DNA of 64,000 nucleotides from Xanthobacter aminoxidans. GTDB lineage: Bacteria; Pseudomonadota; Alphaproteobacteria; Rhizobiales; Xanthobacteraceae. Shown here one piece after another: positions 1-64,000 of the stretch. The notes under the pieces were generated by a model. That model was not told the origin of the DNA. It did no database searches and worked only from the letters and a program-made list of their open reading frames with translations. Position 1 is the stretch's first letter, and each line of letters begins with the position of its first letter. The position numbers and the translations under genes were made by a program. The stretch spans positions 124,001 to 188,000 of the forward strand of contig NZ_JAMJXC010000011.1 in NCBI RefSeq assembly GCF_023571765.1, given 5' to 3'.

Positions 1-236
1 CGGATGCGACCGAGTTCCGTGGCGAGGGCCACGCCGTCCTCCCGTCCGAGGCGGATGTCCACCAGAGCGACGCCCGGCGCCTCAGGCGCCATGGCTTCCA
101 CCCGCGCTCTGGCACCGGCGCCGTCATGGGCGACGGCGATCACATAGCCTTCCATCTCCAGCAGCGCGGCGAGGCTGCCGGCGAAGTCCTGGTCGTCGTC
201 CACGATCAGGACGCGTCGTTCCGCCCTACGCGGCAT
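1..236 (-). CDS. Response regulator, N-terminal receiver part (cut by window edge)
   Basis: Translation of the complement gives a CheY-like receiver: the acidic cluster VDDDQD lies at residues 12-17 and the phospho-acceptor is Asp60 in LVDIRLG. Only about 78 residues are visible, so the output domain is unknown. The ATG at 236 is preferred over one two codons upstream because GGGGAG sits 7 nt ahead of it. The start lies inside the end of the permease-kinase gene (their ends overlap by 11 nt), so the two are translationally coupled and very likely form a cognate sensor-regulator pair. Confidence 0.85.
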   Translation of the reverse strand, partial: MPRRAERRVLIVDDDQDFAGSLAALLEMEGYVIAVAHDGAGARARVEAMAPEAPGVALVDIRLGREDGVALATELGRI

Positions 237-2880
237 CGGCATGCTCCCCGGCAGCCGGCAGCGTGATGTCGACGCGCGTGCCCCGGCCCGGCTCGGAGCT
301 GATGGAGACGCTGCCGCCGTGGCGCTCGGTGATGCGCTTGACCAGCGCGAGCCCGAGGCCAAGCCCGAACGGCTTGGTGCTGAACAGCGGCTCGAACAGG
401 CGCCGGCGCACCTCATCATCCATGCCCACGCCATTGTCGGTGACGGTGATGCGCACCCGCTCGCCCTCCGCCGCGGTGGCGATGGCGACCCGTCCCGGCA
501 GCGCCCCGGCGGGTCGCTCCAGCACCGCCTGCATGGCGTTCTGCACCAGATTGACGAGCACCTGCCGCAGCCGCTCGCCGTCCGCCTCGATGATCCGGTC
601 GCAGTCGAGGTCCAGGGCCAGCTCGACACCGGACAGGGCACGCAGGTCCGAAGCCTGCTCGGTGATCCAGGCATCAAGCGCCAGCGGCACCATGCTGACG
701 TCTGGCCGGCGGGAAAACTCCAGCAGATCCTCGATGATGCGCACGCAGCGCCGCACGTTGCGCTGGATGCGGTCCAGTTCCCCCCGTTCACGCTCGCCGG
801 CGAGGGTGCCCGCCCGCTGCAGCACCGCCACCGAGGTCGTGAGCGTTCCCAGCGGGTTGCGCAGCTCGTGGCTCACCGTCGCGGTCAACTGGCCGATGGC
901 GGCGAGGCGCTCGCTGCGTGTCAGCTCCTCCCGCGTCTCGTTCAGCTTCTCCAGCGAGCCGACGAGGTTGCGCTCGGCGAGTTCCCGGCTCTCGTTGGCG
1001 AGCACGATCCACCACGCGCTGATGGCGAGCAGCGGCAGCATGGCGAGGAACACGCGCAGCAGCAGCCCGCCATTGTCCAGATGGGGCGTCTCCGCCCCCG
1101 GATCGATCAGCCGGTAGGTGAGCAGGAACAGCGCCGCGGTGACCACCGTGAGGGCGACGAGCACGCCGCCGACCTTGAGGAGGCGCTGCGGCATGTGCGG
1201 CGCGATGCGCCGCCGGAACCCCTCGCCGAAATAGCGCGAGCGCGAGCTTTCGAGATCCTGATGCGACTTCTTGCAGGCATCGTGGCAGTGCGCGTCGAGG
1301 CTGCAGCAGAGCGAGCAGATGGGCCGCTCGTAGAAGCTGCAATAGGCCATGTCGTCCCGCTCATAGCCGTGATCGCAGATCTCGCAGCGCAGGACGGGCC
1401 CGCTGCCCTGCGCCAGCGAGGCGTCGACGGGTGGCCGGGCCAGATAGTAGCGCCCGCGCGTGGCGAAGCCGATCGCGATGGCGGTGAGGAAGGCGACGAG
1501 GAAGGAGAGCGGCGCCGCATAGGCCTCGACGGCCGGACCGAAGACCCCGGTGAAGGCGAGGAGGGAGACGAGCGAGCCCGCCGCCATGCCGCCGCAGCCC
1601 ACCGGGTTGAAATCGTGCAGGTGGGCGCGCTTGAACTCGATGAAGCCGGGGCTGACCTTCAGCGGCTTCAGCACCAGCAGGTCGGCGATGATGGCGCCGA
1701 CCCACGCCATGGCGATGTTGGAATAGACCGCCAGCACCACATCCAGCGTCTCGAAGATGCCGAGCAGCATCAGCAGCAGCGAGATGAGGATGTTGAACAC
1801 CAGCCACACCACCCGGCCGGGATGGTAGTGGGTGACGCGGGAGAAGAAGTTCGACCATGCCAGCGAGCCGGCATAGGCGTTGGTCACGTTGATCTTCACC
1901 TGCGACACCAGCACGAACAGCGTGGCGCAGAACAGGGCCAGCGCCGGGTTATCGAATACGTGCTGGTAGGCGACGAGGTACATGTAGATGGGCTCGAGCG
2001 CCGTCTGGTGCGGCAGGCCGGCGCCGAGGACGAGCACCGCGAGCAGGCCGCCGGCGAGGATCTTCAGCCCGCCAATGACGATCCAGCCCGGCCCCGCCAT
2101 CACCACCGCGCCCCACCAGGCGAGCCGGTTCGACGCCTTCTTCTCGGGCAGGAAACGCAGATAGTCCGCCTGCTCGCCGATCTGCACCACCAGCGAGCAC
2201 ATGACGCTCACCGCCGCGCCGAAGGCCAGCGCATCGAACCCGGATGATCCGGTGTCGCGGCCGACGAAGCGGGTCCACGCCGCGACTTCTTCCGGCGCCT
2301 TCAGCCAGATCATCACGAAGGGCAGCACCATCATCGCGAGCCAGAGCGGCTGCGTCACCATCTGCAGCCGCGAGATCATGGTGATGCCCATGAGCGTGAC
2401 GGGGATGATGACGACGGACGACAGGATATAGCCGAGCACCAGCGGCAGGTCGAAGTAGAGCTTCAAGGCCTGCGCCATGATGGCGCCTTCCAGGGCGAAG
2501 AAGATGAAGGTGAAGCTCGCATAGATCAGCGACGTGACCGTCGAGCCGATATAGCCGAACCCCGCCCCGCGAGTGAGCAGATCGAGGTCGATGCCGCATT
2601 TGCTGGAGTAATAGGCGATGGGCAGGCTGGTGACGAAGATGAACACGGACACCGCGAGGATGGCGAGGCTCGCATTGGTGAAACCGTAGTTCAGCGTGAT
2701 CGAGCCGCCGATCGTCTCCAGCGCCAGGAAGGAGATGCCGCCGAGCGCGGTGTTGGCGATGACGAAGGGCGACCAGCGACGGAAGGACCGCGCCGTGTAG
2801 CGCAGCGAATAGTCCTCCAGCGTCTCGTTGGCGATCCAGGAGTGATAGGACCGCAAAGCGGGCAGTTCGGGCGTTTCCAA
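226..2880 (-). CDS. NCS1-type permease fused to a histidine kinase
   Basis: 884 residues in three parts. Residues about 30-475 form a multi-helix permease of the cytosine/purine (NCS1) type. Residues 499-536 are a cysteine-rich linker with eight Cys (499, 502, 514, 522, 525, 526, 532, 536) that looks able to bind metal. Two more membrane helices follow (about 569-590 and 606-627). The C-terminal half is a kinase core with phospho-acceptor His671 in VSHELRNPLG and a HATPase domain with DNGVGM and GLGLGLALVKR. The layout parallels CbrA, where an SLC5 transporter is fused to a kinase, but the transporter family differs. It probably senses or imports a nucleobase-like solute and signals to the overlapping response regulator; the ligand is unknown. 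Confidence 0.88.
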   Translation of the reverse strand: METPELPALRSYHSWIANETLEDYSLRYTARSFRRWSPFVIANTALGGISFLALETIGGSITLNYGFTNASLAILAVSVFIFVTSLPIAYYSSKCGIDLDLLTRGAGFGYIGSTVTSLIYASFTFIFFALEGAIMAQALKLYFDLPLVLGYILSSVVIIPVTLMGITMISRLQMVTQPLWLAMMVLPFVMIWLKAPEEVAAWTRFVGRDTGSSGFDALAFGAAVSVMCSLVVQIGEQADYLRFLPEKKASNRLAWWGAVVMAGPGWIVIGGLKILAGGLLAVLVLGAGLPHQTALEPIYMYLVAYQHVFDNPALALFCATLFVLVSQVKINVTNAYAGSLAWSNFFSRVTHYHPGRVVWLVFNILISLLLMLLGIFETLDVVLAVYSNIAMAWVGAIIADLLVLKPLKVSPGFIEFKRAHLHDFNPVGCGGMAAGSLVSLLAFTGVFGPAVEAYAAPLSFLVAFLTAIAIGFATRGRYYLARPPVDASLAQGSGPVLRCEICDHGYERDDMAYCSFYERPICSLCCSLDAHCHDACKKSHQDLESSRSRYFGEGFRRRIAPHMPQRLLKVGGVLVALTVVTAALFLLTYRLIDPGAETPHLDNGGLLLRVFLAMLPLLAISAWWIVLANESRELAERNLVGSLEKLNETREELTRSERLAAIGQLTATVSHELRNPLGTLTTSVAVLQRAGTLAGERERGELDRIQRNVRRCVRIIEDLLEFSRRPDVSMVPLALDAWITEQASDLRALSGVELALDLDCDRIIEADGERLRQVLVNLVQNAMQAVLERPAGALPGRVAIATAAEGERVRITVTDNGVGMDDEVRRRLFEPLFSTKPFGLGLGLALVKRITERHGGSVSISSEPGRGTRVDITLPAAGEHADAA

Positions 2881-3017
2881 CGCGTTCTCACCTTGTTATT
2901 GCCTCCAAGGCTAGAGGTTCGCGCACGCAGAGGCCAGCCCCGCCGTCCGTGTGTGGCGCCGGTGCCCTCAGCCGCCGCCGGCGACGGTGGTCCAGACGGC
3001 CTCGGCGCTGACGGCGG

Positions 3018-4250
3018 TCACGCTTCCGCGCCGCATATGACACCTGCTTTTTGCAGATCCTGATAGTCTTCGGGGCTCATCCCGATCTCATCAAGCAGCT
3101 CGCGATTGTGCTGTCCCAGCCGGGGCGCCGCCAGCCGGATCGACCCGGGCGTCTGGTCGAGCCGTGGCACCACATGGTGCATTGGCAGGAGGCCCATCTC
3201 GGCGTCGGGATAGTCGGTAAGCAGTTCGCGTTCGGCGACATGGGGATCGGCCATGATCTGCGGCGTGTCGTAGATCGGCCCGATGGTGACCTCGGCCTGC
3301 TCGAAGAAGGCGACGTTTTCCGCCTGCGTGCGGGCCCCGATGAAGGCCCCGATGATGCGGTCCAGCTCAGCGGCATGCTGCAGCCTGTCCGCATTGGTGC
3401 GAAAGCGGGGATCGCCGACGAGTTCAGGACGCCCGATGGCCCGGAACAGCCGCTCGGTCATCTTCTGGGTGGAGCCGGACAGGCTGACATAGCCCCCGTC
3501 GCTGCACCGATAGGCGTTGCGGGGCGCGGAATTCGTCGATCGGCTGCCGGTGCGCGGCTTCACCTTGCCGGTCAGGCGGTAGTTGGCCGCCTGCGGGCCG
3601 AGGATGGCGAACAATGGGTCCAACAGCGGCAGGTCGATCACCTGGCCCCGGCCTGCCTTCACCTCCACCTCACGCAGGGCGATCATCGCGGCGGAGGCGC
3701 CATAGATCCCGGCAACGCCGTCGGCGAGATACATGGGCGGCAGGACCGGCTCGCGATCGGCAAATCCGTTGATGGCGGCAAAGCCGGACAGGCCTTCGAT
3801 AACGGTGCCGAAGCCCGGCCGCTGCGCGTAGGGTCCGTCCTGTCCCCATCCCGAGATGCGGATGATGACCAGCGCGGGATTGATCGCGTGCAGCTCAAGC
3901 GGCGACAGTCCCATCTGCTCCAGCACGCCGGGGCGAAAGCTCTCGATGAACATCTGCGCCGACGTCACCAGCCTGCGGATGATCTCGATGGCGCGCGGGT
4001 CGCGCAGGGAAAGCGCCAGGCTCTTCTTGTTGCGTCCGTAGATCTTCCAGTGCGTCTCGATCCCTTCCGCCTTCCATGCGCGCAACGTGTCGCCTTCGGG
4101 TGGCTCGATCTTGATCACCTCCGCGCCGAAGTCGCCGAGAATCTGCGTCAGCACGTTTCCCGCGAACAGGCGCGACATGTCGAGGACACGAATGCCGTCC
4201 AGCGTTCCGCGTGCCTCTGGCTGATAGTCGAGGGTCCGAAGCGTGCTCAT
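3018..4250 (-). CDS. CaiB/BaiF family III CoA-transferase
   Basis: 410 residues. The N-terminus GIRVLDMSRLFAGNVLTQIL and the following block AEVIKIEPPEGDTLR are typical of family III (formyl-CoA transferase type) enzymes; the catalytic aspartate is probably the one in MYLADGVAGIYG. These enzymes move CoA from a donor thioester such as succinyl-CoA to a carboxylic acid. The ATG at 4250 overlaps the stop of the upstream CitE-like gene (ATGA), so the two are coupled. Pairing with a CitE-like lyase suggests activation of a C5 diacid such as citramalate or itaconate followed by cleavage; that substrate is inferred. An open frame continues upstream, but the start fixed by the coupling gives the normal family length. 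Confidence 0.87.
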   Translation of the reverse strand: MSTLRTLDYQPEARGTLDGIRVLDMSRLFAGNVLTQILGDFGAEVIKIEPPEGDTLRAWKAEGIETHWKIYGRNKKSLALSLRDPRAIEIIRRLVTSAQMFIESFRPGVLEQMGLSPLELHAINPALVIIRISGWGQDGPYAQRPGFGTVIEGLSGFAAINGFADREPVLPPMYLADGVAGIYGASAAMIALREVEVKAGRGQVIDLPLLDPLFAILGPQAANYRLTGKVKPRTGSRSTNSAPRNAYRCSDGGYVSLSGSTQKMTERLFRAIGRPELVGDPRFRTNADRLQHAAELDRIIGAFIGARTQAENVAFFEQAEVTIGPIYDTPQIMADPHVAERELLTDYPDAEMGLLPMHHVVPRLDQTPGSIRLAAPRLGQHNRELLDEIGMSPEDYQDLQKAGVICGAEA

Positions 4251-5113
4251 AGGGTCCTTTCGAGCGGATTCCGGTCCGCCAGGCGCATGACCGCGCGGGC
4301 GCGCTCGACGAACGGCTTGTCGATCATGTGACCGTCGACCAGATAGGCGCCGATGCCGCGCGCCTCGGCATCGGAGGCGGCCGCAACCACCTTTCGCGCC
4401 CAGGCGATCTCGTCGGCGTCCGGCGCGAAGATTTCGTTGGCCGTGGCGATCTGGCTGGGATGGATGCAGCTCTTGCCGGAAAAGCCGTGGTGCCTGGCGG
4501 CGATGCATTCGGCGCGGTAGCCGTCGCGGTCGCTGACGGCGGCGAAGGCGCCATCATAGGCGGCGATCCCGGCTTCCGCCGCGGCGAGCCGGACGGTGAG
4601 CCGCACATGCGCGAGCGCGGCCCCATCACGGCGTGCGATGCCGCAGGGTTCAAGCAAGTCCGCGTAGCCGACCTGCAAGCCCATCACCCACGGATGCGCC
4701 GCGGCGAGTTCGGCCGCCTTGCGCAGCCCCCTGGGCGTCTCGATGTTGAGCAGGATCTTCGGGCTGCGGTCCGGCGCGGCGTGTGGCCGGCAACCTGCGA
4801 TCCGGGCGATGGCCTCACCCACGGCGCCCGCGTCCTCCGCCATGGGCAGGTTGACCACGTCGACGTGGAGACTGCCCAGAACCGCCATGTCCGCGTCGAA
4901 CGCCTCGGTGCCAAAGGCATTGACCCGCACCACGATGGTCTTGGCCGTGGCCGGCCGGCATTGAAGGAACGCGGCGAGATTGGCGCGGGCCTGCGATTTC
5001 TGGTCCTGGGCCACCGCATCCTCGAGATCGAACGCCACGGCGTCGGCCTCTGACGCGAATGCCTTCTCGAACAGTTCGGGGCGGGAGGCGGGGACGAACA
5101 GCTTGCTTCGCAT
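4247..5113 (-). CDS. CitE-like HpcH/HpaI-family lyase
   Basis: 288 residues from the ATG at 5113, which has GAGGG 8 nt upstream; a GTG two codons earlier is possible. MRSKLFVPASRPELFEKA and AVAFDLEDAV are the CitE/malyl-CoA lyase signature, with the acidic metal-binding pair in FDLEDAV. Homologues cleave malyl-CoA, citramalyl-CoA or beta-methylmalyl-CoA to acetyl-CoA plus a 2-oxo acid, or act as malyl-CoA thioesterases. The coupled CoA-transferase downstream would supply the thioester. A LysR gene is divergently transcribed and probably controls the pair. The exact substrate cannot be read from the sequence. Confidence 0.82.
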   Translation of the reverse strand: MRSKLFVPASRPELFEKAFASEADAVAFDLEDAVAQDQKSQARANLAAFLQCRPATAKTIVVRVNAFGTEAFDADMAVLGSLHVDVVNLPMAEDAGAVGEAIARIAGCRPHAAPDRSPKILLNIETPRGLRKAAELAAAHPWVMGLQVGYADLLEPCGIARRDGAALAHVRLTVRLAAAEAGIAAYDGAFAAVSDRDGYRAECIAARHHGFSGKSCIHPSQIATANEIFAPDADEIAWARKVVAAASDAEARGIGAYLVDGHMIDKPFVERARAVMRLADRNPLERTL

Positions 5114-5208
5114 CAACACGGCCCTCGTCCTCCCCGTGCCTCTGGGCGTTCCGGATGCGGCCGATCTTGCGGGTCGGTCGATCTCGCGTAAAATGCATTA
5201 ATCGCAAT

Positions 5209-5233
5209 TTTTCATGAGTATTCTGCATGAAAA
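5209..5233. promoter_or_regulatory. Inverted repeat across the LysR start codon
   Basis: TTTTCATG at 5209-5216 and CATGAAAA at 5226-5233 are perfect 8-bp arms with a 9-bp spacer. The right arm contains the ATG of the LysR gene (5227). The repeat lies in the 113-bp divergent promoter between the CitE-like gene and the regulator and is a candidate autoregulatory operator. Confidence 0.5.
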
Positions 5234-6144
5234 TCCCCATCGACGGCGTTCAGGCTTTCGTGCATGTCGCCGAGCTCGGGAGCTTCCATCGCGCCGCAGA
5301 GCATCTCTTCATCACGCAGACCGCGCTCACCCGTCGGATCCAGCGCCTCGAGGCCTTTGTCGGATTGCGGCTGCTGGACCGGACGACGCGCACGACCACC
5401 TTGAGTCCCATGGGAAAGGAGTTCCTGCCCATGGCGCGGCGCATCATCGATGATCTTGTCGATGGTCTTGACCGGCTGCGTACCTCGTCCCGGCTGGGGG
5501 TGGGGGATGTCACCGTGGCGACCCTGCAGTCCGTCGCCTTTCGACACCTGCCCTCGGCGCTGCGCACCTATGCCCGCGCGCACCCGGACAATCGTGTCCA
5601 GGTGCTGGAGCGTTCGGGGGCGCTCGTCACCGAGGCGGTGCTGCAGGGGCATGCGGACTTCGGCATTCACATTCAGCAGGATCCCCACCCGGACCTGACC
5701 GAAGACATGCTGATGCGCGACCCGTTCGTGCTCGTGTGCAGCCGGTCGCATCCCGTTGCAAAGGCAAAGGGCGTGGCCTGGTCGGATCTGAAGGGCATCG
5801 ACCTCATCACGCTCGGCGGCGCGAGCGGCAATCGTCGCAGCGTCGAAACCCAGTTGGCCAAGGCCGGTCTGAACACCCGTGGCCGGTTCGTGGTGGAGAG
5901 CACGCCCAGCGCCATCGCGCTTGCCCGGGAGAATGTCGGCGCGGCGATCCTTCCGGCCGCCATGACCAAGACGCTGGCGGCCGGCCTCGTGGAGGTGCCA
6001 CTGGTCGAGCCGGTCGTGTTCCGTCTGATCGCCTTGGTGAAACGGAAGAACGAGACGCTTTCCCCTGCCGCCAGCGCGCTCTACGCGGTGATCAGGAACG
6101 AACTCTCGCACGCCCGCACAAAGACGCCGGCAGGACGCGCATAG
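5227..6144 (+). CDS. LysR-family transcriptional regulator
   Basis: 305 residues with the LysR N-terminal winged helix (FVHVAELGSFHRAAEHLF, then TQTALTRRIQRLE) and a periplasmic-binding-like effector domain from about residue 90. It is divergent from the lyase/CoA-transferase pair, the usual arrangement for a LysR activator and its target. Its 3' end is only 15 bp from the end of the convergent pcaQ-like gene. The effector is probably an acid or CoA ester of that pathway; this is inference from position. Confidence 0.88.
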   Translation: MKIPIDGVQAFVHVAELGSFHRAAEHLFITQTALTRRIQRLEAFVGLRLLDRTTRTTTLSPMGKEFLPMARRIIDDLVDGLDRLRTSSRLGVGDVTVATLQSVAFRHLPSALRTYARAHPDNRVQVLERSGALVTEAVLQGHADFGIHIQQDPHPDLTEDMLMRDPFVLVCSRSHPVAKAKGVAWSDLKGIDLITLGGASGNRRSVETQLAKAGLNTRGRFVVESTPSAIALARENVGAAILPAAMTKTLAAGLVEVPLVEPVVFRLIALVKRKNETLSPAASALYAVIRNELSHARTKTPAGRA

Positions 6145-6159
6145 CGACCCGACGCCGCG

Positions 6160-7074
6160 TCACAGCGCTCGGGCGACCTCCCGCACGGCATTGAAGAACA
6201 GCTCCACCTCCGGCCCGGGTCCATGCCCGGCCCGGGTCGTGAGGCCGACCGGACCGCCGGAAATGGAGGTGGACAGAGGCAGCCGCACGAGGGTGCCGTC
6301 TTCCAGATCACTCGCCACCACGCCCTGGGAGATGACCCAGACCGCATCGCTGGCCAGAACGTGGGCGCGTGAAAAGCTCGGGTCGGTGGTCTCGATCCGT
6401 TCGGCCGGGGTCCTGATGCCTTCCAGCAGAAACAGGCGATCGATCTCCGGGCGGATGATGGAGCCCGTCCCCGGCAGGATAAGGGGATGGCGGATGATCT
6501 CGGCAAGCGCCACCGGATGGCCGGTCTGCGCCGGGTGGTGCGGCCGGGCGACGAAGACGATGGGCTCCGAGTAGAGGTGCTCGAACGCCAGCCCCATCAT
6601 CACCGCCGGGCCGGCAAGGCGACCGACCACCAGGTCCAGCCGCCCCTGCTTGAGTTCCTCCAGCAGCCATCCGTTGGGACCGGCTTCGATGGCGATGGCG
6701 CCGGCAAGGCCCGCCGCCCTCGCCCGCTGCACCGCGCGGGGCATGATGCGCGCCGCCACCGTGGGCAGGGCGCCGACGCTCAGGGTGGCCACCATGCCGG
6801 ACTGGGGATGACGCAGGGTGTCGATGCCGCGGTTAAGCTCCACGAAGGCTGCGCCGGCGTGGATCCGGAAGGCGCGGCCCTCGGCCGTGAGCGAGGCCCC
6901 GCTGCGGCCGCGATCGAACAGCGCCGCGCCGAGGATCTCCTCCAGCTCCGCGATCGCCCGTGAGACGGCCGGCTGCGTGAGGTTCAGCGCCTCGGCCGCA
7001 CGCCCGAAGCCGGCGCGGGCCGCCACCTCAAGGAAGCAGGAGATGTGGCGAAGCTTGATTCGGCCGTCGATCAT
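6160..7074 (-). CDS. pcaQ: PcaQ-type LysR regulator
   Basis: 304 residues. The opening IKLRHISCFLEVAARAGFGR and the block LNLTQPAVSRAIAELEEILG match PcaQ, the LysR activator of protocatechuate (beta-ketoadipate) genes in rhizobia. The effector domain has the usual two-lobe pattern. It is divergent from a PcaC-like decarboxylase gene, consistent with PcaQ control, but the rest of the classical pcaDCHGB operon is absent here. Family assignment is by remembered similarity; the exact target set in this genome is inferred. Confidence 0.78.
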   Translation of the reverse strand: MIDGRIKLRHISCFLEVAARAGFGRAAEALNLTQPAVSRAIAELEEILGAALFDRGRSGASLTAEGRAFRIHAGAAFVELNRGIDTLRHPQSGMVATLSVGALPTVAARIMPRAVQRARAAGLAGAIAIEAGPNGWLLEELKQGRLDLVVGRLAGPAVMMGLAFEHLYSEPIVFVARPHHPAQTGHPVALAEIIRHPLILPGTGSIIRPEIDRLFLLEGIRTPAERIETTDPSFSRAHVLASDAVWVISQGVVASDLEDGTLVRLPLSTSISGGPVGLTTRAGHGPGPEVELFFNAVREVARAL

Positions 7075-7102
7075 GGCGCGTTACATATCAAAAACGCATG
7101 GG

Positions 7103-7120
7103 ATGATACGAAACTATCAT
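7103..7120. promoter_or_regulatory. Candidate PcaQ operator
   Basis: ATGATA (7103-7108) and TATCAT (7115-7120) are perfect arms around a 6-bp spacer, giving a LysR-type T-N11-A interval. It is 28 bp upstream of the pcaQ start and about 130 bp upstream of the PcaC-like start. The surrounding 60 bp are clearly AT-richer than the neighbouring genes, as expected for a shared promoter. Confidence 0.5.
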
Positions 7121-7250
7121 TTTTCATATCGAAATGCACATGAGAGCGTGACCTAGGGTGTACCGCAGCGACCGTTGCGGCACGCCGCTCCGAAGCCATG
7201 CAGAGGCATGGCGCATCCCGCTTTCCGCCCACTCACCCGCAAGAGGCGCC

Positions 7251-7658
7251 ATGTCATCCCCCGCCGGCCGATCGCAACGTTGGACCACAGGCATGGCGAC
7301 CCGTCGCGCGGTGCTCGGGGACGCCCATGTGGAAGCGGCAACGGCCCGCGCCACCCCGCTGGACGAGGCGTTCCAGACCTTCATCACCGAAGGGGCCTGG
7401 GGGTCCGTGTGGTCGCGCCCCGGCCTGAGCCGGCGCGAGCGCTCGATCATCACCATCGCGCTGCTTGCCGCCCTCGGCCATGACGAGGAACTGGAGATGC
7501 ATGTCCGGGCGACGCGCAATACCGGGGCGAGCGCCGAAGATGTGTCCGAGGCCCTGATGCATGTGGCGGTCTATGCCGGCGTGCCGGCGGCCAACCGCGC
7601 CTACAAGATCGCCAAGGGGGTCTACGCCGAAGCCAGCTCACATGGAGACCAGGGCTGA
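7251..7658 (+). CDS. 4-carboxymuconolactone decarboxylase family protein (PcaC-like)
   Basis: 135 residues, the normal size for the CMD/AhpD-like fold. GLSRRERSIITIALLAALGH and the later EDVSEALMHVAVYAGVPAA are the conserved helices of PcaC. The ATG at 7251 is chosen because AAGAGG lies just ahead and the resulting length fits; an upstream in-frame extension is unlikely. PcaC converts 4-carboxymuconolactone to beta-ketoadipate enol-lactone. Position opposite pcaQ supports an aromatic role. No pcaB, pcaGH or pcaD is in the window, so a related lactone or keto acid substrate is also possible. Confidence 0.8.
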   Translation: MSSPAGRSQRWTTGMATRRAVLGDAHVEAATARATPLDEAFQTFITEGAWGSVWSRPGLSRRERSIITIALLAALGHDEELEMHVRATRNTGASAEDVSEALMHVAVYAGVPAANRAYKIAKGVYAEASSHGDQG

Positions 7659-7809
7659 GACAGGCAGATTCGAAGGCGGGACATACGTCTCCGCCTGGTG
7701 AGAAGACCCGCGCGCTGCGTCGGTCGTGACGGGGCGCTGACCGCTCGACAGCGGCGTCGCCGACTGCGCGTGTGCCCTCCAAGAATTCGAGAAACCAGGG
7801 AAGAAACGT

Positions 7810-9174
7810 ATGACCACCCAAGACGCCGCCGCTCCCCCGCGCCCTCGCCGAAGCTTTGTGGCCGGATCGGTCTATCTGTTCGAGCGCCTCCTCCCCGATC
7901 CCTTCGTCATCGCCATCGGCCTGACGTTCGCGGTGGCGGGCGCGGCGCTGCTGTTCGCCCCGAAAGGCGACCTCGTGACGGTGGTGACGTCCTGGTACAC
8001 GGGCGTCTTCGGCATTGTCGGCTTCGCGTTCCAGATGGTCATGATCCTCGTGACGGGCCATGCCGTCGCGCACGCCCCCGTCGTCCAGCGCGGCCTCAAG
8101 ACGCTGGTGGCGACGGTTTCCACGCCCAATCAGGCCGTGGTACTCACATTCCTCGTCGCGGCCGCTGCATCCTGGCTCAACTGGGGATTTGGCCTGGTCG
8201 TCGGCGCGATCCTGGCGCGGGAGGTTGCCAAGCGCATCCATCTCGATTTCGGATGGCTTGTCGCGGCCGCCTATTCGGGATGGGTCATCTGGGCCAGCGG
8301 ACCGTCGAGCTCCATCGCCCTGTCCCAGGCCACGCATGGCAACGCCCTGAATATCGTCGAAAAGCTGACGGGCAAGTTGCTTCCGTTCGGTGACACCGTC
8401 TTCACGACCTTCAATCTGGTCCCGACCATTCTGGTGGTCATCCTGGTGCCCATCGCCTTCATTCTTCTCAAGCCCCGCGAGGATGAGATCGTCGCGTTCG
8501 TTCCCGGGCCCGACGAGCAGGCGGCGCCCGCTTCGGCGAAATCGGCCGGCACCTTCGCCGACAAGGCCAACCGCTCGCGGATGGTCAGCCTCTTCCTGGT
8601 TCTGCTCGGCGTGGCCTATCTCGGCGTGTCCTGGACGACGAAGGGCGTCAAGTTCGACGTCAATACCGTCATCCTCATCTTCCTGATCCTGGGTGTCGCC
8701 CTTCATGGCACCCCGGTTGCTTATTCCGACGCCATGAAGAACGCGGCGAAGCAGACCGGATCGATGATCCTGCAGTATCCCATCTATGGCGGCATCATGG
8801 GCATGATCGACGCCACCGGGCTTGCCGCGATGATCTCGAAATTCTTCGTCGTGGTGTCGACCGCCCACACCTTGCCGTTCTGGACCTACATCGCCTCGCT
8901 GTTCATCACGTTTCTCGTCCCCAGCGGTGGCGGACACTGGGCCGTACAGGGACCTTTCGCCATACCGGCGGCGGTTGAACTTCACGCCTCCATTCCGGCG
9001 GTGACCATGTCTGTCGCCATGGGTGAGCAGGTGTCCAACATGATGCAGCCGTTCTGGGCCCTGCCCGTCGTGGCGATGGCCGGCATCGGCATTCAACGGG
9101 TGCTCGGCTTCACGGTGGTGACGTTCTTCCTCGCGGGCATCATCTATGGTGCCGCGCTGCTGCTGCTCCCGTGA
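7810..9174 (+). CDS. AtoE-family short-chain fatty acid transporter
   Basis: 454 residues with about a dozen hydrophobic segments. The start FERLLPDPFVIAIGLT, the segment SWLNWGFGLVVGAILARE and FLVPSGGGHWAVQGPF are hallmarks of the AtoE / TIGR00366 carriers that take up short-chain acids. AGGGAAG lies 6 nt before the ATG. It follows the PcaC-like gene by 151 bp on the same strand, and its stop overlaps the next gene, so it is probably the uptake system for the substrate of this small cluster. Confidence 0.83.
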   Translation: MTTQDAAAPPRPRRSFVAGSVYLFERLLPDPFVIAIGLTFAVAGAALLFAPKGDLVTVVTSWYTGVFGIVGFAFQMVMILVTGHAVAHAPVVQRGLKTLVATVSTPNQAVVLTFLVAAAASWLNWGFGLVVGAILAREVAKRIHLDFGWLVAAAYSGWVIWASGPSSSIALSQATHGNALNIVEKLTGKLLPFGDTVFTTFNLVPTILVVILVPIAFILLKPREDEIVAFVPGPDEQAAPASAKSAGTFADKANRSRMVSLFLVLLGVAYLGVSWTTKGVKFDVNTVILIFLILGVALHGTPVAYSDAMKNAAKQTGSMILQYPIYGGIMGMIDATGLAAMISKFFVVVSTAHTLPFWTYIASLFITFLVPSGGGHWAVQGPFAIPAAVELHASIPAVTMSVAMGEQVSNMMQPFWALPVVAMAGIGIQRVLGFTVVTFFLAGIIYGAALLLLP

Positions 9175-10019
9175 CAGGCGTGCCGCATTCCGCCGAAACC
9201 GCGCGGCCGACCACGGCCGCCCCGGCGGGCGCCTGCGATGCCCATTGCCATATCGTCGACCCCCGCTTTTCCCCCTCCGGGACCGGCGGGCCGGCCGGCA
9301 TGGCCATCGAGGATTATCAGCATCTCCAAAGGCGGATCGGCACCACACGCGCGGTGTTCGTGCAGGCGAAGTCCCACGGGACCGACCATGCCTGTCTGCT
9401 TGATGCCATCAGCCGCCTTGATGGCAACGCCCGCGGCATCGGCGTGCTCCATCCCTCTGTCACCGACAGCGAGCTGAAACGGCTCGACGCCGGCGGCATT
9501 CGCGGGCTTCGCTTCAGCCTCTGGAAGCCCGCCGATGCGGTCGTCACGATCGACATGATCGAGCCGTTGGCGAAGCGGATCGCCGACCTCGGCTGGCACG
9601 TCCAACTCCACCTGTCGGGAGATCAGATCGTCGAGGCGGCGGCGCTGCTCGCCCGGCTGCCCTGCCCGATCGTGTTCGACCATATGGGACGCCTGCCGCC
9701 GGACCGCGGTCCGGATCACCCGGCGTTTGCCGTGATCGTCGACCTCGTGCGCAAGGGGCGGGCGTGGGTGAAGCTCGCGGGCGCCTATCTCAACACCAGG
9801 CAGGGACCGCCCTATGGCGATGCCACCCGGATCGCCCGGGCCTATGTGGCGCAGGTGCCCGAGCGGCTCGTGTGGGGCAGTGACTGGCCTCATGTCACCG
9901 AGACGCACAAGCCGGACGACGCGGAGCTTTTCGATCTGCTTGCGGTCTGGGCCGGCAGCGATCGCGTGCGCGACCTCATCCTGATCGAAAACCCCGCAGA
10001 GCTTTACGGCTTCCGGTAA
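9171..10019 (+). CDS. Amidohydrolase, LigI-like (COG3618)
   Basis: 282 residues starting at a GTG that overlaps the transporter stop (GTGA). DAHCHIVDP is the HxH metal motif, VFDHMGRLP the following histidine and WGSDWPH the C-terminal aspartate motif of amidohydrolase family 2. Close relatives hydrolyse lactones such as 2-pyrone-4,6-dicarboxylate (LigI). With PcaQ, PcaC-like and an acid transporter next to it, a lactonase in aromatic ring degradation is likely. The substrate is inferred. Confidence 0.8.
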   Translation: MTGVPHSAETARPTTAAPAGACDAHCHIVDPRFSPSGTGGPAGMAIEDYQHLQRRIGTTRAVFVQAKSHGTDHACLLDAISRLDGNARGIGVLHPSVTDSELKRLDAGGIRGLRFSLWKPADAVVTIDMIEPLAKRIADLGWHVQLHLSGDQIVEAAALLARLPCPIVFDHMGRLPPDRGPDHPAFAVIVDLVRKGRAWVKLAGAYLNTRQGPPYGDATRIARAYVAQVPERLVWGSDWPHVTETHKPDDAELFDLLAVWAGSDRVRDLILIENPAELYGFR

Positions 10020-10038
10020 GAGCCGAAACCAGCAGGCC

Positions 10039-10094
10039 GGACGGACGCCAAAGGCGCCCGTCCCGCTCTCGCATTCGCCGCGAAACCTGCGGCG
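10039..10094. terminator. Two hairpins between convergent genes
   Basis: The first is 10039-10049 with 10053-10063 (11-bp stem with one G-U type mismatch, loop AAA). The second is CGCCGC 10076-10081 with GCGGCG 10089-10094. They fill the 82-bp gap between the + strand amidohydrolase end and the - strand binding-protein end and could serve both directions. No strong T tract follows. Confidence 0.5.
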
Positions 10095-10101
10095 GGGGCC
10101 G

Positions 10102-10893
10102 TTATTTCGCGGCCGGATGGGCGATGGGATCAAGGCCCGTCTTGCTGATGACGGGAGCGGCCTGCGGGGAGCCGAGGAAGGCAATGAGATCCGCGCCGGC
10201 CTTGGGCGATCCGGCCTTCGAGGACATGCCCGCGGAGAAGATCGTGATCTTCTGCACGCTCTCGGGAATGGGGCCGACCACGTCCACCCCCGCCACCGGC
10301 AGAAGCTCGCTGATCTGCTGGAAGCCCAGCTCGGCTTCGCCGCGCGCCACCACCGCGGCCACGGGCTCAGCCGGGATCATCCGCGCCTTGCCCTTCATCT
10401 GCTCCTCGATGCCGAGGCGCTTGAACAATTCATTCTCCACATAGACGCCGCTCGCGCTGTCCGAATAGGCGACGGACTTGGCGTTGACGAGCGCCGTGCG
10501 CAGGGCATCCACGGTGGAGATGTCGGGCTTCGGCGTACCCGCGCGGACGGCGACGCCGATGGGCGAGCGGGCGAGATCGACGCGCGAGGCCTTGTCCGCT
10601 TTCCCCTGCTCGGTCAGTCCGGTGAGAGCCTCGCCCACCATGATGAGCACATCCACCGGCTCACCCCGGTTGAGGCGCACCGGAATGGCGTTCTCCGTGG
10701 TGCCCATGGACGGCCCGTAGGCGGTCGACACCTTGTGCCCGGTCGCGCGTTCGAACTGCGGCACCAGCTGCTTGTAGGCAGCCGAGAAGCCGCCCGAAAT
10801 CATGACGCGCACCTCGTCGGCGCGCGCCGAGGCCGGCAGCGCCAAAGCGGCGCCGATCAGCAAGGCGGAAACCCAGCGTCGTGAGATCGTCAT
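10102..10893 (-). CDS. Periplasmic binding protein, molybdate/ModA-like, orphan
   Basis: 263 residues. A signal peptide (about residues 1-25, ending ASARA) precedes a type II binding-protein fold that starts VRVMISGGFSAAYKQLVPQF, as in ModA-like proteins. The ATG at 10893 has GGAGG 7 nt upstream. No permease or ATPase is adjacent, so it is not a normal molybdate transporter gene. Such orphans are common in this group and may bind another anion or serve a transporter elsewhere. A 560-codon frame running into it from upstream is not part of the gene. Confidence 0.8.
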   Translation of the reverse strand: MTISRRWVSALLIGAALALPASARADEVRVMISGGFSAAYKQLVPQFERATGHKVSTAYGPSMGTTENAIPVRLNRGEPVDVLIMVGEALTGLTEQGKADKASRVDLARSPIGVAVRAGTPKPDISTVDALRTALVNAKSVAYSDSASGVYVENELFKRLGIEEQMKGKARMIPAEPVAAVVARGEAELGFQQISELLPVAGVDVVGPIPESVQKITIFSAGMSSKAGSPKAGADLIAFLGSPQAAPVISKTGLDPIAHPAAK

Positions 10894-11082
10894 TGTCTTT
10901 CCTCCCGAGATCGATGTCTTGATTTTTTCGGTCCTGCCGGCCGCATGAGCGACGGCCGCGCCCACCGGCTCGCGTCGCCCCAGGTCGCGTCCTTTGGCGT
11001 CAGGCGCAGCCCGAGCGCTCCTCGACGGAGCGAACAACCATTTTTCTGGTTCAGCGGATTCAGGGACCGCCACCCGATATGC

Positions 11083-11111
11083 GGACGCGGCGCCCGAGGG
11101 GCGCCGCGTCC
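11083..11111. terminator. Strong hairpin after the MFS gene
   Basis: A perfect 13-bp GC-rich stem (11083-11095 with 11099-11111) around a 3-nt loop lies just 7 bp past the end of the minus-strand MFS gene. It is placed and built like a terminator or 3'-end stabiliser, although no U tract follows on the minus strand. The rest of the 10894-11082 gap holds nothing I could identify. Confidence 0.6.
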
Positions 11112-11117
11112 TTGCCT

Positions 11118-12440
11118 TCAACCTCGTGAGAGGGAGGCGTTGCGACCGCGATAGATGAGGATGGTCGCGATGAGGCCCGAGGCGGCCGCCGCCATGAGCC
11201 AGAAGCCGGGGGCCGCGCGGTTGCCCGTCATGTCGATCAGCCAGGTGGAGACCAGGGGCGTGAACGTGCCGAACAGTGCGGCGGCGAGAGCGAACGCGAG
11301 CGAGAAGCAGGTGGTCCGCACATGCGCCGGCACTTCCTCCGACAAGGCGGCCACCATGGCGCCGTTGTAGACGCCGAAGCACATGGAGAACCACAGCTCC
11401 ACCATCAGCATCTTGTTGAAGGTCGGCTCCACCACCAGCCACGCAAGGGCGGGATAGGCCGTCGCCAGCGCCAGGATGGCGATGGTCAGCAGCACCGGAC
11501 GGCGCCCCACGCGGTCGGAGATGGCGCCGCCGATGGGCAGCCAGATGAAGTTGGTGGTGGCCACCAGCAGTGTGACCAGCAGACTGTCGGTAATGGACAG
11601 CTTCAGCACGTTCCTGCCGAAGGTCGGCGTGTAGACGGTGATGAAATAGAAGGTCACCGTGGTCATGGCCGTCAGCATCATGCCGAGCACCACGATCCGC
11701 CAGTTCGCCAGCATCGCGGCGAAGACCTCGCTCTGGGTCGGGTGCTTCTTCTGCTTGAGGAACTCGGGGGTTTCCTCCAGCGTACGGCGGATGAAGAAGA
11801 TGAAGGGGATGATCGCGCAGCCGATGAAGAAGGGAATGCGCCAGCCCCAGGCGGTGATGGTCTCGGCCGGCATCAGCTGGCTCAGCGAGAAGCCGATGAT
11901 CGCCGCGAAGAAGATGGCGACCTGCTGGCTGGCCGACTGGAACGAGGTGTAGAAGCCCTTGTTGCCGGGCGTCGCGATCTCGAACAGGTAGATCGAGACG
12001 CCGCCCAGCTCCACGCCCGCCGAGAAGCCCTGCAACAGGCGTCCGAACAGCACGATGAGCGGCGCGGCGATGCCGATCTGCGCATAGGTCGGGCACACGG
12101 CGATCAGCACGGTGCCGGCGGCCATGATGCCCAGCGTCACGATCAGGCCCTTGCGGCGGCCGATGCGGTCGAGATAGGAGCCGAGCACGATGGCGCCGAC
12201 CGGCCGCATCAAGGCGCCGAGCCAGAAGGTGGTGAAGGTGAGGAGCAGTTCCGTGACTTCATTTCCGGTGGGGAAGAACGCCTTGGAAATGGACGTCGCG
12301 TAGAAGCCGAACAGGAAGAAATCGAACTGCTCGAGGAAATTGCCGCTGGTCGAGCGCAGGATCGCTGCGGTTCTCGATTTGATGGCAGGCACCTGTGTGC
12401 CCGCAGCGGATGGAACGGCGGCTGCCGAAGGCCCGACCAT
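11118..12440 (-). CDS. MFS transporter, metabolite:H+ symporter type
   Basis: 440 residues with about twelve membrane helices. [18 protein letters not shown] is the MFS loop 2-3 motif, and [15 protein letters not shown] is characteristic of the citrate/tricarballylate group (MHS family). The start at 12440 has GGGAG 8 nt upstream. It is a single-gene unit. The substrate is probably a di- or tricarboxylate; this is a family-level inference. The CoA-transferase/lyase pair 7 kb away would be a possible user but is not linked. Confidence 0.83.
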
Positions 12441-12586
12441 GCGTTGTCTCCCATGCCGGCGCAGCCGCTCGCGGCGTCTCTGCGCTGCTTCTTGTTGCTT
12501 CGTCCGGCCGTCTGCAGCCGGCCAGTCCCTTGGCGGGAATCTGGCGCAGCCCATCGCATGACGGCATCGGCGGGAGCCTAGGGGGG

Positions 12587-12608
12587 AGAACCTGTCAAGA
12601 ACCTGTCA
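12587..12608. repeat. Tandem 11-bp direct repeat
   Basis: AGAACCTGTCA occurs twice back to back (12587-12597 and 12598-12608) about 150 bp upstream of the minus-strand MFS gene. One repeat per helical turn is compatible with tandem binding of an activator on one DNA face. Confidence 0.55.
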
Positions 12609-12644
12609 CGTCTTCCGCGACGTTGGTCTGATGCGCTCAGGCGA

Positions 12645-13790
12645 TCATTCGCCTTCCAGCGCCTTCCGCCATGCGCGGAAGAAGATGCGGCGCCGGGACT
12701 GGTCCTGATAGGCCAGAAGCTCGGGGCCCACATGGATCGGGCGCAACCTGGCGGGATCGGCTCCGGCCTCCGCCGGCGGCGGCATGTCGAGCCGGACGGT
12801 ACCGAAGGCCCGGCGTGCGAGGTCCTCCTGGCCTTCGCGGGACAGGAGGAAATCCAGGAAAAGATGGGCCTGCTCGGGATGCGGCGCCTGTTTGGGAATG
12901 AGGGCGATGCGCGTCATCACCAGCGTGTAGTCCTCAAAGGCCACGACGCCGATGGCCGGCTCCTCCCGCGCCCGCGCCCGGGCATAGGACGAGATGGTGT
13001 TGTAGGCGAACAGCTGGTCGCCATCCGACACGCGGTCGAGCATGGTGTGGGCGAAGGAATAGAGCTTCGGTCCCGTCCGCCCCATGGCCCGGACCAGTTG
13101 CCAGGTGTCCGCGGTGATACGCACATCGCTGTTCCAGAATAGAAAGCCGGTCCCGCTGCGCTCCGGGTCGTAGGCCGCGACCTTGCCCCGGTAGGCTGCG
13201 CCCTTCTCGCGCAGGAGGCGGATGAAATCGGCATGGGTGCGCGGCACGTCTTCCGGCGGCACCCGCATCTTGTTGTAGACGAGGACGATGGGTTCCGCCG
13301 TGACCCCGAAGGCCTCGTTGCGCCACACCGCCCAAGGCGGCAGCATCGCCGTGGCAGGGGATTCGTGGCGCGCGGCATAGCCGTCGTTCACCAGCTTGAT
13401 CTGGAGATCCATGGCGGAACTCCAGGCGATATCGGGACACGGGCGGGTGTCGTTGCACTCCACCACGTCGGAATAGACGTACAGCGAATTCTTGTGCCGG
13501 TAGGTCAGCTTGATGTCGGGATAGCGCGCCCGCCAGTGCTCCAGCAGCTCGCCCATCTCCACGAGATCGATGGAAGACACGACGGTGAGTGAGCCGGCGG
13601 CGCCGGTGCCGACCGAGATCTCGTCCGAGCGGGACTGCGCTCCAGCCGGGCGGCCCGCATCCGCGAGGGCCCCTGCGATGACGAGCGCCACAGCCAAGGC
13701 GATCCCGCTCATACGCCCTGCAACCGCCCGAAAGCGCCGCCCCGCGGACGGCACGGCGATCCGCCCCCAGTCGCTGCCCGTCGGGGCCAT
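12645..13790 (-). CDS. Periplasmic solute-binding protein, PgtC/Fe3+-SBP-like
   Basis: 381 residues. The ATG at 13790 has GGAGG 7 nt upstream; an upstream GTG at 13880 would lie in the promoter region and is rejected. Hydrophobic segment about 27-45 looks like a signal sequence or anchor, followed by a type II binding-protein domain (LTVVSSIDLVEMGELLEHW; VYNKMRVPPEDVPRTHADF). No ABC permease is nearby. It is divergent from a TctD/TctE-type two-component system, as PgtC is linked to PgtA/PgtB, so it probably presents a ligand to the sensor instead of feeding a transporter. Confidence 0.78.
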   Translation of the reverse strand: MAPTGSDWGRIAVPSAGRRFRAVAGRMSGIALAVALVIAGALADAGRPAGAQSRSDEISVGTGAAGSLTVVSSIDLVEMGELLEHWRARYPDIKLTYRHKNSLYVYSDVVECNDTRPCPDIAWSSAMDLQIKLVNDGYAARHESPATAMLPPWAVWRNEAFGVTAEPIVLVYNKMRVPPEDVPRTHADFIRLLREKGAAYRGKVAAYDPERSGTGFLFWNSDVRITADTWQLVRAMGRTGPKLYSFAHTMLDRVSDGDQLFAYNTISSYARARAREEPAIGVVAFEDYTLVMTRIALIPKQAPHPEQAHLFLDFLLSREGQEDLARRAFGTVRLDMPPPAEAGADPARLRPIHVGPELLAYQDQSRRRIFFRAWRKALEGE

Positions 13791-13959
13791 CCACCCGCCT
13801 CCCGCACGCACGTCCGCACCGTCTCTTGCACTTGCTTCCGTTAGCCGGTCTACATTATGCGATGCGACGGGTGTGGTCACGTATGGGGCATCCTTCCAGC
13901 TCCGAACCCGGGGCTTTCATGCCTTGCGGCCGGTTGCAGCCCGGCCGGGAGCCGGCTTG

Positions 13960-14625
13960 ATGCGTATCCTCATCGTGGAAGACGACCGGGCGCTTGCGAG
14001 CGGACTGAAGCGTTCGCTCGCCTCGCTTGGCTACGCGGTCGATCACGAGGCCGATGCGGCGGATGCGGTCGGGCTGGCAACCCGCGAGGCGTACAATCTG
14101 GTCGTGCTCGATCTCGGCCTGCCCAACGGCAGCGGATATGACGTGCTCAGGGCGATCCGCCGCGCGGGCCTCAAGACGCCCGTCATGATCCTCACCGCGC
14201 GCGACCATGTGAGCGAGAAGGTGAAGGCGCTGGACCTCGGCGCCGATGATTATGTGAACAAGCCGTTTGCCCTCGCCGAGTTCGAGGCGCGGGTGCGGGC
14301 GCTGGTGCGCCGGGGCTTCGGCGTCAGCGACGCCCTGATCGAGTTCGGGCCGCTGCAGTTCGATACCGTACAGCACGTGGCGCGCCTGGAGGGCACGCCT
14401 CTCGATCTTAGGCGGCGGGAGCTTGCGGTTCTGCACCTCCTTCTGGTCCAGGCGGGCAAGCTCGTGCCCAAGGCCCGCCTCATCTCGGAAGTGTTCGGGC
14501 TAGACGATGCAGTCGGCCCCAACGCCCTGGAACTGTACATCGCCCGCCTGCGCAAGAAGCTCGGGGCCGGCGGGTTGCGCATCCGCACCGTCCGCGGGCT
14601 CGGCTACATGCTGGAGAAGGACTGA
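13960..14625 (+). CDS. OmpR-family response regulator (TctD-like)
   Basis: 221 residues. The receiver domain has the acidic pair in VEDDR, phospho-acceptor Asp51 in VLDLGLPNGSG and the Lys of NKPF. The C-terminal winged helix ends LRIRTVRGLGYMLEKD, the normal OmpR/PhoB ending. GGGAG precedes the ATG. The stop overlaps the start of the kinase by 1 nt (TGATG), giving a coupled sensor-regulator pair. Likely target: the divergent binding-protein gene and a transporter elsewhere. Confidence 0.9.
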   Translation: MRILIVEDDRALASGLKRSLASLGYAVDHEADAADAVGLATREAYNLVVLDLGLPNGSGYDVLRAIRRAGLKTPVMILTARDHVSEKVKALDLGADDYVNKPFALAEFEARVRALVRRGFGVSDALIEFGPLQFDTVQHVARLEGTPLDLRRRELAVLHLLLVQAGKLVPKARLISEVFGLDDAVGPNALELYIARLRKKLGAGGLRIRTVRGLGYMLEKD

Positions 14626-16037
14626 TGCGCCCCGCCCGCCGCTCGCTGAAGCGCGCGGTTCTCCTCAATCTGCTCGCGCCGGTGCTGCTGCTGGCCGTGG
14701 CCATCGGTGCCGGTGGCTATCTCACCATCACTTCGGTGGTAGAGAGTTCCCACGACCGCCTCCTCGACGGCTCCCTGATGGCCATCGCCGAGCGCCTCGC
14801 GGTGGAGAGCGGCGAGGTGGTGGTGGACATGCCGCAGGTTGCCCTCGGCATGCTCGAAACCAAGACGCAGGACAATGTCTATTATCTCGTCACCTCGGAC
14901 GCCGGGCCGGTGACGGGCTATCCCGACCTGCCGCTCGGCCGGATGGCGGCGGCCTTGCCGGGCCAGCCGACCCACTGGAACGACACGTACCGCGGCAATG
15001 CCGTGCGCCTCGCCGCGGTGGCGCGCCGCGTCTATGGCGTCGAGCGTCCGGTGATCGTCGCCGTCGCCGAGACCCGGCTCGCCCGCAACCAGCTGCGCAA
15101 CGAGATGCTGCGCAACCTGGGTCTGGCGGAGGCCGCCCTGATACTGGCCATCGGGGTTCTGGCGTGGGTTTCCGTCGAGCGCGGGTTGATGCCGCTCGCC
15201 GACCTCAGCCGGCAGATCGACACCCGCGCCGTCAGCGACTGGCGCGATCTGCGGCCGCTCGATCTGTCCGAGGTGCCGCAGGAGGCGATGGCTCCCGCCA
15301 CCGCCATCAACGCCATGTTCGAGCGCCTGCGCTCGGCCACCGAGCTGCTGCGGCGCTTCACCGCCGACGCCTCCCACCAGATGCGCACGCCGCTGGCCAT
15401 CGTCAGGATGCATGTAGACCTGCTGCGGCGGGAAAGTGCGGATCCCGAGCTGAGGGGCAGCGCGCTGGCCGAGCTGGATCAGGGCGCCGAGCGGCTGGAG
15501 CGGCTCATCACCCAGCTTCTCACCCTGGCCCGCGCCGACGAAAGCGCGGTTTCAGCCGCAGGCGGCACGCCCTGCGATCTGGGCGACGTGATCGAGCACG
15601 TCATCGCCGAGCGCATCGCCGGCATCCCGCCCGACACCCAGGTCTCCTGCCTCATCCGGCAGCGCCCGTTGCCGCTCGTGTCCGATACCGTGCTGCTGTC
15701 CGAACTGCTGGGCAATCTTCTCGACAATGCGGTGAAATATTCCGGCGCCGGTGGCCAGGTGGTGCTGTGCGCCGACCGCAGCGGCGATGCAGCCGTCGTG
15801 ACCGTTGAGGACAGCGGCCCCGGCATTCCCGAGGCCGAGCGCGAGCGCGTGTTCCAGCGCTTCTACCGTGCGCCCAACCGGGCAGACGTCCCGGGCAGCG
15901 GCCTCGGCCTGTCGATCGTGAAGGTGATCGCGGACCTGCTGCACATCACGATCACCCTCGACAGCAGCCCCGATCTGGGCGGCCTGCGGGCCACGCTCCG
16001 CATGCCGCTATCGACCCGGACAACGCCTGGCGCCTGA
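14625..16037 (+). CDS. Sensor histidine kinase (TctE-like)
   Basis: 470 residues. An N-terminal helix (about 11-38), a periplasmic domain of about 130 residues of the 2CSK_N type, a second helix (about 165-185), a HAMP-like segment, phospho-acceptor His251 in ASHQMRTPLA, and a HATPase with DNAVKYSG, EDSGPGIP and GSGLGLSIVK. The architecture is that of TctE, the tricarboxylate sensor. It is coupled to the response regulator gene. The ligand may be delivered by the PgtC-like protein encoded divergently. Confidence 0.9.
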   Translation: MRPARRSLKRAVLLNLLAPVLLLAVAIGAGGYLTITSVVESSHDRLLDGSLMAIAERLAVESGEVVVDMPQVALGMLETKTQDNVYYLVTSDAGPVTGYPDLPLGRMAAALPGQPTHWNDTYRGNAVRLAAVARRVYGVERPVIVAVAETRLARNQLRNEMLRNLGLAEAALILAIGVLAWVSVERGLMPLADLSRQIDTRAVSDWRDLRPLDLSEVPQEAMAPATAINAMFERLRSATELLRRFTADASHQMRTPLAIVRMHVDLLRRESADPELRGSALAELDQGAERLERLITQLLTLARADESAVSAAGGTPCDLGDVIEHVIAERIAGIPPDTQVSCLIRQRPLPLVSDTVLLSELLGNLLDNAVKYSGAGGQVVLCADRSGDAAVVTVEDSGPGIPEAERERVFQRFYRAPNRADVPGSGLGLSIVKVIADLLHITITLDSSPDLGGLRATLRMPLSTRTTPGA

Positions 16038-16198
16038 GTCCTTCAGATGGGCGGGATGGCCTGAAAGGAGATGATCGAGGCGCGGCACGAACATGGAACG
16101 TCAGCACCAAACCATGCCGCCCTACGACCCCACCCGAGCGATTTCGGCCCGGTCGATCTCACGCACGGCGTGCTCCGGCCCTCATGTGGCGCGCCAGC

Positions 16199-16528
16199 CT
16201 AACCGGCGAAATGGTGCAGGAGCCGGAGCAGGACCGAAATCGCGTGGAGCAGCGCCACTGCGAAAACGACCATGCCCGTGACGGCGGCAAGCCGGCGGCT
16301 TGGCTCGGCGACGACCTCGTCCGTGCCGTCTTCGTAGCGGGATCGCTGGTGGCCGCGATACAGCAACAGGCCGGACGTCCCGCTCAGCAAGAGCGCCGCC
16401 AAGAGCTGGCTGAAGGAGAAATGGGAGAGGCCGCCGCGCACGGACAGCAGGGCGACGAGCATCATCAGGAAGCCCGTCCGCGACCAGGCCAGCCCCGTCC
16501 GCTCGCGCTGGAGGCCTGGGTCTTTCAT
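16199..16528 (-). CDS. DUF202 small membrane protein
   Basis: 109 residues with three hydrophobic helices. The N-terminal LQRERTGLAWSRTGFLMM is the DUF202 signature. It starts 13 bp after the end of another DUF202 gene on the same strand, an arrangement like E. coli yidH-yidG. Function is unknown. The 160 bp between it and the kinase gene (16038-16198) shows nothing recognisable. Confidence 0.8.
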   Translation of the reverse strand: MKDPGLQRERTGLAWSRTGFLMMLVALLSVRGGLSHFSFSQLLAALLLSGTSGLLLYRGHQRSRYEDGTDEVVAEPSRRLAAVTGMVVFAVALLHAISVLLRLLHHFAG

Positions 16529-16541
16529 GCCGCGGGTCCGG

Positions 16542-16940
16542 TCAGATCAAGACCATGAGGCAGGCGAGCCCCACGGCAAGGGTGGCAGTGAAGGCCGCCA
16601 GAAGGGGAAGCAGGGCGCTGACGGGCAGATCGGCGTTGTGACGCATGGCTTGCTCGGCCCGCACCCAGCGGGGATAGGCCATTCCACCGAGCACGCCTCC
16701 CGCCACGAACAGGATCAGTGCAAGACCAAGCCGCAGGGGCAGCGGCCCGAGATGTGAGGCGAACTGGTCGATGCCGACCGCACCGGCAATCAGCGCCAGA
16801 GCCGTCCGGATCCAGGCGAGAAACGTTCTCTCGTTGGCGAGCGAGAAGCGATAATCCGGCCGCGCCCCGCGCTGCCACCATTTCAGAGACGGTCCATGCT
16901 CTGACCGGTCAGCGGATGTGTCGAGAGACAGATTGGACAT
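16542..16940 (-). CDS. DUF202 (YidH-like) inner-membrane protein
   Basis: 132 residues. A soluble N-terminus of about 30 residues leads to FSLANERTFLAWIRTALALI, the classical DUF202 motif, followed by three helices. First gene of a two-gene unit with the smaller DUF202 gene. No enzymatic role can be assigned. Confidence 0.82.
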   Translation of the reverse strand: MSNLSLDTSADRSEHGPSLKWWQRGARPDYRFSLANERTFLAWIRTALALIAGAVGIDQFASHLGPLPLRLGLALILFVAGGVLGGMAYPRWVRAEQAMRHNADLPVSALLPLLAAFTATLAVGLACLMVLI

Positions 16941-17015
16941 TGTTGCACGCTGTGCTGTGTATCAGGTCGCCATGAAGGTCAGATCGACACGTGACGAACT
17001 CATCGTCCGGGCGGT

Positions 17016-18026
17016 CTACGCGAATTGGGCCGCGCCTGCATCCAGCGCGGCGACGCGAAAGCCGATATTTCCGCTGCTGCTGTTCGGCGTATTGGAGTTC
17101 CGGGCCGCGACCCGATAGCGGTTGCAGTAGGAGCTATGGCACAGATACGAGCCGCCACGCATCGAGCGGCTCGCGCCCGGCCCGTCATGGACGGGGTCGC
17201 GATCGCCTGTGACCCGGTGATATTCGGGGCTGAAGACATCCCGAACCCATTCCCAGACATTGCCCGCCACGTTGAACAGGCCGTAGCCGTTCGGCTCGAA
17301 GGCATGGACGGGGGCGGTGCCGACATAGCCGTCCTCCGCCGTGTTCAGATCCGGGAAGGCGCCCTGCCAGATGTTGCAGCGATGCCGGCCGCCAGGGGTC
17401 AGCTCATCTCCCCAGGGATAGAGCTTGCCGTCCAGTCCGCCGCGCGCGGCATATTCCCATTCCGCTTCGGTCAGGAGGCGCGTGCCCGACCACGCGCAGA
17501 AGGCCACCGCGTCGTTCCAGGACACATGCACCACCGGGTGATCCAGGCGGTCGAGAACGGTGGTGCCGGGGCCTTCCGGCTGGGCCCAGTAGGCGAACGG
17601 CACGGGCAGCCACCAGGGCGCCTCCACCGGCACCCGCTCGATCCGGGCCGCGGTCTCCGGCGGCACCAGCGCGTGGAAGACGTAGGACCAGTTGAAGCGT
17701 TCGGCCTCCGTGACATGGCCTGTCGCCCGGACAAAATCGGCGAACTGCGCGTTCGTCACCGCATAGGCCGACACCCGGAACGGACTCAGCGTGACGAGCC
17801 GCGCCGGCCCCTCGCCATCGCCCGCGAAGCCTTCGGCGCCGGACGTGCCCATCAGGAAGCGTCCACCCGGAAGCGCAATCCAGCGAAAGGCCGTGCCCTT
17901 CCCCCCGGCAGAGGCCGGCGGAGGTGGCGGCGGCGCTTCGCCTGCCGTCTCGGGGCGGCGCGCGCAGCAGCAGGTCGGCGACTTGCCGGCCTCATCCGCC
18001 CCGCCGCTCTCCCGCCCCTGTGTCAC
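17016..18026 (-). CDS. Formylglycine-generating enzyme (sulfatase activator)
   Basis: 336 residues from a GTG that overlaps the sulfatase stop (GTGA). The domain runs from about residue 48 (FRWIALPGGRFLMGTS) to the end. The two active-site cysteines of true FGE are both present, Cys296 and Cys301, in GGSYLCHSSYCNRYR, followed by SGNIGFRVAA. It oxidises the sulfatase cysteine to formylglycine using O2 and copper. The N-terminus carries a CCC run and a proline stretch but no signal peptide, so it should act in the cytoplasm. Translational coupling to the sulfatase makes that the obvious client. Confidence 0.92.
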   Translation of the reverse strand: MTQGRESGGADEAGKSPTCCCARRPETAGEAPPPPPPASAGGKGTAFRWIALPGGRFLMGTSGAEGFAGDGEGPARLVTLSPFRVSAYAVTNAQFADFVRATGHVTEAERFNWSYVFHALVPPETAARIERVPVEAPWWLPVPFAYWAQPEGPGTTVLDRLDHPVVHVSWNDAVAFCAWSGTRLLTEAEWEYAARGGLDGKLYPWGDELTPGGRHRCNIWQGAFPDLNTAEDGYVGTAPVHAFEPNGYGLFNVAGNVWEWVRDVFSPEYHRVTGDRDPVHDGPGASRSMRGGSYLCHSSYCNRYRVAARNSNTPNSSSGNIGFRVAALDAGAAQFA

Positions 18027-19657
18027 TCCTCTTCCTCCCAGAAGGCGGCGGCGCCCTGCGCCTTCATCAGCTCGAGGATCTTCTCGCGCGGGATCACGCC
18101 GCAGCGTTCGGCCCACGCCTGATAGAGGCCGATCATCTCCTGGACGCGCTCGGGGTGGCCCGCCGAGAGATCGTGCAGCTCGGTGCGGTCGGCCTCCATG
18201 TCGTAGAGCTCCCAGGGGCCGGGGTATTTGCGGACCAGCTTCCACTGGCCGACACGCACCGCGGCATTGCCCTCATGCTCCCAGAACATCGGCTCCGTGC
18301 GTTCGCCGTCCTCCGGGAAGGAGGGCGCAAGGCTGACGCCTTCGCAGGGCAGGATGGCATTGCCGTCATGGGTCTGGGGATAGGCGGCGCCGGTCACGTC
18401 GAGAATGGTCGCCATGATGTCCGGCAACTGGCCCGGCACATGGCGCAGTTCGCCGCCTGCCGTGATCTGGGCCGGCCAGTGGAGAATGAGGGGCGTAGCG
18501 ATGCCGCCTTCGTGGACCCAGTGCTTGTAGAGCCGGAATGGCGTGTTGGAGAGGTTGGCCCAGGCGACGCCGTAGCTCTGATAAGTGTCCTCCGCGCCGG
18601 GCATGATCTCGGGAATGTTGCCGAAGCGCACGGGGCGGCCGTCGCGGGTCTGCGCCCGGGCGATCATCAGGTCCTCGACGAGGGCCTGGGGCGAGACATC
18701 CTCGGGAATGTCCTCGGCGCAGGCGCCGTTGTCGGAGAGGAAGATGACCAGCGTGTCGTCCATCTGCCCGGTGTCCTCGAGCGCCTTCAGCACGCGGCCG
18801 ATGCCCTGGTCCATCCGGTCGATCTGGGCGGCATAGACCTCCATGCAACGGGCCAGCCACGCGCGCTCCTCCGCCTCCGTCCACGGCGGCTGGGTGGGAT
18901 CGCGGTCGGTCAGCTTCCAGTCCGGATGGATCAGCCCCGACTTAATCATGCGGGACAGGCGCTCCTCGCGCAGTTCGTCCCAGCCGGCGTCGAAGCGGCC
19001 CTTGTACTTGGCGATGTCCTCGGGGTGGGCATGGAGCGGCCAGTGCGGGGCCGTATAGGCCACGTACTGGAAGAAGGGCTCGCCGGCATGCTCCTTCGCG
19101 TGACGATGGATGAAGTCGGAGGCTTCGGTGCTGATGGCGTCCGTATAGAAGAAGTTGGGATCTTCCTTGGCCTCATGCTCGGCATTCTCATTGCCGCGCG
19201 TCAGCGTATTAGGCCAGTAGAAGCTGCCGGCGCCGATGATGGTGCCGTAGAATTCATCGAAGCCGCGCTGCAGCGGCCAGGTATCGGTGGGCTCGGTGAG
19301 GTTCGCCGCCACATGCCACTTGCCGGTGAGGCGGGTCCGGTACCCGGCCTTGCGCAGCACCTCGGCGATGGTCACGCAATTCTTGTTCAGATTGCCCACA
19401 TAGCCTTCCGGCCCGGTGCTGTAGGTGAGGATGCCGATGCCGGTCTGGTGCGGATGAAGGCCGGTGAGCAGCGACGCGCGGGACGGGCTGCAGCGTGCGG
19501 TGTTGTAGAACTGCGAATAGCGCAGGCCGTTCGCCGCCAGCCGGTCGAGATTGGGCGTCTCGATCTCGCCGCCGTAGCAGCCGATATCGGAAAAGCCCAT
19601 GTCGTCATTCAGGATGAGGACGATATTCGGGCGCTTGGTCGCGGGCGTATCGGACAT
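18023..19657 (-). CDS. Type I sulfatase (arylsulfatase family)
   Basis: 544 residues. NIVLILNDDMGFSD carries the metal-binding aspartates, and Cys56 in ARCSPSRASLLTG is the formylglycine site (CxPxR). LTGKWH and FLSDNGA are the further conserved blocks. No signal peptide, unlike most periplasmic arylsulfatases, which fits a substrate imported by the adjacent ABC system. GGAG precedes the ATG by 6 nt. It is the penultimate gene of a probable operon: binding protein, two permeases, ATPase, GntR, sulfatase, FGE. The substrate is a sulfate ester of unknown alcohol. Confidence 0.9.
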   Translation of the reverse strand: MSDTPATKRPNIVLILNDDMGFSDIGCYGGEIETPNLDRLAANGLRYSQFYNTARCSPSRASLLTGLHPHQTGIGILTYSTGPEGYVGNLNKNCVTIAEVLRKAGYRTRLTGKWHVAANLTEPTDTWPLQRGFDEFYGTIIGAGSFYWPNTLTRGNENAEHEAKEDPNFFYTDAISTEASDFIHRHAKEHAGEPFFQYVAYTAPHWPLHAHPEDIAKYKGRFDAGWDELREERLSRMIKSGLIHPDWKLTDRDPTQPPWTEAEERAWLARCMEVYAAQIDRMDQGIGRVLKALEDTGQMDDTLVIFLSDNGACAEDIPEDVSPQALVEDLMIARAQTRDGRPVRFGNIPEIMPGAEDTYQSYGVAWANLSNTPFRLYKHWVHEGGIATPLILHWPAQITAGGELRHVPGQLPDIMATILDVTGAAYPQTHDGNAILPCEGVSLAPSFPEDGERTEPMFWEHEGNAAVRVGQWKLVRKYPGPWELYDMEADRTELHDLSAGHPERVQEMIGLYQAWAERCGVIPREKILELMKAQGAAAFWEEEE

Positions 19658-19675
19658 GGATGGCTCCAGGGGCGC

Positions 19676-19694
19676 GGCGTGACCTCGTCACGCC
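19676..19694. terminator. Hairpin between gntR and the sulfatase gene
   Basis: GGCGTGAC (19676-19683) and GTCACGCC (19687-19694) form an 8-bp stem with a 3-nt loop, overlapping the gntR stop codon. It may reduce read-through or stabilise the mRNA between the regulator and the sulfatase; it has no T tract. Confidence 0.4.
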
Positions 19695-20479
19695 CGTCGC
19701 GTCAGATTGATGGTGAAGCGGAAATAGTCGGGCAGGTAGACCGAGCGCAGCAGCTCCAGCGGCCGGCCGTCCGTGGAGATGGTCAGGCGCTCCATGGCCA
19801 AAAGCGGGTCGCCGGGGGCGATCCCGAGCAGCCCGGCCGTCGCCTCGTCGGCGAGCGTGGCGGAGATGCTCTGGCTCGCCTCCTTGATGTTGAGCCCGAG
19901 CTCCTCCTCGAACACCCGGTACATCAGGATGGAGACGAGGTCCCGCTTCTCCAGCTCAAGGCCGATATCGGGCGGGTAGAAGGCATGCTCGATGGCGATG
20001 GGGATCGCATCCGCGAGCCGTACGCGCTTCAGCTCCCAGACAGCGCGCTCGCGCAGGGTCTCGCGTGCGGCGGTGTCGTGGGCGTTGGTCATTCCCTGGT
20101 GGAGAATGCGCGCGCCGGGTTCGAAGCCGGCGTCGCGGATGGTCTCGGAAAAGCCCATCAGCCGTCCGAGCCAGTTCTCCGGCTCGTTCGACTTGAGGAA
20201 CGTGCCGCGACCGCGCTCGCGGGCGAACATGCCCTCTTCCACCAAGGGCTGGATGGCGTGGCGGATGGTGATGCGGCTCACGCCGAAATGCTTGACCAGC
20301 TCGGCCTCGGGCATCAGGCGGCCGTCCGCGTCGATCAGCTTGCCCTCGCGCACCTGGCTGCGGATGGCTTCGCGCACCTGGATGTGAAGCGGCGGCGCTC
20401 CGGCCCCGCCGGATTTGGTCCCGTTCGCTTCACGCGCGGACTTGCCTTTCATGGGCGCGAGTTTGATGGGCGCGAGCAT
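19688..20479 (-). CDS. GntR-family regulator (HutC/UTRA type)
   Basis: 263 residues. Winged helix at about 30-100 (PPLHIQVREAIRSQVREGKL, then FGVSRITIRHAIQPLVEEG and RGRGTFLK), followed by a UTRA ligand-binding domain. The start at 20479 is 1 bp past the upstream ATPase stop; an ATG at 20452 is an alternative because the first residues repeat LAPxK. It sits inside the ABC-sulfatase operon and probably represses it in the absence of the imported compound. Confidence 0.88.
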   Translation of the reverse strand: MLAPIKLAPMKGKSAREANGTKSGGAGAPPLHIQVREAIRSQVREGKLIDADGRLMPEAELVKHFGVSRITIRHAIQPLVEEGMFARERGRGTFLKSNEPENWLGRLMGFSETIRDAGFEPGARILHQGMTNAHDTAARETLRERAVWELKRVRLADAIPIAIEHAFYPPDIGLELEKRDLVSILMYRVFEEELGLNIKEASQSISATLADEATAGLLGIAPGDPLLAMERLTISTDGRPLELLRSVYLPDYFRFTINLTRRA

Positions 20480-20480
20480 G

Positions 20481-21533
20481 TCAGATCCGCCGGCCGGTGG
20501 TTGGGTCGAACAGATGGATGTCTTCGGGAGCGAACGAAACGGCCATCGTCTCCCCTTCGCGCGGCAGCGGGAAGCGGTCGTATCGAGCCCTGAGCGGGGT
20601 GCCATCGAGGGTGAGGTCGAGGATGGCGGCGTCGCCGAGGTTCTCCACGACCTCCACCGTCACGGGAATGCCGGCCGGATCGAACCGGACGGCGCTGGGC
20701 CGCACGCCCACCACCACCGCGCGCCCTGCCTCGAGAGAGGCGGCCACCGGAACATGACGGCCGCCGATCAGGACGCCTCCGGCCGTGCTCCGGGTGGTGA
20801 GGAGGTTCATGGGCGGACTGCCGATGAAGGCGGCAACCTCGATGCAGTTCGGCGCGGCGAACACGTCCGCCGGCCGGCCGATCTGGCAGATCTCGCCTTC
20901 CCGGAACACCGCCATGCGATCGGCGAGGGTCATCGCCTCTTCCTGGTCGTGGGTGACATACACCGCCGTCACGCCGAGCGACCTCTGCAGCTTCTTCAGC
21001 TCCACGCGGGTGGCGAGGCGCAGCATGGCATCGAGATTGGAGAGCGGCTCATCCAGCAGGAACAGCCGCGCCTTGCGCACGATCGCCCGGGCGAGCGCGC
21101 AGCGCTGCTGCTGGCCGCCTGAAAGCTGCCCCGGCTTGCGGTCCAGAAGATGATCGATCTTCACCTTGGCGGCCGCCTCCCGAACCGCGGGCGCGATCTC
21201 CGCCTTCGGTGTCTTCGCCATCTCCAGGGGAAACGCGATGTTCTCGGCCACCGTCATGTGCGGGTAGAGCGCATAGCTCTGGAACACCATGGCGATGTCG
21301 CGGGCGCGCGCATCGGCGCCGGTCACGTCCTTCCCATCCAGCAGGATGCGGCCGGAGGTGGGGGCATCGAGGCCGGCGAGAATGCGCAGCGTCGTGCTCT
21401 TGCCGGAGCCCGACGGCCCGAGCAGGGCGAAGAATTCGCCCGGGCGGATCTCGATGTCGATGCCCTTCAGGGCTTCGAACGACCCATGCTTCTTGACGAT
21501 CTTTTCGAGCTGAACCAGTCCGCGCGCGGTCAT
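20481..21533 (-). CDS. ABC importer ATPase (UgpC/MalK type)
   Basis: 350 residues. Walker A GPSGSGKST, signature QLSGGQQQR, Walker B LFLLDEPLSNLD, and a C-terminal OB-fold extension (VGVRPSAVRF; VSFAPEDIHLF), as in the sugar/glycerol-3-phosphate CUT1 group. The start overlaps the permease stop (ATGA). It energises the two co-encoded MalF/MalG-type permeases. Confidence 0.92.
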   Translation of the reverse strand: MTARGLVQLEKIVKKHGSFEALKGIDIEIRPGEFFALLGPSGSGKSTTLRILAGLDAPTSGRILLDGKDVTGADARARDIAMVFQSYALYPHMTVAENIAFPLEMAKTPKAEIAPAVREAAAKVKIDHLLDRKPGQLSGGQQQRCALARAIVRKARLFLLDEPLSNLDAMLRLATRVELKKLQRSLGVTAVYVTHDQEEAMTLADRMAVFREGEICQIGRPADVFAAPNCIEVAAFIGSPPMNLLTTRSTAGGVLIGGRHVPVAASLEAGRAVVVGVRPSAVRFDPAGIPVTVEVVENLGDAAILDLTLDGTPLRARYDRFPLPREGETMAVSFAPEDIHLFDPTTGRRI

Positions 21534-22369
21534 CGGCGTCCCCCTCCCTTGACGGCGCCGACCGTCAGGCCTTTCACGATGTGTTTCTGGGCGATGATGC
21601 CGAGGATGATGACAGGCAGCATCGCGAGCGCGGACACCGCCGCCAGCTTCGACCAGAGCGTCTGTTCCACCGACACGAAGTTGAACATGGAGATGGTGAC
21701 CGGCCTCACCACGTTTCCGGACAGCACCACGGCGAACAGGAACTCGTTCCAGGCATTGAGGAAGACGAAGACCACGGTCACCGCCACGCCGCCGCGCACC
21801 TGGGGCAGGATGATGCGCCACAGGGTCATCAGCCGGCTCGCGCCGTCGATGAAGGCCGCCTCTTCCATCTCGAACGGCAGGTCCTCGAAATAGGACACCA
21901 GCAGCCAGATCGCGAACGGCAGCGAGAAGGAGAGATAGATCAGGATGATGCCCTGATAGGTATCGATCCAGCCGATATCCCGCAGGATCAGGAAGTAGGG
22001 AATGATGATGCCCACCGGGGGCAGCATCTGGGTGGCGAGCACGTAGAAGCCCGACCACTTCTTGCCCGGCACCCGCAGGCGGGCGAGCGCGTAGGCGGCG
22101 GGGATCGCGAGCACCATGGTCACGATGGTCGTGCCGATGGAGATGATGAAGCTGCTGACGAGGTTCGGCACGATGGACGTGGGGCCGAACAGCACGTCCC
22201 TGAACGCCGCGAGCGTCGGCGAGAAAATCAGCTTCGGGGGATAGGCGAGCACATCCTGCTCGCTCTTGAAGGCGTTGAGGAGGCTCCAGAAGATCGGGAA
22301 AATCCAGGCGAGCAGAAACAGGCCGGATACGCTCAGGAGCAAGGCAAGGCGCAGCTTGTGACCCTTCAT
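21530..22369 (-). CDS. ABC importer permease (MalG type)
   Basis: 279 residues, six membrane helices. The EAA loop is EEAAFIDGASRLMTLWRIILP. The C-terminus HIVKGLTVGAVKG is typical of MalG/UgpE. Both ends overlap neighbouring genes by ATGA, showing tight coupling of the transporter genes. Confidence 0.9.
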   Translation of the reverse strand: MKGHKLRLALLLSVSGLFLLAWIFPIFWSLLNAFKSEQDVLAYPPKLIFSPTLAAFRDVLFGPTSIVPNLVSSFIISIGTTIVTMVLAIPAAYALARLRVPGKKWSGFYVLATQMLPPVGIIIPYFLILRDIGWIDTYQGIILIYLSFSLPFAIWLLVSYFEDLPFEMEEAAFIDGASRLMTLWRIILPQVRGGVAVTVVFVFLNAWNEFLFAVVLSGNVVRPVTISMFNFVSVEQTLWSKLAAVSALAMLPVIILGIIAQKHIVKGLTVGAVKGGGRR

Positions 22370-23292
22370 TTCGCCCTCCGGAGTGCGAACAGGACGCCGG
22401 TGATGACGAGCGTGAAGATCAACAGAGCCACCGCCAGCGCCGAGCCGTAGCCGATGGACAGCTCGGTGAAGGACTTGCGGTAGGCGTAGAGATTGAGGAT
22501 CTCGGTGGCCGTTCCCGGACCGCCGCCGGTGACGGTGAAGATGGCCGCGAACGCCGTGAGCGCCACCATTGTGCGCATGATGATCACCATCACGATGGCC
22601 GGGCGCAGCAACGGCAGGGTGATGCGTACGAAGCAGAGCCACGGGCTCGCCCGGTCGATGCGCGCGGCCTCGTAGATGTCCTCGGGCAGGGCCGCGAGAC
22701 TGGCCAGCAGCACCATGAAAGCGAAGGGCGTCCACTGCCAGGTGTGGATCACCACGACGGAAAACAGGGCGAGGGAGGGATCGCCGAGCCAGTTGTGGCT
22801 GCCGAGGCCGGCCGTCATGCTCAGATAGTCCACCACGCCGAATTCGGGGGTGAGCATGAAGGTGCGCCATACCATGCCGACAACGGCGGGCGAGAGCACC
22901 ACGGGCAGGATCGCCACGATGCGGAACAGCGCCTGTCCGCGCTTCATGCCGTTGACGAGCAGCGCAAGTGCGAGGCCCAGGACGACCTGCAGGATCACCG
23001 TGGAAAACGTATAGACGAGGCTGACCCCGAGCGCGGACCAGAAACGCGGATCGCCGAGCAGTTCCCGGTAGTTGTCGAGCCCGACGAAGCCGTCCATGAA
23101 CGGCATCGCGAGGTCCATCCGGTGCAGGCTGGTCCATCCCAGATGCAGCAGCGGAAACGTGGTGGTCGCCATCAGGGCGATGAAGGCGGGGGCGAGCAGC
23201 GCCGCCGCGAAGCGGCGCTCCCGTCCCTCCATCATCCGCGCGGGATCTGCGCGACCGCCGACAGGAACGTCGAGGGTAGTGGCTTTCGTCAC
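22366..23292 (-). CDS. ABC importer permease (MalF type)
   Basis: 308 residues, six helices. The EAA loop reads YEAARIDRASPWLCFVRITL. The start is a GTG at 23292 with GAGG 8 nt upstream, 4 bp after the binding-protein stop. Partner of the MalG-type permease. Confidence 0.88.
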   Translation of the reverse strand: MTKATTLDVPVGGRADPARMMEGRERRFAAALLAPAFIALMATTTFPLLHLGWTSLHRMDLAMPFMDGFVGLDNYRELLGDPRFWSALGVSLVYTFSTVILQVVLGLALALLVNGMKRGQALFRIVAILPVVLSPAVVGMVWRTFMLTPEFGVVDYLSMTAGLGSHNWLGDPSLALFSVVVIHTWQWTPFAFMVLLASLAALPEDIYEAARIDRASPWLCFVRITLPLLRPAIVMVIIMRTMVALTAFAAIFTVTGGGPGTATEILNLYAYRKSFTELSIGYGSALAVALLIFTLVITGVLFALRRAK

Positions 23293-23296
23293 GACA

Positions 23297-24679
23297 TCAG
23301 CCTCGCATCATCGGCTCTAGGCGGCGCTGCGCCTCGTCCAGGGCGGCCTTGGTGGTGGCCTGCCCCACCAGCGCCTGCTGGATCGCGGTGGCGAGCGTGT
23401 CGCCGATGGCCGGCCACTGGGGCACGCGCGGACGCCAGTTCACGTCCGTATCCTGTTCCAGCGCATCCAGGGTGGTGGCGACGAAATTGTCGCCGAAGCT
23501 GTTCATCAGCTTCACAAAGTCCGGGTTTTTCCACAGGCTCAAGCGGTTCACGCCGGACCGCTTGGCGGGACCGGAAAACTGGTAGGACGTGAGCGCCTGG
23601 GTCTGGAGCGACGCCGCCCACTGGATGAACAGCCAGGTGGCCTTCTTCCGCTTCTCCGGCAGCGAGGCATTGATGGGGAAGCCCCAGTTCCAGATGGACG
23701 ACACGCGCTTGCCGGTCGGCCCCTTGGGCCAGCGCGCGAAACCGATCTTGCCGACCACCTTGGACTTCTCGGGATTGGTGATGACCGAGGCGGACGTGTT
23801 CGCGTCGATGTAGCTGGCGATGGTGCCCTGCGAGAAGGCGTCGGCGATGTCGGGCCAGTTCCAGTTCTGGGCCGCGGTGGGCGCGTATTTGCGCATCACG
23901 TCCACATACCAGTTGAGCGCCGCTTCGGCCTCCGGCCCGTTGACGCGGAACTTGCCGCCCGGGAACCAGTCTCCGCCGAATTCCTTGAAGAGCGAAGAAT
24001 AGATGTAGACGTTCTGCCCGGCACCGGCGACGCCGCGCAAGGCGGCGCCCCAAAGGCGGTTTCCGGGATCGTTCAGCGCCGCGGCGTTGGCGACGTAGTC
24101 TTCCAGCGTATCCGCCGCCTTGAGGCCCTTCGCGTCGTACAGATCCTTGCGATAGACCTGAACCGTGACCTCGCCGTCATACGGCACGCCATACAGCTTG
24201 CCGTCGATGGTGTTGGCGTTGCGCCACGCGGGAATGATGTCGTCCGGCTGGAACCAGGCGGGGTCGGTGAGGGTCGCGTCCTTGAGATAGGGATCGAGCG
24301 ACTCCACCCATTTGTTCGCGGCGTAGAGCGCGTAATACATGGGGTCGGCCGCATGGGTCGAATATCCGCCGGCCTTGGACGTGAGGTCGATCACGGCCTT
24401 CTGGCGGATCTGCGCGGGCGGGATTTTCTCGAACCGGACGCTGATGCCGGTCAGCGCCTCGAACTGGGGCGCGAGCGCGATGAGCGCGTCGAAGTAGCTC
24501 GCCGGGATCACCGCGACGGTGATCTGCTCACCGGATGCCTGGCGCCAGTCGATCTTGGCCGCCTTGTAGGCCGAAAGGTCCGCATCCTGCGCGCCGGCCG
24601 AACGGATGAGAGCGGGGAAAGCGACGGCGGCAAGGCCAGCCTGCAGCACGTGACGCCGCGTGGGCTTCACAGAAGTCAT
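23297..24679 (-). CDS. ABC importer solute-binding protein (family 1)
   Basis: 460 residues from the ATG at 24679, which has AGGAGG 8 nt upstream. The N-terminus TRRHVLQAG followed by a hydrophobic stretch and AGA resembles a Tat-type signal. The body is a family 1 sugar/polyol binding protein (PYDGEVTVQVYRKDLYDAKG; YIDANTSASVI). First gene of the ABC-sulfatase unit and 68 bp downstream of glpK. The ligand is unknown. A small polar sulfate ester, glycerol-like or sugar-like, is the hypothesis that unites the neighbours; plain glycerol or glycerol-3-phosphate is an alternative. Confidence 0.88.
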   Translation of the reverse strand: MTSVKPTRRHVLQAGLAAVAFPALIRSAGAQDADLSAYKAAKIDWRQASGEQITVAVIPASYFDALIALAPQFEALTGISVRFEKIPPAQIRQKAVIDLTSKAGGYSTHAADPMYYALYAANKWVESLDPYLKDATLTDPAWFQPDDIIPAWRNANTIDGKLYGVPYDGEVTVQVYRKDLYDAKGLKAADTLEDYVANAAALNDPGNRLWGAALRGVAGAGQNVYIYSSLFKEFGGDWFPGGKFRVNGPEAEAALNWYVDVMRKYAPTAAQNWNWPDIADAFSQGTIASYIDANTSASVITNPEKSKVVGKIGFARWPKGPTGKRVSSIWNWGFPINASLPEKRKKATWLFIQWAASLQTQALTSYQFSGPAKRSGVNRLSLWKNPDFVKLMNSFGDNFVATTLDALEQDTDVNWRPRVPQWPAIGDTLATAIQQALVGQATTKAALDEAQRRLEPMMRG

Positions 24680-24713
24680 TGGCGTTTCCTCCTGGCCGAT
24701 ATGGATCCGGCCT

Positions 24714-24744
24714 ATTGTCATAACAATCTATGAGACATCATAAC
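24714..24744. promoter_or_regulatory. Candidate operator upstream of the ABC-sulfatase operon
   Basis: ATTGTCATAACAAT (24714-24727) is a 14-bp near-palindrome with one mismatched pair. The core CATAAC is repeated 20 bp on (24719-24724 and 24739-24744), about two helical turns. It lies 35-65 bp upstream of the binding-protein start, in the only promoter-sized gap before the operon, and is a candidate site for the GntR protein encoded within it. Confidence 0.45.
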
Positions 24745-24747
24745 CTG

Positions 24748-26286
24748 TCAACCGACGCACCTGTCTTCCGTGCGGGTTGAAGGTCCGTCCTGAGCGTGCA
24801 GCGCCTGCGCGACCGCGTGGCGCCAGCCCTTGATTTTGCTGGATCTCCGGTCGTCCGCCATCTCAGGTGAGAAGCGCCGGTCGAGGTGCCAGTTGCGGGC
24901 AAACTCCTCTGGCCCGCCGTAAAGGCCCGCACGCCATCCGGCGAGAAAGGCCGCCCCGAGCGCCGTGGTCTCCCGCACGACCGGGCGGTCCACGGGATTG
25001 CCGAGAACGTCGGCGATGAATTGCATCGTCCAATCGCTGTCGGACATCCCGCCATCCACCCGGATGACCGCCTCGGCTCCCTCAAGACCGGCGTCGAGCA
25101 TGTCCGCCCGCATGGCCTCCAGAAGGTCGAGGGTCTGATAGCCGACGCTCTCCAGCGCCGCGCGGGCGATCTCCCGGCGGGTGGTGCCGCGGGTGAGGCC
25201 ACTCAGCATGGCGCGCGCATCGCTGCGCCAGTGGGGGGCGCCAAGGCCAGTGAAGGCCGGGACGAGATAGACTGGCTGATCATCGTCCGCCTCGGCCGCC
25301 AGCCGCGTGCTCTCGGCCGCCGTGGTGATGATGCCCAAGCTGTCCCGCAGCCATTGCACGGTGGACCCGGCGGAAAAAATCGAACCCTCCAGCGCGTAGG
25401 TCCGCTTGCCATCCCATTGATAGGCAATGGTTGTCAGGAGGCGGTGGCGCGAGCGCGGGCGGGCATCGCCCGTATTGAGCAGCATGAAGGCGCCGGTGCC
25501 ATAGGTCGCCTTCGCCAGCCCCGGCGAGAAACAGGCCTGCCCCACGAGGCTCGCCTGCTGGTCGCCGACCATGGCCAGCACCGGCACCTCGCGCCCCAGC
25601 CAGGCGGCGGCAGTGCCGAACGCGCCGGCGGTGTCGCGCACCTCGGGCAGGATGGCCGAGGGGATCTGGAACAGGCGCAGCAGGTCCTCATCCCAGACGC
25701 CGGAGTGAATGTCGAACAGCATCGTCCGGGCGGCGTTGGTCGCATCCGTGGCATGCACGGCACCGCCGGTGAGCCGCCAGAGGAGGAGCGTATCCACCGT
25801 GCCGAAAGCGAGCGCCCCGCGCTCTGCCCGGCTCCGCGCGCCGGGGACGTTGTCCAACAGCCAGCCGATCTTGGTGGCCGAGAAATAGGGATCGATCAGC
25901 AAGCCGCTGCGTTCGGCGACGAGGCCCTCGCAGCCCTCCGCCGTGAGACGGTTGCACAGGTCCGCCGTGCGCCGGTCCTGCCAGACGATGGCGGGCGCGA
26001 TGGGCTCTCCGGTCTCGCGATCCCACAGGACGGTCGTCTCGCGCTGGTTGGCGATACCGATGGCGGCGATGTCAGCCGCCGTCAGCCCCGAGCGCGCAAG
26101 TGCATCGCACATGGTCGCAAGGCTGGTCTCCCACAGATCGCGCGGATCATGTTCGACCCAGCCGGGATGCGGGAACGACTGCGGGAATTCGCGTTGGGCC
26201 GAGGCCACGGGCGTGAAGTTGCGATCGAACACGATGGATCGCGTCGAAGTCGTGCCCTGGTCGATGACAAGTATATGCGTCTCCAC
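24748..26286 (-). CDS. glpK: Glycerol kinase
   Basis: 512 residues, FGGY family, normal length. The N-terminal phosphate motif [15 protein letters not shown] and catalytic region [16 protein letters not shown] match Glp[19 protein letters not shown] is also typical. It starts at a GTG preceded by GGAGG. It phosphorylates glycerol to glycerol-3-phosphate for GlpD, encoded 55 bp upstream. Regulation by GlpR is likely through the sites ahead of glpD. Confidence 0.94.
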
Positions 26287-26341
26287 CCGCCTCCTCCCCC
26301 TTCTTGTTCTTGGTCATTCTTGTTCTGGGCCATGCCCCACG

Positions 26342-27907
26342 TCAGGCCGCGGCGCCGTTGCGCTCCAACGCCATGAAGTCTTCCAGCGCCGAAACTTCCG
26401 TCGACGTCAGGCGAAGGCCGAGCTTGGTCCGGCGCCAGAGCACGTCGGCGGCCGTGCGTGCGAACTCCTCGCGCATCAGATGGCGCACCTCCGCGACCGT
26501 CAGGCCCGCCCCGAAGGTGGTCCGCGCGGCGGGATCGGCATCCGCCGCCGCGAGAAACGTCTCGGCCCTGGTGCCATAGGTGCGCGCCAGACGGGCGGCA
26601 TCCGGAGGCGTCAGCCAGGGCCGGTTCTGCCGAAGAGACTGCGCCAGCTGCGCCGTCCCGCCGCGAGGAAAATCGCCGCCGGGCAGTGGCGCGCTCCCTG
26701 TCCAGTCCCCACGGCGCGCGGCCGCTGCGCCAAGATGCGGACTGAGCTTGTCCAGCGCGTCGAGGGCGAGATGGCGATAGGTGGTGATCTTGCCGCCGAG
26801 CACGGAGAGGAGCGGCGCGCCTCCCGCATCGTTCAATTCCAGCACATAGTCCCGCGTCGCCGCCTGAGCGGCGCTCGCCCCGTCGTCATACAGCGCGCGC
26901 ACGCCCGAATAGCTCCACACCACGTCGGCAGGCGAGACGGGGCGCGAGAAGTATTCGCTGGCGGCGGCGCAGAGATAGCCGGTCTCGTCGGCGGTGATCG
27001 CAGCCGCGGCCGGATCTCCCTCGAAGTCGTGGTCAGTGGTGCCGATGAGGGTGAAGTCCCCCTCATACGGAATCGCGAAGACGATCCGGCCGTCGGGGTT
27101 CTGGAAGATGTAGCTGCGGTCGTGATCGAACAGGCGCGGCACGATGATGTGCGAACCCTGCACCAGCCGCAGCCGGCCGGCGAGGGGCGGAAGCGTCTGG
27201 CCCGCGAGGCGGTCCGCCCAGGGGCCTGCGGCGTTGATGAGCACGCGGGCGCGCACATCCTTGCGCTGGTGTGTCTCGGCATTCTCGACCTGAAGTGTCC
27301 AGCCGTCCGAGGCGCGCGCGGCATCCACCGCCCGCGCCCATGTCTCGATCACGGCGCCCCGGGCCCGGGCGTCGCAGGCGTTGAGCACCACGAGCCGGGC
27401 ATCGTCCACCCAGCAGTCGGAATATTCGAAGCCGCGCGTGCGCAGATCCGGCTTGAGGGGCGCACCGGCCTGGTCCCGGCCGAGGTCGAGGGCGCGGGTG
27501 GCGGGCAGCAGCTTGCGCCCGCCGATATGGTCGTAAAGGAACAGGCCGAGGCGCAGCATCCACCACGGGCGCATACCGCGGCGATAGGGCAGCACGAAGC
27601 GCAGCGGGCGCACGATGTGGGGCGCGATCCCCCAAACCACTTCCCGTTCGGTCAACGCTTCGCGCACCAGCCGGAACTCGTAATATTCGAGATAGCGCAG
27701 GCCGCCGTGCAGCAATTTGGTGGAGGCGGAAGAGGTGGCGCCGGCGAGGTCGCCCTGCTCGCACAGATAGACCGAATAGCCCCGTCCGGCCGCGTCGCGG
27801 GCGATGCCGCAGCCATTCACGCCGCCGCCGATGATGGCGATATCGAAGGGATCGTCCGCTGCCGGACGGCCCGCCGACACCTGCGCGGACGTGCGCTCTC
27901 TTTCCAT
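26342..27907 (-). CDS. glpD: Glycerol-3-phosphate dehydrogenase (FAD, aerobic)
   Basis: 521 residues. DIAIIGGGVNGCGIARDAAG is the FAD Rossmann motif, and SSASTKLLHGGLRYLEYYEF is the GlpD signature. It oxidises glycerol-3-phosphate to dihydroxyacetone phosphate at the inner membrane and passes electrons to quinone. GGAGG lies 8 nt before the ATG. First gene of glpDK, behind three GlpR-like half-sites. Confidence 0.94.
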   Translation of the reverse strand: MERERTSAQVSAGRPAADDPFDIAIIGGGVNGCGIARDAAGRGYSVYLCEQGDLAGATSSASTKLLHGGLRYLEYYEFRLVREALTEREVVWGIAPHIVRPLRFVLPYRRGMRPWWMLRLGLFLYDHIGGRKLLPATRALDLGRDQAGAPLKPDLRTRGFEYSDCWVDDARLVVLNACDARARGAVIETWARAVDAARASDGWTLQVENAETHQRKDVRARVLINAAGPWADRLAGQTLPPLAGRLRLVQGSHIIVPRLFDHDRSYIFQNPDGRIVFAIPYEGDFTLIGTTDHDFEGDPAAAAITADETGYLCAAASEYFSRPVSPADVVWSYSGVRALYDDGASAAQAATRDYVLELNDAGGAPLLSVLGGKITTYRHLALDALDKLSPHLGAAAARRGDWTGSAPLPGGDFPRGGTAQLAQSLRQNRPWLTPPDAARLARTYGTRAETFLAAADADPAARTTFGAGLTVAEVRHLMREEFARTAADVLWRRTKLGLRLTSTEVSALEDFMALERNGAAA

Positions 27908-28008
27908 CGACCCAGCCTCCGCACCCCATTGCAGCGCGTGTCTCGCGGCGATGCGGCGCCGGGCCTATGCGGCCAAGGAGCGATCCGGATCACGGGTCAA
28001 ACCTAAAA

Positions 28009-28046
28009 CGAACAAATCCATGTTCGCAATCGAAAACAACGAACAT
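28009..28046. promoter_or_regulatory. GlpR-type operator cluster upstream of glpD
   Basis: Three half-sites alternate in orientation: CGAACA 28009-28014, ATGTTCG 28020-28026 and CGAACAT 28040-28046. The first two form a perfect 6-bp inverted repeat and the last two a perfect 7-bp one. The core resembles the ATGTTCG core of E. coli GlpR operators. They lie about 100-140 bp upstream of glpD and just past the end of glpR. Confidence 0.65.
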
Positions 28047-28079
28047 TGCACGATAGATATATCATGTTAAATCAATAAG

Positions 28080-28871
28080 TTATCTGTTTTCGTTTTCCGG
28101 CGGCGCTTCCACCACCCGCACGCCATGCGTGGCGCACACGGCGCGCAGGCGACCCGAAGACAGGTGGTCGGTGACGAAGGCCGATACTTGGGAGAGGTGT
28201 CCGAGACGGACCGGCGCGACGCGTCCCACCTTGCTGCGATCGCACACCAGGATCACCCGGCGCGCATTGTCCATGATGGCCCGCGCGACCGTCACCTCGA
28301 GGGGATCGAAGTCGAGCAGCGATCCGTCCTCGTCGATGGCCGAGGCGCCGATGACTGCGGTGTCGACCTTGAACTGGCGGATCATGTCGACCGCCGCCGG
28401 CCCCACGACCGCCCCGTCCGAATGCCGCACTTGTCCGCCCGCGACCATCACGCGGATCGCGGGGAAAGGATAGAGCCTCAGGGCCACATTGATGTTGTTG
28501 GTGATGACCAGAAGGTCACGATGGGCGGTGATGGCCCGGGCCACTTCCTCCGTGGTTGTGCCGATGGTGATGAAGAGCGAGGAATTGTCCGAGATGAGCG
28601 CCGCCGCGGCGGCGCCGATGGCGCGCTTGGCGGGTGCCGCGATCTGCCGCCGCGCCTCGTAGGACAGGTTTTCCACGGATGACGAGATGACGGCGCCGCC
28701 ATGGGTGCGGGCCAGAAGATTGCCGCTGCACAAGGCGTTAAGGTCGCGGCGGATGGTCTGTGGCGTCACGCCGAAGCGCAGCGCAAGGTCCTCGACGTCC
28801 ACATGGCCGCTCGCCCGGGCAAGGGACAGGATGGTGTTCTGGCGATCGTTCAACACAGGCACGTCGGCCAA
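28080..28871 (-). CDS. glpR: DeoR-family repressor GlpR
   Basis: 263 residues. The N-terminal HTH is RQNTILSLARASGHVDVEDL and then FGVTPQTIRRDLNALCSGN. The DeoRC sugar-phosphate sensor domain has ITIGTTTEEVARA. Placement before glpD and the GlpR-like half-sites support the assignment. The start is uncertain: 28871 is a TTG, with GTG alternatives at 28862 and 28856. The effector is expected to be glycerol-3-phosphate. Confidence 0.85.
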   Translation of the reverse strand: MADVPVLNDRQNTILSLARASGHVDVEDLALRFGVTPQTIRRDLNALCSGNLLARTHGGAVISSSVENLSYEARRQIAAPAKRAIGAAAAALISDNSSLFITIGTTTEEVARAITAHRDLLVITNNINVALRLYPFPAIRVMVAGGQVRHSDGAVVGPAAVDMIRQFKVDTAVIGASAIDEDGSLLDFDPLEVTVARAIMDNARRVILVCDRSKVGRVAPVRLGHLSQVSAFVTDHLSSGRLRAVCATHGVRVVEAPPENENR

Positions 28872-28898
28872 CCCCGGTACGAAATTCCGACGTGCACG

Positions 28899-29072
28899 AT
28901 GTCAACCCGTGCCCATCCGATCAATGGGAACGTGTCGGAAGGTCGCTCCTGGGCTCGGTTTCTGGACGAGTGCGCCAAGTTCAACATCACGCCGGTCCAG
29001 TATGCGGCCATGGTGGCGATCGAGGAGCGGACCCGCGTCGATGCCACCATGAGCTTTGACGGTACGATGTGA
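28899..29072 (+). pseudogene. Truncated MarR-family regulator remnant
   Basis: A 57-codon frame from an ATG at 28899. Residues about 18-45 (RFLDECAKFNITPVQYAAMV, then AIEERTRVDAT) match the first helices of a MarR protein. The frame then ends in unrelated residues (MSFDGTM, stop) where the recognition helix should be. The downstream neighbour is a convergent thioesterase gene, so the missing part has been deleted or replaced. Too short to bind DNA. Confidence 0.6.
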
Positions 29073-29094
29073 AGTGCGGACGCGCGCCTGCCGT

Positions 29095-29559
29095 TCAGCT
29101 TCCGCCGCCGCCGCCCCCGCTGCGGAGCCACCGGCCGGAAAAGGTCCCGGCGGCCACCACCGCTTCGGGACTGCCCGGATCGAGGGTGAGCACGACGGTA
29201 AAGATCCCGCTCAGCCCCCGGCGGCTGATCTGCGCCGCGGACGCATGGATCGTCGCGCCGCCAGGAACAGGACGGATGAAGGTGAGATCGCTGCCCGTGG
29301 TCAGGATGGTGCCGTCGTAGTAGCCGGCCGCGCCAAAGACCATGTCGGCCAGCGTCCACAGGGCGCCGCCATGACACGTCCCATGGCCGTTCATCTGCGC
29401 CGGGCCGACCTCCATGGTGATCACCGCGCGCCCCACCTCGGCCTCGACGAGGCATAGCGGCATCGTCCCCGAGAAGGCATTGCGCGAGAACATCCGCAGG
29501 ATGCGCGCCCTCAGGCTCTCGGATGATACATCCGCGTGAGACATGGTTACGTCCGTCAT
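29095..29559 (-). CDS. Hotdog-fold thioesterase (PaaI/YdiI type)
   Basis: 154 residues. HGTCHGGALWTLADMVFG is the active-site helix of the PaaI family, and SDLTFIRPVPGG is the following strand pair. Likely hydrolyses an acyl- or aryl-CoA ester. The first ATG (29559) is used; one five codons later is possible. It ends in a poly-glycine tail. Its position beside the cyclohexanecarboxylate genes suggests release of stalled CoA thioesters. Confidence 0.82.
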   Translation of the reverse strand: MTDVTMSHADVSSESLRARILRMFSRNAFSGTMPLCLVEAEVGRAVITMEVGPAQMNGHGTCHGGALWTLADMVFGAAGYYDGTILTTGSDLTFIRPVPGGATIHASAAQISRRGLSGIFTVVLTLDPGSPEAVVAAGTFSGRWLRSGGGGGGS

Positions 29560-29709
29560 CGCTTGGCCTGGACTGGAGCGGCGGTGGATGCGCGAATGCG
29601 TCCGGCAGTGTCGATGGCCGGCTTGCCGAAACCCTTCCGCGAGGCACTGTCTGCGTTCGCCGTCGGCATGATGGGAGAACCCTCCAGCTCTTTGATGGGG
29701 TGCGTCTGC

Positions 29710-29740
29710 TTCACGCGAGGCGGCCTCCGCCTCGCGTGAA
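29710..29740. terminator. Perfect 14-bp hairpin after the LivK-like gene
   Basis: TTCACGCGAGGCGG (29710-29723) pairs exactly with CCGCCTCGCGTGAA (29727-29740) around a 3-nt loop. It lies 18 bp beyond the stop of the minus-strand binding-protein gene and is very likely its terminator. The rest of 29560-29709 holds nothing recognisable. Confidence 0.65.
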
Positions 29741-29757
29741 AACGCTCCAGGTCTACC

Positions 29758-30960
29758 CTACTTCACCAGCGGGCAACCGCCTTCATTGAGCGGGCGGAAC
29801 GCCTGCGCTGCCGGGATGGTGGCGAGGGTCTCGTAGACGTCCCATTCGCCCTTGGACTGGGCCGGGGCCTTCACCTTGAACAGGAACATGTCGTGCACCG
29901 CGCGGCCGTCGATGCGCACCTCGCCCTTGCCGAACAGGGGATCGTCGATGGGCATTTCGCGCATCTTGGCCAGCACGGTGTTCGTATCCTTGGTGCCGGC
30001 GACCTCCACGGCCTTCAGATAGTGCATGATGGAGGAATAGACGCCGGCATGAACCTGGGTCGGCATCTTGCCCTTGTGGAGCGCGGCAAAACGCTTGGCG
30101 AAGGCGCGGCTCGCATCGTCGCGGTCCCAGTAGAACGCCTCCGTCAGCACCAGACCCTGCGCGAGTTTGAGCCCCAGCGCATGGATGTCGGTGATGAAGG
30201 TGAACAGGCCGGCGATGGACTGCCCGCGCTGCACGATGCCGAACTCGGAGGCCTGCTTGATGGCGTTGATCATGTCCTCGCCGCCACTGGCGAGGCCCAC
30301 CACCTTGGCGCCGGAGGATTGCGCCCGGATCAGGAAGGACGAGAAGTCGCTGGTGCCGAGCGGATGCTTGACCGATCCCAGCACCTGCCCTCCGGCGGCC
30401 TTCACCACCGCCACGGTGTCGCGCTCCATGGCATGGCCGGAGGCCTGGTCCACCGCGATGAAGAACCAGCTGTTGCCGCCCTGGCGCACCATGGCGCTCC
30501 CGGTGCCGTTGGCATTGGCCCAGGTGTCGTATGTCCAGTGGATGGTGTTGGGCGTGCATTTGGACCCGGTGAGATCGGCGGTCGCCGCGCCGGCATTCAG
30601 CTGGATCCTGTCCTTGTCCTTGACGATCTGGCTGACCGCCAGCGCGACCGGCGAGCCGGTGACGTCGCCGATGACGTCGACACCCTCCTGGTCGATCCAC
30701 GAGCGGGCGATGACGGAGCCGATGTCCGCCTTGTTCTGATGGTTGCCGGAGACGATCTCCACCTGGATGCCCTTCTCTGCACCCTTGAAGTCCTCCACCG
30801 CGAGGCGGGCGGCCGCCACCGAGCCGGGACCTGCAAGATCCGAGTATGGTCCGCTCATGTCGCTCAGGATACCGATCTTGATCCTGGTCTCGGATGCGGC
30901 GGGCCCAGTCCACATGGCGACTCCCACCAAAACCCCTAAAATGCTCATATAATGACGCAT
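29758..30960 (-). CDS. Branched-chain-type ABC solute-binding protein (LivK family)
   Basis: 400 residues from the ATG at 30960, with GGGGAGG 7 nt upstream. A signal peptide ends about residue 23 (GPAAS), followed by the type I binding fold (IKIGILSDMSGPYSDLAGPG). Members near aromatic genes bind benzoate-like or other aromatic and alicyclic acids. No permease or ATPase genes are adjacent. The divergent promoter with maoC carries a 21-bp motif shared with the badH/badR and acyl-CoA dehydrogenase promoters, so co-regulation with ring-acid degradation is likely. Confidence 0.85.
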   Translation of the reverse strand: MRHYMSILGVLVGVAMWTGPAASETRIKIGILSDMSGPYSDLAGPGSVAAARLAVEDFKGAEKGIQVEIVSGNHQNKADIGSVIARSWIDQEGVDVIGDVTGSPVALAVSQIVKDKDRIQLNAGAATADLTGSKCTPNTIHWTYDTWANANGTGSAMVRQGGNSWFFIAVDQASGHAMERDTVAVVKAAGGQVLGSVKHPLGTSDFSSFLIRAQSSGAKVVGLASGGEDMINAIKQASEFGIVQRGQSIAGLFTFITDIHALGLKLAQGLVLTEAFYWDRDDASRAFAKRFAALHKGKMPTQVHAGVYSSIMHYLKAVEVAGTKDTNTVLAKMREMPIDDPLFGKGEVRIDGRAVHDMFLFKVKAPAQSKGEWDVYETLATIPAAQAFRPLNEGGCPLVK

Positions 30961-31029
30961 GGCGTGTCCTCCCCTTGCGGTGACTGAAGCTGTTTTTATT
31001 GGCGCCATTTACGTCAATCACATTCCATA

Positions 31030-31050
31030 TATTATGTAAATATATTTGCC
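31030..31050. promoter_or_regulatory. Shared AT-rich motif, copy 1
   Basis: TATTATGTAAATATATTTGCC in the divergent livK/maoC promoter. It matches copy 3 (43213-43233) at 18 of 21 positions and resembles copy 2 (about 41424-41442); the palindromic core AATATATT is common to all three. Candidate binding site for the BadR-type MarR regulator. Confidence 0.5.
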
Positions 31051-31146
31051 AAATTTTTTGGACGAGGCTACGTTGGGCGCTCCGCCGGGCGCGGAGAATG
31101 ATCCACGGCCGGCCGCATGCCGATCCGGGTTGGAGAGGAGAGGACG

Positions 31147-31593
31147 ATGCAGGACTTCCACGTGAAGCCGGGCGATTCAGCCGTCTTCACGAAAACGGTT
31201 GGCGAGACCGACGTGTACCTGTTCGCCGGCATCACCGGCGACTTCGCCCCGAACCACGTCAACCGCCCCTTCATGGAGCGTTCGCGCTTCGGCCGGCTAC
31301 AAGCACATGGCGCGCTGCTGGTGGGCTTCATGTCCACCGTCGCCGGGATGATCGCGGCCCGGACACCACCCGAGGCAAACGAGACCGCCGTGGCGCTCGG
31401 CTACGACCGCATCCGCTTCGTCAAGCCGGTCTTTCTGGGCGATACGGTGACCACCCATTATCGCGTCCGCACGGTGGATGCCGCACGCAAGCGCGCCAGT
31501 GCCGAGATCGAGGTCACGAACCAGGACGGCACGCTGGTGGCCGTCGCCTCCCACACGCTCGCCTGGGTGCCGAACACCCCCGCCGCCGGATAG
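31147..31593 (+). CDS. MaoC-like enoyl-CoA hydratase
   Basis: 148 residues. TDVYLFAGITGDFAPNHVN is the hydratase motif (catalytic Asp and His of the R-specific hydratases), followed by QAHGALLVGFMSTVAGM. GGAGAGGA precedes the ATG at 31147. It hydrates a 2-enoyl-CoA. Its link to the ring-acid cluster comes from position and the shared promoter motif. Confidence 0.85.
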   Translation: MQDFHVKPGDSAVFTKTVGETDVYLFAGITGDFAPNHVNRPFMERSRFGRLQAHGALLVGFMSTVAGMIAARTPPEANETAVALGYDRIRFVKPVFLGDTVTTHYRVRTVDAARKRASAEIEVTNQDGTLVAVASHTLAWVPNTPAAG

Positions 31594-31634
31594 GCGATGG
31601 CCGCCCGCTGCGTCCAGACGAAGCCGCCATCGCC
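31593..31634. terminator. Bidirectional hairpin between maoC-like and ETF-QO genes
   Basis: GGCGATGGC (31593-31601) and GCCATCGCC (31626-31634) pair perfectly across a 24-nt loop in the 52-bp gap between convergent genes. No T tract is seen. Confidence 0.35.
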
Positions 31635-31645
31635 CATCGCATCCC

Positions 31646-33295
31646 TCACATGTTCGGATAGTTCGGCCCGTCGCCGCCCTGCGGGGTCGTCCAGGTGATG
31701 TTCTGCGCCGGATCCTTGATGTCGCAGGTCTTGCAGTGGACGCAATTCTGGAAGTTGATCACGAAACGCGGCGCCGCCTGATCTTCAACCACTTCATAGA
31801 CCCCCGCCGGACAATAACGCTGGGCCGGCTCGGCATATGTCGGCAGGGTGACGGCGACGGGAATGGAGGGATCGGCCAGCTTCAGATGGGGCGGCTGGCT
31901 CTCCTCGTGGTTGGTGAAGCTGAAGGCCACGTTGGTGAGGCGATCGAAGGAGAGCACGCCATCGGGCTTGGGATAGTCGATGGGGGTGAAATCCTTCGCC
32001 TCTCCCGTCGAAGCGGCATCGCTCTTGCCGTGCTTCAAGGTACCCAACAGGCTGCGTCCGAAGAGCTGATTGGTCCACATGTCGAAGCCGCCCAGCGCCA
32101 GCGAGGCCATAAGCCCGTAGCGCGACCAGAGCGGCTTCACGTTGCGGACCTTGTTCAGGTCCTGCCCCACCGCTCCCGTCCGGATCTCGCTCTCGTAGGA
32201 CGCCAGTTCGTCACCGGAGCGGCCGGAGGCCAGCGCCGCATGGACCGCCTCGGCGGCCGCCTTGCCCGAGAGCATGGCGTTGTGGTTGCCCTTGATGCGC
32301 GGCACGTTCACCAGCCCCGCCGAACAGCCGATCAACGCCACCCCTGGAGCAACCAGCTTCGGCAGCGACTGAAGACCGCCCTCCGAGATGGCCCGCGCCC
32401 CGTAAGCCACGCGCTTGCCGCCCTTCAGCAGATCCGCCACCAAAGGGTGATGCTTGAAGCGCTGGAACTCCATGTAGGGAGAAAGATAAGGGTTCGCATA
32501 GTTCAGATGAACCACGAAGCCCACATAGACCTGATTGTTGTCGAGATGGTAGATGAAGGAACCGCCGCCTGCATTGGCGCCCAGCGGCCAGCCCATGGTG
32601 TGGGTGACCGTGCCTTCCCGGTGCTTGGCGGGATCGACCTCCCATATCTCCTTCATGCCGATGCCGAACTTCTGCGGGCAATGACCGGCGGAAAGGTCGT
32701 ATCTGGCGATGACCTCCTTCGCCAGCGAGCCGCGCACCCCCTCGCCCAGCAGCACGTACTTGCCATGCAGCTCCATGCCCGGCTCGTAAGCCGGGCCGGG
32801 TGAGCCATCGGCGGCGCGGCCGAACTCGCCGGCCACCACCCCCATCACCTCGCCGGACGCACCATAGACGAGGGCGGAAGCCGCCATGCCGGGGAAGATC
32901 TCCACGCCCAGCGCCTCCGCCTGCGCGGCGAGCCAGCGGCACACATTGCCCATGGAGACGATGAAATTGCCATGGTTCGACATCAACGGCGGCATCGGCC
33001 AGTTGGGAATGCGCACGCCGCCAGTTTTGGTGAGGAAATGGAAATTGTCCTCGCGCACCGGCACGGTGATGGGCGCCTCGCGCTCGCGCCAGTCGGGCAG
33101 CAGCGCGTCGAGCCCCGAAGGGTCGAGCACAGCGCCGGACAGGATGTGGGCGCCGACCTCCGAGCCCTTCTCCAGCACCACCACGGCGAGGTCGGGATCA
33201 AGCTGCTTCAGCCGGATGGCGGCGGACAGGCCGGCCGGGCCCGCGCCGACGATCACGACGTCATAGGCCATCGCCTCCCTTTGGATTTCGGACAT
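31646..33295 (-). CDS. Electron transfer flavoprotein-ubiquinone oxidoreductase
   Basis: 549 residues. FAD motif [18 protein letters not shown] at the N-terminus and the single 4Fe-4S cluster region [10 protein letters not shown] with [13 protein letters not shown] at the C-terminus. It passes electrons from acyl-CoA dehydrogenases, via ETF, to ubiquinone at the membrane. It follows the thiolase and fadB-like genes on the same strand, so the operon supplies its own electron outlet for the dehydrogenase steps. Confidence 0.93.
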
Positions 33296-33328
33296 GACGT
33301 CCCCTCATCTGGTCTCAGTATGCCGAGA

Positions 33329-33346
33329 GAGGCGCAGACGCGCCTC
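33329..33346. terminator. Short hairpin between thiolase and ETF-QO genes
   Basis: GAGGCGC (33329-33335) pairs with GCGCCTC (33340-33346) across a 4-nt loop within the 60-bp gap. It may act as an intra-operon stabiliser or attenuator. Confidence 0.35.
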
Positions 33347-33355
33347 CCGTATGCG

Positions 33356-34558
33356 TCAGACTCGTTCGAGCAGCAGCGCGGCCCCCTGGCCGACGCCGAC
33401 GCACATGGTGGCCAAGGCGTGGCGGCCCCCGCCGCGGGACAGTTCCAGCGCCGCCGAGCCGGCGATGCGCGCGCCGCTCATGCCGAGCGGATGGCCCAGC
33501 GCGATGGCCCCCCCGTTGGGATTCACTCGCGGATCGTCGGCAGCAATGCCGAGCTGTCGCATCACGGCGAGCGCCTGGGCGGCGAATGCTTCGTTGAGCT
33601 CGATCAGGTCGATGCCATCCAGCCGGATGCCAGTGCGCGCGCACAGCCGTTCCACCGCAGGCACCGGGCCGATGCCCATGATGCGCGGGGCCACGCCCGC
33701 CGAGGCCCCGGCCACCACGCGGGCGAGAGGGGTGAGGCCGTAGCGCCGCGCCGCCGCTTCCGAAGCCACGATCAGCGCCGCGGCTCCGTCATTGACGCCG
33801 CTGGCGTTGCCCGCCGTCACCGAGCCGTCCGGGCGGGTGATGGGCTTCAGCCGGGCAAGATCGGACTGGGTCGTGGCACGCGGGTGCTCGTCCCTCGCCA
33901 CCTCTTCCGTCTTGCCACGGCCGAGCGGCACGCTGACGGGGAGGATCTCCATGGCGAGCCGCCCGTTGACCTGGGCGGCCGCTGCCTTCTCCTGGGAGCG
34001 CAGGGCAAAGGCGTCCTGGTCCTCGCGGCTGATGCCATGCTCGTCGGCCAGATTCTGCGCCGTCTCAGGCATGGACTCGGTGCCGTAGTCCTGCGCCATC
34101 CGCGGATTGATGAAACGCCAGCCGATGGTGGTGTCGTGGATTTCCGTGGCGCGCGACCATGGCCCGGCGCCCTTGGGGATCACGAAGGGGGCACGGGTCA
34201 TGCTCTCCACCCCGCCGGCGATAGCGAGTTCCATATCCCCGGAGCGGATGGCGCGCGCGGCAGCAACCACCGCTTCGAGCCCGGAACCGCACAGGCGGTT
34301 CACCGTCACGCCCGGCACCGTTTTCGGCAGGCCCGCGAGCAGCAGGGCCATGCGCGCCACGTTGCGATTGTCCTCCCCGGCCTGGTTGGCGCAGCCCATC
34401 CACACCTCTTCCACCGCGGCGGGATCGAGGCCGGGATTGCGGGCCAGGATGGCGCGCAGCGGCAGCGCGGCAAGGTCGTCGGCACGCACCTGCGCGAGCG
34501 CGCCACCGTAGCGGCCGATGGGGGTGCGGATGAAGTCGCAGATGAAGGCTTGGGTCAT
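33356..34558 (-). CDS. Acyl-CoA thiolase (PcaF/PimB type)
   Basis: 400 residues. Nucleophile Cys90 in NRLCGSG, the histidine motif [16 protein letters not shown] and the second cysteine in MCVGVGQG are all present. The N-terminus [17 protein letters not shown] resembles beta-ketoadipyl-CoA thiolases. In this operon it most likely cleaves 3-oxopimelyl-CoA to glutaryl-CoA and acetyl-CoA, as PimB does. Start overlaps the upstream stop by ATGA. Confidence 0.88.
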
Positions 34559-36615
34559 GGGGCAGCTCCCGGATCATCGGGGTTCAGACCCTCGCGCGCC
34601 GCCTCGCGCAGGAGGGCGGGAACACCCCAGGACAGCGGATCTTCGGCCGCGAAGGCCTCGATGCGACGCGCGATCTCGGCACATCCGATGCGCCCGGCGT
34701 GGTGCATGGGCCCGCCGCGCCAGCGCGGGAAGGCATAGCCATGCACCATCACCAGATCGATGTCGGAGGCCCGCGCGGCGATGCCCTCCTCGAGGATGCG
34801 AAAGCCTTCCTCGATCATGGAACTGATGGCTCGGGTAACGATCTCCTCGTCGGAGAAGGTGCGGCGCGCGATGCCGGCGCGGGCGGATTCCTCGGCCACG
34901 ATCCGGTCGATCAACGGGGCGGGAGAGGCCGTCCCGCCGTCGTAGTCGTACCAGCCGGCCCCCGTCTTGCGGCCGAGACGGCCGGTCTCCTCGACGATCC
35001 GGTCGGCGATGGGAATGTAGCGGAAGCCGTCCTTCGTGGGCCAGCCAAGCCTCTTGCGGTTGGCATAGGCGATGTCGAGGCCGGAGAGGTCCTGCACCTC
35101 GTAGGGACCCATGGCCATGCCGAAGCCACGCAGCGCCTGGTCCACCTGGGCCGGCAGCGCACCTTCCATCAGCATGATGTCGCAGGTCTGGCGATAGCGG
35201 GTCAGGATGCGGTTGCCGATGAAGCCGTCGCACACGCCTGCGAGGATCGGGATCTTCTTCAGCCGCGCGGCGAGGCGCAAGGCGGTGGCGAGCGTCTGTG
35301 GCGATGTGGTCCGCGCCCGGATCACTTCCAGCAGCTTCATCACATGGGCCGGGCTGAAGAAATGCAGCCCGAGGAACCGCTCCGGATGGCTTATGCCTTC
35401 GCCGACCCGGTTCACGTCGAGATAGGAGGTGTTGGTGGCAAGGATGGTGCGCTCCGGCAGCGTCGCGTCGAGGGCGGCGAAAACCTGCCGCTTGACCTCC
35501 ATGTCCTCGAACACCGCCTCGATCGCGATATCCGCCGGCGGCAGGGCGCCATAGCCCTCGTGGAAGCCGAAGCGCGCGGCCTGCTCCGCCTCGGCGGCCT
35601 CGGACGTGGTCTTGCCCCGCTTCACCGCGTCGGCATAGAGGCGCGCCACATTGGCCCGCGCCCGCTCGACGCCGGCGGCGTCGCTTTCCACCAGCGCCAC
35701 GGAAATGCCAAGTCCGGCCAGGGCGTAGGCGATGCTGGCGCCCATGGTGCCGCCGCCCACCACCACGGCGGAGCTGATGTCCGCCCCGCCGCCCTTCCCC
35801 TGTGCCATGGCGGCGCGCTCGGCGAAGAAGACGTGCCGCAGGGCCGCCGCCTGATCCGAGGTCTTCAGGGCGAGGAAGGTCTCCCGCTCCAGCGCCAAAC
35901 CCTCGTCGAACGGAAGGCGGGTCGCGGCGTCAACGAGATCGATTGCCTTCAAGGGCGCGATCTGGCCGGCACTGCGTCTTGCCGCCTGCTCGCGCGCCGC
36001 CTCCACCGCATCTGGATCCGGCAGCGGGGCGGGCAAGGCGCCGGTGGCAGGCCGGTTCGGGACAGGACAGCTCATGGCGGCGGCGGCCGGATCGTCCGCG
36101 ACCGCATCCACCAACCCCAGGTCCTGCGCCTCACGCGCGCCGATCACCCGGCCCTCGCAGATCAGCGACAAGGCCGGCCCGAGGCCGATGAGACGCGGCA
36201 GCCGCTGCGTTCCGCCGGCACCGGGTACGATGCCCAGCGTCACTTCCGGCAGGCCCAGAGTCGCGCCCGGCGCGGCGATCCGCGCCCGGCACGCGAGCGC
36301 CACCTCCAGCCCGCCGCCGAGGGCCGTGCCGTTGAGGGCCGCGACCACCGGAACCGGAAAGTCCTCGATCCGGCGGATGATGTCCGGGAGGTGAGGCTCC
36401 TGGGGGGCGGCGGCGAACTCCCGCGCGTCGGCCCCCGCGATGAAGGTCTTGCCGGCGCCCGTCAGCACCACCCTCTTCACCTCAGCGGCCTCGGCCGCGT
36501 CGAGTGCACGGACAAGTCCTTGCCGCACAGCCTGGGACGTGACGTTGACCGGGGGATTGTCGATGGTGACGAGGGCGACGCCCTCTTCGACAACGCAATG
36601 AACGGGTCCGGGCAT
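34555..36615 (-). CDS. FadB/PimF-like enoyl-CoA hydratase / 3-hydroxyacyl-CoA dehydrogenase
   Basis: 686 residues from the ATG at 36615 (GAGG close upstream); an ATG at 36636 is possible. An N-terminal crotonase domain (FIAGADAREF; LPEVTLGIVPGAGGTQRLPR) is followed by the NAD domain (VVGGGTMGASIAYALAGLG) and the dehydrogenase C-domain with HFFSPAHVMKLLEVI. It performs two beta-oxidation steps on the dicarboxyl-CoA chain made by BadI. It is coupled to the thiolase gene, as in the pim operon. Confidence 0.9.
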   Translation of the reverse strand: MPGPVHCVVEEGVALVTIDNPPVNVTSQAVRQGLVRALDAAEAAEVKRVVLTGAGKTFIAGADAREFAAAPQEPHLPDIIRRIEDFPVPVVAALNGTALGGGLEVALACRARIAAPGATLGLPEVTLGIVPGAGGTQRLPRLIGLGPALSLICEGRVIGAREAQDLGLVDAVADDPAAAAMSCPVPNRPATGALPAPLPDPDAVEAAREQAARRSAGQIAPLKAIDLVDAATRLPFDEGLALERETFLALKTSDQAAALRHVFFAERAAMAQGKGGGADISSAVVVGGGTMGASIAYALAGLGISVALVESDAAGVERARANVARLYADAVKRGKTTSEAAEAEQAARFGFHEGYGALPPADIAIEAVFEDMEVKRQVFAALDATLPERTILATNTSYLDVNRVGEGISHPERFLGLHFFSPAHVMKLLEVIRARTTSPQTLATALRLAARLKKIPILAGVCDGFIGNRILTRYRQTCDIMLMEGALPAQVDQALRGFGMAMGPYEVQDLSGLDIAYANRKRLGWPTKDGFRYIPIADRIVEETGRLGRKTGAGWYDYDGGTASPAPLIDRIVAEESARAGIARRTFSDEEIVTRAISSMIEEGFRILEEGIAARASDIDLVMVHGYAFPRWRGGPMHHAGRIGCAEIARRIEAFAAEDPLSWGVPALLREAAREGLNPDDPGAAP

Positions 36616-36687
36616 GTCGGCCTCACTCGCGGACATGGGGGATGCGCCACTCCGGCGCACGGGAAGCGCCGGAGCGCAAGGCGGCCA

Positions 36688-38346
36688 TCAGGAGCGGGAC
36701 TGCTCGTATTGCTCGCGCAGCAGGGTCCGCAGGGCGAACTTCTGGATCTTGCCGGAGGCGGTGGACGGCAGCTGATCGACCACCTCGATCCGCTCGGGAA
36801 AGTATTGCTTGGCGAGATGCTGGCTATCGAGGAAGGCGATCATCTCGTCGAAGCTGAAGGTCTTCCCCGCCTTGGGCACGACGAAGGCGCAGGCCCGCTC
36901 GCCGAGCCGCTCGTCGGGATAGGCGACGATGGCCACCTGCTGGATGCTCGGATGCTTGTAGAGTACCGACTCGATCTCGACCACGGGCAGGTTCTCCGCG
37001 CCGCGGATGATGACGTCCTTGGTGCGCCCGCAGATGCGGATGTAGCCCTGCTCGTCCATGCGCGCGATGTCGCCGGTATCGAACCAGCCATCGGCATCGG
37101 TGGCATTCCACTGCGGCCGCTTGAGGTAGCCGCCGAAATTGGAGCAGCCCCGCACGAAGAGCGCGCCCTCCTGGCCAACCGGGAGCGCGGTGCCGTCAGC
37201 GGCGCGGATTTGAATCTCCATGCCGGGCAGCACGAAGCCGTCCGTGTTGATGGAGCGCTCGTCCGGGTCGGAGGGAGAAACGAGCGTCAGCGCGCCGTTC
37301 TCGGTCATGCCCCAGGCGGAGATGATCTTGGTGCCCAGAACCTTCCGCGCCCGTTCCACCAGCGCCCCCGGAATGGCGGTGCCGGCGCACAGGAAGATGC
37401 GGAGCGAGGAGGAATCCGCACCCAGTTCTTCCACCGTGTTGGTCAGGTCCATGAGGAAGGGCGTCGAAGCCATGGTGAAGGTGACACCTTCCTGCTCGAT
37501 GACGCGCGCCGCCTGCGCCTTGTCCCAGCTGTCCATCAGCACCATGCGGGCCTTGAGCATGAAGGGCATCAGCAGGCCGTACATGAAGCCGGTCTGGTGG
37601 GCCATGGGAGAGGCCATCAACACCACGTCCGCCGCACCGAGCCCGAGCCGGTCCGCATAGGCGAACAGGTTGGAATACATGGTGTTAGCGGTGTGCATCA
37701 CGCCCTTGGGCTCGCCCGTGGTGCCCGAGGTGTAGATGAGCTGGCACACGGCGTTCGCACCGCTGCGGTCGCGGGCGCTGATGTCCCGGACGGCGGGCAC
37801 GTCCGCATCCAGCGCGGGATCGAGCAGCGACGCCTCGAATGCGTCCGGCCCCTCGCCTCCGGCCACGACCAGATGGCGCAGGTCGGGCAGGTCCGCTTTC
37901 AGCCGGTGCGCCATCGCCTCATGGTCGAAGCCGCGGAAGACGCGGGGAATGGCGAACACCTTGGTCTCGCCGTGGCGGAGCATGAACGACAGCTCATGCT
38001 CGCGGAAGATGGGCATCACCGGGTTGAAGACGACGCCCAGCCGGAGGCAGGCGATGTAGAGGACGACGAATTCCCACCCGTTGGGCAGCTGGCAGGACAG
38101 GACGTCGTCCTTGCCGAGGCCGAGACGGCGGAGCCCGGCGGCGGCGCGCCAGGCGAGGCGGTCGATCTCCGCATAGGTCATTTCGCGCCGCGTCCCGCTG
38201 CCGGTCACGACGGTGAGCACGGCCACGGCATCAGGTTTCTCGGCGAGGCAAACGTCGAAATAGTCGAGCAGGGTCTTGCCCTGCCAGAAACCTTCGGCCT
38301 CCATCCGGGCACGGCGGGGCTCGATGAGCACGGCGTCGAATTGCAT
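36688..38346 (-). CDS. aliA: Cyclohexanecarboxylate-CoA ligase
   Basis: 552 residues of the ANL family. P-loop YTSGTTGEPKGVMH, adenylation motif SAWGMTENGALT, and the catalytic lysine in STASGKIQKFALR. The N-terminal MQFDAVLIEPRRARMEAEGF resembles AliA of Rhodopseudomonas palustris. It activates the ring acid to its CoA ester, the first step of the route. GGGGAGG precedes the ATG. Other acyl-CoA synthetases share these motifs; the neighbours make AliA the best call. Confidence 0.84.
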   Translation of the reverse strand: MQFDAVLIEPRRARMEAEGFWQGKTLLDYFDVCLAEKPDAVAVLTVVTGSGTRREMTYAEIDRLAWRAAAGLRRLGLGKDDVLSCQLPNGWEFVVLYIACLRLGVVFNPVMPIFREHELSFMLRHGETKVFAIPRVFRGFDHEAMAHRLKADLPDLRHLVVAGGEGPDAFEASLLDPALDADVPAVRDISARDRSGANAVCQLIYTSGTTGEPKGVMHTANTMYSNLFAYADRLGLGAADVVLMASPMAHQTGFMYGLLMPFMLKARMVLMDSWDKAQAARVIEQEGVTFTMASTPFLMDLTNTVEELGADSSSLRIFLCAGTAIPGALVERARKVLGTKIISAWGMTENGALTLVSPSDPDERSINTDGFVLPGMEIQIRAADGTALPVGQEGALFVRGCSNFGGYLKRPQWNATDADGWFDTGDIARMDEQGYIRICGRTKDVIIRGAENLPVVEIESVLYKHPSIQQVAIVAYPDERLGERACAFVVPKAGKTFSFDEMIAFLDSQHLAKQYFPERIEVVDQLPSTASGKIQKFALRTLLREQYEQSRS

Positions 38347-38368
38347 GGTGTCCTCCCCTGTCTCCGGA

Positions 38369-39541
38369 TCAGCCGTTGACCGCGACCCGACCCGCCCGTT
38401 CGCGGGCGATGATGTTCTTCATGATGTGCGCGGTGCCGTCGCCGATCTGGAGGCCCAGCACGTCGCGCAGCCGCTGCTCGAACGGCAGCTCGGTGGAATA
38501 GGCGGCGTGGCCGTGGATCAGCAGGCAGGCGTGGATCGCCTCATAGGCGAGGAGCGGCGGCCACCACTTGGCCATCGCCGCCTCCGCCACGTGGGGCAGG
38601 CCATTGTCCTTCAGCCACAGGGCGTTGTAGCTGAGCAGCCGGGCGCCCTCGACACGGGTGTCGAAATCGGCGAGCTGGTGGGTGATGCCCTGGAAGGCCG
38701 CCAGCTGCTTGCCGAAGGCGCGCCGCTCGCCGATGTAGGCCCACGCCTCTGCAAGGGACTGGCGGGCCGTTCCAAGGCATTGCAGGCCGATGAGCGAGCG
38801 GGAGAAGTCGAAGCCCTGCATCACCTGCACGAAGCCCTTGTTCTCCCCGCCGAGCAGGTGATCGGCCGGCACCCGCACATTGTCGAAGAAGATGGAGCCG
38901 CGGCCGATGGCATGCTGGCCGAGGTCGGTGAAGCGGGTCGTCGAGATGCCGGGGGTGTCCATGGGCACGAAGACGGCGGAGACGCCGTGCGCCTTGTCCT
39001 CGGGCCGCCCGGTGCGGGCGAAGACGACGGCGGCGGCGGCCTGGTCGGCGGCCGAGATGGAGGTCTTCTCGCCGTTGATGACGTAATGGTCGCCGTCGCG
39101 CTCCATGCGCAGGCCCAGGTTGGCCGCGTCCGAGCCGCCGCGCGGCTCGGTGAGGGCGATGGCCAGCAGGATCTCGCCGGCGGTCAGCTTCGGCAGCCAG
39201 TGGCGCTTGATCTCGGGATTGGCGAAGTTCGCGAGGATCTGGCCGTTGAGCGAGGCGAGGACGTTGATATAGCCGAAGTTGAAATCGCCTTTGGCGATCT
39301 CCTCGATGATGACGCCCGAATAGATGGAGCCGGCACCGCTGCCGCCGAATTCTTCGGGCAGCTCGGGCGCGATGAGGCCGAGGCTGCCCATCTCGCGCAC
39401 CAGATCCGTGCCGAACGTGCCGGTGCGCTCGCGTTCCTTGTAGCCGGGTGCGAGCTTTTCGGCGGCGAATTTCGCTGCGAGATCGCGCAGGGCGACGAGG
39501 TCTTCAGTATCGAAAACCGTTGGATACGCCGTGGGTGTCAT
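38369..39541 (-). CDS. aliB: Cyclohexanecarboxyl-CoA dehydrogenase
   Basis: 390 residues, acyl-CoA dehydrogenase fold (LTEPRGGSDAANLGL and RRAFGKQLAAFQGITHQLAD). The usual catalytic Glu in a YEGT motif is replaced: the position reads GDGT with Asp368. It introduces the 1-ene into cyclohexanecarboxyl-CoA and feeds ETF. It is 22 bp upstream of aliA in the operon. Confidence 0.84.
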   Translation of the reverse strand: MTPTAYPTVFDTEDLVALRDLAAKFAAEKLAPGYKERERTGTFGTDLVREMGSLGLIAPELPEEFGGSGAGSIYSGVIIEEIAKGDFNFGYINVLASLNGQILANFANPEIKRHWLPKLTAGEILLAIALTEPRGGSDAANLGLRMERDGDHYVINGEKTSISAADQAAAAVVFARTGRPEDKAHGVSAVFVPMDTPGISTTRFTDLGQHAIGRGSIFFDNVRVPADHLLGGENKGFVQVMQGFDFSRSLIGLQCLGTARQSLAEAWAYIGERRAFGKQLAAFQGITHQLADFDTRVEGARLLSYNALWLKDNGLPHVAEAAMAKWWPPLLAYEAIHACLLIHGHAAYSTELPFEQRLRDVLGLQIGDGTAHIMKNIIARERAGRVAVNG

Positions 39542-39636
39542 GGCTTGCCTGCCTTGGTTTCCTGCGTGCTGTTCTTGCTGCCCCGGCGTTTCCCCGCCGG
39601 GTTCGGCGCGGCCGCCCGTGCGCGGCCCTGTGGTCG

Positions 39637-39673
39637 TCCGCCATGCCGCCGCCCTGACGTGCGGCATGGCGGA
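39637..39673. other. Hairpin in the badI-aliB gap
   Basis: TCCGCCATGCCGC (39637-39649) pairs perfectly with GCGGCATGGCGGA (39661-39673) across an 11-nt loop. It lies in the 187-bp gap between badI and aliB, the largest gap inside this operon. It may set a processing or attenuation point; the gap has no open frame of its own. Confidence 0.55.
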
Positions 39674-39728
39674 GCCGTCCTGTCCCTTGCGCCCCTGGCG
39701 GGACGGGACCAGACGACGGCGCGAAGCC

Positions 39729-40511
39729 CTACTTGCCGAACTTGCGGAAGTCGGGCTTGCGCTTCTCGCGGAAGGCGACGCCGCCTTCCTTGCTTTCGTC
39801 GGTGTCGTAATAGAGGCTCAGCGCCCGCATCCCGAGGGCGGAGATGCCCCGGATGTTCTCGCTGTCGGCATTGAAGGACACCTTGGCGAGGGCGAGCGCC
39901 GTGGGGGAGCGCTCCATCAGCTCGGCGACCCAGCGGTCCACCTCGGCGTCGAGCTCCTCGTGCGGAACCACCGTGTTGACGAGGCCCATGGCCAGCGCCT
40001 CGGCGGCGCTGTAGCGCTTGTTGAGGTACCAGATCTCGCGCGCCTTCTTCTCGCCGACCACGCGGGCGAGATAGGCGGTGCCGAAGCCCGGATCGACCGA
40101 ACCCACCTTGGGGCCGACCTGCCCGAACTGGGCCTTGTCCGACGCAATGGTGAGGTCGCAGATGGTGGCGAGCACGTTGCCGCCGCCGATGGCGAAGCCG
40201 TTCACGCGGGCGATAACCGGCTTCGGCACGTCGCGGATCAGGCTCTGCAGTTCGTCGATGGGCAGGCCGATGACGCCGCGCCCGTCATACTGGCCGTCAT
40301 GGGCCGACTGGTCGCCCCCGGTGCAGAAGGCCTTGTCGCCGGCGCCGGTGAGCACGATTACGCCCACCTTGCGATCCCAGCCGGCGGTCTGGAAGGCGTG
40401 GATCAGCTCGTCCACGGTGTGGCCGCGGAAGGCGTTGTACTTGTCCGGCCGGTTGATGGTGATCCAGGCGGCGCCGCCGCGGATTTCGTAGAGGATGTCG
40501 GTATAGCTCAT
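39729..40511 (-). CDS. badI: 2-ketocyclohexanecarboxyl-CoA hydrolase
   Basis: 260 residues of the crotonase family, close to MenB. Motifs are FCTGGDQSAHDGQYDGRG, VNGFAIGGGNVLATICDLTI and KVGSVDPGFGTAYLAR. BadI opens the ring hydrolytically to pimelyl-CoA. The ATG at 40511 (GGAGG 5 nt upstream) is preferred over the adjacent ATG at 40514. It sits 11 bp behind badH. Confidence 0.88.
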   Translation of the reverse strand: MSYTDILYEIRGGAAWITINRPDKYNAFRGHTVDELIHAFQTAGWDRKVGVIVLTGAGDKAFCTGGDQSAHDGQYDGRGVIGLPIDELQSLIRDVPKPVIARVNGFAIGGGNVLATICDLTIASDKAQFGQVGPKVGSVDPGFGTAYLARVVGEKKAREIWYLNKRYSAAEALAMGLVNTVVPHEELDAEVDRWVAELMERSPTALALAKVSFNADSENIRGISALGMRALSLYYDTDESKEGGVAFREKRKPDFRKFGK

Positions 40512-40522
40512 CATGTCCTCCC

Positions 40523-41293
40523 TCAGCCGTGCATGGTCAGGCCGCCGGAGACCGAGATCACCTGGCCGGTGATGAAGGCGGCATCGTCGCTGGACAGGAA
40601 CAGGATGGCGCCGGGCAGGTCCTCGGGCTTGCCGAGGCGTCCAAGCGGCACCGCGCGGGTGAAGGCGGTGCGCAGCTTGTCCTTGTCGCCGGCCGCCTCC
40701 ATGAAGCTTTCCAGCATGGCCGTCTCGGTCACGCCCGGGCAAACCGTGTTGAAGGTGATGCCATTGCGGGCATGCTCGCGGGCGAGGGTCTTCATGAAGG
40801 CGATGACGCCCGCCTTGCAGGCGGCATAGACCGCCTCACCCGAGGAGCCGACCCGCCCCGCATCCGAGCCGATGGAGACCACGCGCCCGGCAACGCCGCG
40901 CGCGACCATGGAGGCAAGCACCGGCTTGGTGATGTTCAGCACCGAGCGCAGGTTGATGTCGATGATCTTGCTCCAGAAGTCGGGTTCCGACTTCAGAAAC
41001 GGGACGAACAGGTCCCAGCCCGCGTTGTTGACCAGGATGTCGATGGGCCCCAGGGCGCCCTCCACCTCGGCCACGGCCGCGGCAGTGGCGGCGGCATCGG
41101 TGAGGTCCACCACCATGGTGACGGCCTCGCCACCGGCCGCCTTGATCTCCTCGGCAACCTTCTCGGCCGCCGCGGCGCCGATGTCGGCGACAACCACGCG
41201 TGCGCCTTCCTCGGCGAAGCGCCGGCAAGTTGCCGACCCGATTCCGCCGCCGCCGCCAGTTACGACAACTATTTTACCCTTTAGGCCTCGCAC
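40523..41293 (-). CDS. badH: 2-hydroxycyclohexanecarboxyl-CoA dehydrogenase
   Basis: 256 residues, short-chain dehydrogenase. NAD motif VVTGGGGGIGSATCRRF, NNAG motif, catalytic Ser in SIGSDAG and YAACK. It starts at GTG (41293) with GGAGG 9 nt upstream. It oxidises the 2-hydroxy to the 2-keto CoA ester just before BadI. First gene of the operon, divergent from badR. Confidence 0.87.
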   Translation of the reverse strand: MRGLKGKIVVVTGGGGGIGSATCRRFAEEGARVVVADIGAAAAEKVAEEIKAAGGEAVTMVVDLTDAAATAAAVAEVEGALGPIDILVNNAGWDLFVPFLKSEPDFWSKIIDINLRSVLNITKPVLASMVARGVAGRVVSIGSDAGRVGSSGEAVYAACKAGVIAFMKTLAREHARNGITFNTVCPGVTETAMLESFMEAAGDKDKLRTAFTRAVPLGRLGKPEDLPGAILFLSSDDAAFITGQVISVSGGLTMHG

Positions 41294-41423
41294 GGTGGTC
41301 GTCCTCCATGATCGTGGGCTGGGCCGAAGCGCAGGGCCCCGGCATTTTCGCCTGTTCCGGCGAAGCGCCCGCTCCCCGATACGCCCGTCGCTCTTGTGAC
41401 TTCTGGTTTAGCGACTCCCGCAT

Positions 41424-41453
41424 TTTAGGTCAATATATTTCCTTATTTTGACC
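41424..41453. promoter_or_regulatory. badH/badR operator region, motif copy 2
   Basis: GGTCAA (41428-41433) and TTGACC (41448-41453) form a perfect inverted repeat across 14 bp. AATATATT (41432-41439) inside it is the core shared with copies 1 and 3. It lies in the divergent badH/badR promoter, about 50 bp ahead of badR, as expected for an autoregulated MarR repressor. Confidence 0.55.
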
Positions 41454-41501
41454 GAACCCCGATCCCTTGACCGAGCCGTGCGGCGCGGTCAAAGTGCTGA
41501 C

Positions 41502-42068
41502 ATGACAAAGACTGGTGGCACTTCACGCGGGATTTCGCCGGGCCTGAGCAACAGGCTCTTCTTCCGGCTCTACCAATGCGCAAACATGTTGCATAAGACC
41601 GGAACGCGGGCGCTGGACGACTACGAGATCACCACCCAGCAGTGGGCCGTGCTCGGCGCCCTCACCCGCCCGGCGTTCGCGGAGGGTGTGGCCGTGGGCG
41701 ACCTCGCCGCCTTCCTGCTGGTCACGCGCCAGAACCTTGCCGGCGTGCTGCAGCGGCTCGAGGCCATGGACTATGTGGAGCGCACGGTCGACGCCAACGA
41801 CAACCGCTCGCGCCTCATCCGCCTGACACCCAAGGGGCGAAGCCTTTGGGATGCAAACATGCGCCCGGTCATCGCCGATTATTACGATGCCGCGCTGGCG
41901 GGCTTCTCCACCGAGGATCGGATCCACATGATCCATTACCTCGACAAGATGCTGAACAACTTCAAGGCGATCGATCCGGAAAGCGCAGCCCGCCACCAGG
42001 AGGAGGCACCGGTGGCGGCGGCCGCGCCGACGCCTAGAGTCCGGCGCGTCCCTTCGCCTCGGCGGTGA
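41502..42068 (+). CDS. badR: MarR-family regulator BadR
   Basis: 188 residues from the ATG at 41502; a TTG 54 nt upstream would place the operator inside the gene and is rejected. MarR fold with ITTQQWAVLGALTRP, recognition region LLVTRQNLAGVLQRLEAMD and wing VDANDNRSRLIRLTPKG. Its position opposite badHI-aliAB matches BadR of R. palustris, a repressor relieved by a ring CoA intermediate. The C-terminus is Ala/Pro rich and its last 35 bp overlap the end of the convergent dehydrogenase gene. Confidence 0.84.
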   Translation: MTKTGGTSRGISPGLSNRLFFRLYQCANMLHKTGTRALDDYEITTQQWAVLGALTRPAFAEGVAVGDLAAFLLVTRQNLAGVLQRLEAMDYVERTVDANDNRSRLIRLTPKGRSLWDANMRPVIADYYDAALAGFSTEDRIHMIHYLDKMLNNFKAIDPESAARHQEEAPVAAAAPTPRVRRVPSPRR

Positions 42069-43200
42069 GCGCCTTGGCGATGATGATCTGCTGGATCTGC
42101 GTGGTGCCTTCGTAGATGCGGAACAGCCGGGCATCGCGATAGAGCTGCTCGGCGCGATACTCGCGGATATAGCCGTTGCCGCCGTGGACCTGGACATTCC
42201 GGTCGGCGATCCGCCCCACCGCTTCCGAGGCGAACATCTTGGCGCAGGAGGCCTCGACGCTCACGTCCTGCCCGGCATCGCGCTTTCGCGCCGCATCGAG
42301 CACCATGCAGCGGGCGGCATACGCATCGGCCTTCGAATCGGCGAACATGGCCTGAAGTAGCTGAAAATCGGTCAGCGGCCGGCCGAACTGCCAGCGCCCC
42401 ACCGCATAGGCCAGCATGTCGTCCAGGATGCGCTCGGCGAGCCCCACGCAGGCGGCGGCGATGTGCAGACGCCCCTTGTCCAGCACCTTCATGGCGGTCT
42501 TGAAGCCCTGCCCTTCCACGCCGCCGATCAAGGCAGAGGCCGGCACGCGGCAATCGTCGAAGATGACATCGCACACATGGGCGCCCTGCTGGCCCATCTT
42601 CTTTTCCGGCTTGCCCGTGGTGAGGCCCGGCGTTCCACGCTCCACCGCAAAGGCCGAGACGCCCGCGGCGCCCTTCTGGGCGGGATCGGTGCGCGCCATC
42701 ACGGTGAACAGGCTGGCATGCGGCGCGTTGGTGATGAATCGCTTGGTGCCGTTCAGCACATAGACGTCGCCGTCGCGGCGCGCCGTGGTCTTCACCGAAC
42801 CCGCATCGGATCCCACGTCCGGTTCGGTCAGAGCGAACGAGCCGATGATCTCGCCGGAGGCAAGGCCCGGCAGATATTTCGCCTTTTGCTCCGCCGTGCC
42901 GTCGATGGCGATGCCCTGCATGCCGATGCCCACATTGGTGGCGAACATGGACCGGAAGGCGGGGGCGGCGCGGCCCAGCTCGAAAATGGCGAGCACCTCC
43001 TCCTCCATCACGAGGCCGAGGCCGCCATACTCCTCCGGCGCGGTGAGGCCGAACAGGCCCAGCTCGCGCATCTCCGCGACGATGGCGGCCGGAATGGCGT
43101 CGGTCTCGGCCACCTCGGCCTCCGCGGGGATCAGCCGCTCGTCGACGAACCGGCGGATCGCATCCAGCAGTTGGGACAGGGTCCCGGGATCCAAGGCCAT
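42034..43200 (-). CDS. Acyl-CoA dehydrogenase
   Basis: 388 residues. LTEPDVGSDAGSVKTTA, then GRWQFGRPLTDFQLLQAMFA, and canonical catalytic Glu364 in FRIYEGTTQIQQ. Candidate for pimelyl-CoA dehydrogenation or a BadJ-like step feeding the FadB-like enzyme. GGAGG lies 5 nt before the ATG. Promoter carries motif copy 3. The 3' end overlaps badR antisense by 35 bp. Confidence 0.87.
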   Translation of the reverse strand: MALDPGTLSQLLDAIRRFVDERLIPAEAEVAETDAIPAAIVAEMRELGLFGLTAPEEYGGLGLVMEEEVLAIFELGRAAPAFRSMFATNVGIGMQGIAIDGTAEQKAKYLPGLASGEIIGSFALTEPDVGSDAGSVKTTARRDGDVYVLNGTKRFITNAPHASLFTVMARTDPAQKGAAGVSAFAVERGTPGLTTGKPEKKMGQQGAHVCDVIFDDCRVPASALIGGVEGQGFKTAMKVLDKGRLHIAAACVGLAERILDDMLAYAVGRWQFGRPLTDFQLLQAMFADSKADAYAARCMVLDAARKRDAGQDVSVEASCAKMFASEAVGRIADRNVQVHGGNGYIREYRAEQLYRDARLFRIYEGTTQIQQIIIAKALTAEAKGRAGL

Positions 43201-43212
43201 GACATCCTCCCC

Positions 43213-43233
43213 TATTATGGAAATATATTGTCC
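43213..43233. promoter_or_regulatory. Shared AT-rich motif, copy 3
   Basis: TATTATGGAAATATATTGTCC, 13 bp ahead of the dehydrogenase start and in the divergent promoter with the alcohol dehydrogenase. Close to copy 1 (18/21) and with the same AATATATT core as copy 2. Overlap with the expected promoter suggests repression. Confidence 0.5.
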
Positions 43234-43364
43234 TATATATGCGAGGGACTCAACCCGCAAGATGGTGACATGAAGCCATAAATATTGGATTCTTGAGCCC
43301 ACCCGCGCCGCGCTCGGCTTGCGGAAATAAGGCAACATATCATCCTGATTTGGGAAGGAAGACC

Positions 43365-44387
43365 ATGAAGGCCATTGTGTTGACGGAACGCGGCACCCAT
43401 GGCGTGGCTCTTCGCGACATGCCCGAACCCGCCGTGCCCGAGGGATGGGCAAAAGTTCGGATGCTGGCGGCATCGGTCAACCGCGTCGATCTCTACATGC
43501 GCGACTCGGGCGCGGGCATCACCCACCAGCTGCCGCTCATCATGGGGGTGGACGGCGTGGGCGTGGTGGCCGAGGCGCCTGCTGGATCGGGCGTTGCCCC
43601 GGGCGACCGGGTGATCCTTTACCCTTACGAATTCTGCGGCACCTGCCGGCCTTGCCTCAACGGCGACCAGCCTCTCTGCCACCACGCCAAGATTCTGGGC
43701 GAGCACCGCCACGGCACCTTCGCCGAATATGTGGCGCTCCCCGCGCGCGCTCTGCTGAAGCTGCCGGACGACGCGGATATGGACCAGGCGGCCGTGCTGG
43801 GCGTCGCCCACCTCACCGCCTGGCGCATGGTGTTCGGCAAGGCGCCGGCCGGGCCGGGCACGGTGGTGCTCGTCCAGGGGGCCGGCGGCGGCGTCTCCTA
43901 CGCCGCCGTGCAACTCGCCCGCATGGCGGGCGCGCGGGTCATTGTCACCACCACCGGGCCGGACAAGCTCGCGCATTTCCGCAGCCTTGGCGTCGAAGCT
44001 CTGGACTATCGCGACGCCGACGTCGCCAGGACGGTGCTGGCGCTGACCGGAGGCGAAGGCGCAGATCTCGTCATCGACAATGTGGGCGAGCGCACGTGGG
44101 GCACCTCCCTCAAGGCCCTCGCCCGCGGTGGCCATCTCGTGACCTGCGGCGCGACGACGGGCGCCCATCCCTCGGCGGACCTCCAGCGCCTGTTCATCCG
44201 GCAATTGTCGGTGCACGGCTCCACCATGGGCTCCATGGACGAATTCCGCCGCCTCCTCCTCGCGTGGCACGGCGCCGGCTTCACGCCCCGCATCGACCGC
44301 GCCTTCCCGCTGGCCGACGTGCCCTCCGCCTTCGCCCACCTCGAAGACCCGGCCCGCATGGGCAAGATCCTGATCCGCATCTCCTGA
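43365..44387 (+). CDS. MDR-family alcohol dehydrogenase-like protein
   Basis: 340 residues. The structural-zinc cysteines are kept (CGTCRPCLNGDQPLC) and the NADP Rossmann motif is VQGAGGGVSYAAVQLAR. The catalytic-zinc cysteine and the usual GHE motif are missing (SVNRVDLYMR and IMGVDGVG instead), so it is more likely a quinone-oxidoreductase-type enzyme or an enoyl reductase than a zinc alcohol dehydrogenase. It resembles BadC by context. Its stop lies within a 14-bp tandem duplication. Confidence 0.8.
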   Translation: MKAIVLTERGTHGVALRDMPEPAVPEGWAKVRMLAASVNRVDLYMRDSGAGITHQLPLIMGVDGVGVVAEAPAGSGVAPGDRVILYPYEFCGTCRPCLNGDQPLCHHAKILGEHRHGTFAEYVALPARALLKLPDDADMDQAAVLGVAHLTAWRMVFGKAPAGPGTVVLVQGAGGGVSYAAVQLARMAGARVIVTTTGPDKLAHFRSLGVEALDYRDADVARTVLALTGGEGADLVIDNVGERTWGTSLKALARGGHLVTCGATTGAHPSADLQRLFIRQLSVHGSTMGSMDEFRRLLLAWHGAGFTPRIDRAFPLADVPSAFAHLEDPARMGKILIRIS

Positions 44388-44397
44388 TCCGCATCTC
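44370..44397. repeat. Tandem 14-bp duplication over the stop codon
   Basis: CTGATCCGCATCTC occurs at 44370-44383 and again at 44384-44397; the alcohol dehydrogenase stop (44385-44387) lies in the second copy. It looks like a recent slippage duplication just before the enoyl-CoA hydratase gene. Confidence 0.8.
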
Positions 44398-44422
44398 ATG
44401 AACGCAATCGAAGGCCACAGAC

Positions 44423-45199
44423 ATGACCTATGAGACCGTGCTCGTCGCCACGCAGGGGGCCGTCGGCATCATCACCCTCAATCGGCCGGAGGCGCTCAAC
44501 GCCCTGAACCACCAGATCACCTCCGAACTGTCCCACGCCGCCGCCGCCTTCGATGCCGACCGGGACATCGGCGCGATCGTGATCACGGGCTCGGACAAGG
44601 CTTTTGCCGCCGGGGCCGACATCAAGGAGATGAAGGACAAGACCTTCGCCGAAGTCTATGAGGAACAGCTCATCACGGCCACGTGGGAAGGCGTGTCGCG
44701 GGTTCGCAAGCCGACCATCGCGGCGGTGTCGGGGCACGCCATCGGCGGCGGCTGCGAGCTGGCCCTGATGTGCGACATCATCGTGGCGTCACAGACGGCC
44801 CGCTTCGCCCTGCCGGAGACCACCATCGGCATCATTCCCGGTGCCGGCGGCACCCAGCGCCTGACGCGCATCGTCGGCAAGGCCGTGGCCATGGACATGA
44901 TCCTCACTGGCCGGGCCTTGTCCTCGGCAGAGGCGCAGGCGATGGGGCTGGTCAGTCGCGTGGTGCCCGCTGGCACCCATGTCGCGGAAGCGGTCGCGAT
45001 CGCCGCGCAAATCTCCACCTCGTCCCGGCCCGTGGTGCGCCTCGCCAAGGAAGCCGTGACCCAGGCGTATGAGACGCATCTCCAGGAGGGTCTCTATGTG
45101 GAGCGCAGGCTCCTCTATGCCACCTTTGCCCTTGAGGACCGGCGCGAGGGCATGAACGCCTTTGCGGAAAAACGCAGGCCGACCTTCCGCGGGCTCTGA
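44423..45199 (+). CDS. Enoyl-CoA hydratase (BadK-like)
   Basis: 258 residues, crotonase family with both catalytic regions: FAAGADIKEM and ALPETTIGIIPGAGGTQRLT (two Glu positions). It is the second gene after the MDR protein, 35 bp apart. By context it is the best candidate for hydration of cyclohex-1-ene-carboxyl-CoA (BadK), the step between AliB and BadH. A general short-chain hydratase cannot be excluded. Confidence 0.85.
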   Translation: MTYETVLVATQGAVGIITLNRPEALNALNHQITSELSHAAAAFDADRDIGAIVITGSDKAFAAGADIKEMKDKTFAEVYEEQLITATWEGVSRVRKPTIAAVSGHAIGGGCELALMCDIIVASQTARFALPETTIGIIPGAGGTQRLTRIVGKAVAMDMILTGRALSSAEAQAMGLVSRVVPAGTHVAEAVAIAAQISTSSRPVVRLAKEAVTQAYETHLQEGLYVERRLLYATFALEDRREGMNAFAEKRRPTFRGL

Positions 45200-45244
45200 C
45201 CAGACGGGCTACAAACTGGGCTTCGTCCCGCCGTCCGGCGGTGG

Positions 45245-45278
45245 TCCCGCGCCCCATGCGGTATGACAAGGCGCGGGA
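45245..45278. terminator. Hairpin between convergent hydratase and MFS genes
   Basis: TCCCGCGCC (45245-45253) pairs with GGCGCGGGA (45270-45278) across a 16-nt loop in the 85-bp convergent gap. Confidence 0.4.
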
Positions 45279-45284
45279 GCAGGC

Positions 45285-46487
45285 TCAGGCGAGGACCGGG
45301 CGGAACCGGCGCGCCACCAGAGCGAGCGTGCCGAGGCCGCAGACGAGGATGACCGGCACCAGCACCAGCATCACGCCGGCCGGCGTGATGCCCTGCGCCA
45401 CCAGAACCCCGGCGAGCAGCGGCCCGGCCATGGAGCCGAGGCGGCCGACCGCAACCACGACACCCACGCCCGTGCCGCGGATTTCCGCCGGATAGCATTG
45501 GGGGGCGATGCCGTAGAGGATGGACTGCACGCACAGCACGCCGACGCCCACCAGCGTCACGGTGAACAGCATGGTGGCGAGCGCCGGCTGAAGCAGGCCC
45601 AGCATGGCGAGGGCAGCCGCCACGAAGGCGAAGCTGGCGGCGATGGCGATGCCACGCTGGCGGCCGTCCAGCACCCGCCCGCCGATGAGGCTGCCGACGG
45701 CGCCGCCAAGGCTGTACAGGATGAGGGCGAGCGACGCCTCGCCGCGCGAGAAGCCCTGCGCCACCAGCAGCTGCGGCAGCCAGTTCATGAGCAGATAGAC
45801 CACCATCAGGCCGAGGAAGAAGGCCCCCCAGAGCAGCAAAGTGGCGACCATCGAGTCGGGACGGAACACCTCCGTCCACGGCGTCTTCTGCCCGGAGGTG
45901 CCGGGCGCCATCTTCAGCGGCGGCAGGCCCATGTAGATGAACGGCACGAGGACCAGGGGCAGGACGCCGCCCACGAGGAAAATGGAGCGCCAGTCCCCGC
46001 CATGCAGGTCGAGCAAAGCGACGAGGCTCGCCACCGCGGCACCCAGCGGCATGCCGGCATACATGAGGGCCACCGCCCGCCCCTTCCGCTCCGGACCCAC
46101 CGCCTCCGAGGCGATGGACACGAGGTTCGGCAGCGCGCCGCCCAGACCGACGCCGGTGAGGAAGCGCAGCACCACCAGTGCCTCCACGGAGGTGGCGAGG
46201 ATGGTCGCGATGGAGGCGAAGCCGAAGGCCACCAGCGCGATGAGGAGCCCTGCGCGCCGGCCCCAGCGGTCCGCCGTATAGCCACCGATCAGGGCCCCGA
46301 TCATGAGGCCCAGGGTGGCCGAGGAGAAGAACAGACCCATCTGCTGGGGCGTCATGTGGAAGGCCGGCCCGATCTTGGGGGCGGCGATGCCCGCGGCCTG
46401 CAGATCGAAGCCTTCGATCACGGCGGCCAGCGAGACGTAAAGGAGCGCCCGGCTTCCCGCAGGGCTTGTTTTCAAGGCAGTCGACAT
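45285..46487 (-). CDS. MFS aromatic acid:H+ symporter (MhpT-like)
   Basis: 400 residues, twelve helices. VIEGFDLQAAGIAAPKIGPA is the helix 1 aromatic-acid signature and GGYTADRWGRRAGLL the loop 2-3 motif. GGAGG precedes the ATG. It is the last gene of the meta-cleavage operon, so it probably imports the phenylpropionate-type substrate. A strong hairpin separates it from the aldolase gene. Confidence 0.88.
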   Translation of the reverse strand: MSTALKTSPAGSRALLYVSLAAVIEGFDLQAAGIAAPKIGPAFHMTPQQMGLFFSSATLGLMIGALIGGYTADRWGRRAGLLIALVAFGFASIATILATSVEALVVLRFLTGVGLGGALPNLVSIASEAVGPERKGRAVALMYAGMPLGAAVASLVALLDLHGGDWRSIFLVGGVLPLVLVPFIYMGLPPLKMAPGTSGQKTPWTEVFRPDSMVATLLLWGAFFLGLMVVYLLMNWLPQLLVAQGFSRGEASLALILYSLGGAVGSLIGGRVLDGRQRGIAIAASFAFVAAALAMLGLLQPALATMLFTVTLVGVGVLCVQSILYGIAPQCYPAEIRGTGVGVVVAVGRLGSMAGPLLAGVLVAQGITPAGVMLVLVPVILVCGLGTLALVARRFRPVLA

Positions 46488-46576
46488 TTGCTTTCCTCCC
46501 ATCCGGCGCGGCCTGTTGCGGCCGCTGTCTTGTCCGTCCGCCGATGGCCGGCAGGCCCCGCGGTTCTTCTCGGTGT

Positions 46577-46618
46577 GCGCCCGGTCCCGCACGGGACGAG
46601 CCGTGCGGGACCGGGCGC
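46577..46618. terminator. Strong hairpin between mhpE and the MFS gene
   Basis: A perfect 17-bp GC-rich stem (46577-46593 with 46602-46618) around an 8-nt loop, 25 bp beyond the aldolase stop on the minus strand. It probably ends or reduces transcription before the transporter gene; no T tract. Confidence 0.65.
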
Positions 46619-46642
46619 GGTGGATTGTGTTGAGCGGCGCTG

Positions 46643-47674
46643 TCAGGCGGCGGCCGCCGCCCGGGCGAGATCGAGCGCCACATCGACGATCATGTCCTCC
46701 TGCCCACCCACCATGCGGCGGCGGCCGAGTTCGGCGAGGATGTCGCGGGTGTCGACGCCGTAGGCCTTCGAGGCGGCCTCGGCGTGGCGCAGGAAGCTGG
46801 AATAGACCCCGGCATAGCCCAGCGAGAGGCTTTCCCGGTCCACCCGCACCGGACGGTCCTGCAGCGGGCGCACCAGATCATCGGCGGCATCCATCAGGAT
46901 GTTGAGATCGCAGCCGGTCTCGATGCCCTTGCGGTTCAGCACGGCGATCAGCGCCTCCAGCGGCGCGTTGCCCGCGCCCGCGCCCATGCCGGCCAGCGAC
47001 GCATCCACCCGCACCGCCCCCGCCTCGATGCCCGCCACCGCATTGGCGACGCCGAGGGTGAGGTTGTGATGGGTGTGGACGCCGATCTCCGTCTCCGGCT
47101 TCAGCGCATCGCGCAGCGTCTTCACCCGCAGCGTATAGTCCTCCGGCAGCATGGCCCCGGCGGAGTCGGTGGCGTAGACGCATTCCGAGCCGTAGCTCTC
47201 CATCAGCTGCGCCTGCTCGGCCAGCTTCCCGGCCGGGATCATGTGCGCCATCATCAGGAAGCTTGCCGTGTCCATGCCGAGCGCCCGGGCCGCCTCGATG
47301 TGCTGGCGCGACACGTCGGCCTCGGTGCAGTGGGTGCACACCCGCACCGAGCGGGCGCCCGCGTCGTAGGCGGCCTTCAGATCATGCACCGTGCCGATGC
47401 CGGGGATGAGCAGGACGGTAACGACGGCGCGGCTGCATTCCTGCGCCACCGCGGCGATCCATTCGAGGTCGTCATGGGCGCCGAAGCCGTAATTGAAGGT
47501 GGCGCCGGTGAGGCCGTCGCCATGGCTGATCTCGATGGCGTCGACGCCGGCCCGGTCCAGGGCCCGGGCGATGGCCCGGGTCGTGTCGAGCGAATACTGG
47601 TGGCGGATGGCGTGCATGCCGTCGCGCAGGGTGACGTCCTGGATGTAGAGCTTGCCGGGGTTCGGGCGGGCCAT
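46643..47674 (-). CDS. mhpE: 4-hydroxy-2-oxovalerate aldolase
   Basis: 343 residues of the HMGL-like TIM barrel. [29 protein letters not shown]-type metal motif ([16 protein letters not shown]) and the DmpG-type C-terminal communication domain. It splits 4-hydroxy-2-oxovalerate to pyruvate and acetaldehyde. The ATG at 47674 overlaps the upstream stop by 1 nt; the product channels acetaldehyde to the coupled dehydrogenase. Confidence 0.93.
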
Positions 47675-48621
47675 CACGCGGCCTCCTTCGCGAGGAAACG
47701 GGCGGCCCAGCGGTCGGCGGAGACCAAAGCGGCCGAGGTCATGATGTCGAGGTTTCCGGCATAGGCCGGCAGATAGTGAGCGGCGCCCTCCACCTCGAGC
47801 AGGATGGTGGTCTTGAGGCCGGTCACCGGGCCGACGCCGGGGATGCGCACGGGCGCGTTGTTGCCGATCTCCTCGAACTGCACCTTCTGCTTGAGTCGAT
47901 AGCCGGGCACATAGGCCTTCACGGTCTCGACCATCTCCAGGATGGAGGCCTCGATGGCCTCGCGCGTGCCGCCCTGGGAGAGGGTGAAGACCGTATCGCG
48001 CATGATGAGGGGCGGCTCGGCCGGGTTGAGGATGATGACCGCCTTGCCGCGCTCGGCGCCGCCGAGCACCTCGATGGCCTTGGAGGTGGTCTCGGTAAAC
48101 TCGTCGATGTTGGCGCGGGTGCCGGGGCCGGCCGATTTCGAGGAGATGGAGGCGACGATCTCGCCCCAGATCACCCGGTCGGTGGCGCGGCGCACGGCGT
48201 GGACCATGGGGATGGTGGCCTGGCCGCCGCAGGTGACCATGTTCACGTTGGACGCGTCGAGATTGGCCTCGCCGTTGATGGCGGGGATGGTGAAGGGGCC
48301 GATGGCGGCGGGGGTGAGGTCGATGACCTTCTTGCCATCCTTCCGCAGCACCGCGTCGTTGGCGATGTGGGCCTTGGCGGAGGTGGCGTCGAACACGACG
48401 CCGATCTCGGCGTAATTGGGCAGGCGGGTGAGGCCCTCGATGCCCTCGTGCGTCACCGGCACCCCGAGCCGCGCTGCGCGGGCGAGGCCGTCGGACGCCG
48501 GATCGATCCCCACCATGGCGCCCATCTCCAGATGGCGCGACATGCGCATGATCTTGATCATCAGGTCCGTGCCGATGTTCCCCGACCCGATGATCGCGGC
48601 CTTGATTTTGGGCGTGCTCAT
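47674..48621 (-). CDS. mhpF: Acylating acetaldehyde dehydrogenase
   Basis: 315 residues. NAD motif [16 protein letters not shown] and the catalytic cysteine in [14 protein letters not shown]. It forms acetyl-CoA from acetaldehyde in complex with the aldolase. Overlaps both neighbours, which keeps the complex subunits coupled. Confidence 0.94.
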
Positions 48622-49424
48622 GCCTGCTTCTCCGTGGTGCCGGGTGTTCCGATGGCGACCTTCACGGCGCCGAGCCCCGCGATGCGCGCCTCCAGCACAT
48701 CGCCGGGCGCAACGGGGACCATGGGGCCGAGGGCGCCGCTGAGCACCACGTCCCCGGCCTTCAGCGGCGTTCCCAGCGTGGCGCAGGTGCGGGCCAGCCA
48801 CAGCACCGCGGTGAGCGGATTGCCGAGGCAGGCCGCGCCGCCGCCGAAGGACGCGGCGGTGCCGTTGCGGTTGAGCAGCATGCCGAGGCCGGCGAGGTCC
48901 GTGTCGTCCAGCCGGCGGATGGGGCCGCCCATCACGTAGACGCCGCTGGAAGCATTGTCGGCGATGGTGTCCGAGATGCGGATGTCCCAGTTCTGCACGC
49001 GGCTGCCGACGATCTCGATGGCGGGGGCCACATAGTCGATGGCGCGGCACACCTCGGTGGGGGTGACGTCCGCCGCCGCAAGGTCCGCCTTCAGCACGAA
49101 GGCGACTTCCGCCTCCGCCTTCGGCTGGAGCAGACGGGCGAAGGGCACCTCTTCGCCGTCGCAATATTCCATGTCGGCGAACAGCACGCCGAAGTCCGGC
49201 TGGTCCACGCCAAGTTGCTGCTGAACGGCGCGCGAGGTGAGGCCGATCTTGCGACCCACAAGGCGCCGCCCCTCCTCCACCGCCCGCTTTGTGTTCAGGA
49301 ACTGGACCTCGTAGGCGGCCTTCAGGTCGAGGCCGATCAGGTCCCGCACCGGCTCGCAGGGCGCGGCCGTGCGCGCCGCGGCGAAGAGACGGTCGGCCGC
49401 TTCGCGGATCTGCTGTGTGCTCAT
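48618..49424 (-). CDS. mhpD: 2-oxopent-4-enoate hydratase
   Basis: 268 residues of the FAH-like hydratase family. [20 protein letters not shown] and [16 protein letters not shown] are the MhpD/DmpE motifs. It hydrates 2-hydroxypenta-2,4-dienoate to 4-hydroxy-2-oxovalerate. ATGA overlap with mhpF. Confidence 0.92.
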
Positions 49425-49430
49425 CTCAGA

Positions 49431-50297
49431 TCACCTTGAAAGAAATTCGAGCACCAGCGCGTTGAACGCGTTGGCGTGCTCCCACTGGGCCCAGTGCCCG
49501 CAATTGCCGAAGATGTGCAACTCCGATCGCGGAATGCCGGCCAGCAGCCGCAGCCCCGCATCCAGCGGCACGAAGCGATCGTTGCGCCCCCAGATGACGA
49601 GGGTGGGCGCCGAAATCTCGCCCAGGCGCGGGCCGAAATCGGGGAACTGCTTCGGGTTCGCCTCAAGGCTTTTGACGAAGTTCTCAAGATGGTCGCGCCG
49701 CTGGAGCATGTTCTCGAGGCGCGTGCGGTAAAGGTCTTCGGTCAAATCATTGGGATCGAACACGAAGACGGCCATCATCGCCTTCAGATTTTCGATAGTG
49801 GGCGCGCGATAGAGCGCGTTGAGGAGCTTGATGCCCTCGGTGGGCATGGGCGCGAAGGGGCTCGCCCCGCCCGTGCCGCCGCCCATCAAAACGAGCTTTC
49901 CAACCTTGCCCGGATGGTCGAGGGCGAAGGCGACAGCGCTGTGGCCGCCCATGGAATTGCCGAGGATGTGGATGCGCTCCAGCCCCAGCGCTTCCACCAC
50001 GCCAGCCAGCACACGCGCATTGAGGTTGGAGCGCGAGCCGGTTGAGACGATGGTGTCGCTCTTGCTCCAGCCGGGGCAATCCACCAGCAGCACGCGATAG
50101 CCCGCCTCGACGAGGGGCGCGATGTTGCGGTTGAAGTTGGCCCAGCCTGACGCGCCGGGGCCGGAGCCGTGCAGCATCACCACGGTCTCGCGGGCATTGC
50201 CGGGATCGCAGTCGTTGTAATGGATGGTGAGTTCGCCGCCGGCTTCGGGCACGCGGACGAAGCGGCTGGTGCCGGCTTCCGTGAAGGGTTCGCTCAT
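49431..50297 (-). CDS. mhpC: Meta-cleavage C-C bond hydrolase
   Basis: 288 residues, alpha/beta hydrolase. [19 protein letters not shown] oxyanion region, nucleophile Ser in [10 protein letters not shown], and the late Asp and His ([20 protein letters not shown]). It cleaves the ring-fission product to succinate (or fumarate) and hydroxypentadienoate. 6 bp ahead of mhpD. Confidence 0.92.
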
Positions 50298-50299
50298 GC

Positions 50300-50875
50300 T
50301 CAGGATTCCAGGGGGCTGACGCGGCAGAAGGCGCCGTTCACATAGATCAGGGGCTCGCCGCCCGGCGGCTCGGAGGCGTCCAGCACCTCGCACAGCAGGG
50401 CATGGTGGGTGCTCTCGTCGAACACCTTCACCACCCGGCAGTCGAAGGTGGCGAGCGCCCCCTCCAGCACCGGTGCGCCGGAGACGCGGGTCTGCCAGCT
50501 TCCATGCTCGAAACGGGCGGGGCCGAACACGCCCTCAACCATGCCGGCGAACACCTTGGCGAGATGCGCCTGCCCCGCGGAGAGCACGTTGATGCACAGG
50601 GAGCCGCTGGCGAGGATGCTGTCGGCCGCGGCCACCTTCTTGTTGACCAGAACCACCATGCGGGGCGGATCGACGGTGACCGAACACACTGCCGTGGCGG
50701 TGAGCCCGACCTTGGTCTCGCCGTCGCACGTGGTGATGATGGAGACACCGGAGGCGAGGTGCCGCATGCCGGTGCGATGGTCATCCGGGCTGGCGGTGGG
50801 CAGGTGGCGCAGAGTTTCGCTCGCCGCCCAGTCGAGGCGCTGGTTGATGGTCTGTGTGTTGATGTTCTCTGTCAT
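50300..50875 (-). CDS. Flavin reductase (monooxygenase partner)
   Basis: 191 residues of the HpaC/HsaB-like flavin reductase family ([48 protein letters not shown]). It supplies reduced flavin to the monooxygenase encoded 8 bp upstream. Together they form a two-component hydroxylase within an mhp operon. Confidence 0.88.
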
Positions 50876-50883
50876 GGCCGGGC

Positions 50884-52077
50884 TCAGGCGCGCACGCCGA
50901 AGGGATTGGCGGCCGGCATGGGATTGCCGAGCATCTGGCCGCCGAGGAGGTCGCCGATATTGTCCTGGTTCTGGGTGATGTGGTTGGCACCCACCAGGAT
51001 GTCGCGCAGCTGGCGCTGCATCGGATTGTTGAGCCAGACGCCGCGCGTGGACGTCTTCTTGAAGATCATGTGGGCCGCTTCAAAGCATTCGCCGCCGGTA
51101 AACTGGTTGGTGGCGAAGTGGCGCACGCGCACGTCGATGGGTACCAGCTCGCCGCGCTCGGCGTAGCTCCACGCCTCGTCGGTATTGTGCAGGATACGGG
51201 TTTCCGCCCCGAGGATCTTCGCGGTCGCCTCGCCGAGGCGGGCCTTGATGAAGGGGTCGTTCACCGCCGCACCGACGGCCTGGTTCAGGTTCTGACGCGG
51301 CCGCATGTGCTCGATGTAGAGATCGGCCATGCCGCGGGCCATGCCGACGATGACGGACGACACGGCCGCGTAGAACACGTAGAAGAACGGCATCTTGTAG
51401 AGGTTCTCCACGTGGCCGTGGGTCTCCTCGCCATAGGCGGCGATGACATGGCTGCGATAGGCCGGCACGAACGCCTCGCGCACCACCAGCTTCTTGCTGC
51501 CGGTGCCGGCGAGACCCACGACGAACCAGTCGTCCACGATCTCGAAATCCGATTTCTGCACCCAGAACGAGCGGAACACCTGCTCGCCATTCTCCATGAC
51601 GCGGCCGCCGAGGAAGGCGCCGCCCTCGGCATGGTCGCAGCCGCTGGAGGTCAGCCACTCGCCCTTGAGCACATAGCCACCCTCCACCGCCGTCACGGTG
51701 CCGAAGGGCGCGTAGGAGGAGGAGACGAGCCGCGTCGGGTCCTCGCCCCACAATTCATCGCCACAGCGCGGATCGAGCAGGCCCACCTCGAACGGGTGGA
51801 CGCCGAGCACCATCACGTTCCAGGCGCTGGAGGGGCAGCCGCGGGCGAGCTCCATCAGCACCCGGTTGAGCACGTTGGGGCTCATCTCATAGCCGCCCCA
51901 GCGCCGCGGCTGGAGGATGCGGAAGAAGCCGGCATCCTGAAAGGCCTGGATGGTGGCGGCCGGCACCATGCGCGCCTTCTCCACCGCCTCCGCCTGCTCC
52001 CGCAGCCAGGGGATCATGGCCGTCGCGCGGGCGACGATCTCGGTCTCGGTGGGGGTGCAGCTCGATCTGTCCAACAT
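50884..52077 (-). CDS. HsaA-like flavin-dependent monooxygenase, oxygenase component
   Basis: 397 residues with an acyl-CoA dehydrogenase-like fold (FRILQPRRWGGYEMSPNVLN; LARGCPSSAWNVMVLGVH; C-terminal GANHITQNQDNIGDLLGGQM), as in HsaA and the C2 component of 4-hydroxyphenylacetate hydroxylase. AGGAG lies 8 nt before the ATG. In this operon it should make the catechol for the extradiol dioxygenase encoded just upstream. It takes the place of the FAD/NADH one-component MhpA. Confidence 0.86.
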   Translation of the reverse strand: MLDRSSCTPTETEIVARATAMIPWLREQAEAVEKARMVPAATIQAFQDAGFFRILQPRRWGGYEMSPNVLNRVLMELARGCPSSAWNVMVLGVHPFEVGLLDPRCGDELWGEDPTRLVSSSYAPFGTVTAVEGGYVLKGEWLTSSGCDHAEGGAFLGGRVMENGEQVFRSFWVQKSDFEIVDDWFVVGLAGTGSKKLVVREAFVPAYRSHVIAAYGEETHGHVENLYKMPFFYVFYAAVSSVIVGMARGMADLYIEHMRPRQNLNQAVGAAVNDPFIKARLGEATAKILGAETRILHNTDEAWSYAERGELVPIDVRVRHFATNQFTGGECFEAAHMIFKKTSTRGVWLNNPMQRQLRDILVGANHITQNQDNIGDLLGGQMLGNPMPAANPFGVRA

Positions 52078-52120
52078 GCTGATTCTCCTGGCGTTCCTCG
52101 CTGGGGTCGCGTGCACGCTG

Positions 52121-53062
52121 TCAGCGTGGCTCGGCGCTCATGACGCCGTAGCCGGCGATCCACTCGTTGATCGGACGGTAGTAGTCGCGGCGGGCGGTGT
52201 ATCCGTTCCGCGCAGCGGCAAGCGCCGCGAAGGCGGCCACCCAGGTGCGCACCTCGTGGGTGGAGCGGCCGGCCTCCTTCGAGATGTCCTCGATGCTGAA
52301 GTCGTCCACGGCATCGAGCTTTCCGCCGAGCAGCAGGTCGATGAAGGCCTGGTCCCATTCCGCGTTGAGGGGCGTCTGGGCGGAGAGGTCCGTGCCGTAG
52401 ATCTTGCCCGCGGCGATGGTGCGTTCCTGCCGCGCCGCGCGGGCCTCGGGCGTGGGGTTGCGGCCGCAGATGAGGAATTCGCCGATGGCTTCCGGCGCGC
52501 CTTCCAGCAGAGGCACCGGCGGCTCATGGGAGAGGCCGCCCGTGCCGACCACGAGCACGCGCTTGTCGAGGGTGGCGATGAACTGGCCCACCACCTCGCC
52601 GAGGCGGCGCACGCGCCGATAGGGCGCAAAGGGCGGGGCGACGGAATTGATGATGATGGGAATGACAGGATAGCGGGTCAGGCTGCCGGTCAGCTCCTCG
52701 AGCGTCTGCGTGCAGCCGTGGTCCACCTGAAGGCGATGGGACAGGGAGACGTCCACGTCGTGGTCGAGGACGAAGCGGGTCAAGTCGAGCGCGAGATCCC
52801 GCGCGACCGAGAGCGGACCATGCAGCGTCATGTAATCGCCGACGGATTCCGCTGCCGTTGCAATGACGAAAGGCGGCATCAGATCGTAAAATAGGCCGTT
52901 ATAGTGGTCCGGCGCGAAGATCACGATCAGCTCGGGGTCGAATGCTTCCACTTCGGCGCGGGCGCGGGCCAGCACGGCATCGACTTCCGCAGTCACCTCC
53001 GGCGCGGGATCGTTCAGGCCGCGCAAAGGCGTGTGCGAGAGGCACTTGAGCATGATGGTCAT
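52121..53062 (-). CDS. mhpB: 2,3-dihydroxyphenylpropionate 1,2-dioxygenase
   Basis: 313 residues, the size of E. coli MhpB. Class III (LigB-type) extradiol dioxygenase with CLSHTPLRGL, then VDHGCTQTLEEL and VGTGGLSHEPPVP, which provide the His and acid residues. It opens the catechol ring in the meta position. The ATG at 53062 has GAGGGAG upstream. First gene of the operon, divergent from the IclR regulator. Confidence 0.92.
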   Translation of the reverse strand: MTIMLKCLSHTPLRGLNDPAPEVTAEVDAVLARARAEVEAFDPELIVIFAPDHYNGLFYDLMPPFVIATAAESVGDYMTLHGPLSVARDLALDLTRFVLDHDVDVSLSHRLQVDHGCTQTLEELTGSLTRYPVIPIIINSVAPPFAPYRRVRRLGEVVGQFIATLDKRVLVVGTGGLSHEPPVPLLEGAPEAIGEFLICGRNPTPEARAARQERTIAAGKIYGTDLSAQTPLNAEWDQAFIDLLLGGKLDAVDDFSIEDISKEAGRSTHEVRTWVAAFAALAAARNGYTARRDYYRPINEWIAGYGVMSAEPR

Positions 53063-53197
53063 GTTGGCTCCCTCGACCTTGGAAGCTGCGGGCCAACGAC
53101 AGCGCGTGGCCAGCTCCCCCCTCCAGGTCGTGTTCTTCATTTTGAATGCGTGCACTGTAGGGGCGGCGACGGCGGAGACGGAACGTCAAACCGCTCG

Positions 53198-53218
53198 GAT
53201 GTGCACCTGGTGCACATC
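53198..53218. promoter_or_regulatory. 21-bp palindrome in the mhpB/mhpR promoter
   Basis: GATGTGCACC (53198-53207) and GGTGCACATC (53209-53218) are perfect arms around one base. It is centred in the 307-bp gap 53063-53369 and is the obvious operator for the divergent IclR protein. A further GTGCAC half-site lies at 53150-53155. The rest of the gap shows nothing else I can support. Confidence 0.7.
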
Positions 53219-53369
53219 GTTGATTTCAAATATTATTCTGGGCTATCGCGAAAGCCGGAGGCCGATCGGCGCGGGGCAAAGATCGAGGCGCGGCGGGCCT
53301 TTGCGCGTGCAATGCGCCGAACGTTTCGCGCCTGGTCTATGCTGGCGAAAAGGTCGGGAGTGAAACCAC

Positions 53370-54164
53370 ATGGCGGAGGCGAGCCGCTACAAGAACGTCC
53401 GGGGGCTCAGCCGGGGGCTCGCGCTCCTCAATGTCCTCAACCGCATGGATGGCGGCGCGAACGTCGCGCGCCTCGCCGAGCTGACCAAGCTGCATCGCAC
53501 CACCGTGCAACGTCTTCTGGAGACGTTGCAGACGGAGGGATATGTCCGGCGCAGCGAGTCCGATGACCGCTACTGCCTGAACCTTCGGGTGCGCGAGCTC
53601 AGCGAGGGCTTTCGCGACGAACACTGGATCTCGGCCCTGGCCTCGCCGTTGCTCGGCGAGTTGCTGCGGGAGGTGGGCTGGCCGACGGACCTGTGCACCT
53701 TCGACGTGGACGCCATGGTGGTGCGCGAGACCACCCACCGCTTCAGCAAGCTCTCGTTCCATCGCTCCATGATCGGCCGGCGCCTGCCCCTGCTCCAGAC
53801 GGCCAGCGGCACCGCCTACCTCGCCTTCTGTCCCGCGGACGAGCGCGAGCGCATCATCGATTTCCTTGCCCGTCAGCCGCGGATGGAATGCCGGCTGGCC
53901 CGCGATCGCCCGGCCCTGAACGACCTGCTCGCCCGCGTGGTGCAGCAGGGATATGGCTTCAACCACATGAACTGGACGGAAGAGCCGAAGATGGCCGGGA
54001 TCGCCGTTCCGATCCGCAGCGCGCAAGGTCTTCTGGGCTGCCTGAGCGTGGTCTACATTGCGTCGGCGATGACGACTGCGGTCGCGGCCTCGCGCTATCT
54101 GGACTCGCTGCGCAAGGTGGTGAATTCCCTGGAGGCCGAGACAATGAAAGTGGAGATCGCGTAG
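53370..54164 (+). CDS. mhpR: IclR-family regulator (MhpR-like)
   Basis: 264 residues. N-terminal HTH VRGLSRGLALLNVLNRM and KLHRTTVQRLLETLQTEGYV, followed by the IclR effector domain (GWPTDLCTFDVDAMVV; LLQTASGTAYLAF). Divergent from mhpB, as in E. coli. It probably activates the operon with the hydroxyphenylpropionate-like substrate. Confidence 0.9.
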   Translation: MAEASRYKNVRGLSRGLALLNVLNRMDGGANVARLAELTKLHRTTVQRLLETLQTEGYVRRSESDDRYCLNLRVRELSEGFRDEHWISALASPLLGELLREVGWPTDLCTFDVDAMVVRETTHRFSKLSFHRSMIGRRLPLLQTASGTAYLAFCPADERERIIDFLARQPRMECRLARDRPALNDLLARVVQQGYGFNHMNWTEEPKMAGIAVPIRSAQGLLGCLSVVYIASAMTTAVAASRYLDSLRKVVNSLEAETMKVEIA

Positions 54165-54182
54165 GCGGCCCCGTGCCCCCGG

Positions 54183-54767
54183 CTACGGCACATCCGCCGT
54201 GTCGGCGGGCTGATCCTCAGGCAGACCCGATCTCGCTGCCGCGACGAGCAAACGGACGACCGAGCCGATCTCGGCACGCAGGTGAGGATCGGCGATGATG
54301 CCAGAGGCATCCACGGCCGACCTCGGCACGGGAATGTCTCGGCAAGCGGCCTCGATGATCCTGGCGCCGGCGCGTTCCAGGACGAGTCTCAGCGCCGCAT
54401 AGGTATCCTGCGCGCGGCCTTCCGCGGACGCATTGATCCACCCAACCGGCCGCGCACAGAGGCTGGCTCCGCCCACGGTCCAGTCGAGAGCATTCTTGAA
54501 GCTCCCTGGCAGCGATCCGGCATATTCCGGCGTCGAGATGAGCACGGCGTCGGCCTTGCCGATTCCCTCACGCAGCTCGACCACGTTGGGGGGGAGCGGA
54601 TCCACATCATCGTCCGGATTGAAGTGGGGGAGGCCTGCAATGCCCCGATAGAGCAGCGCCTCAGTGCCGACCGGCGCAAGAGCGCGAGCAGTCGCGAGAA
54701 CCGCGCCATTGATCGAGCCCTGCCGGAGACTGCCGTTCAACAGCATCAGCCTGATTGTCGTGTCCAT
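54183..54767 (-). CDS. NADPH-dependent FMN reductase family protein
   Basis: 194 residues, flavodoxin-like. GSLRQGSINGAVLATARAL binds the FMN phosphate and STPEYAGSLPGSFKNALDW is the family signature. Close to ChrR/SsuE-like reductases. Convergent with mhpR and isolated from its other neighbours, so no pathway can be assigned. The region 54768-54866 has no feature. Confidence 0.85.
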   Translation of the reverse strand: MDTTIRLMLLNGSLRQGSINGAVLATARALAPVGTEALLYRGIAGLPHFNPDDDVDPLPPNVVELREGIGKADAVLISTPEYAGSLPGSFKNALDWTVGGASLCARPVGWINASAEGRAQDTYAALRLVLERAGARIIEAACRDIPVPRSAVDASGIIADPHLRAEIGSVVRLLVAAARSGLPEDQPADTADVP

Positions 54768-54866
54768 GTCGGTCGTCTTCCATGCAACGGACGCGCAGAA
54801 TGGCGTCCTGTGGTGCGATGGACAATCGCAACCGCGGCTGCACCCCGGGGCGTCCGGCCATTGCCC

Positions 54867-55781
54867 CTACCCCGCCGGCACCTCCATGCGCCCGCGCAGC
54901 GCGCCCGCCAGATGCTCGGCGAACTGGGCGCTGGGCAGCGGCAGGTTACGGTCGCGGAGCTGACCAAGCACGAGGTCGGCGCTTGGCAGGTCGCGCTCGT
55001 CCACCGGGCGCACGACGATACCCGGCGGCATGGCGTCCGGCTCGGCGCCGATCTCGATCTGGAATGAGATCATGCCGGTATGGGCGACGAGGCCGCGCAG
55101 CAGCTCGAAAGAATTGGTCTCGGCGGCCACCGACAGCTTCAGCCCCGCGCGGGACAGCCGCTCCTCGATCATCTGCCGTCCGCCGGTGGAAAATTCCGGC
55201 AAGGCGAGGGGATGGCCGGTGCAGTCGGCGAGGCGCAGCTTCGCCTTGCGGGCGAGCGGGTGGTCCACATTCATCAGCGCCACCAGCCGCTGCGGCAGGG
55301 TCATGATCGGCCTCAGGCGTCCAAGAAACGGCGGGCGGAAGACGAGAATGAGGTCCACCACATAGTCCACCAGCAGGCCCATGGCCCGCTCGTGGTCCAC
55401 CACCATCACCTCGAACGTCATCAGCGGATAGCGCTTGCGGAAGGCGCCGATCTGCCGTGGCAGAAAATCGTGCGCCAGCGCCTGGCTGCAGGCGATCCGC
55501 ACCGTGCCGCGGCGCAGGCCGCGCAGATCCTCGAGTTGCGAGCGCATCCGGTCGGCATCGTTCAGCTGCTCACGCACATAGGTGAGGAAGACCTCGCCGG
55601 CCGAGGTGAGGCGCACCCCGCGGGGGCGCCGCTCCAGCAGCTTCAGCCCCAGTTCCTCCTCCAGATCCATGATGCGCCGGTTGAGGGCGGAGGGCGTCAC
55701 ATTGAGCCGGTCGGCGGCGCCGCGAATGGAGCCGGTGCGGGCCACCTCGTCCATGTAGCGCAGGAATCTGAGGTGCCGCAT
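54867..55781 (-). CDS. LysR-family regulator of the cyclic-ureide operon
   Basis: 304 residues from the ATG at 55781 (GGAG close upstream); an ATG at 55796 is an alternative. HTH with VARTGSIRGAADRLNVTPSA and LNRRIMDLEEELGLKLLERR. Divergent from the isochorismatase/ABC/CAH operon with a candidate operator between them, so it most likely controls that operon. Confidence 0.87.
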   Translation of the reverse strand: MRHLRFLRYMDEVARTGSIRGAADRLNVTPSALNRRIMDLEEELGLKLLERRPRGVRLTSAGEVFLTYVREQLNDADRMRSQLEDLRGLRRGTVRIACSQALAHDFLPRQIGAFRKRYPLMTFEVMVVDHERAMGLLVDYVVDLILVFRPPFLGRLRPIMTLPQRLVALMNVDHPLARKAKLRLADCTGHPLALPEFSTGGRQMIEERLSRAGLKLSVAAETNSFELLRGLVAHTGMISFQIEIGAEPDAMPPGIVVRPVDERDLPSADLVLGQLRDRNLPLPSAQFAEHLAGALRGRMEVPAG

Positions 55782-55797
55782 GCCGTCTCCACCCATC

Positions 55798-55814
55798 GTA
55801 GCCTTTTAGGCTAC
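55798..55814. promoter_or_regulatory. Inverted repeat at the LysR / operon divergent promoter
   Basis: GTAGCC (55798-55803) and GGCTAC (55809-55814) around TTTTA. It lies 17 bp upstream of the LysR start and about 100 bp ahead of the hydrolase gene; candidate LysR autoregulatory site. Confidence 0.5.
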
Positions 55815-55914
55815 AGCATGTGGAATAATCGGCAATGGATCGCATCACTGCGTCGTGCCAATGTCATCTCTCAGCAGGAGAGCTCCTCTCCGGCGTGTCG
55901 CGAGAACGCTCCTT

Positions 55915-56673
55915 ATGTCCGCGTCCGACCAGCCCCCGCTGAAACGGCCCCCGCTGCGCTTCGCCCGTGCCGTGCCGACGCCCCGGCCGGTGACCATCCC
56001 CGGCGCGCCGCAGCCGGCCGAGATCGATCTCGCCCGCACCGCGCTCGTCATCGTGGACATGCAGAACGACTTTCTCGAACCCGACGGCTGGTTTCCCCGC
56101 CTCGGTGTCGATCCCTCCCCGCTCCTCGCCATCGTGCCGACCCTTCAGGCTCTGGCGGCGGCGACGCGGGCGGCAGGCCTGCCCGTCATTTTCGTGAACT
56201 GGGGGGTGCGGGCGGATCGCGCGGAGCTGTCGGCCCCGCTCCTCGCCAAGGCTTCGGGCGCGGGCACGCGGCCCGTCTATGCCGATCCCTCGGTGGAAGG
56301 ACGCGGCCGCATTCTCGTGGAAGGCGACTGGGGCGCCGCGACCATCGACGCGCTGGCGCCGGAGCCGGGCGACCTCGTGGTGCACAAGCATCGCCTGTCC
56401 GGCTTCCACGACAACGAGCTCGACTCCATCCTGCGCAACCGTGGCATCGACACGCTGCTGTTCTCAGGTGTGAACATCGACCGCTGCGTCTTCTCCACGC
56501 TCTGCGACGCGAGCTTTCGCGGCTACGGCTGCCTGCTGGTGGAAGACGCCTGCGCCACCGTCTCCCCGGCCTATGTGTCGGACGCCATCCTCTTCCTCGT
56601 GCGCCAGCTCTACGGCGTCACGCTTTCGAGCGGCGACCTGATGGCCGCCCTCGCCGACCAGCCTCAACAATAA
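55915..56673 (+). CDS. Isochorismatase-like cysteine hydrolase (BiuH-type candidate)
   Basis: 252 residues from the ATG at 55915. Triad Asp48 (VIVDMQNDF), Lys158 (VHKHRLSGF) and Cys191 (NIDRCVFSTL) is intact, as in biuret hydrolase, triuret hydrolase and related amidases. In-frame GTG/ATG codons at 55855/55861 would add an Arg-rich leader and lack a ribosome site. As first gene of an operon ending with a cyanuric acid hydrolase/barbiturase, hydrolysis of a biuret- or ureide-like ring-opened product is the best guess. Confidence 0.84.
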   Translation: MSASDQPPLKRPPLRFARAVPTPRPVTIPGAPQPAEIDLARTALVIVDMQNDFLEPDGWFPRLGVDPSPLLAIVPTLQALAAATRAAGLPVIFVNWGVRADRAELSAPLLAKASGAGTRPVYADPSVEGRGRILVEGDWGAATIDALAPEPGDLVVHKHRLSGFHDNELDSILRNRGIDTLLFSGVNIDRCVFSTLCDASFRGYGCLLVEDACATVSPAYVSDAILFLVRQLYGVTLSSGDLMAALADQPQQ

Positions 56674-56697
56674 CCAGAGCCAGACGGGACCATCACA

Positions 56698-57753
56698 ATG
56701 ACACTCCGGATACTCTCGCGACGCCTCGCACGTAGCAAACTTGCGCTTGCCCTTGCCCTCGGCATCGCCTCCACGGCCGCCGCCGGCCTGCCGGCGCTCG
56801 CGGACACCAAGCTGAAGATGGTGCTCAACTGGAAGTATCAGGGCCCGCAGGGCATGTTCTTCCTGGCGCAGGACCGCGGATACTTCAAGGCCGAGGGTCT
56901 CGACGTCACCTTCGACCAGGGCAACGGCTCCGGCGCCGCGGTGCCGCTGGTGGCGAACGGCACCTATGACATGGGTTTCGGCGATGTGAACGCGCTCATC
57001 GAGCTCGCCGCCAAGAAGCCGGAAGGCGCGCCCGTCGCCGTCTACATCATGTTCAACCAGCCGCCCTTCACCATCGCGGTGAAGGCGGACAGCCCCATCA
57101 AGACGCCCAAGGATCTGGAAGGCAAGACGCTCGGCGGCGCGGCCAATGATGGTGCGCTCAAGCTCTTCCCGGCCTTCTGCAAGATGGCGAAAATCGACTG
57201 CTCCGGCATCAAGATCACCAACATGCAGCCGAACCTGCGCGAGCAGATGCTGATGCAGGGCCAGGTTGATGGGGTGTTCGGCTATGTGAACACCATCCGC
57301 TTCTCCGCCAAACTGATCGGCGCCGGTGATGACAAGCTGCGCTACATCAACTTCGGCGACTACGGCATGGACCTTTATTCCAACGGCATCATCGTCTCCG
57401 CCGATCTCATCAAGAACAATCCCGAAGCCATCAAGGGCTTCCTGCGCGCCCTCAACAAGGGCGTCATCGACACGCTGAAGGATCCCGACGCGGCGGTGGC
57501 CGCCGTGGCCAAGCGCGAGCCCCTCATCAAGATCCCGGTGGAGACCGAGCGCCTCGACGCCACCCTGAAGGCGGAGATGAACCACCCGGAGATCGCCAAG
57601 ATCGGCCTCGGCAACGTGGACATGAAGCGCCTGCAGGAATCCATCGACATCCTGGTAGACGCCAACAAGCTGCCCACCACCCCGAAGGCCTCACAGATCT
57701 TCGATCCCGCCTTCCTGCCGCCGGTGGCGGACCTGCCCAAGAAGCTGTTCTGA
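56698..57753 (+). CDS. NMT1/ThiY-type ABC solute-binding protein
   Basis: 351 residues. A signal peptide ends at about residue 36 (PALAD), followed by KLKMVLNWKYQGPQGMFFLA, the NMT1/SsuA-like fold whose members bind pyrimidine-like compounds. 24 bp behind the hydrolase gene. Its permease and ATPase are encoded 2.3 kb downstream in the same operon, separated by two enzymes. A cyclic ureide or imide ligand is inferred. Confidence 0.87.
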   Translation: MTLRILSRRLARSKLALALALGIASTAAAGLPALADTKLKMVLNWKYQGPQGMFFLAQDRGYFKAEGLDVTFDQGNGSGAAVPLVANGTYDMGFGDVNALIELAAKKPEGAPVAVYIMFNQPPFTIAVKADSPIKTPKDLEGKTLGGAANDGALKLFPAFCKMAKIDCSGIKITNMQPNLREQMLMQGQVDGVFGYVNTIRFSAKLIGAGDDKLRYINFGDYGMDLYSNGIIVSADLIKNNPEAIKGFLRALNKGVIDTLKDPDAAVAAVAKREPLIKIPVETERLDATLKAEMNHPEIAKIGLGNVDMKRLQESIDILVDANKLPTTPKASQIFDPAFLPPVADLPKKLF

Positions 57754-57845
57754 TCCGGCTCTTCTGAACCAGACGTTCCGACGTCCCGACCCGGCGTCGC
57801 TCCCGTGAGTGGAGCGGCGCCCGCCCCCTACCCAACGGACCTCCC

Positions 57846-58637
57846 ATGGATCTCAAGCTCAAGGATCGCGTCGCGCTGATCACCGGCCCCGCCAAGGGCA
57901 TGGGCGCCGCCATCACCCGCGCCTTCGCGGCCGAAGGCTGCCGCCTCGCCCTCATTGGCCGTGACACTTCGGCCATCGCGCCGATCGCCGACGAGGTGCG
58001 CGCCGCCGGCGCCGAGGCGCTCGTGATTCCCTGCGACCTCACCGACGCCGACGCCTGCGATGCCGCCGCCGCACGCACCGTGGAGGCCTTCGGCACGGTG
58101 GATATCCTCGTCAACGTGGCCGGCGGCTCCGGCCCCATCGGCAAGACCGGCGTGGAGACGACGCCTGCGGAGTTTGACGAAATCGTCACCCTCAACATGA
58201 ACGGCTGCTTTCACACCATGCGCGCCGTGCTGCCCACCATGATCGAGCGCCGCTATGGCAAGATCGTCAATGTGGGCGGCACCTTCGGCATGCGCGGGCG
58301 GGCCGGACGCATGGCTTATTCGGCCTCCAAATGGGGCCTGCGCGGCATCACCAAGAGCTTCGCGCTGGAGGTGGGGCCGCACAACGTCAACGTGAATTGC
58401 GTGGAGCCCGGCATGGTGGACGGCCCGCGCTTTCGCGAGAAGGTCTGCGCCGACATGGCCAAGAAGCTTTCCATCACGCTGGAGGAAGCCATGGCCCGCC
58501 ACGCGGCGGACTATGCCCTGCGCCGCGTGACCACCGACGAGGACGTGGCCAACGCCTGCCTGTTCCTCGCCAGCGACGTATCCCGCCAGCTCACCGGCAT
58601 CGACATGCCGGTCGACGGCGGCTGGGCAATGCTCTGA
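57846..58637 (+). CDS. Short-chain dehydrogenase/reductase
   Basis: 263 residues. NAD(P) motif GPAKGMGAAITRAF is a slight variant of TGxxxGxG; the catalytic tetrad has YSASK. No recognised substrate. Its position between the binding protein and the cyclic amidohydrolase implies an oxidoreduction of the imported ring or side chain before hydrolysis. Confidence 0.86.
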   Translation: MDLKLKDRVALITGPAKGMGAAITRAFAAEGCRLALIGRDTSAIAPIADEVRAAGAEALVIPCDLTDADACDAAAARTVEAFGTVDILVNVAGGSGPIGKTGVETTPAEFDEIVTLNMNGCFHTMRAVLPTMIERRYGKIVNVGGTFGMRGRAGRMAYSASKWGLRGITKSFALEVGPHNVNVNCVEPGMVDGPRFREKVCADMAKKLSITLEEAMARHAADYALRRVTTDEDVANACLFLASDVSRQLTGIDMPVDGGWAML

Positions 58638-58647
58638 GGAGGATGAC

Positions 58648-60084
58648 ATGAACGAACCTGTCGATCTCGTCATCCATGGCGGGCGCATCGTCTCCCCCGA
58701 GACGGTCATCGAAGCCTCCATCGCCATCCGCGGCGAGACCATCGTAGCCGTCGGCGCGCCCGATGCCATGCCGGAGGCGAAGGAGACCTTCGACGCCTCG
58801 GGCCTTCACATTCTGCCCGGCGCCATCGACGTGCATGTGCACTTCCGCGATCCCGGCTACACCCACAAGGAAGACTTCGAGAGCGGCACCGCCGCCGCGG
58901 CCTTCGGCGGCGTGACCACCGTGTTCGACATGCCCAACACCATCCCCACCGTGGCGGACGGGGAGACGCTGAAGGCCAAGCACGCCATCGCCGCCTCCAA
59001 GGCGCATGTGGACTACGGCCTCTATGCGGTGCTGGGCGAAGACACCATCGAGAAGGTGCCGGAGCTGATCGAGGCCGGGATCATCGGCTTCAAGTGCTAC
59101 ATGGGGAACACCTTCGGCCGCATCCCGACGCCCTCCACGGGGGCGATGCTGGAGGCGTTCGAGAGGGTGGCGCCCACCGGCAAGCGCATCTCCCTGCATG
59201 CCGAGACCAATTCGGTGATGGAGCGGCGCCAAAAGCGCCTGACAGAGGGCGGCCGCAATGACCCGCTCGCCCATCTCGCCTCCCGCCCCGCCGTCGTGGC
59301 GGTGGAAGCCGTGGCCCGCGCGGCCATCCTTGCCGAATGGACGGGCGCGCGCATCCACATCCTGCACATCTCCTCTGCCGCCGAACTGGGTCCCCTGCGC
59401 GACGCCAAGGCGCGCGGCGTGGACATCACCGGCGAGACCTGCCCGCATTACCTGATGCTGGGCGAGGCCGATTACGCTCGCTGTCGCGGCGTCATCCGCG
59501 TCAACCCGCCGGTGCGGGAGAGCGTGAACAACGAACCGCTCTGGGCCGGCCTTCTCGACGGCACCATCGACATGATCGCCACCGATCACGCCCCACACAC
59601 GCCGGAAGAGAAGACCCGCGCCGACATCTGGAGCGTGGATTGCGGCTTCCCGGGCGTCGAGACGCAGATGCCGCTCATGCTCACCGAGGTCGCGGCCGGC
59701 CGCTACGACATCCGCGACTATGTGCGCTGGAGCGCGATGAACCCGGCGAAGGTGTGGGGGCTCTACCCGAAGAAGGGCGCCATCCTGCCCGGCGCCGACG
59801 CAGACCTTGCCTTCGTGGACCTGAACCACGCCTGGACACTGCGCGACGCCGATCTCCAGTCCCGCTCCAAAATTTCCCCATGGGACGGCCGGAACGTGAT
59901 GGGCCTGCCGCGCCATACCATGGTGCGTGGCCGCTTCGTGATGAAGGATCGCGCACTGGTGGCGGACACGAAGGGGCACGGACGCTCGGTCCACGCCATC
60001 CAGCAGATGCCGGAAGCGAAGCCGCTCCATACCGATGAAACCCTGGCGGCCGTCATCGCTCACCGGCCGGAGGCGGCGGCATGA
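58648..60084 (+). CDS. Dihydroorotase/allantoinase-like cyclic amidohydrolase
   Basis: 478 residues. Metal ligands are visible: His63 and His65 (VHVHFRDPG), carboxylated Lys149 (GFKCYMG), His184, His240 and Asp313 (ATDHAPHT). It opens a cyclic amide ring. 10 bp behind the SDR gene and overlapping the ATPase start (ATGA). Not the pyrimidine-biosynthetic PyrC by context; a hydantoinase, allantoinase or dihydropyrimidinase-like role is possible. Confidence 0.87.
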   Translation: MNEPVDLVIHGGRIVSPETVIEASIAIRGETIVAVGAPDAMPEAKETFDASGLHILPGAIDVHVHFRDPGYTHKEDFESGTAAAAFGGVTTVFDMPNTIPTVADGETLKAKHAIAASKAHVDYGLYAVLGEDTIEKVPELIEAGIIGFKCYMGNTFGRIPTPSTGAMLEAFERVAPTGKRISLHAETNSVMERRQKRLTEGGRNDPLAHLASRPAVVAVEAVARAAILAEWTGARIHILHISSAAELGPLRDAKARGVDITGETCPHYLMLGEADYARCRGVIRVNPPVRESVNNEPLWAGLLDGTIDMIATDHAPHTPEEKTRADIWSVDCGFPGVETQMPLMLTEVAAGRYDIRDYVRWSAMNPAKVWGLYPKKGAILPGADADLAFVDLNHAWTLRDADLQSRSKISPWDGRNVMGLPRHTMVRGRFVMKDRALVADTKGHGRSVHAIQQMPEAKPLHTDETLAAVIAHRPEAAA

Positions 60085-60908
60085 ACGAGGACGCCCCTCC
60101 CTTCGTCCATCTCCAGGACGTGCGCCTCACCTACGGCCACGGCGAGCGCACCGTGGAGGCGCTCGGCACCACCAATCTCAAGGTCGGCAAGGGCGATTTC
60201 GTCGCCCTCGTCGGCCCCTCCGGCTGCGGCAAGTCCACCATCCTCAAGCTGGTGACGGGGCTCATCCCCGCCTCGGCCGGCTGGGTGTTCGTGGCCCAGC
60301 GCGAGGTCGGCGCCGAACCGGTGCGGGTGGGCATGGCCTTCCAGAACCCGACCCTGCTGCCGTGGCTCACCATCCGGAAGAACGTGATGCTGCCGCTGAA
60401 GATCGTGCCGCCCTTCCGGCAGCAATACCGGGCCAAGAAGAAGACCGAGTTCCGCGACCGCGCCGATGCCCTGCTGGAGCAGGTGGGCCTTGCCGGCTTC
60501 GGCGACAAGTTTCCCTGGCAGCTTTCCGGCGGCATGCTCCAGCGCGCCTCGCTCTGCCGCGCCCTGATCCACGACCCCCAGCTCCTGATGCTGGACGAGC
60601 CGTTCGGCGCCCTCGACCAGTTCACCCGCGAGGAATTGTGGGCCATCCTTCAGGATCTGTGGCTGACGCGTCGCCCGACCGTGCTGCTCGTCACCCACGA
60701 TTTGAAGGAAGCCGGCTATCTCGCCAATCGCGTGTGCGTCATGCGCGCCCGGCCGGGGCGGATCGTCGAGGATTGCGCGGTGGATTTCGTTCGCCCGCGC
60801 ACCATCGAGATGACCTACGAACCGGGTTTCGTCTCGCTCACCCAGCGCCTGCGCGAGCTGATCGTTTCGGCCCGCGCGCCCGACGCCGCAGTGGAGAGCG
60901 CCGCATGA
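60081..60908 (+). CDS. ABC importer ATPase (SsuB/TauB family)
   Basis: 275 residues. Walker A GPSGCGKST, signature LSGGMLQR, Walker B LLMLDEPFGALD, His switch LLVTHD. Overlaps both neighbouring genes by ATGA. Forms the transporter with the NMT1-type binding protein. Confidence 0.92.
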   Translation: MNEDAPPFVHLQDVRLTYGHGERTVEALGTTNLKVGKGDFVALVGPSGCGKSTILKLVTGLIPASAGWVFVAQREVGAEPVRVGMAFQNPTLLPWLTIRKNVMLPLKIVPPFRQQYRAKKKTEFRDRADALLEQVGLAGFGDKFPWQLSGGMLQRASLCRALIHDPQLLMLDEPFGALDQFTREELWAILQDLWLTRRPTVLLVTHDLKEAGYLANRVCVMRARPGRIVEDCAVDFVRPRTIEMTYEPGFVSLTQRLRELIVSARAPDAAVESAA

Positions 60909-61678
60909 CCTACGCCCTGCGCCGCCGCCTGAATTCCGCAGCCGTCATCATCGGCTTCTTCGTCGTCTGGGAACTCGCCTGCGTGATCTTCCACATCAAG
61001 GAGATCGTCCTGCCGCGGCCCAGCCAGGTGTTCGAAACGCTCTGGCTGCAGGCTCCCGCCATCTGGCCGCACACGGTGCAGACGCTCTACACCACGCTGG
61101 TGGGCTTCGCCCTCGGCATCGTCTCCGGCGTGCTGCTGGGCGTGCTCATCGGCTCCTCGCGCCTCGCCTATGACACGGGCTATCCGCTGCTGATCGGCTT
61201 TTCCTCCATCCCGAAGGTGGCGGTGGTTCCGATCTTCGTCCTGTGGTTCGGGGCGGGCACGGTGCCGGCGGTGCTCACCGCCATGATCATGAGCCTCTTC
61301 CCCATCGTCGTGAACGTCGCCACCGGCCTCGCCACCACGGAACCGGAGCTGGAGGACGTGATGAAGGCGCTCCGCGCCACCAAGCTCGACATCCTGTTCA
61401 ATGTCGGCCTGCCCCGCGCCATGCCCTATTTCTTCGCCTCCCTGAAGGTATCGGTGACGCTCGCCTTCGTGGGCACGGTGATCGCCGAGACGGTGGCCTC
61501 GAACCAGGGCATCGGCAACCTCATGATGATCGCCTCCTCCTCCTTCGACGTGCCCCTCGTCTTCGCCGGGCTGCTCGTGCTGGCGCTACTGGGCGTCGGC
61601 CTCTACGCCATCTTCTCCCTCATCGAAGGGCGAGTGATCGGCTGGGCGCGGCGCAAGGACGGGGCGGACTTCGCCTGA
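60905..61678 (+). CDS. ABC importer permease (SsuC/ThiX type)
   Basis: 257 residues, six helices. The cytoplasmic loop EDVMKALRATKLDILFNVGL and the following PRAMPYFFASLKV mark the SsuC/TauC permease family. ATG at 60905 overlaps the ATPase stop. A frame open further upstream is not part of the gene. Confidence 0.9.
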   Translation: MTYALRRRLNSAAVIIGFFVVWELACVIFHIKEIVLPRPSQVFETLWLQAPAIWPHTVQTLYTTLVGFALGIVSGVLLGVLIGSSRLAYDTGYPLLIGFSSIPKVAVVPIFVLWFGAGTVPAVLTAMIMSLFPIVVNVATGLATTEPELEDVMKALRATKLDILFNVGLPRAMPYFFASLKVSVTLAFVGTVIAETVASNQGIGNLMMIASSSFDVPLVFAGLLVLALLGVGLYAIFSLIEGRVIGWARRKDGADFA

Positions 61679-61688
61679 GACACGCGCC

Positions 61689-62768
61689 ATGCCCACTGCC
61701 AAGGTCCATCGCATCCCCACGGCGAGCCCCGACGACGTGTCGGCTCTTGCCGCCGCCATCGCCTCCGGCGCCATCGCGCCCGAAGGCATCCTCGCCATCT
61801 TCGGCAAGACCGAGGGCAACGGCTGCGTCAACGACTTCTCCCGCGGCTTCGCCGTCGCCGCCCTGCAGGCACTGCTGCGGGCTCATCTCGGCGACGCGGC
61901 GGATGAGGTGTGCCTTGTCATGTCGGGCGGCACCGAGGGCGGGATGTCGCCCCACCTGCTTGTGTTCGAGGTGGTCGAGGCCGTTGCGAACGGCGCTTGC
62001 CCTGCCCTCGCCGTCGGCCGCGCGCATACGCCGGACCTTCCCTCCGAGCATCTCGGGCGGATGGGGCAGGTGCGCTCGGTCGCCGAAGGCGTGCGACGGG
62101 CCATGGAAGCGGCCGGCATCAGTGACGCCGGCGATGTCCATTTCGTGCAGGTGAAGTGCCCGCTTCTCACCGCCGCGCGCGTGCGCGAGGCCGAGGCGCG
62201 GGGCGCGACCACGGCGACCTCCGACACGTTGAAATCCATGGGCCTCTCGCGCGGCGCCAGTGCGCTCGGCATCGCGCTGGCGCTTGGCGAGGTGGCCGAG
62301 TATGCGCTTTCCGATGCCGCCATCTGCGCCGACTACGGCCTGTGGTCCGGCCGCGCCAGTTGTTCGAGCGGCATCGAACTTCTGGGCCACGAGATCGTCG
62401 TGCTCGGCATGTCGAAGAGCTGGAGCGGCCCGCTCGTCATCGCTCATGCAGTGATGGCAGATGCCATAGATGTCGCACCGGTGCGCGAAGCCATCGACCG
62501 CCTTGGAGGCGCGCCGGGAGAAGACACGATCGTACTCGCCAAGGCCGAGGCGAGCCGCAGCGGCCTCATCCGTGGCAAGCGCCACACCATGCTGGACGAC
62601 AGCGACATCTCCTCCACCCGCCACGCCCGCGCCTTCGTCGCCGGCGCCCTGGCCGGCGTGGTCGGCCACACGGAGATCTATGTCTCCGGCGGCGCCGAAC
62701 ATCAGGGACCGGATGGCGGCGGCCCGGTGGCCATCATCGGCGCGCGTATGGCGGCCGAAGGCAGGTAA
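61689..62768 (+). CDS. Cyanuric acid hydrolase / barbiturase family amidohydrolase
   Basis: 359 residues, the AtzD family length. Three repeated Lys-Ser units are visible: Lys40 (FGKTEGNGCVND) with Ser79 (MSGGTEGG), Lys156 (VQVKCPLLT) with Ser226/227 (CSSGIEL), Lys285 (AKAEASRSG) with Ser333 (VSGGAEHQGP). Family members open cyanuric acid to biuret or barbiturate to ureidomalonate; which one cannot be decided by eye. Last gene of the operon, 10 bp behind the permease. Confidence 0.92.
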   Translation: MPTAKVHRIPTASPDDVSALAAAIASGAIAPEGILAIFGKTEGNGCVNDFSRGFAVAALQALLRAHLGDAADEVCLVMSGGTEGGMSPHLLVFEVVEAVANGACPALAVGRAHTPDLPSEHLGRMGQVRSVAEGVRRAMEAAGISDAGDVHFVQVKCPLLTAARVREAEARGATTATSDTLKSMGLSRGASALGIALALGEVAEYALSDAAICADYGLWSGRASCSSGIELLGHEIVVLGMSKSWSGPLVIAHAVMADAIDVAPVREAIDRLGGAPGEDTIVLAKAEASRSGLIRGKRHTMLDDSDISSTRHARAFVAGALAGVVGHTEIYVSGGAEHQGPDGGGPVAIIGARMAAEGR

Positions 62769-62881
62769 TTCGCCTGCTTTCATCTCGGCCCAGCAAGCGC
62801 CCCTGGCATGGAACGAGCGCCGGCCTTCCCACGTGTTGCGCCTCTCCAGTGCCCGGCTCTGCCGGACTGAAGAATGCCGCG

Positions 62882-63217
62882 CTAGAGCGATGCGGCGCGC
62901 AATCGCGTCTGCCAGAGGGCCCGACGCTTCTTGAGTTCGTCGTCCCGGTCGAAATCGGGGAAGTCCTCCCGCAGCCGGTCGAGTTCCTCATATCGGAATT
63001 CGGAGGCGCCATGCGCCCGCCACGCCGCTTGCAGCGCCCCATTGGCGTGGCGACCGATGCCCAGTTCGAACCAGATCCTGTTCTTGTGCGTGTCTACGGT
63101 GGGGCTGGTGCCGACCCACACCTCCCCCGTCGCCGTGCAGACGATCGCATAGACTCCGAATGCGGGCTTGCGTTGCCGATAGGCCGCGACGGCCGCCTTG
63201 CGCTCCTGCCTGTCCAT
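62882..63217 (-). CDS. GIY-YIG nuclease-like small protein
   Basis: 111 residues. FGVYAIVCTATGEVWVGTSP fits the GIY-YIG pattern with V for I and VG for YIG; a charged C-terminus follows. Small stand-alone members of this fold are of unknown function. The 113 bp after the CAH gene (62769-62881) hold nothing clear. Confidence 0.7.
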   Translation of the reverse strand: MDRQERKAAVAAYRQRKPAFGVYAIVCTATGEVWVGTSPTVDTHKNRIWFELGIGRHANGALQAAWRAHGASEFRYEELDRLREDFPDFDRDDELKKRRALWQTRLRAASL

Positions 63218-63229
63218 GACGCCTCCATA

Positions 63230-63271
63230 TTTACCCGGATGATATAGATTGATTTTTCATCCGGGTAAATA
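63230..63271. promoter_or_regulatory. 14-bp inverted repeat upstream of the GIY-YIG gene
   Basis: ATTTACCCGGATGA (63230-63243) and TCATCCGGGTAAAT (63258-63271) are perfect arms with a 14-bp AT-rich spacer. They begin 13 bp upstream of the minus-strand start, where a repressor would block transcription. Confidence 0.6.
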
Positions 63272-63353
63272 AGGGCTTCAAACGGAGGGCTCGCCGCTTG
63301 ACCGCTGGCGGCCTCCACCCGCCCTGCAGGCAGGTGCGGACCAAGACCGACGC

Positions 63354-63734
63354 TCAGGCGTATTGGGCCACGCCGTTGCCGAGCGACCAGTTCTCCTTCT
63401 TCACCTCGATGAGGTTGACGAAGACATCCTCGGGCCGAAGGCCGGGGCTCTCGCTGAGATAGAGGGCGATACGCCGGAACATCTCCTTCTTCTGATCCAC
63501 CGTGCGGGTGTCGTTCGCGGCGATCTGGATGAACACCAGATCTTCGGTACGCGAGATGCCCATGTAGGAAGGGTCGAACCGGAAGTTCTCGGCCGAATGC
63601 TCGGTGATGGTCATGAACTGGTTGTCGCGCGGCACATTGAACGTCTCCTGCATTGCGCGCGCGAGACTGTCGAAGATCGCCCGGCGATAGGTTTCCGGCT
63701 TGCCGGCCCTGAGGGAGATGTGCGTGAGAGGCAT
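63354..63734 (-). CDS. Tautomerase superfamily protein (MSAD-like)
   Basis: 126 residues, double the length of 4-oxalocrotonate tautomerase. The N-terminus PLTHISLRAGKP supplies the catalytic Pro1 after Met removal, and the C-terminus ENWSLGNGVAQYA resembles malonate semialdehyde decarboxylase-like proteins. AAGGAG lies 7 nt before the ATG. Divergent from a LysR gene with a long palindrome between them. Confidence 0.83.
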   Translation of the reverse strand: MPLTHISLRAGKPETYRRAIFDSLARAMQETFNVPRDNQFMTITEHSAENFRFDPSYMGISRTEDLVFIQIAANDTRTVDQKKEMFRRIALYLSESPGLRPEDVFVNLIEVKKENWSLGNGVAQYA

Positions 63735-63794
63735 TGGGGGGCTCCTTCCCGTTGATCGATGTCGAAACAATAGGAATGGCCGCTTCTTTTTGAT

Positions 63795-63825
63795 ACACTA
63801 TCTCAGCTCATATCTGAGATAGTGT
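63795..63825. promoter_or_regulatory. 31-bp LysR-type operator
   Basis: ACACTATCTCAG (63795-63806) and CTGAGATAGTGT (63814-63825), perfect 12-bp arms across 7 bp. It lies 7 bp ahead of the LysR start and 60 bp ahead of the tautomerase start; a probable autoregulatory and activation site. Confidence 0.7.
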
Positions 63826-63831
63826 TTTGAT

Positions 63832-64000
63832 ATGATTGATCCGCCACTCGACCTCGATTCCGTCCGGACCTTCGTTCACATCGCGGAGCTGGAAAGCTTC
63901 ACGAGGGCAGCAGAAGCCATGGGCACGAGCCAGGCGGCCGTCAGTCTCAAGCTGAAGCGGCTCGAAGGGCGCCTCGGATGCCGCCTGTTCGACCGCACCC
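63832..64000 (+). CDS. LysR-family regulator, N-terminal part (cut by window edge)
   Basis: The first 56 residues carry the HTH: SVRTFVHIAELESFTRAAEA, then GTSQAAVSLKLKRLEGRLG. The ATG at 63832 directly follows the palindrome. It is divergent from the tautomerase gene, its likely target. Confidence 0.88.
   Translation, partial: MIDPPLDLDSVRTFVHIAELESFTRAAEAMGTSQAAVSLKLKRLEGRLGCRLFDRT

Follow-up and report, generated by a model that had tools for sequence, protein, structure and literature searches.

A gene block in Xanthobacter aminoxidans that may couple import and cytosolic desulfation of a glycerol-bearing sulfate ester to glycerol catabolism

The window (the whole stretch of DNA analysed, 64,000 nucleotides) carries ten genes on the minus strand between positions 17016 and 28871, encoding a GlpR-like regulator, GlpD, GlpK, a CUT1-type ABC importer, a GntR regulator, a type I sulfatase and a formylglycine-generating enzyme (FGE). 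Gaps of 172 bp between glpR and glpD, 55 bp between glpD and glpK and 68 bp between glpK and the solute-binding protein gene (ATG 24679 chosen as start) are followed by tighter spacing: 4 bp from the binding protein to permease 1, 4-bp overlaps (ATGA) between permease 1 and permease 2 and between permease 2 and the ATPase, 1 bp from the ATPase to GntR, 30 bp from GntR to the sulfatase and a 4-bp overlap (GTGA) between sulfatase and FGE. The first-pass annotation had placed all ten genes on one strand and had reported the ATGA and GTGA overlaps and the 68-bp gap; each of these was reproduced.

The sulfatase gene (18023-19657, minus strand; PF00884, 210.8 bits) encodes a predicted cytosolic enzyme with Cys56 in CSPSR, a CxPxR motif. 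The FGE gene (17016-18026, minus strand), read from GTG 18026, encodes 336 amino acids with both the family domain (PF03781, 263.8 bits) and the two active cysteines, Cys296 and Cys301 within CHSSYC, which identifies it as an FGE; the cysteines named earlier for both proteins are thus confirmed. Aligned with arylsulfatase 1hdh, the sulfatase keeps C56, R60, D18, D19, K113, H115, H205, D309, N310 and K378, which we take to serve individually in metal, formylglycine or sulfate binding, and this set is conserved across 24 relatives. Ten-residue Kyte-Doolittle maxima over the first 45 residues were 1.18 for the sulfatase, 0.37 for FGE and 2.47 for the binding protein. By this crude hydrophobicity measure, which is not a dedicated signal-peptide predictor, neither sulfatase nor FGE has a strongly hydrophobic N-terminus, in line with the earlier view that both lack signal peptides. 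A choline sulfatase locus was considered and rejected, as TIGR03417 scored 118.1 against a cut-off of 433.45. Alkyl sulfates can be substrates of class I sulfatases, as described in parts of PMC5870055.

GlpK (24748-26286, minus strand) scores 664.6 against a TIGR01311 cut-off of 590.35 and carries the motifs NQRET, IVWQ, DPYF, GDQQ and GTGAF, presumably glycerol contacts. GlpD (26342-27907, minus strand) scores 725.8 against 360 for NF008899. Both are the genome's second copies; another glpD-glpK pair lies elsewhere in the host (G000:C67), so the pair in the block is an extra one.

The importer comprises a binding protein with a twin-arginine-like signal (23297-24679; PF01547), permease 1 (22366-23292; PF00528), permease 2 (21530-22369; PF00528) and a UgpC/MalK-like ATPase (20481-21533; PF00005, TOBE_2), all on the minus strand. 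Scores fell below the NCBIfam cut-offs for UgpC (385.9, cut-off 432), UgpA (112.2, cut-off 335) and UgpE (69.6, cut-off 297), and a Ugp identity was rejected. A two-ATPase glycerol ABC locus was likewise ruled out by comparison with locus L107 of relative G035. The binding protein has no NCBIfam match. By sequence and fold its closest solved relatives are 4rya (named sorbitol) and 5iai, which are polyol-type, and a larger polyol sulfate is therefore a possible ligand; the sequence match to 4rya reaches 154.5 bits, that to SmoF 38.1 bits. The structure model (pLDDT 67.5) is too weak for pocket analysis. PMC10318746, in the portion available, deals with another binding protein.

Two different operator-like sites precede the two halves of the block. 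Upstream of glpDK, a likely GlpR-type site, ATGTTCG N13 CGAACAT (28020-28046), is kept in Aquabacter; its pattern was derived from the window sequence itself, so that the exact match here is by construction. The adjacent DeoR-family regulator (28080-28871, minus strand; PF00455, PF08220) scores 233 bits against a cut-off of 331 for its best-matching equivalog, PRK10906, and 'GlpR' is therefore used here only as a family name. The 68-bp gap after glpK, ahead of the binding protein gene, holds a likely GntR site, TGTTATGACA (24716-24725), one mismatch from TGTTATAACA; TGTTATAACA-like sites are conserved among relatives bearing the GntR gene (19688-20479, minus strand; PF00392, PF07702; ATG 20479 chosen as start). 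Because the sites differ, co-expression of glpDK with the ABC-sulfatase genes is unproven. Among relatives, L026 is a one-strand operon with short gaps; at L035 glpR lies on the opposite strand, and glpDK there may have its own promoter.

The gene neighbourhood was compared across sulfatase relatives; a genome scan gave at least 584 of these, of which the best 80 were retained. With 68% sulfatase identity as the lower limit, 42 loci remained after four repeats (L096, L097, L116, L123) were dropped by hand from 46; L010, which repeats L006, and L001-L005, short views of other loci, were not counted. At 10 of these 42 distinct loci glpK lies within 10 kb, compared with 0.17 loci expected by chance, and glpD is also present at nine of the ten. 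At the remaining 32, the available sequence, which for some includes little flanking DNA, shows no glpK within 10 kb; of the 34 loci flanked by 5 kb or more on each side, 7 have glpK and glpD. Every Bradyrhizobium or Afipia ABC locus in our table is without glpK in reach. At a threshold of E <= 1e-180, further members were absent from 384 other genomes of the class and from 294 other genomes of the family of L038's genome, and were found in 2 of 397 other genomes in a phylum sample.

Four arrangements, involving three classes of importer, occur among the linked loci: glpRDK upstream of ABC genes, an ABC operon with glpK-glpD at its end, glpRDK with MFS, and glpDK with TRAP. A TRAP importer is present at L121 and five other loci. 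GlpK exceeds the TIGR01311 cut-off in all four arrangements, while the GlpD homologue of L026 scores 299.3 against the NF008899 cut-off of 360. In a GlpK tree built without the partial sequences of L028 and L114, the GlpKs of the arrangements fall separately, with four label changes, all forced by supported branches and, judging from these sequences, best read as repeated recruitment. The sulfatase tree holds 44 rows (43 different), namely the window, 39 of the 42 loci (L014, L043 and L048 are left out) and 4 of 45 loci below 68%. Linkage of the sulfatase to glpK-glpD and an importer, as proposed for the module, thus recurs at 10 of 42 loci with four changes on the tree. The concern that glpDK might rarely neighbour the ABC-sulfatase genes is answered in part: the association recurs in four arrangements, but 32 loci are without glpK. 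Eight of the genomes with glp genes yielded no glpK besides that of the module (E <= 1e-90), and there it may therefore simply be the general glycerol gene.

A search for the same gene order in other genomes, as the first-pass annotation had suggested, found all ten genes in Aquabacter, so that the order is conserved beyond chance. Compared by blastn with 49 kb around the copy in Aquabacter sp. P-9, the window shows a single long homology, 17043-28863 (83.4% over 11,881 bp), in different surroundings; four other matches span 42-90 bp. Since the block is the sole long homology, the ten genes moved as one unit. No common 11-mers, direct or inverted, that might mark an insertion scar were found between the 400 bp at each block end. 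The left flank gene is matched at 89-92% in G002, G003 and G012 and the right at 87-95% in G001, G007 and G009; none of these six genomes shows an empty site, because the two flank genes match in different genomes. The paper on Aquabacter pokkalii, in the part available, refers to copies of arylsulfatase and does not mention the block.

Taken together, we consider it somewhat more probable than not that the block serves to catabolise a small sulfate ester containing glycerol, of which glycerol sulfate is the simplest candidate. The ABC importer and its binding protein would carry the ester into the cell, where, going by family knowledge and conserved residues, the cytosolic FGE would convert Cys56 of the sulfatase to formylglycine and the sulfatase would split the ester into sulfate and glycerol. 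The block's GlpK and GlpD would turn the glycerol into dihydroxyacetone phosphate for carbon, and the released sulfate may serve as a sulfur source or be exported. The conserved sites suggest that GntR, at the TGTTATAACA-like site preceding the importer genes, probably responds to the ester or to a product, and that the GlpR-like protein governs glpDK through its own site. Repeated recruitment, set against the chance expectation, favours a small anionic ester that is desulfated in the cytosol and has glycerol as its alcohol. The original proposal, that the alcohol of an imported small sulfate ester enters through GlpK and GlpD, accordingly survives in part: the recurring tie between sulfatase and glycerol genes and the joint movement of the block favour it, while the many loci without glpK and the possible larger polyol sulfate do not.

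The ligand could instead be a sulfated sugar alcohol, a larger polyol sulfate or a glycoside sulfate, the freed polyol being catabolised through or along with glycerol. The polyol-type relatives of the binding protein point this way, as does 7all, the best solved-structure match of the sulfatase and presumably a sugar-sulfate enzyme. The SmoEFGK importer of Sinorhizobium, in the sections of PMC10433430 available, is a broad polyol importer. We regard this reading as unlikely, since neither a polyol dehydrogenase nor a glycosidase was found within the block, GlpK is of the glycerol-kinase type in every arrangement, and replacement of the ABC importer by TRAP or MFS better fits a small anion. 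That the block scavenges sulfur from assorted sulfate esters, with glpRDK as passengers or general glycerol genes adjoining by chance, would agree with the 32 loci without glpK in reach, the eight sole glpK copies and the separate regulatory sites in the window. It fits poorly with a linkage that recurs far above chance in separate GlpK lineages, with the joint transfer of all ten genes, with the operon at L026 and with a dedicated GntR and its conserved site, and we hold it to be quite improbable.

Phosphonate monoester hydrolases differ from sulfatases such as 1hdh at the positions of K113, H115 and N310. The alignment of these residues with arylsulfatase 1hdh, together with a PehA model score of 74.6 against a cut-off of 900, makes it very doubtful that phosphodiesters or phosphonates, for example glycerophosphodiesters, are the substrates of the formylglycine enzyme in a module for phosphorus and glycerol scavenging, even though the ABC components score closest to Ugp proteins, a Ugp-like importer and GDPD adjoin the sulfatase in Martelella L022, and Ugp-like genes occur in L013. 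The enzyme superfamily is also promiscuous, according to parts of PMC5870055.

Returning to glycerol sulfate, we tentatively suggest, at a little under an even chance, that it is a nutrient and that the block represents its first recognised dedicated pathway, in which glpK-glpD has been joined several times to a cytosolic sulfatase and FGE, ABC, TRAP and MFS importers are interchangeable, and carbon and sulfur are drawn from C3 organosulfates that come from aerosol or, as a guess, from algae or lipids. Aerosol is rich in small organosulfates whose users are little known; sections of PMC12224290 report glycerol sulfate isomers in it. Because the gene set is compact and transferable and its predicted substrate is clear, the idea is testable. 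If the prediction is true, a branch of bacterial 'arylsulfatases' that take their name from artificial aryl esters would gain a natural substrate, and this sulfatase beside glpK would be a genomic marker of glycerol-sulfate use in soil and the sea and on plants.

In agreement with the earlier statement that no named system has this composition, searches of an open-licence literature library found none, nor a description of a pathway of this kind. Its closest counterparts each share a part of it. UgpABCE, the glycerol-3-phosphate importer, belongs to the same ABC subfamily and gives the best or near-best NCBIfam match of the ATPase and permease 1, but the window proteins score below all Ugp cut-offs and the binding protein has no NCBIfam match. 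In rhizobial glycerol ABC loci, which we take to be those named GlpSTPQV, an ABC importer accompanies glpD and glpK, as at L107. That locus (glpD, two ATPases, two permeases, glpK) differs in its second ATPase, in importer genes that share just 27-44% identity with ours and in having no sulfatase or FGE match. SmoF (7nbz, 7ofy), which binds sulfoquinovosyl glycerol, is likewise the binding protein of an ABC importer, takes an anionic organosulfur ligand with a glycerol part and matches ours structurally, but that ligand is a sulfonate rather than a substrate for a sulfatase, and the sequence match is far weaker than that of 4rya. Use of the C3 organosulfur compound DHPS has, to our knowledge, no sulfatase or FGE, and choline-O-sulfate is imported before cleavage. 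SmoEFGK, as presented in parts of PMC10433430, shares a CUT1 ABC importer whose binding protein is polyol-type, and its locus also has a DeoR-type regulator, but it works with sorbitol and mannitol dehydrogenases, with no sulfatase, FGE or GlpK in those parts. DHPS, a sulfonate analogue, is carried by the TRAP importer HpsKLM, recalling L121 and the five other TRAP loci, but is oxidised by the Hps dehydrogenases (PMC4334477, in part). A further counterpart is choline-O-sulfate use in Sinorhizobium meliloti, where a class I choline sulfatase, a type I enzyme, cleaves a small alkyl sulfate ester (PMC5870055, in part); choline oxidation follows there, whereas glycerol enzymes stand in our block, and the sulfatase falls below TIGR03417. 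Import followed by desulfation is a known scheme, of which the block would be a glycerol-sulfate version.

The block runs on the minus strand from 28871 to 17016, beginning with a glpR-like gene (28871-28080) and continuing through glpD, glpK, a solute-binding protein, permeases 1 and 2, an ATPase, a GntR regulator and a sulfatase to the gene for a formylglycine-generating enzyme (FGE), which ends at 17016. The first-pass annotation had observed this block rightly: its gene overlaps and gaps were reproduced when we re-checked the sequence, and family scans match its gene names with one exception, the DeoR-type regulator, which is no more than GlpR-like (233 bits vs a cut-off of 331). The solute-binding protein carries a twin-arginine-like signal. 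As neither sulfatase nor FGE has a strongly hydrophobic N-terminus, their reaction should be cytosolic, in agreement with the earlier proposal. Aligned with the arylsulfatase structure 1hdh, the sulfatase keeps D18, D19, C56, R60, K113, H115, H205, D309, N310 and K378, which vary little or not at all across 24 relatives and which we take to have catalytic or binding roles. Its best solved match is 7all, presumably an enzyme acting on a sugar sulfate. Alkyl sulfates can be substrates of class I sulfatases (PMC5870055). GlpK retains the motifs NQRET, IVWQ, DPYF, GDQQ and GTGAF.

Aquabacter sp. P-9 (G031) and the window genome (5.8 Mb) are members of one family. A sulfatase of at least 77% identity occurs in two of 60 relatives, Aquabacter and G036, and the binding protein in the same two; at E <= 1e-180 the sulfatase was found in none of 384 further genomes sampled from the class and in two of 397 further ones sampled from the phylum. 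Comparing the whole window with 49 kb around the Aquabacter copy, blastn yielded a single long block, 17043-28863 (83.4% over 11,881 bp), the remaining matches being four of 42-90 bp. Among 21 window proteins compared with this stretch, one flank protein (9171-10019) has a homologue there, at 33%. This indicates that all ten genes, glpRDK included, stay together as one unit in otherwise different surroundings. We looked for an insertion scar at the block ends and for an empty insertion site among relatives and found neither. Next to the block (29758-31008) a branched-chain-type binding protein is encoded; a search of the window genome with it at E <= 1e-80 gives 21 matches, counting the protein itself. 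The window genome holds a second glpD-glpK pair at C67, 60-62% identical to that of the window, and in the GlpK tree the C67 copy groups with copies of its own genus, so the window pair is an extra one. In Aquabacter the module copy alone was found at the cut-offs used.

Scanning 84,980 species genomes yielded at least 584 confirmed sulfatase relatives. The best 80 of these, with further loci drawn from plasmid records, gave 91 tabulated rows at a sulfatase identity of 59% or higher, of which 46 reach 68% and 45 do not; with the repeat views L096, L097, L116 and L123 removed, the 46 represent 42 distinct loci. Neighbours were called at identities of at least 45% for GlpK (within 10 kb), 30% for GlpD and 55% for the ABC binding protein. 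In this selection from the best 80 of at least 584 plus plasmids, GlpK lies within 10 kb at 10 of the 42 loci (L006, L023-L028, L030, L035 and L121), accompanied by GlpD in nine; in the tenth, L028, the contig ends too early. Where at least 5 kb is available on both sides (35 rows, 34 distinct), both genes are present in seven. FGE accompanies 33 of the 42 and GntR 26. The 45 rows at 59-67% (L044-L047, L049-L089), several with short flanks, contain no GlpK, GlpD, FGE or binding protein at these thresholds; many are from Poribacteria, others from Paenibacillus and elsewhere. L023 is a metagenome bin titled Bordetella parapertussis, a species name that looks doubtful.

The ten GlpK-bearing loci form four arrangements. 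The first-pass annotation had suggested looking for its gene order in other genomes, and L006 is ordered like the window (glpR-glpD-glpK-ABC-GntR-sulfatase-FGE). Burkholderiales and similar bins carry, closely spaced on a single strand, ABC-sulfatase-FGE-glpK-glpD (L026, 5814-15771), L035 has MFS-sulfatase-FGE adjoining glpR, glpD and glpK with glpR on the other strand, and a Sulfitobacter faviae plasmid (L121) has glpD-glpK-GntR-sulfatase-TRAP-FGE. The PLSDB gene table does not list the glpD of the latter (7987-9546), an intact ORF of 519 aa; the region is flanked by IS6 and IS3 transposase genes. GlpK exceeds the glycerol kinase cut-off in every arrangement (one scanned in each), and GlpD exceeds its own in the window and L035, while that of L026 stays below (299.3 vs 360). 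This GlpD-like protein of the Burkholderiales operons (L026:14128-15771; homologues in L023-L025, L027 and L030) forms a deep separate branch in the tree, and its substrate may differ. In L024, glpK-glpD is followed by genes for another type I sulfatase and an acyl-CoA ligase-like protein (15807-18774); this sulfatase has a match in L023.

At one glpK per 4.5 Mb, 0.17 glpK neighbours are expected by chance in the flanks. Three independent events beyond the type found in the window give P = 7e-4 and four give 3e-5, in a sum that treats loci as independent, includes the four repeated views (slightly conservative) and uses a 10 kb limit chosen after some loci had been seen. In the analysis of INDEPENDENCE and chance, the GlpK tree (30 rows, 10 module and 20 other) needs four changes of the module label, all four forced by supported branches, and none of 500 shuffles came as low. 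The GlpD tree (22 rows) needs four, three of them forced (shuffles 7/500), and the sulfatase tree (44 rows) six changes of the glp label, all forced (2/500). Such changes may be gains or losses; since gene order differs as well, the simplest reading is that recruitment happened repeatedly. Exactly one GlpK match was found in 21 of 22 genomes searched. What counts against the tie to glycerol is that 32 of the 42 tabulated loci have no glpK in reach, that in seven Bradyrhizobium-group loci the module is followed instead by a gene for a ClC-type channel, and that the module glpK is the sole match at E <= 1e-90 in eight of nine glp-bearing genomes searched, the ninth giving none.

The motif TGTTATAACA was read from the same loci, so that its count measures conservation, not binding. 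Of the 26 loci with GntR, 15 have an exact copy (0.13 exact sites expected), five more a copy with one mismatch, and the other six, among them L021, which is cut short there, have none; none of the 16 loci without GntR has it at up to one mismatch. Where seen, it precedes importer, GntR or sulfatase genes. In the window a candidate GntR site, TGTTATGACA, lies at 24716-24725, and matches at up to two mismatches number two vs 1.48 expected, a number that alone says nothing. A GlpR-like candidate site (28020-28046), whose pattern was written from the site itself, is kept in Aquabacter. Given separate sites of the two types, the halves of the window block would have their own switches. In Burkholderiales both halves seem to form a single operon, next to which lies a LacI-type gene (L026 scanned, from a cluster of 10).

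An ABC binding protein (at least 55%) is present in 29 of the 42 tabulated loci from the best 80 of at least 584 plus plasmids. TRAP genes adjoin the sulfatase in six loci (L022 by Pfam, L038 by clustering with L022, L118-L121 by annotation) and MFS genes in L033, L035 and L041. TRAP importers carry mostly organic anions. One of them, HpsKLM, carries DHPS, the sulfonate analogue (PMC4334477). The pairing of one constant sulfatase with importers of different classes suggests that the ligand is a single small anion. The window binding protein is nearest to 4rya, a named sorbitol binder, and 5iai. This kinship favors a ligand of polyol type and carries no information on charge; the AlphaFold model of the protein is of low confidence (pLDDT 67.5). 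Ugp-like importers adjoin the module in L013 (416-4756), L117 (794-6759) and L022 (2002-8756), divergent from it with a GlpR-type regulator between in the first two and with GDPD and a metallophosphoesterase in the third, from Martelella; they are a further hint of glycerol esters. In the seven clustered Bradyrhizobium-group loci (one scanned; L013:12654-14384) the ClC-type chloride channel is encoded after FGE in the same orientation, and its gene is also annotated in L117 (14594-16384). It might export freed sulfate or balance charge.

Comparison across loci supports the tie of the sulfatase module to glycerol well, and glycerol sulfate is a good guess at its exact ligand. Overall, we moderately favor a module for a small glycerol-bearing sulfate ester, most simply glycerol sulfate, with a confidence slightly lowered because the tree changes may include losses. 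Isomers of glycerol sulfate have been reported from aerosol (PMC12224290). In the open-licence literature, a search that may miss work in subscription journals, we found no paper describing how bacteria catabolise glycerol sulfate, nor one that brings together a sulfatase, glycerol kinase, an ABC transporter and FGE, an arylsulfatase, glycerol kinase and GntR in a gene cluster, or an arylsulfatase, a TRAP transporter and sulfate esters. The 17 papers that use a spelling variant of glycerol sulfate deal, judging by their titles, with other subjects. The module would work like choline-sulfate use and like DHPS use, yet it is a member of neither system.
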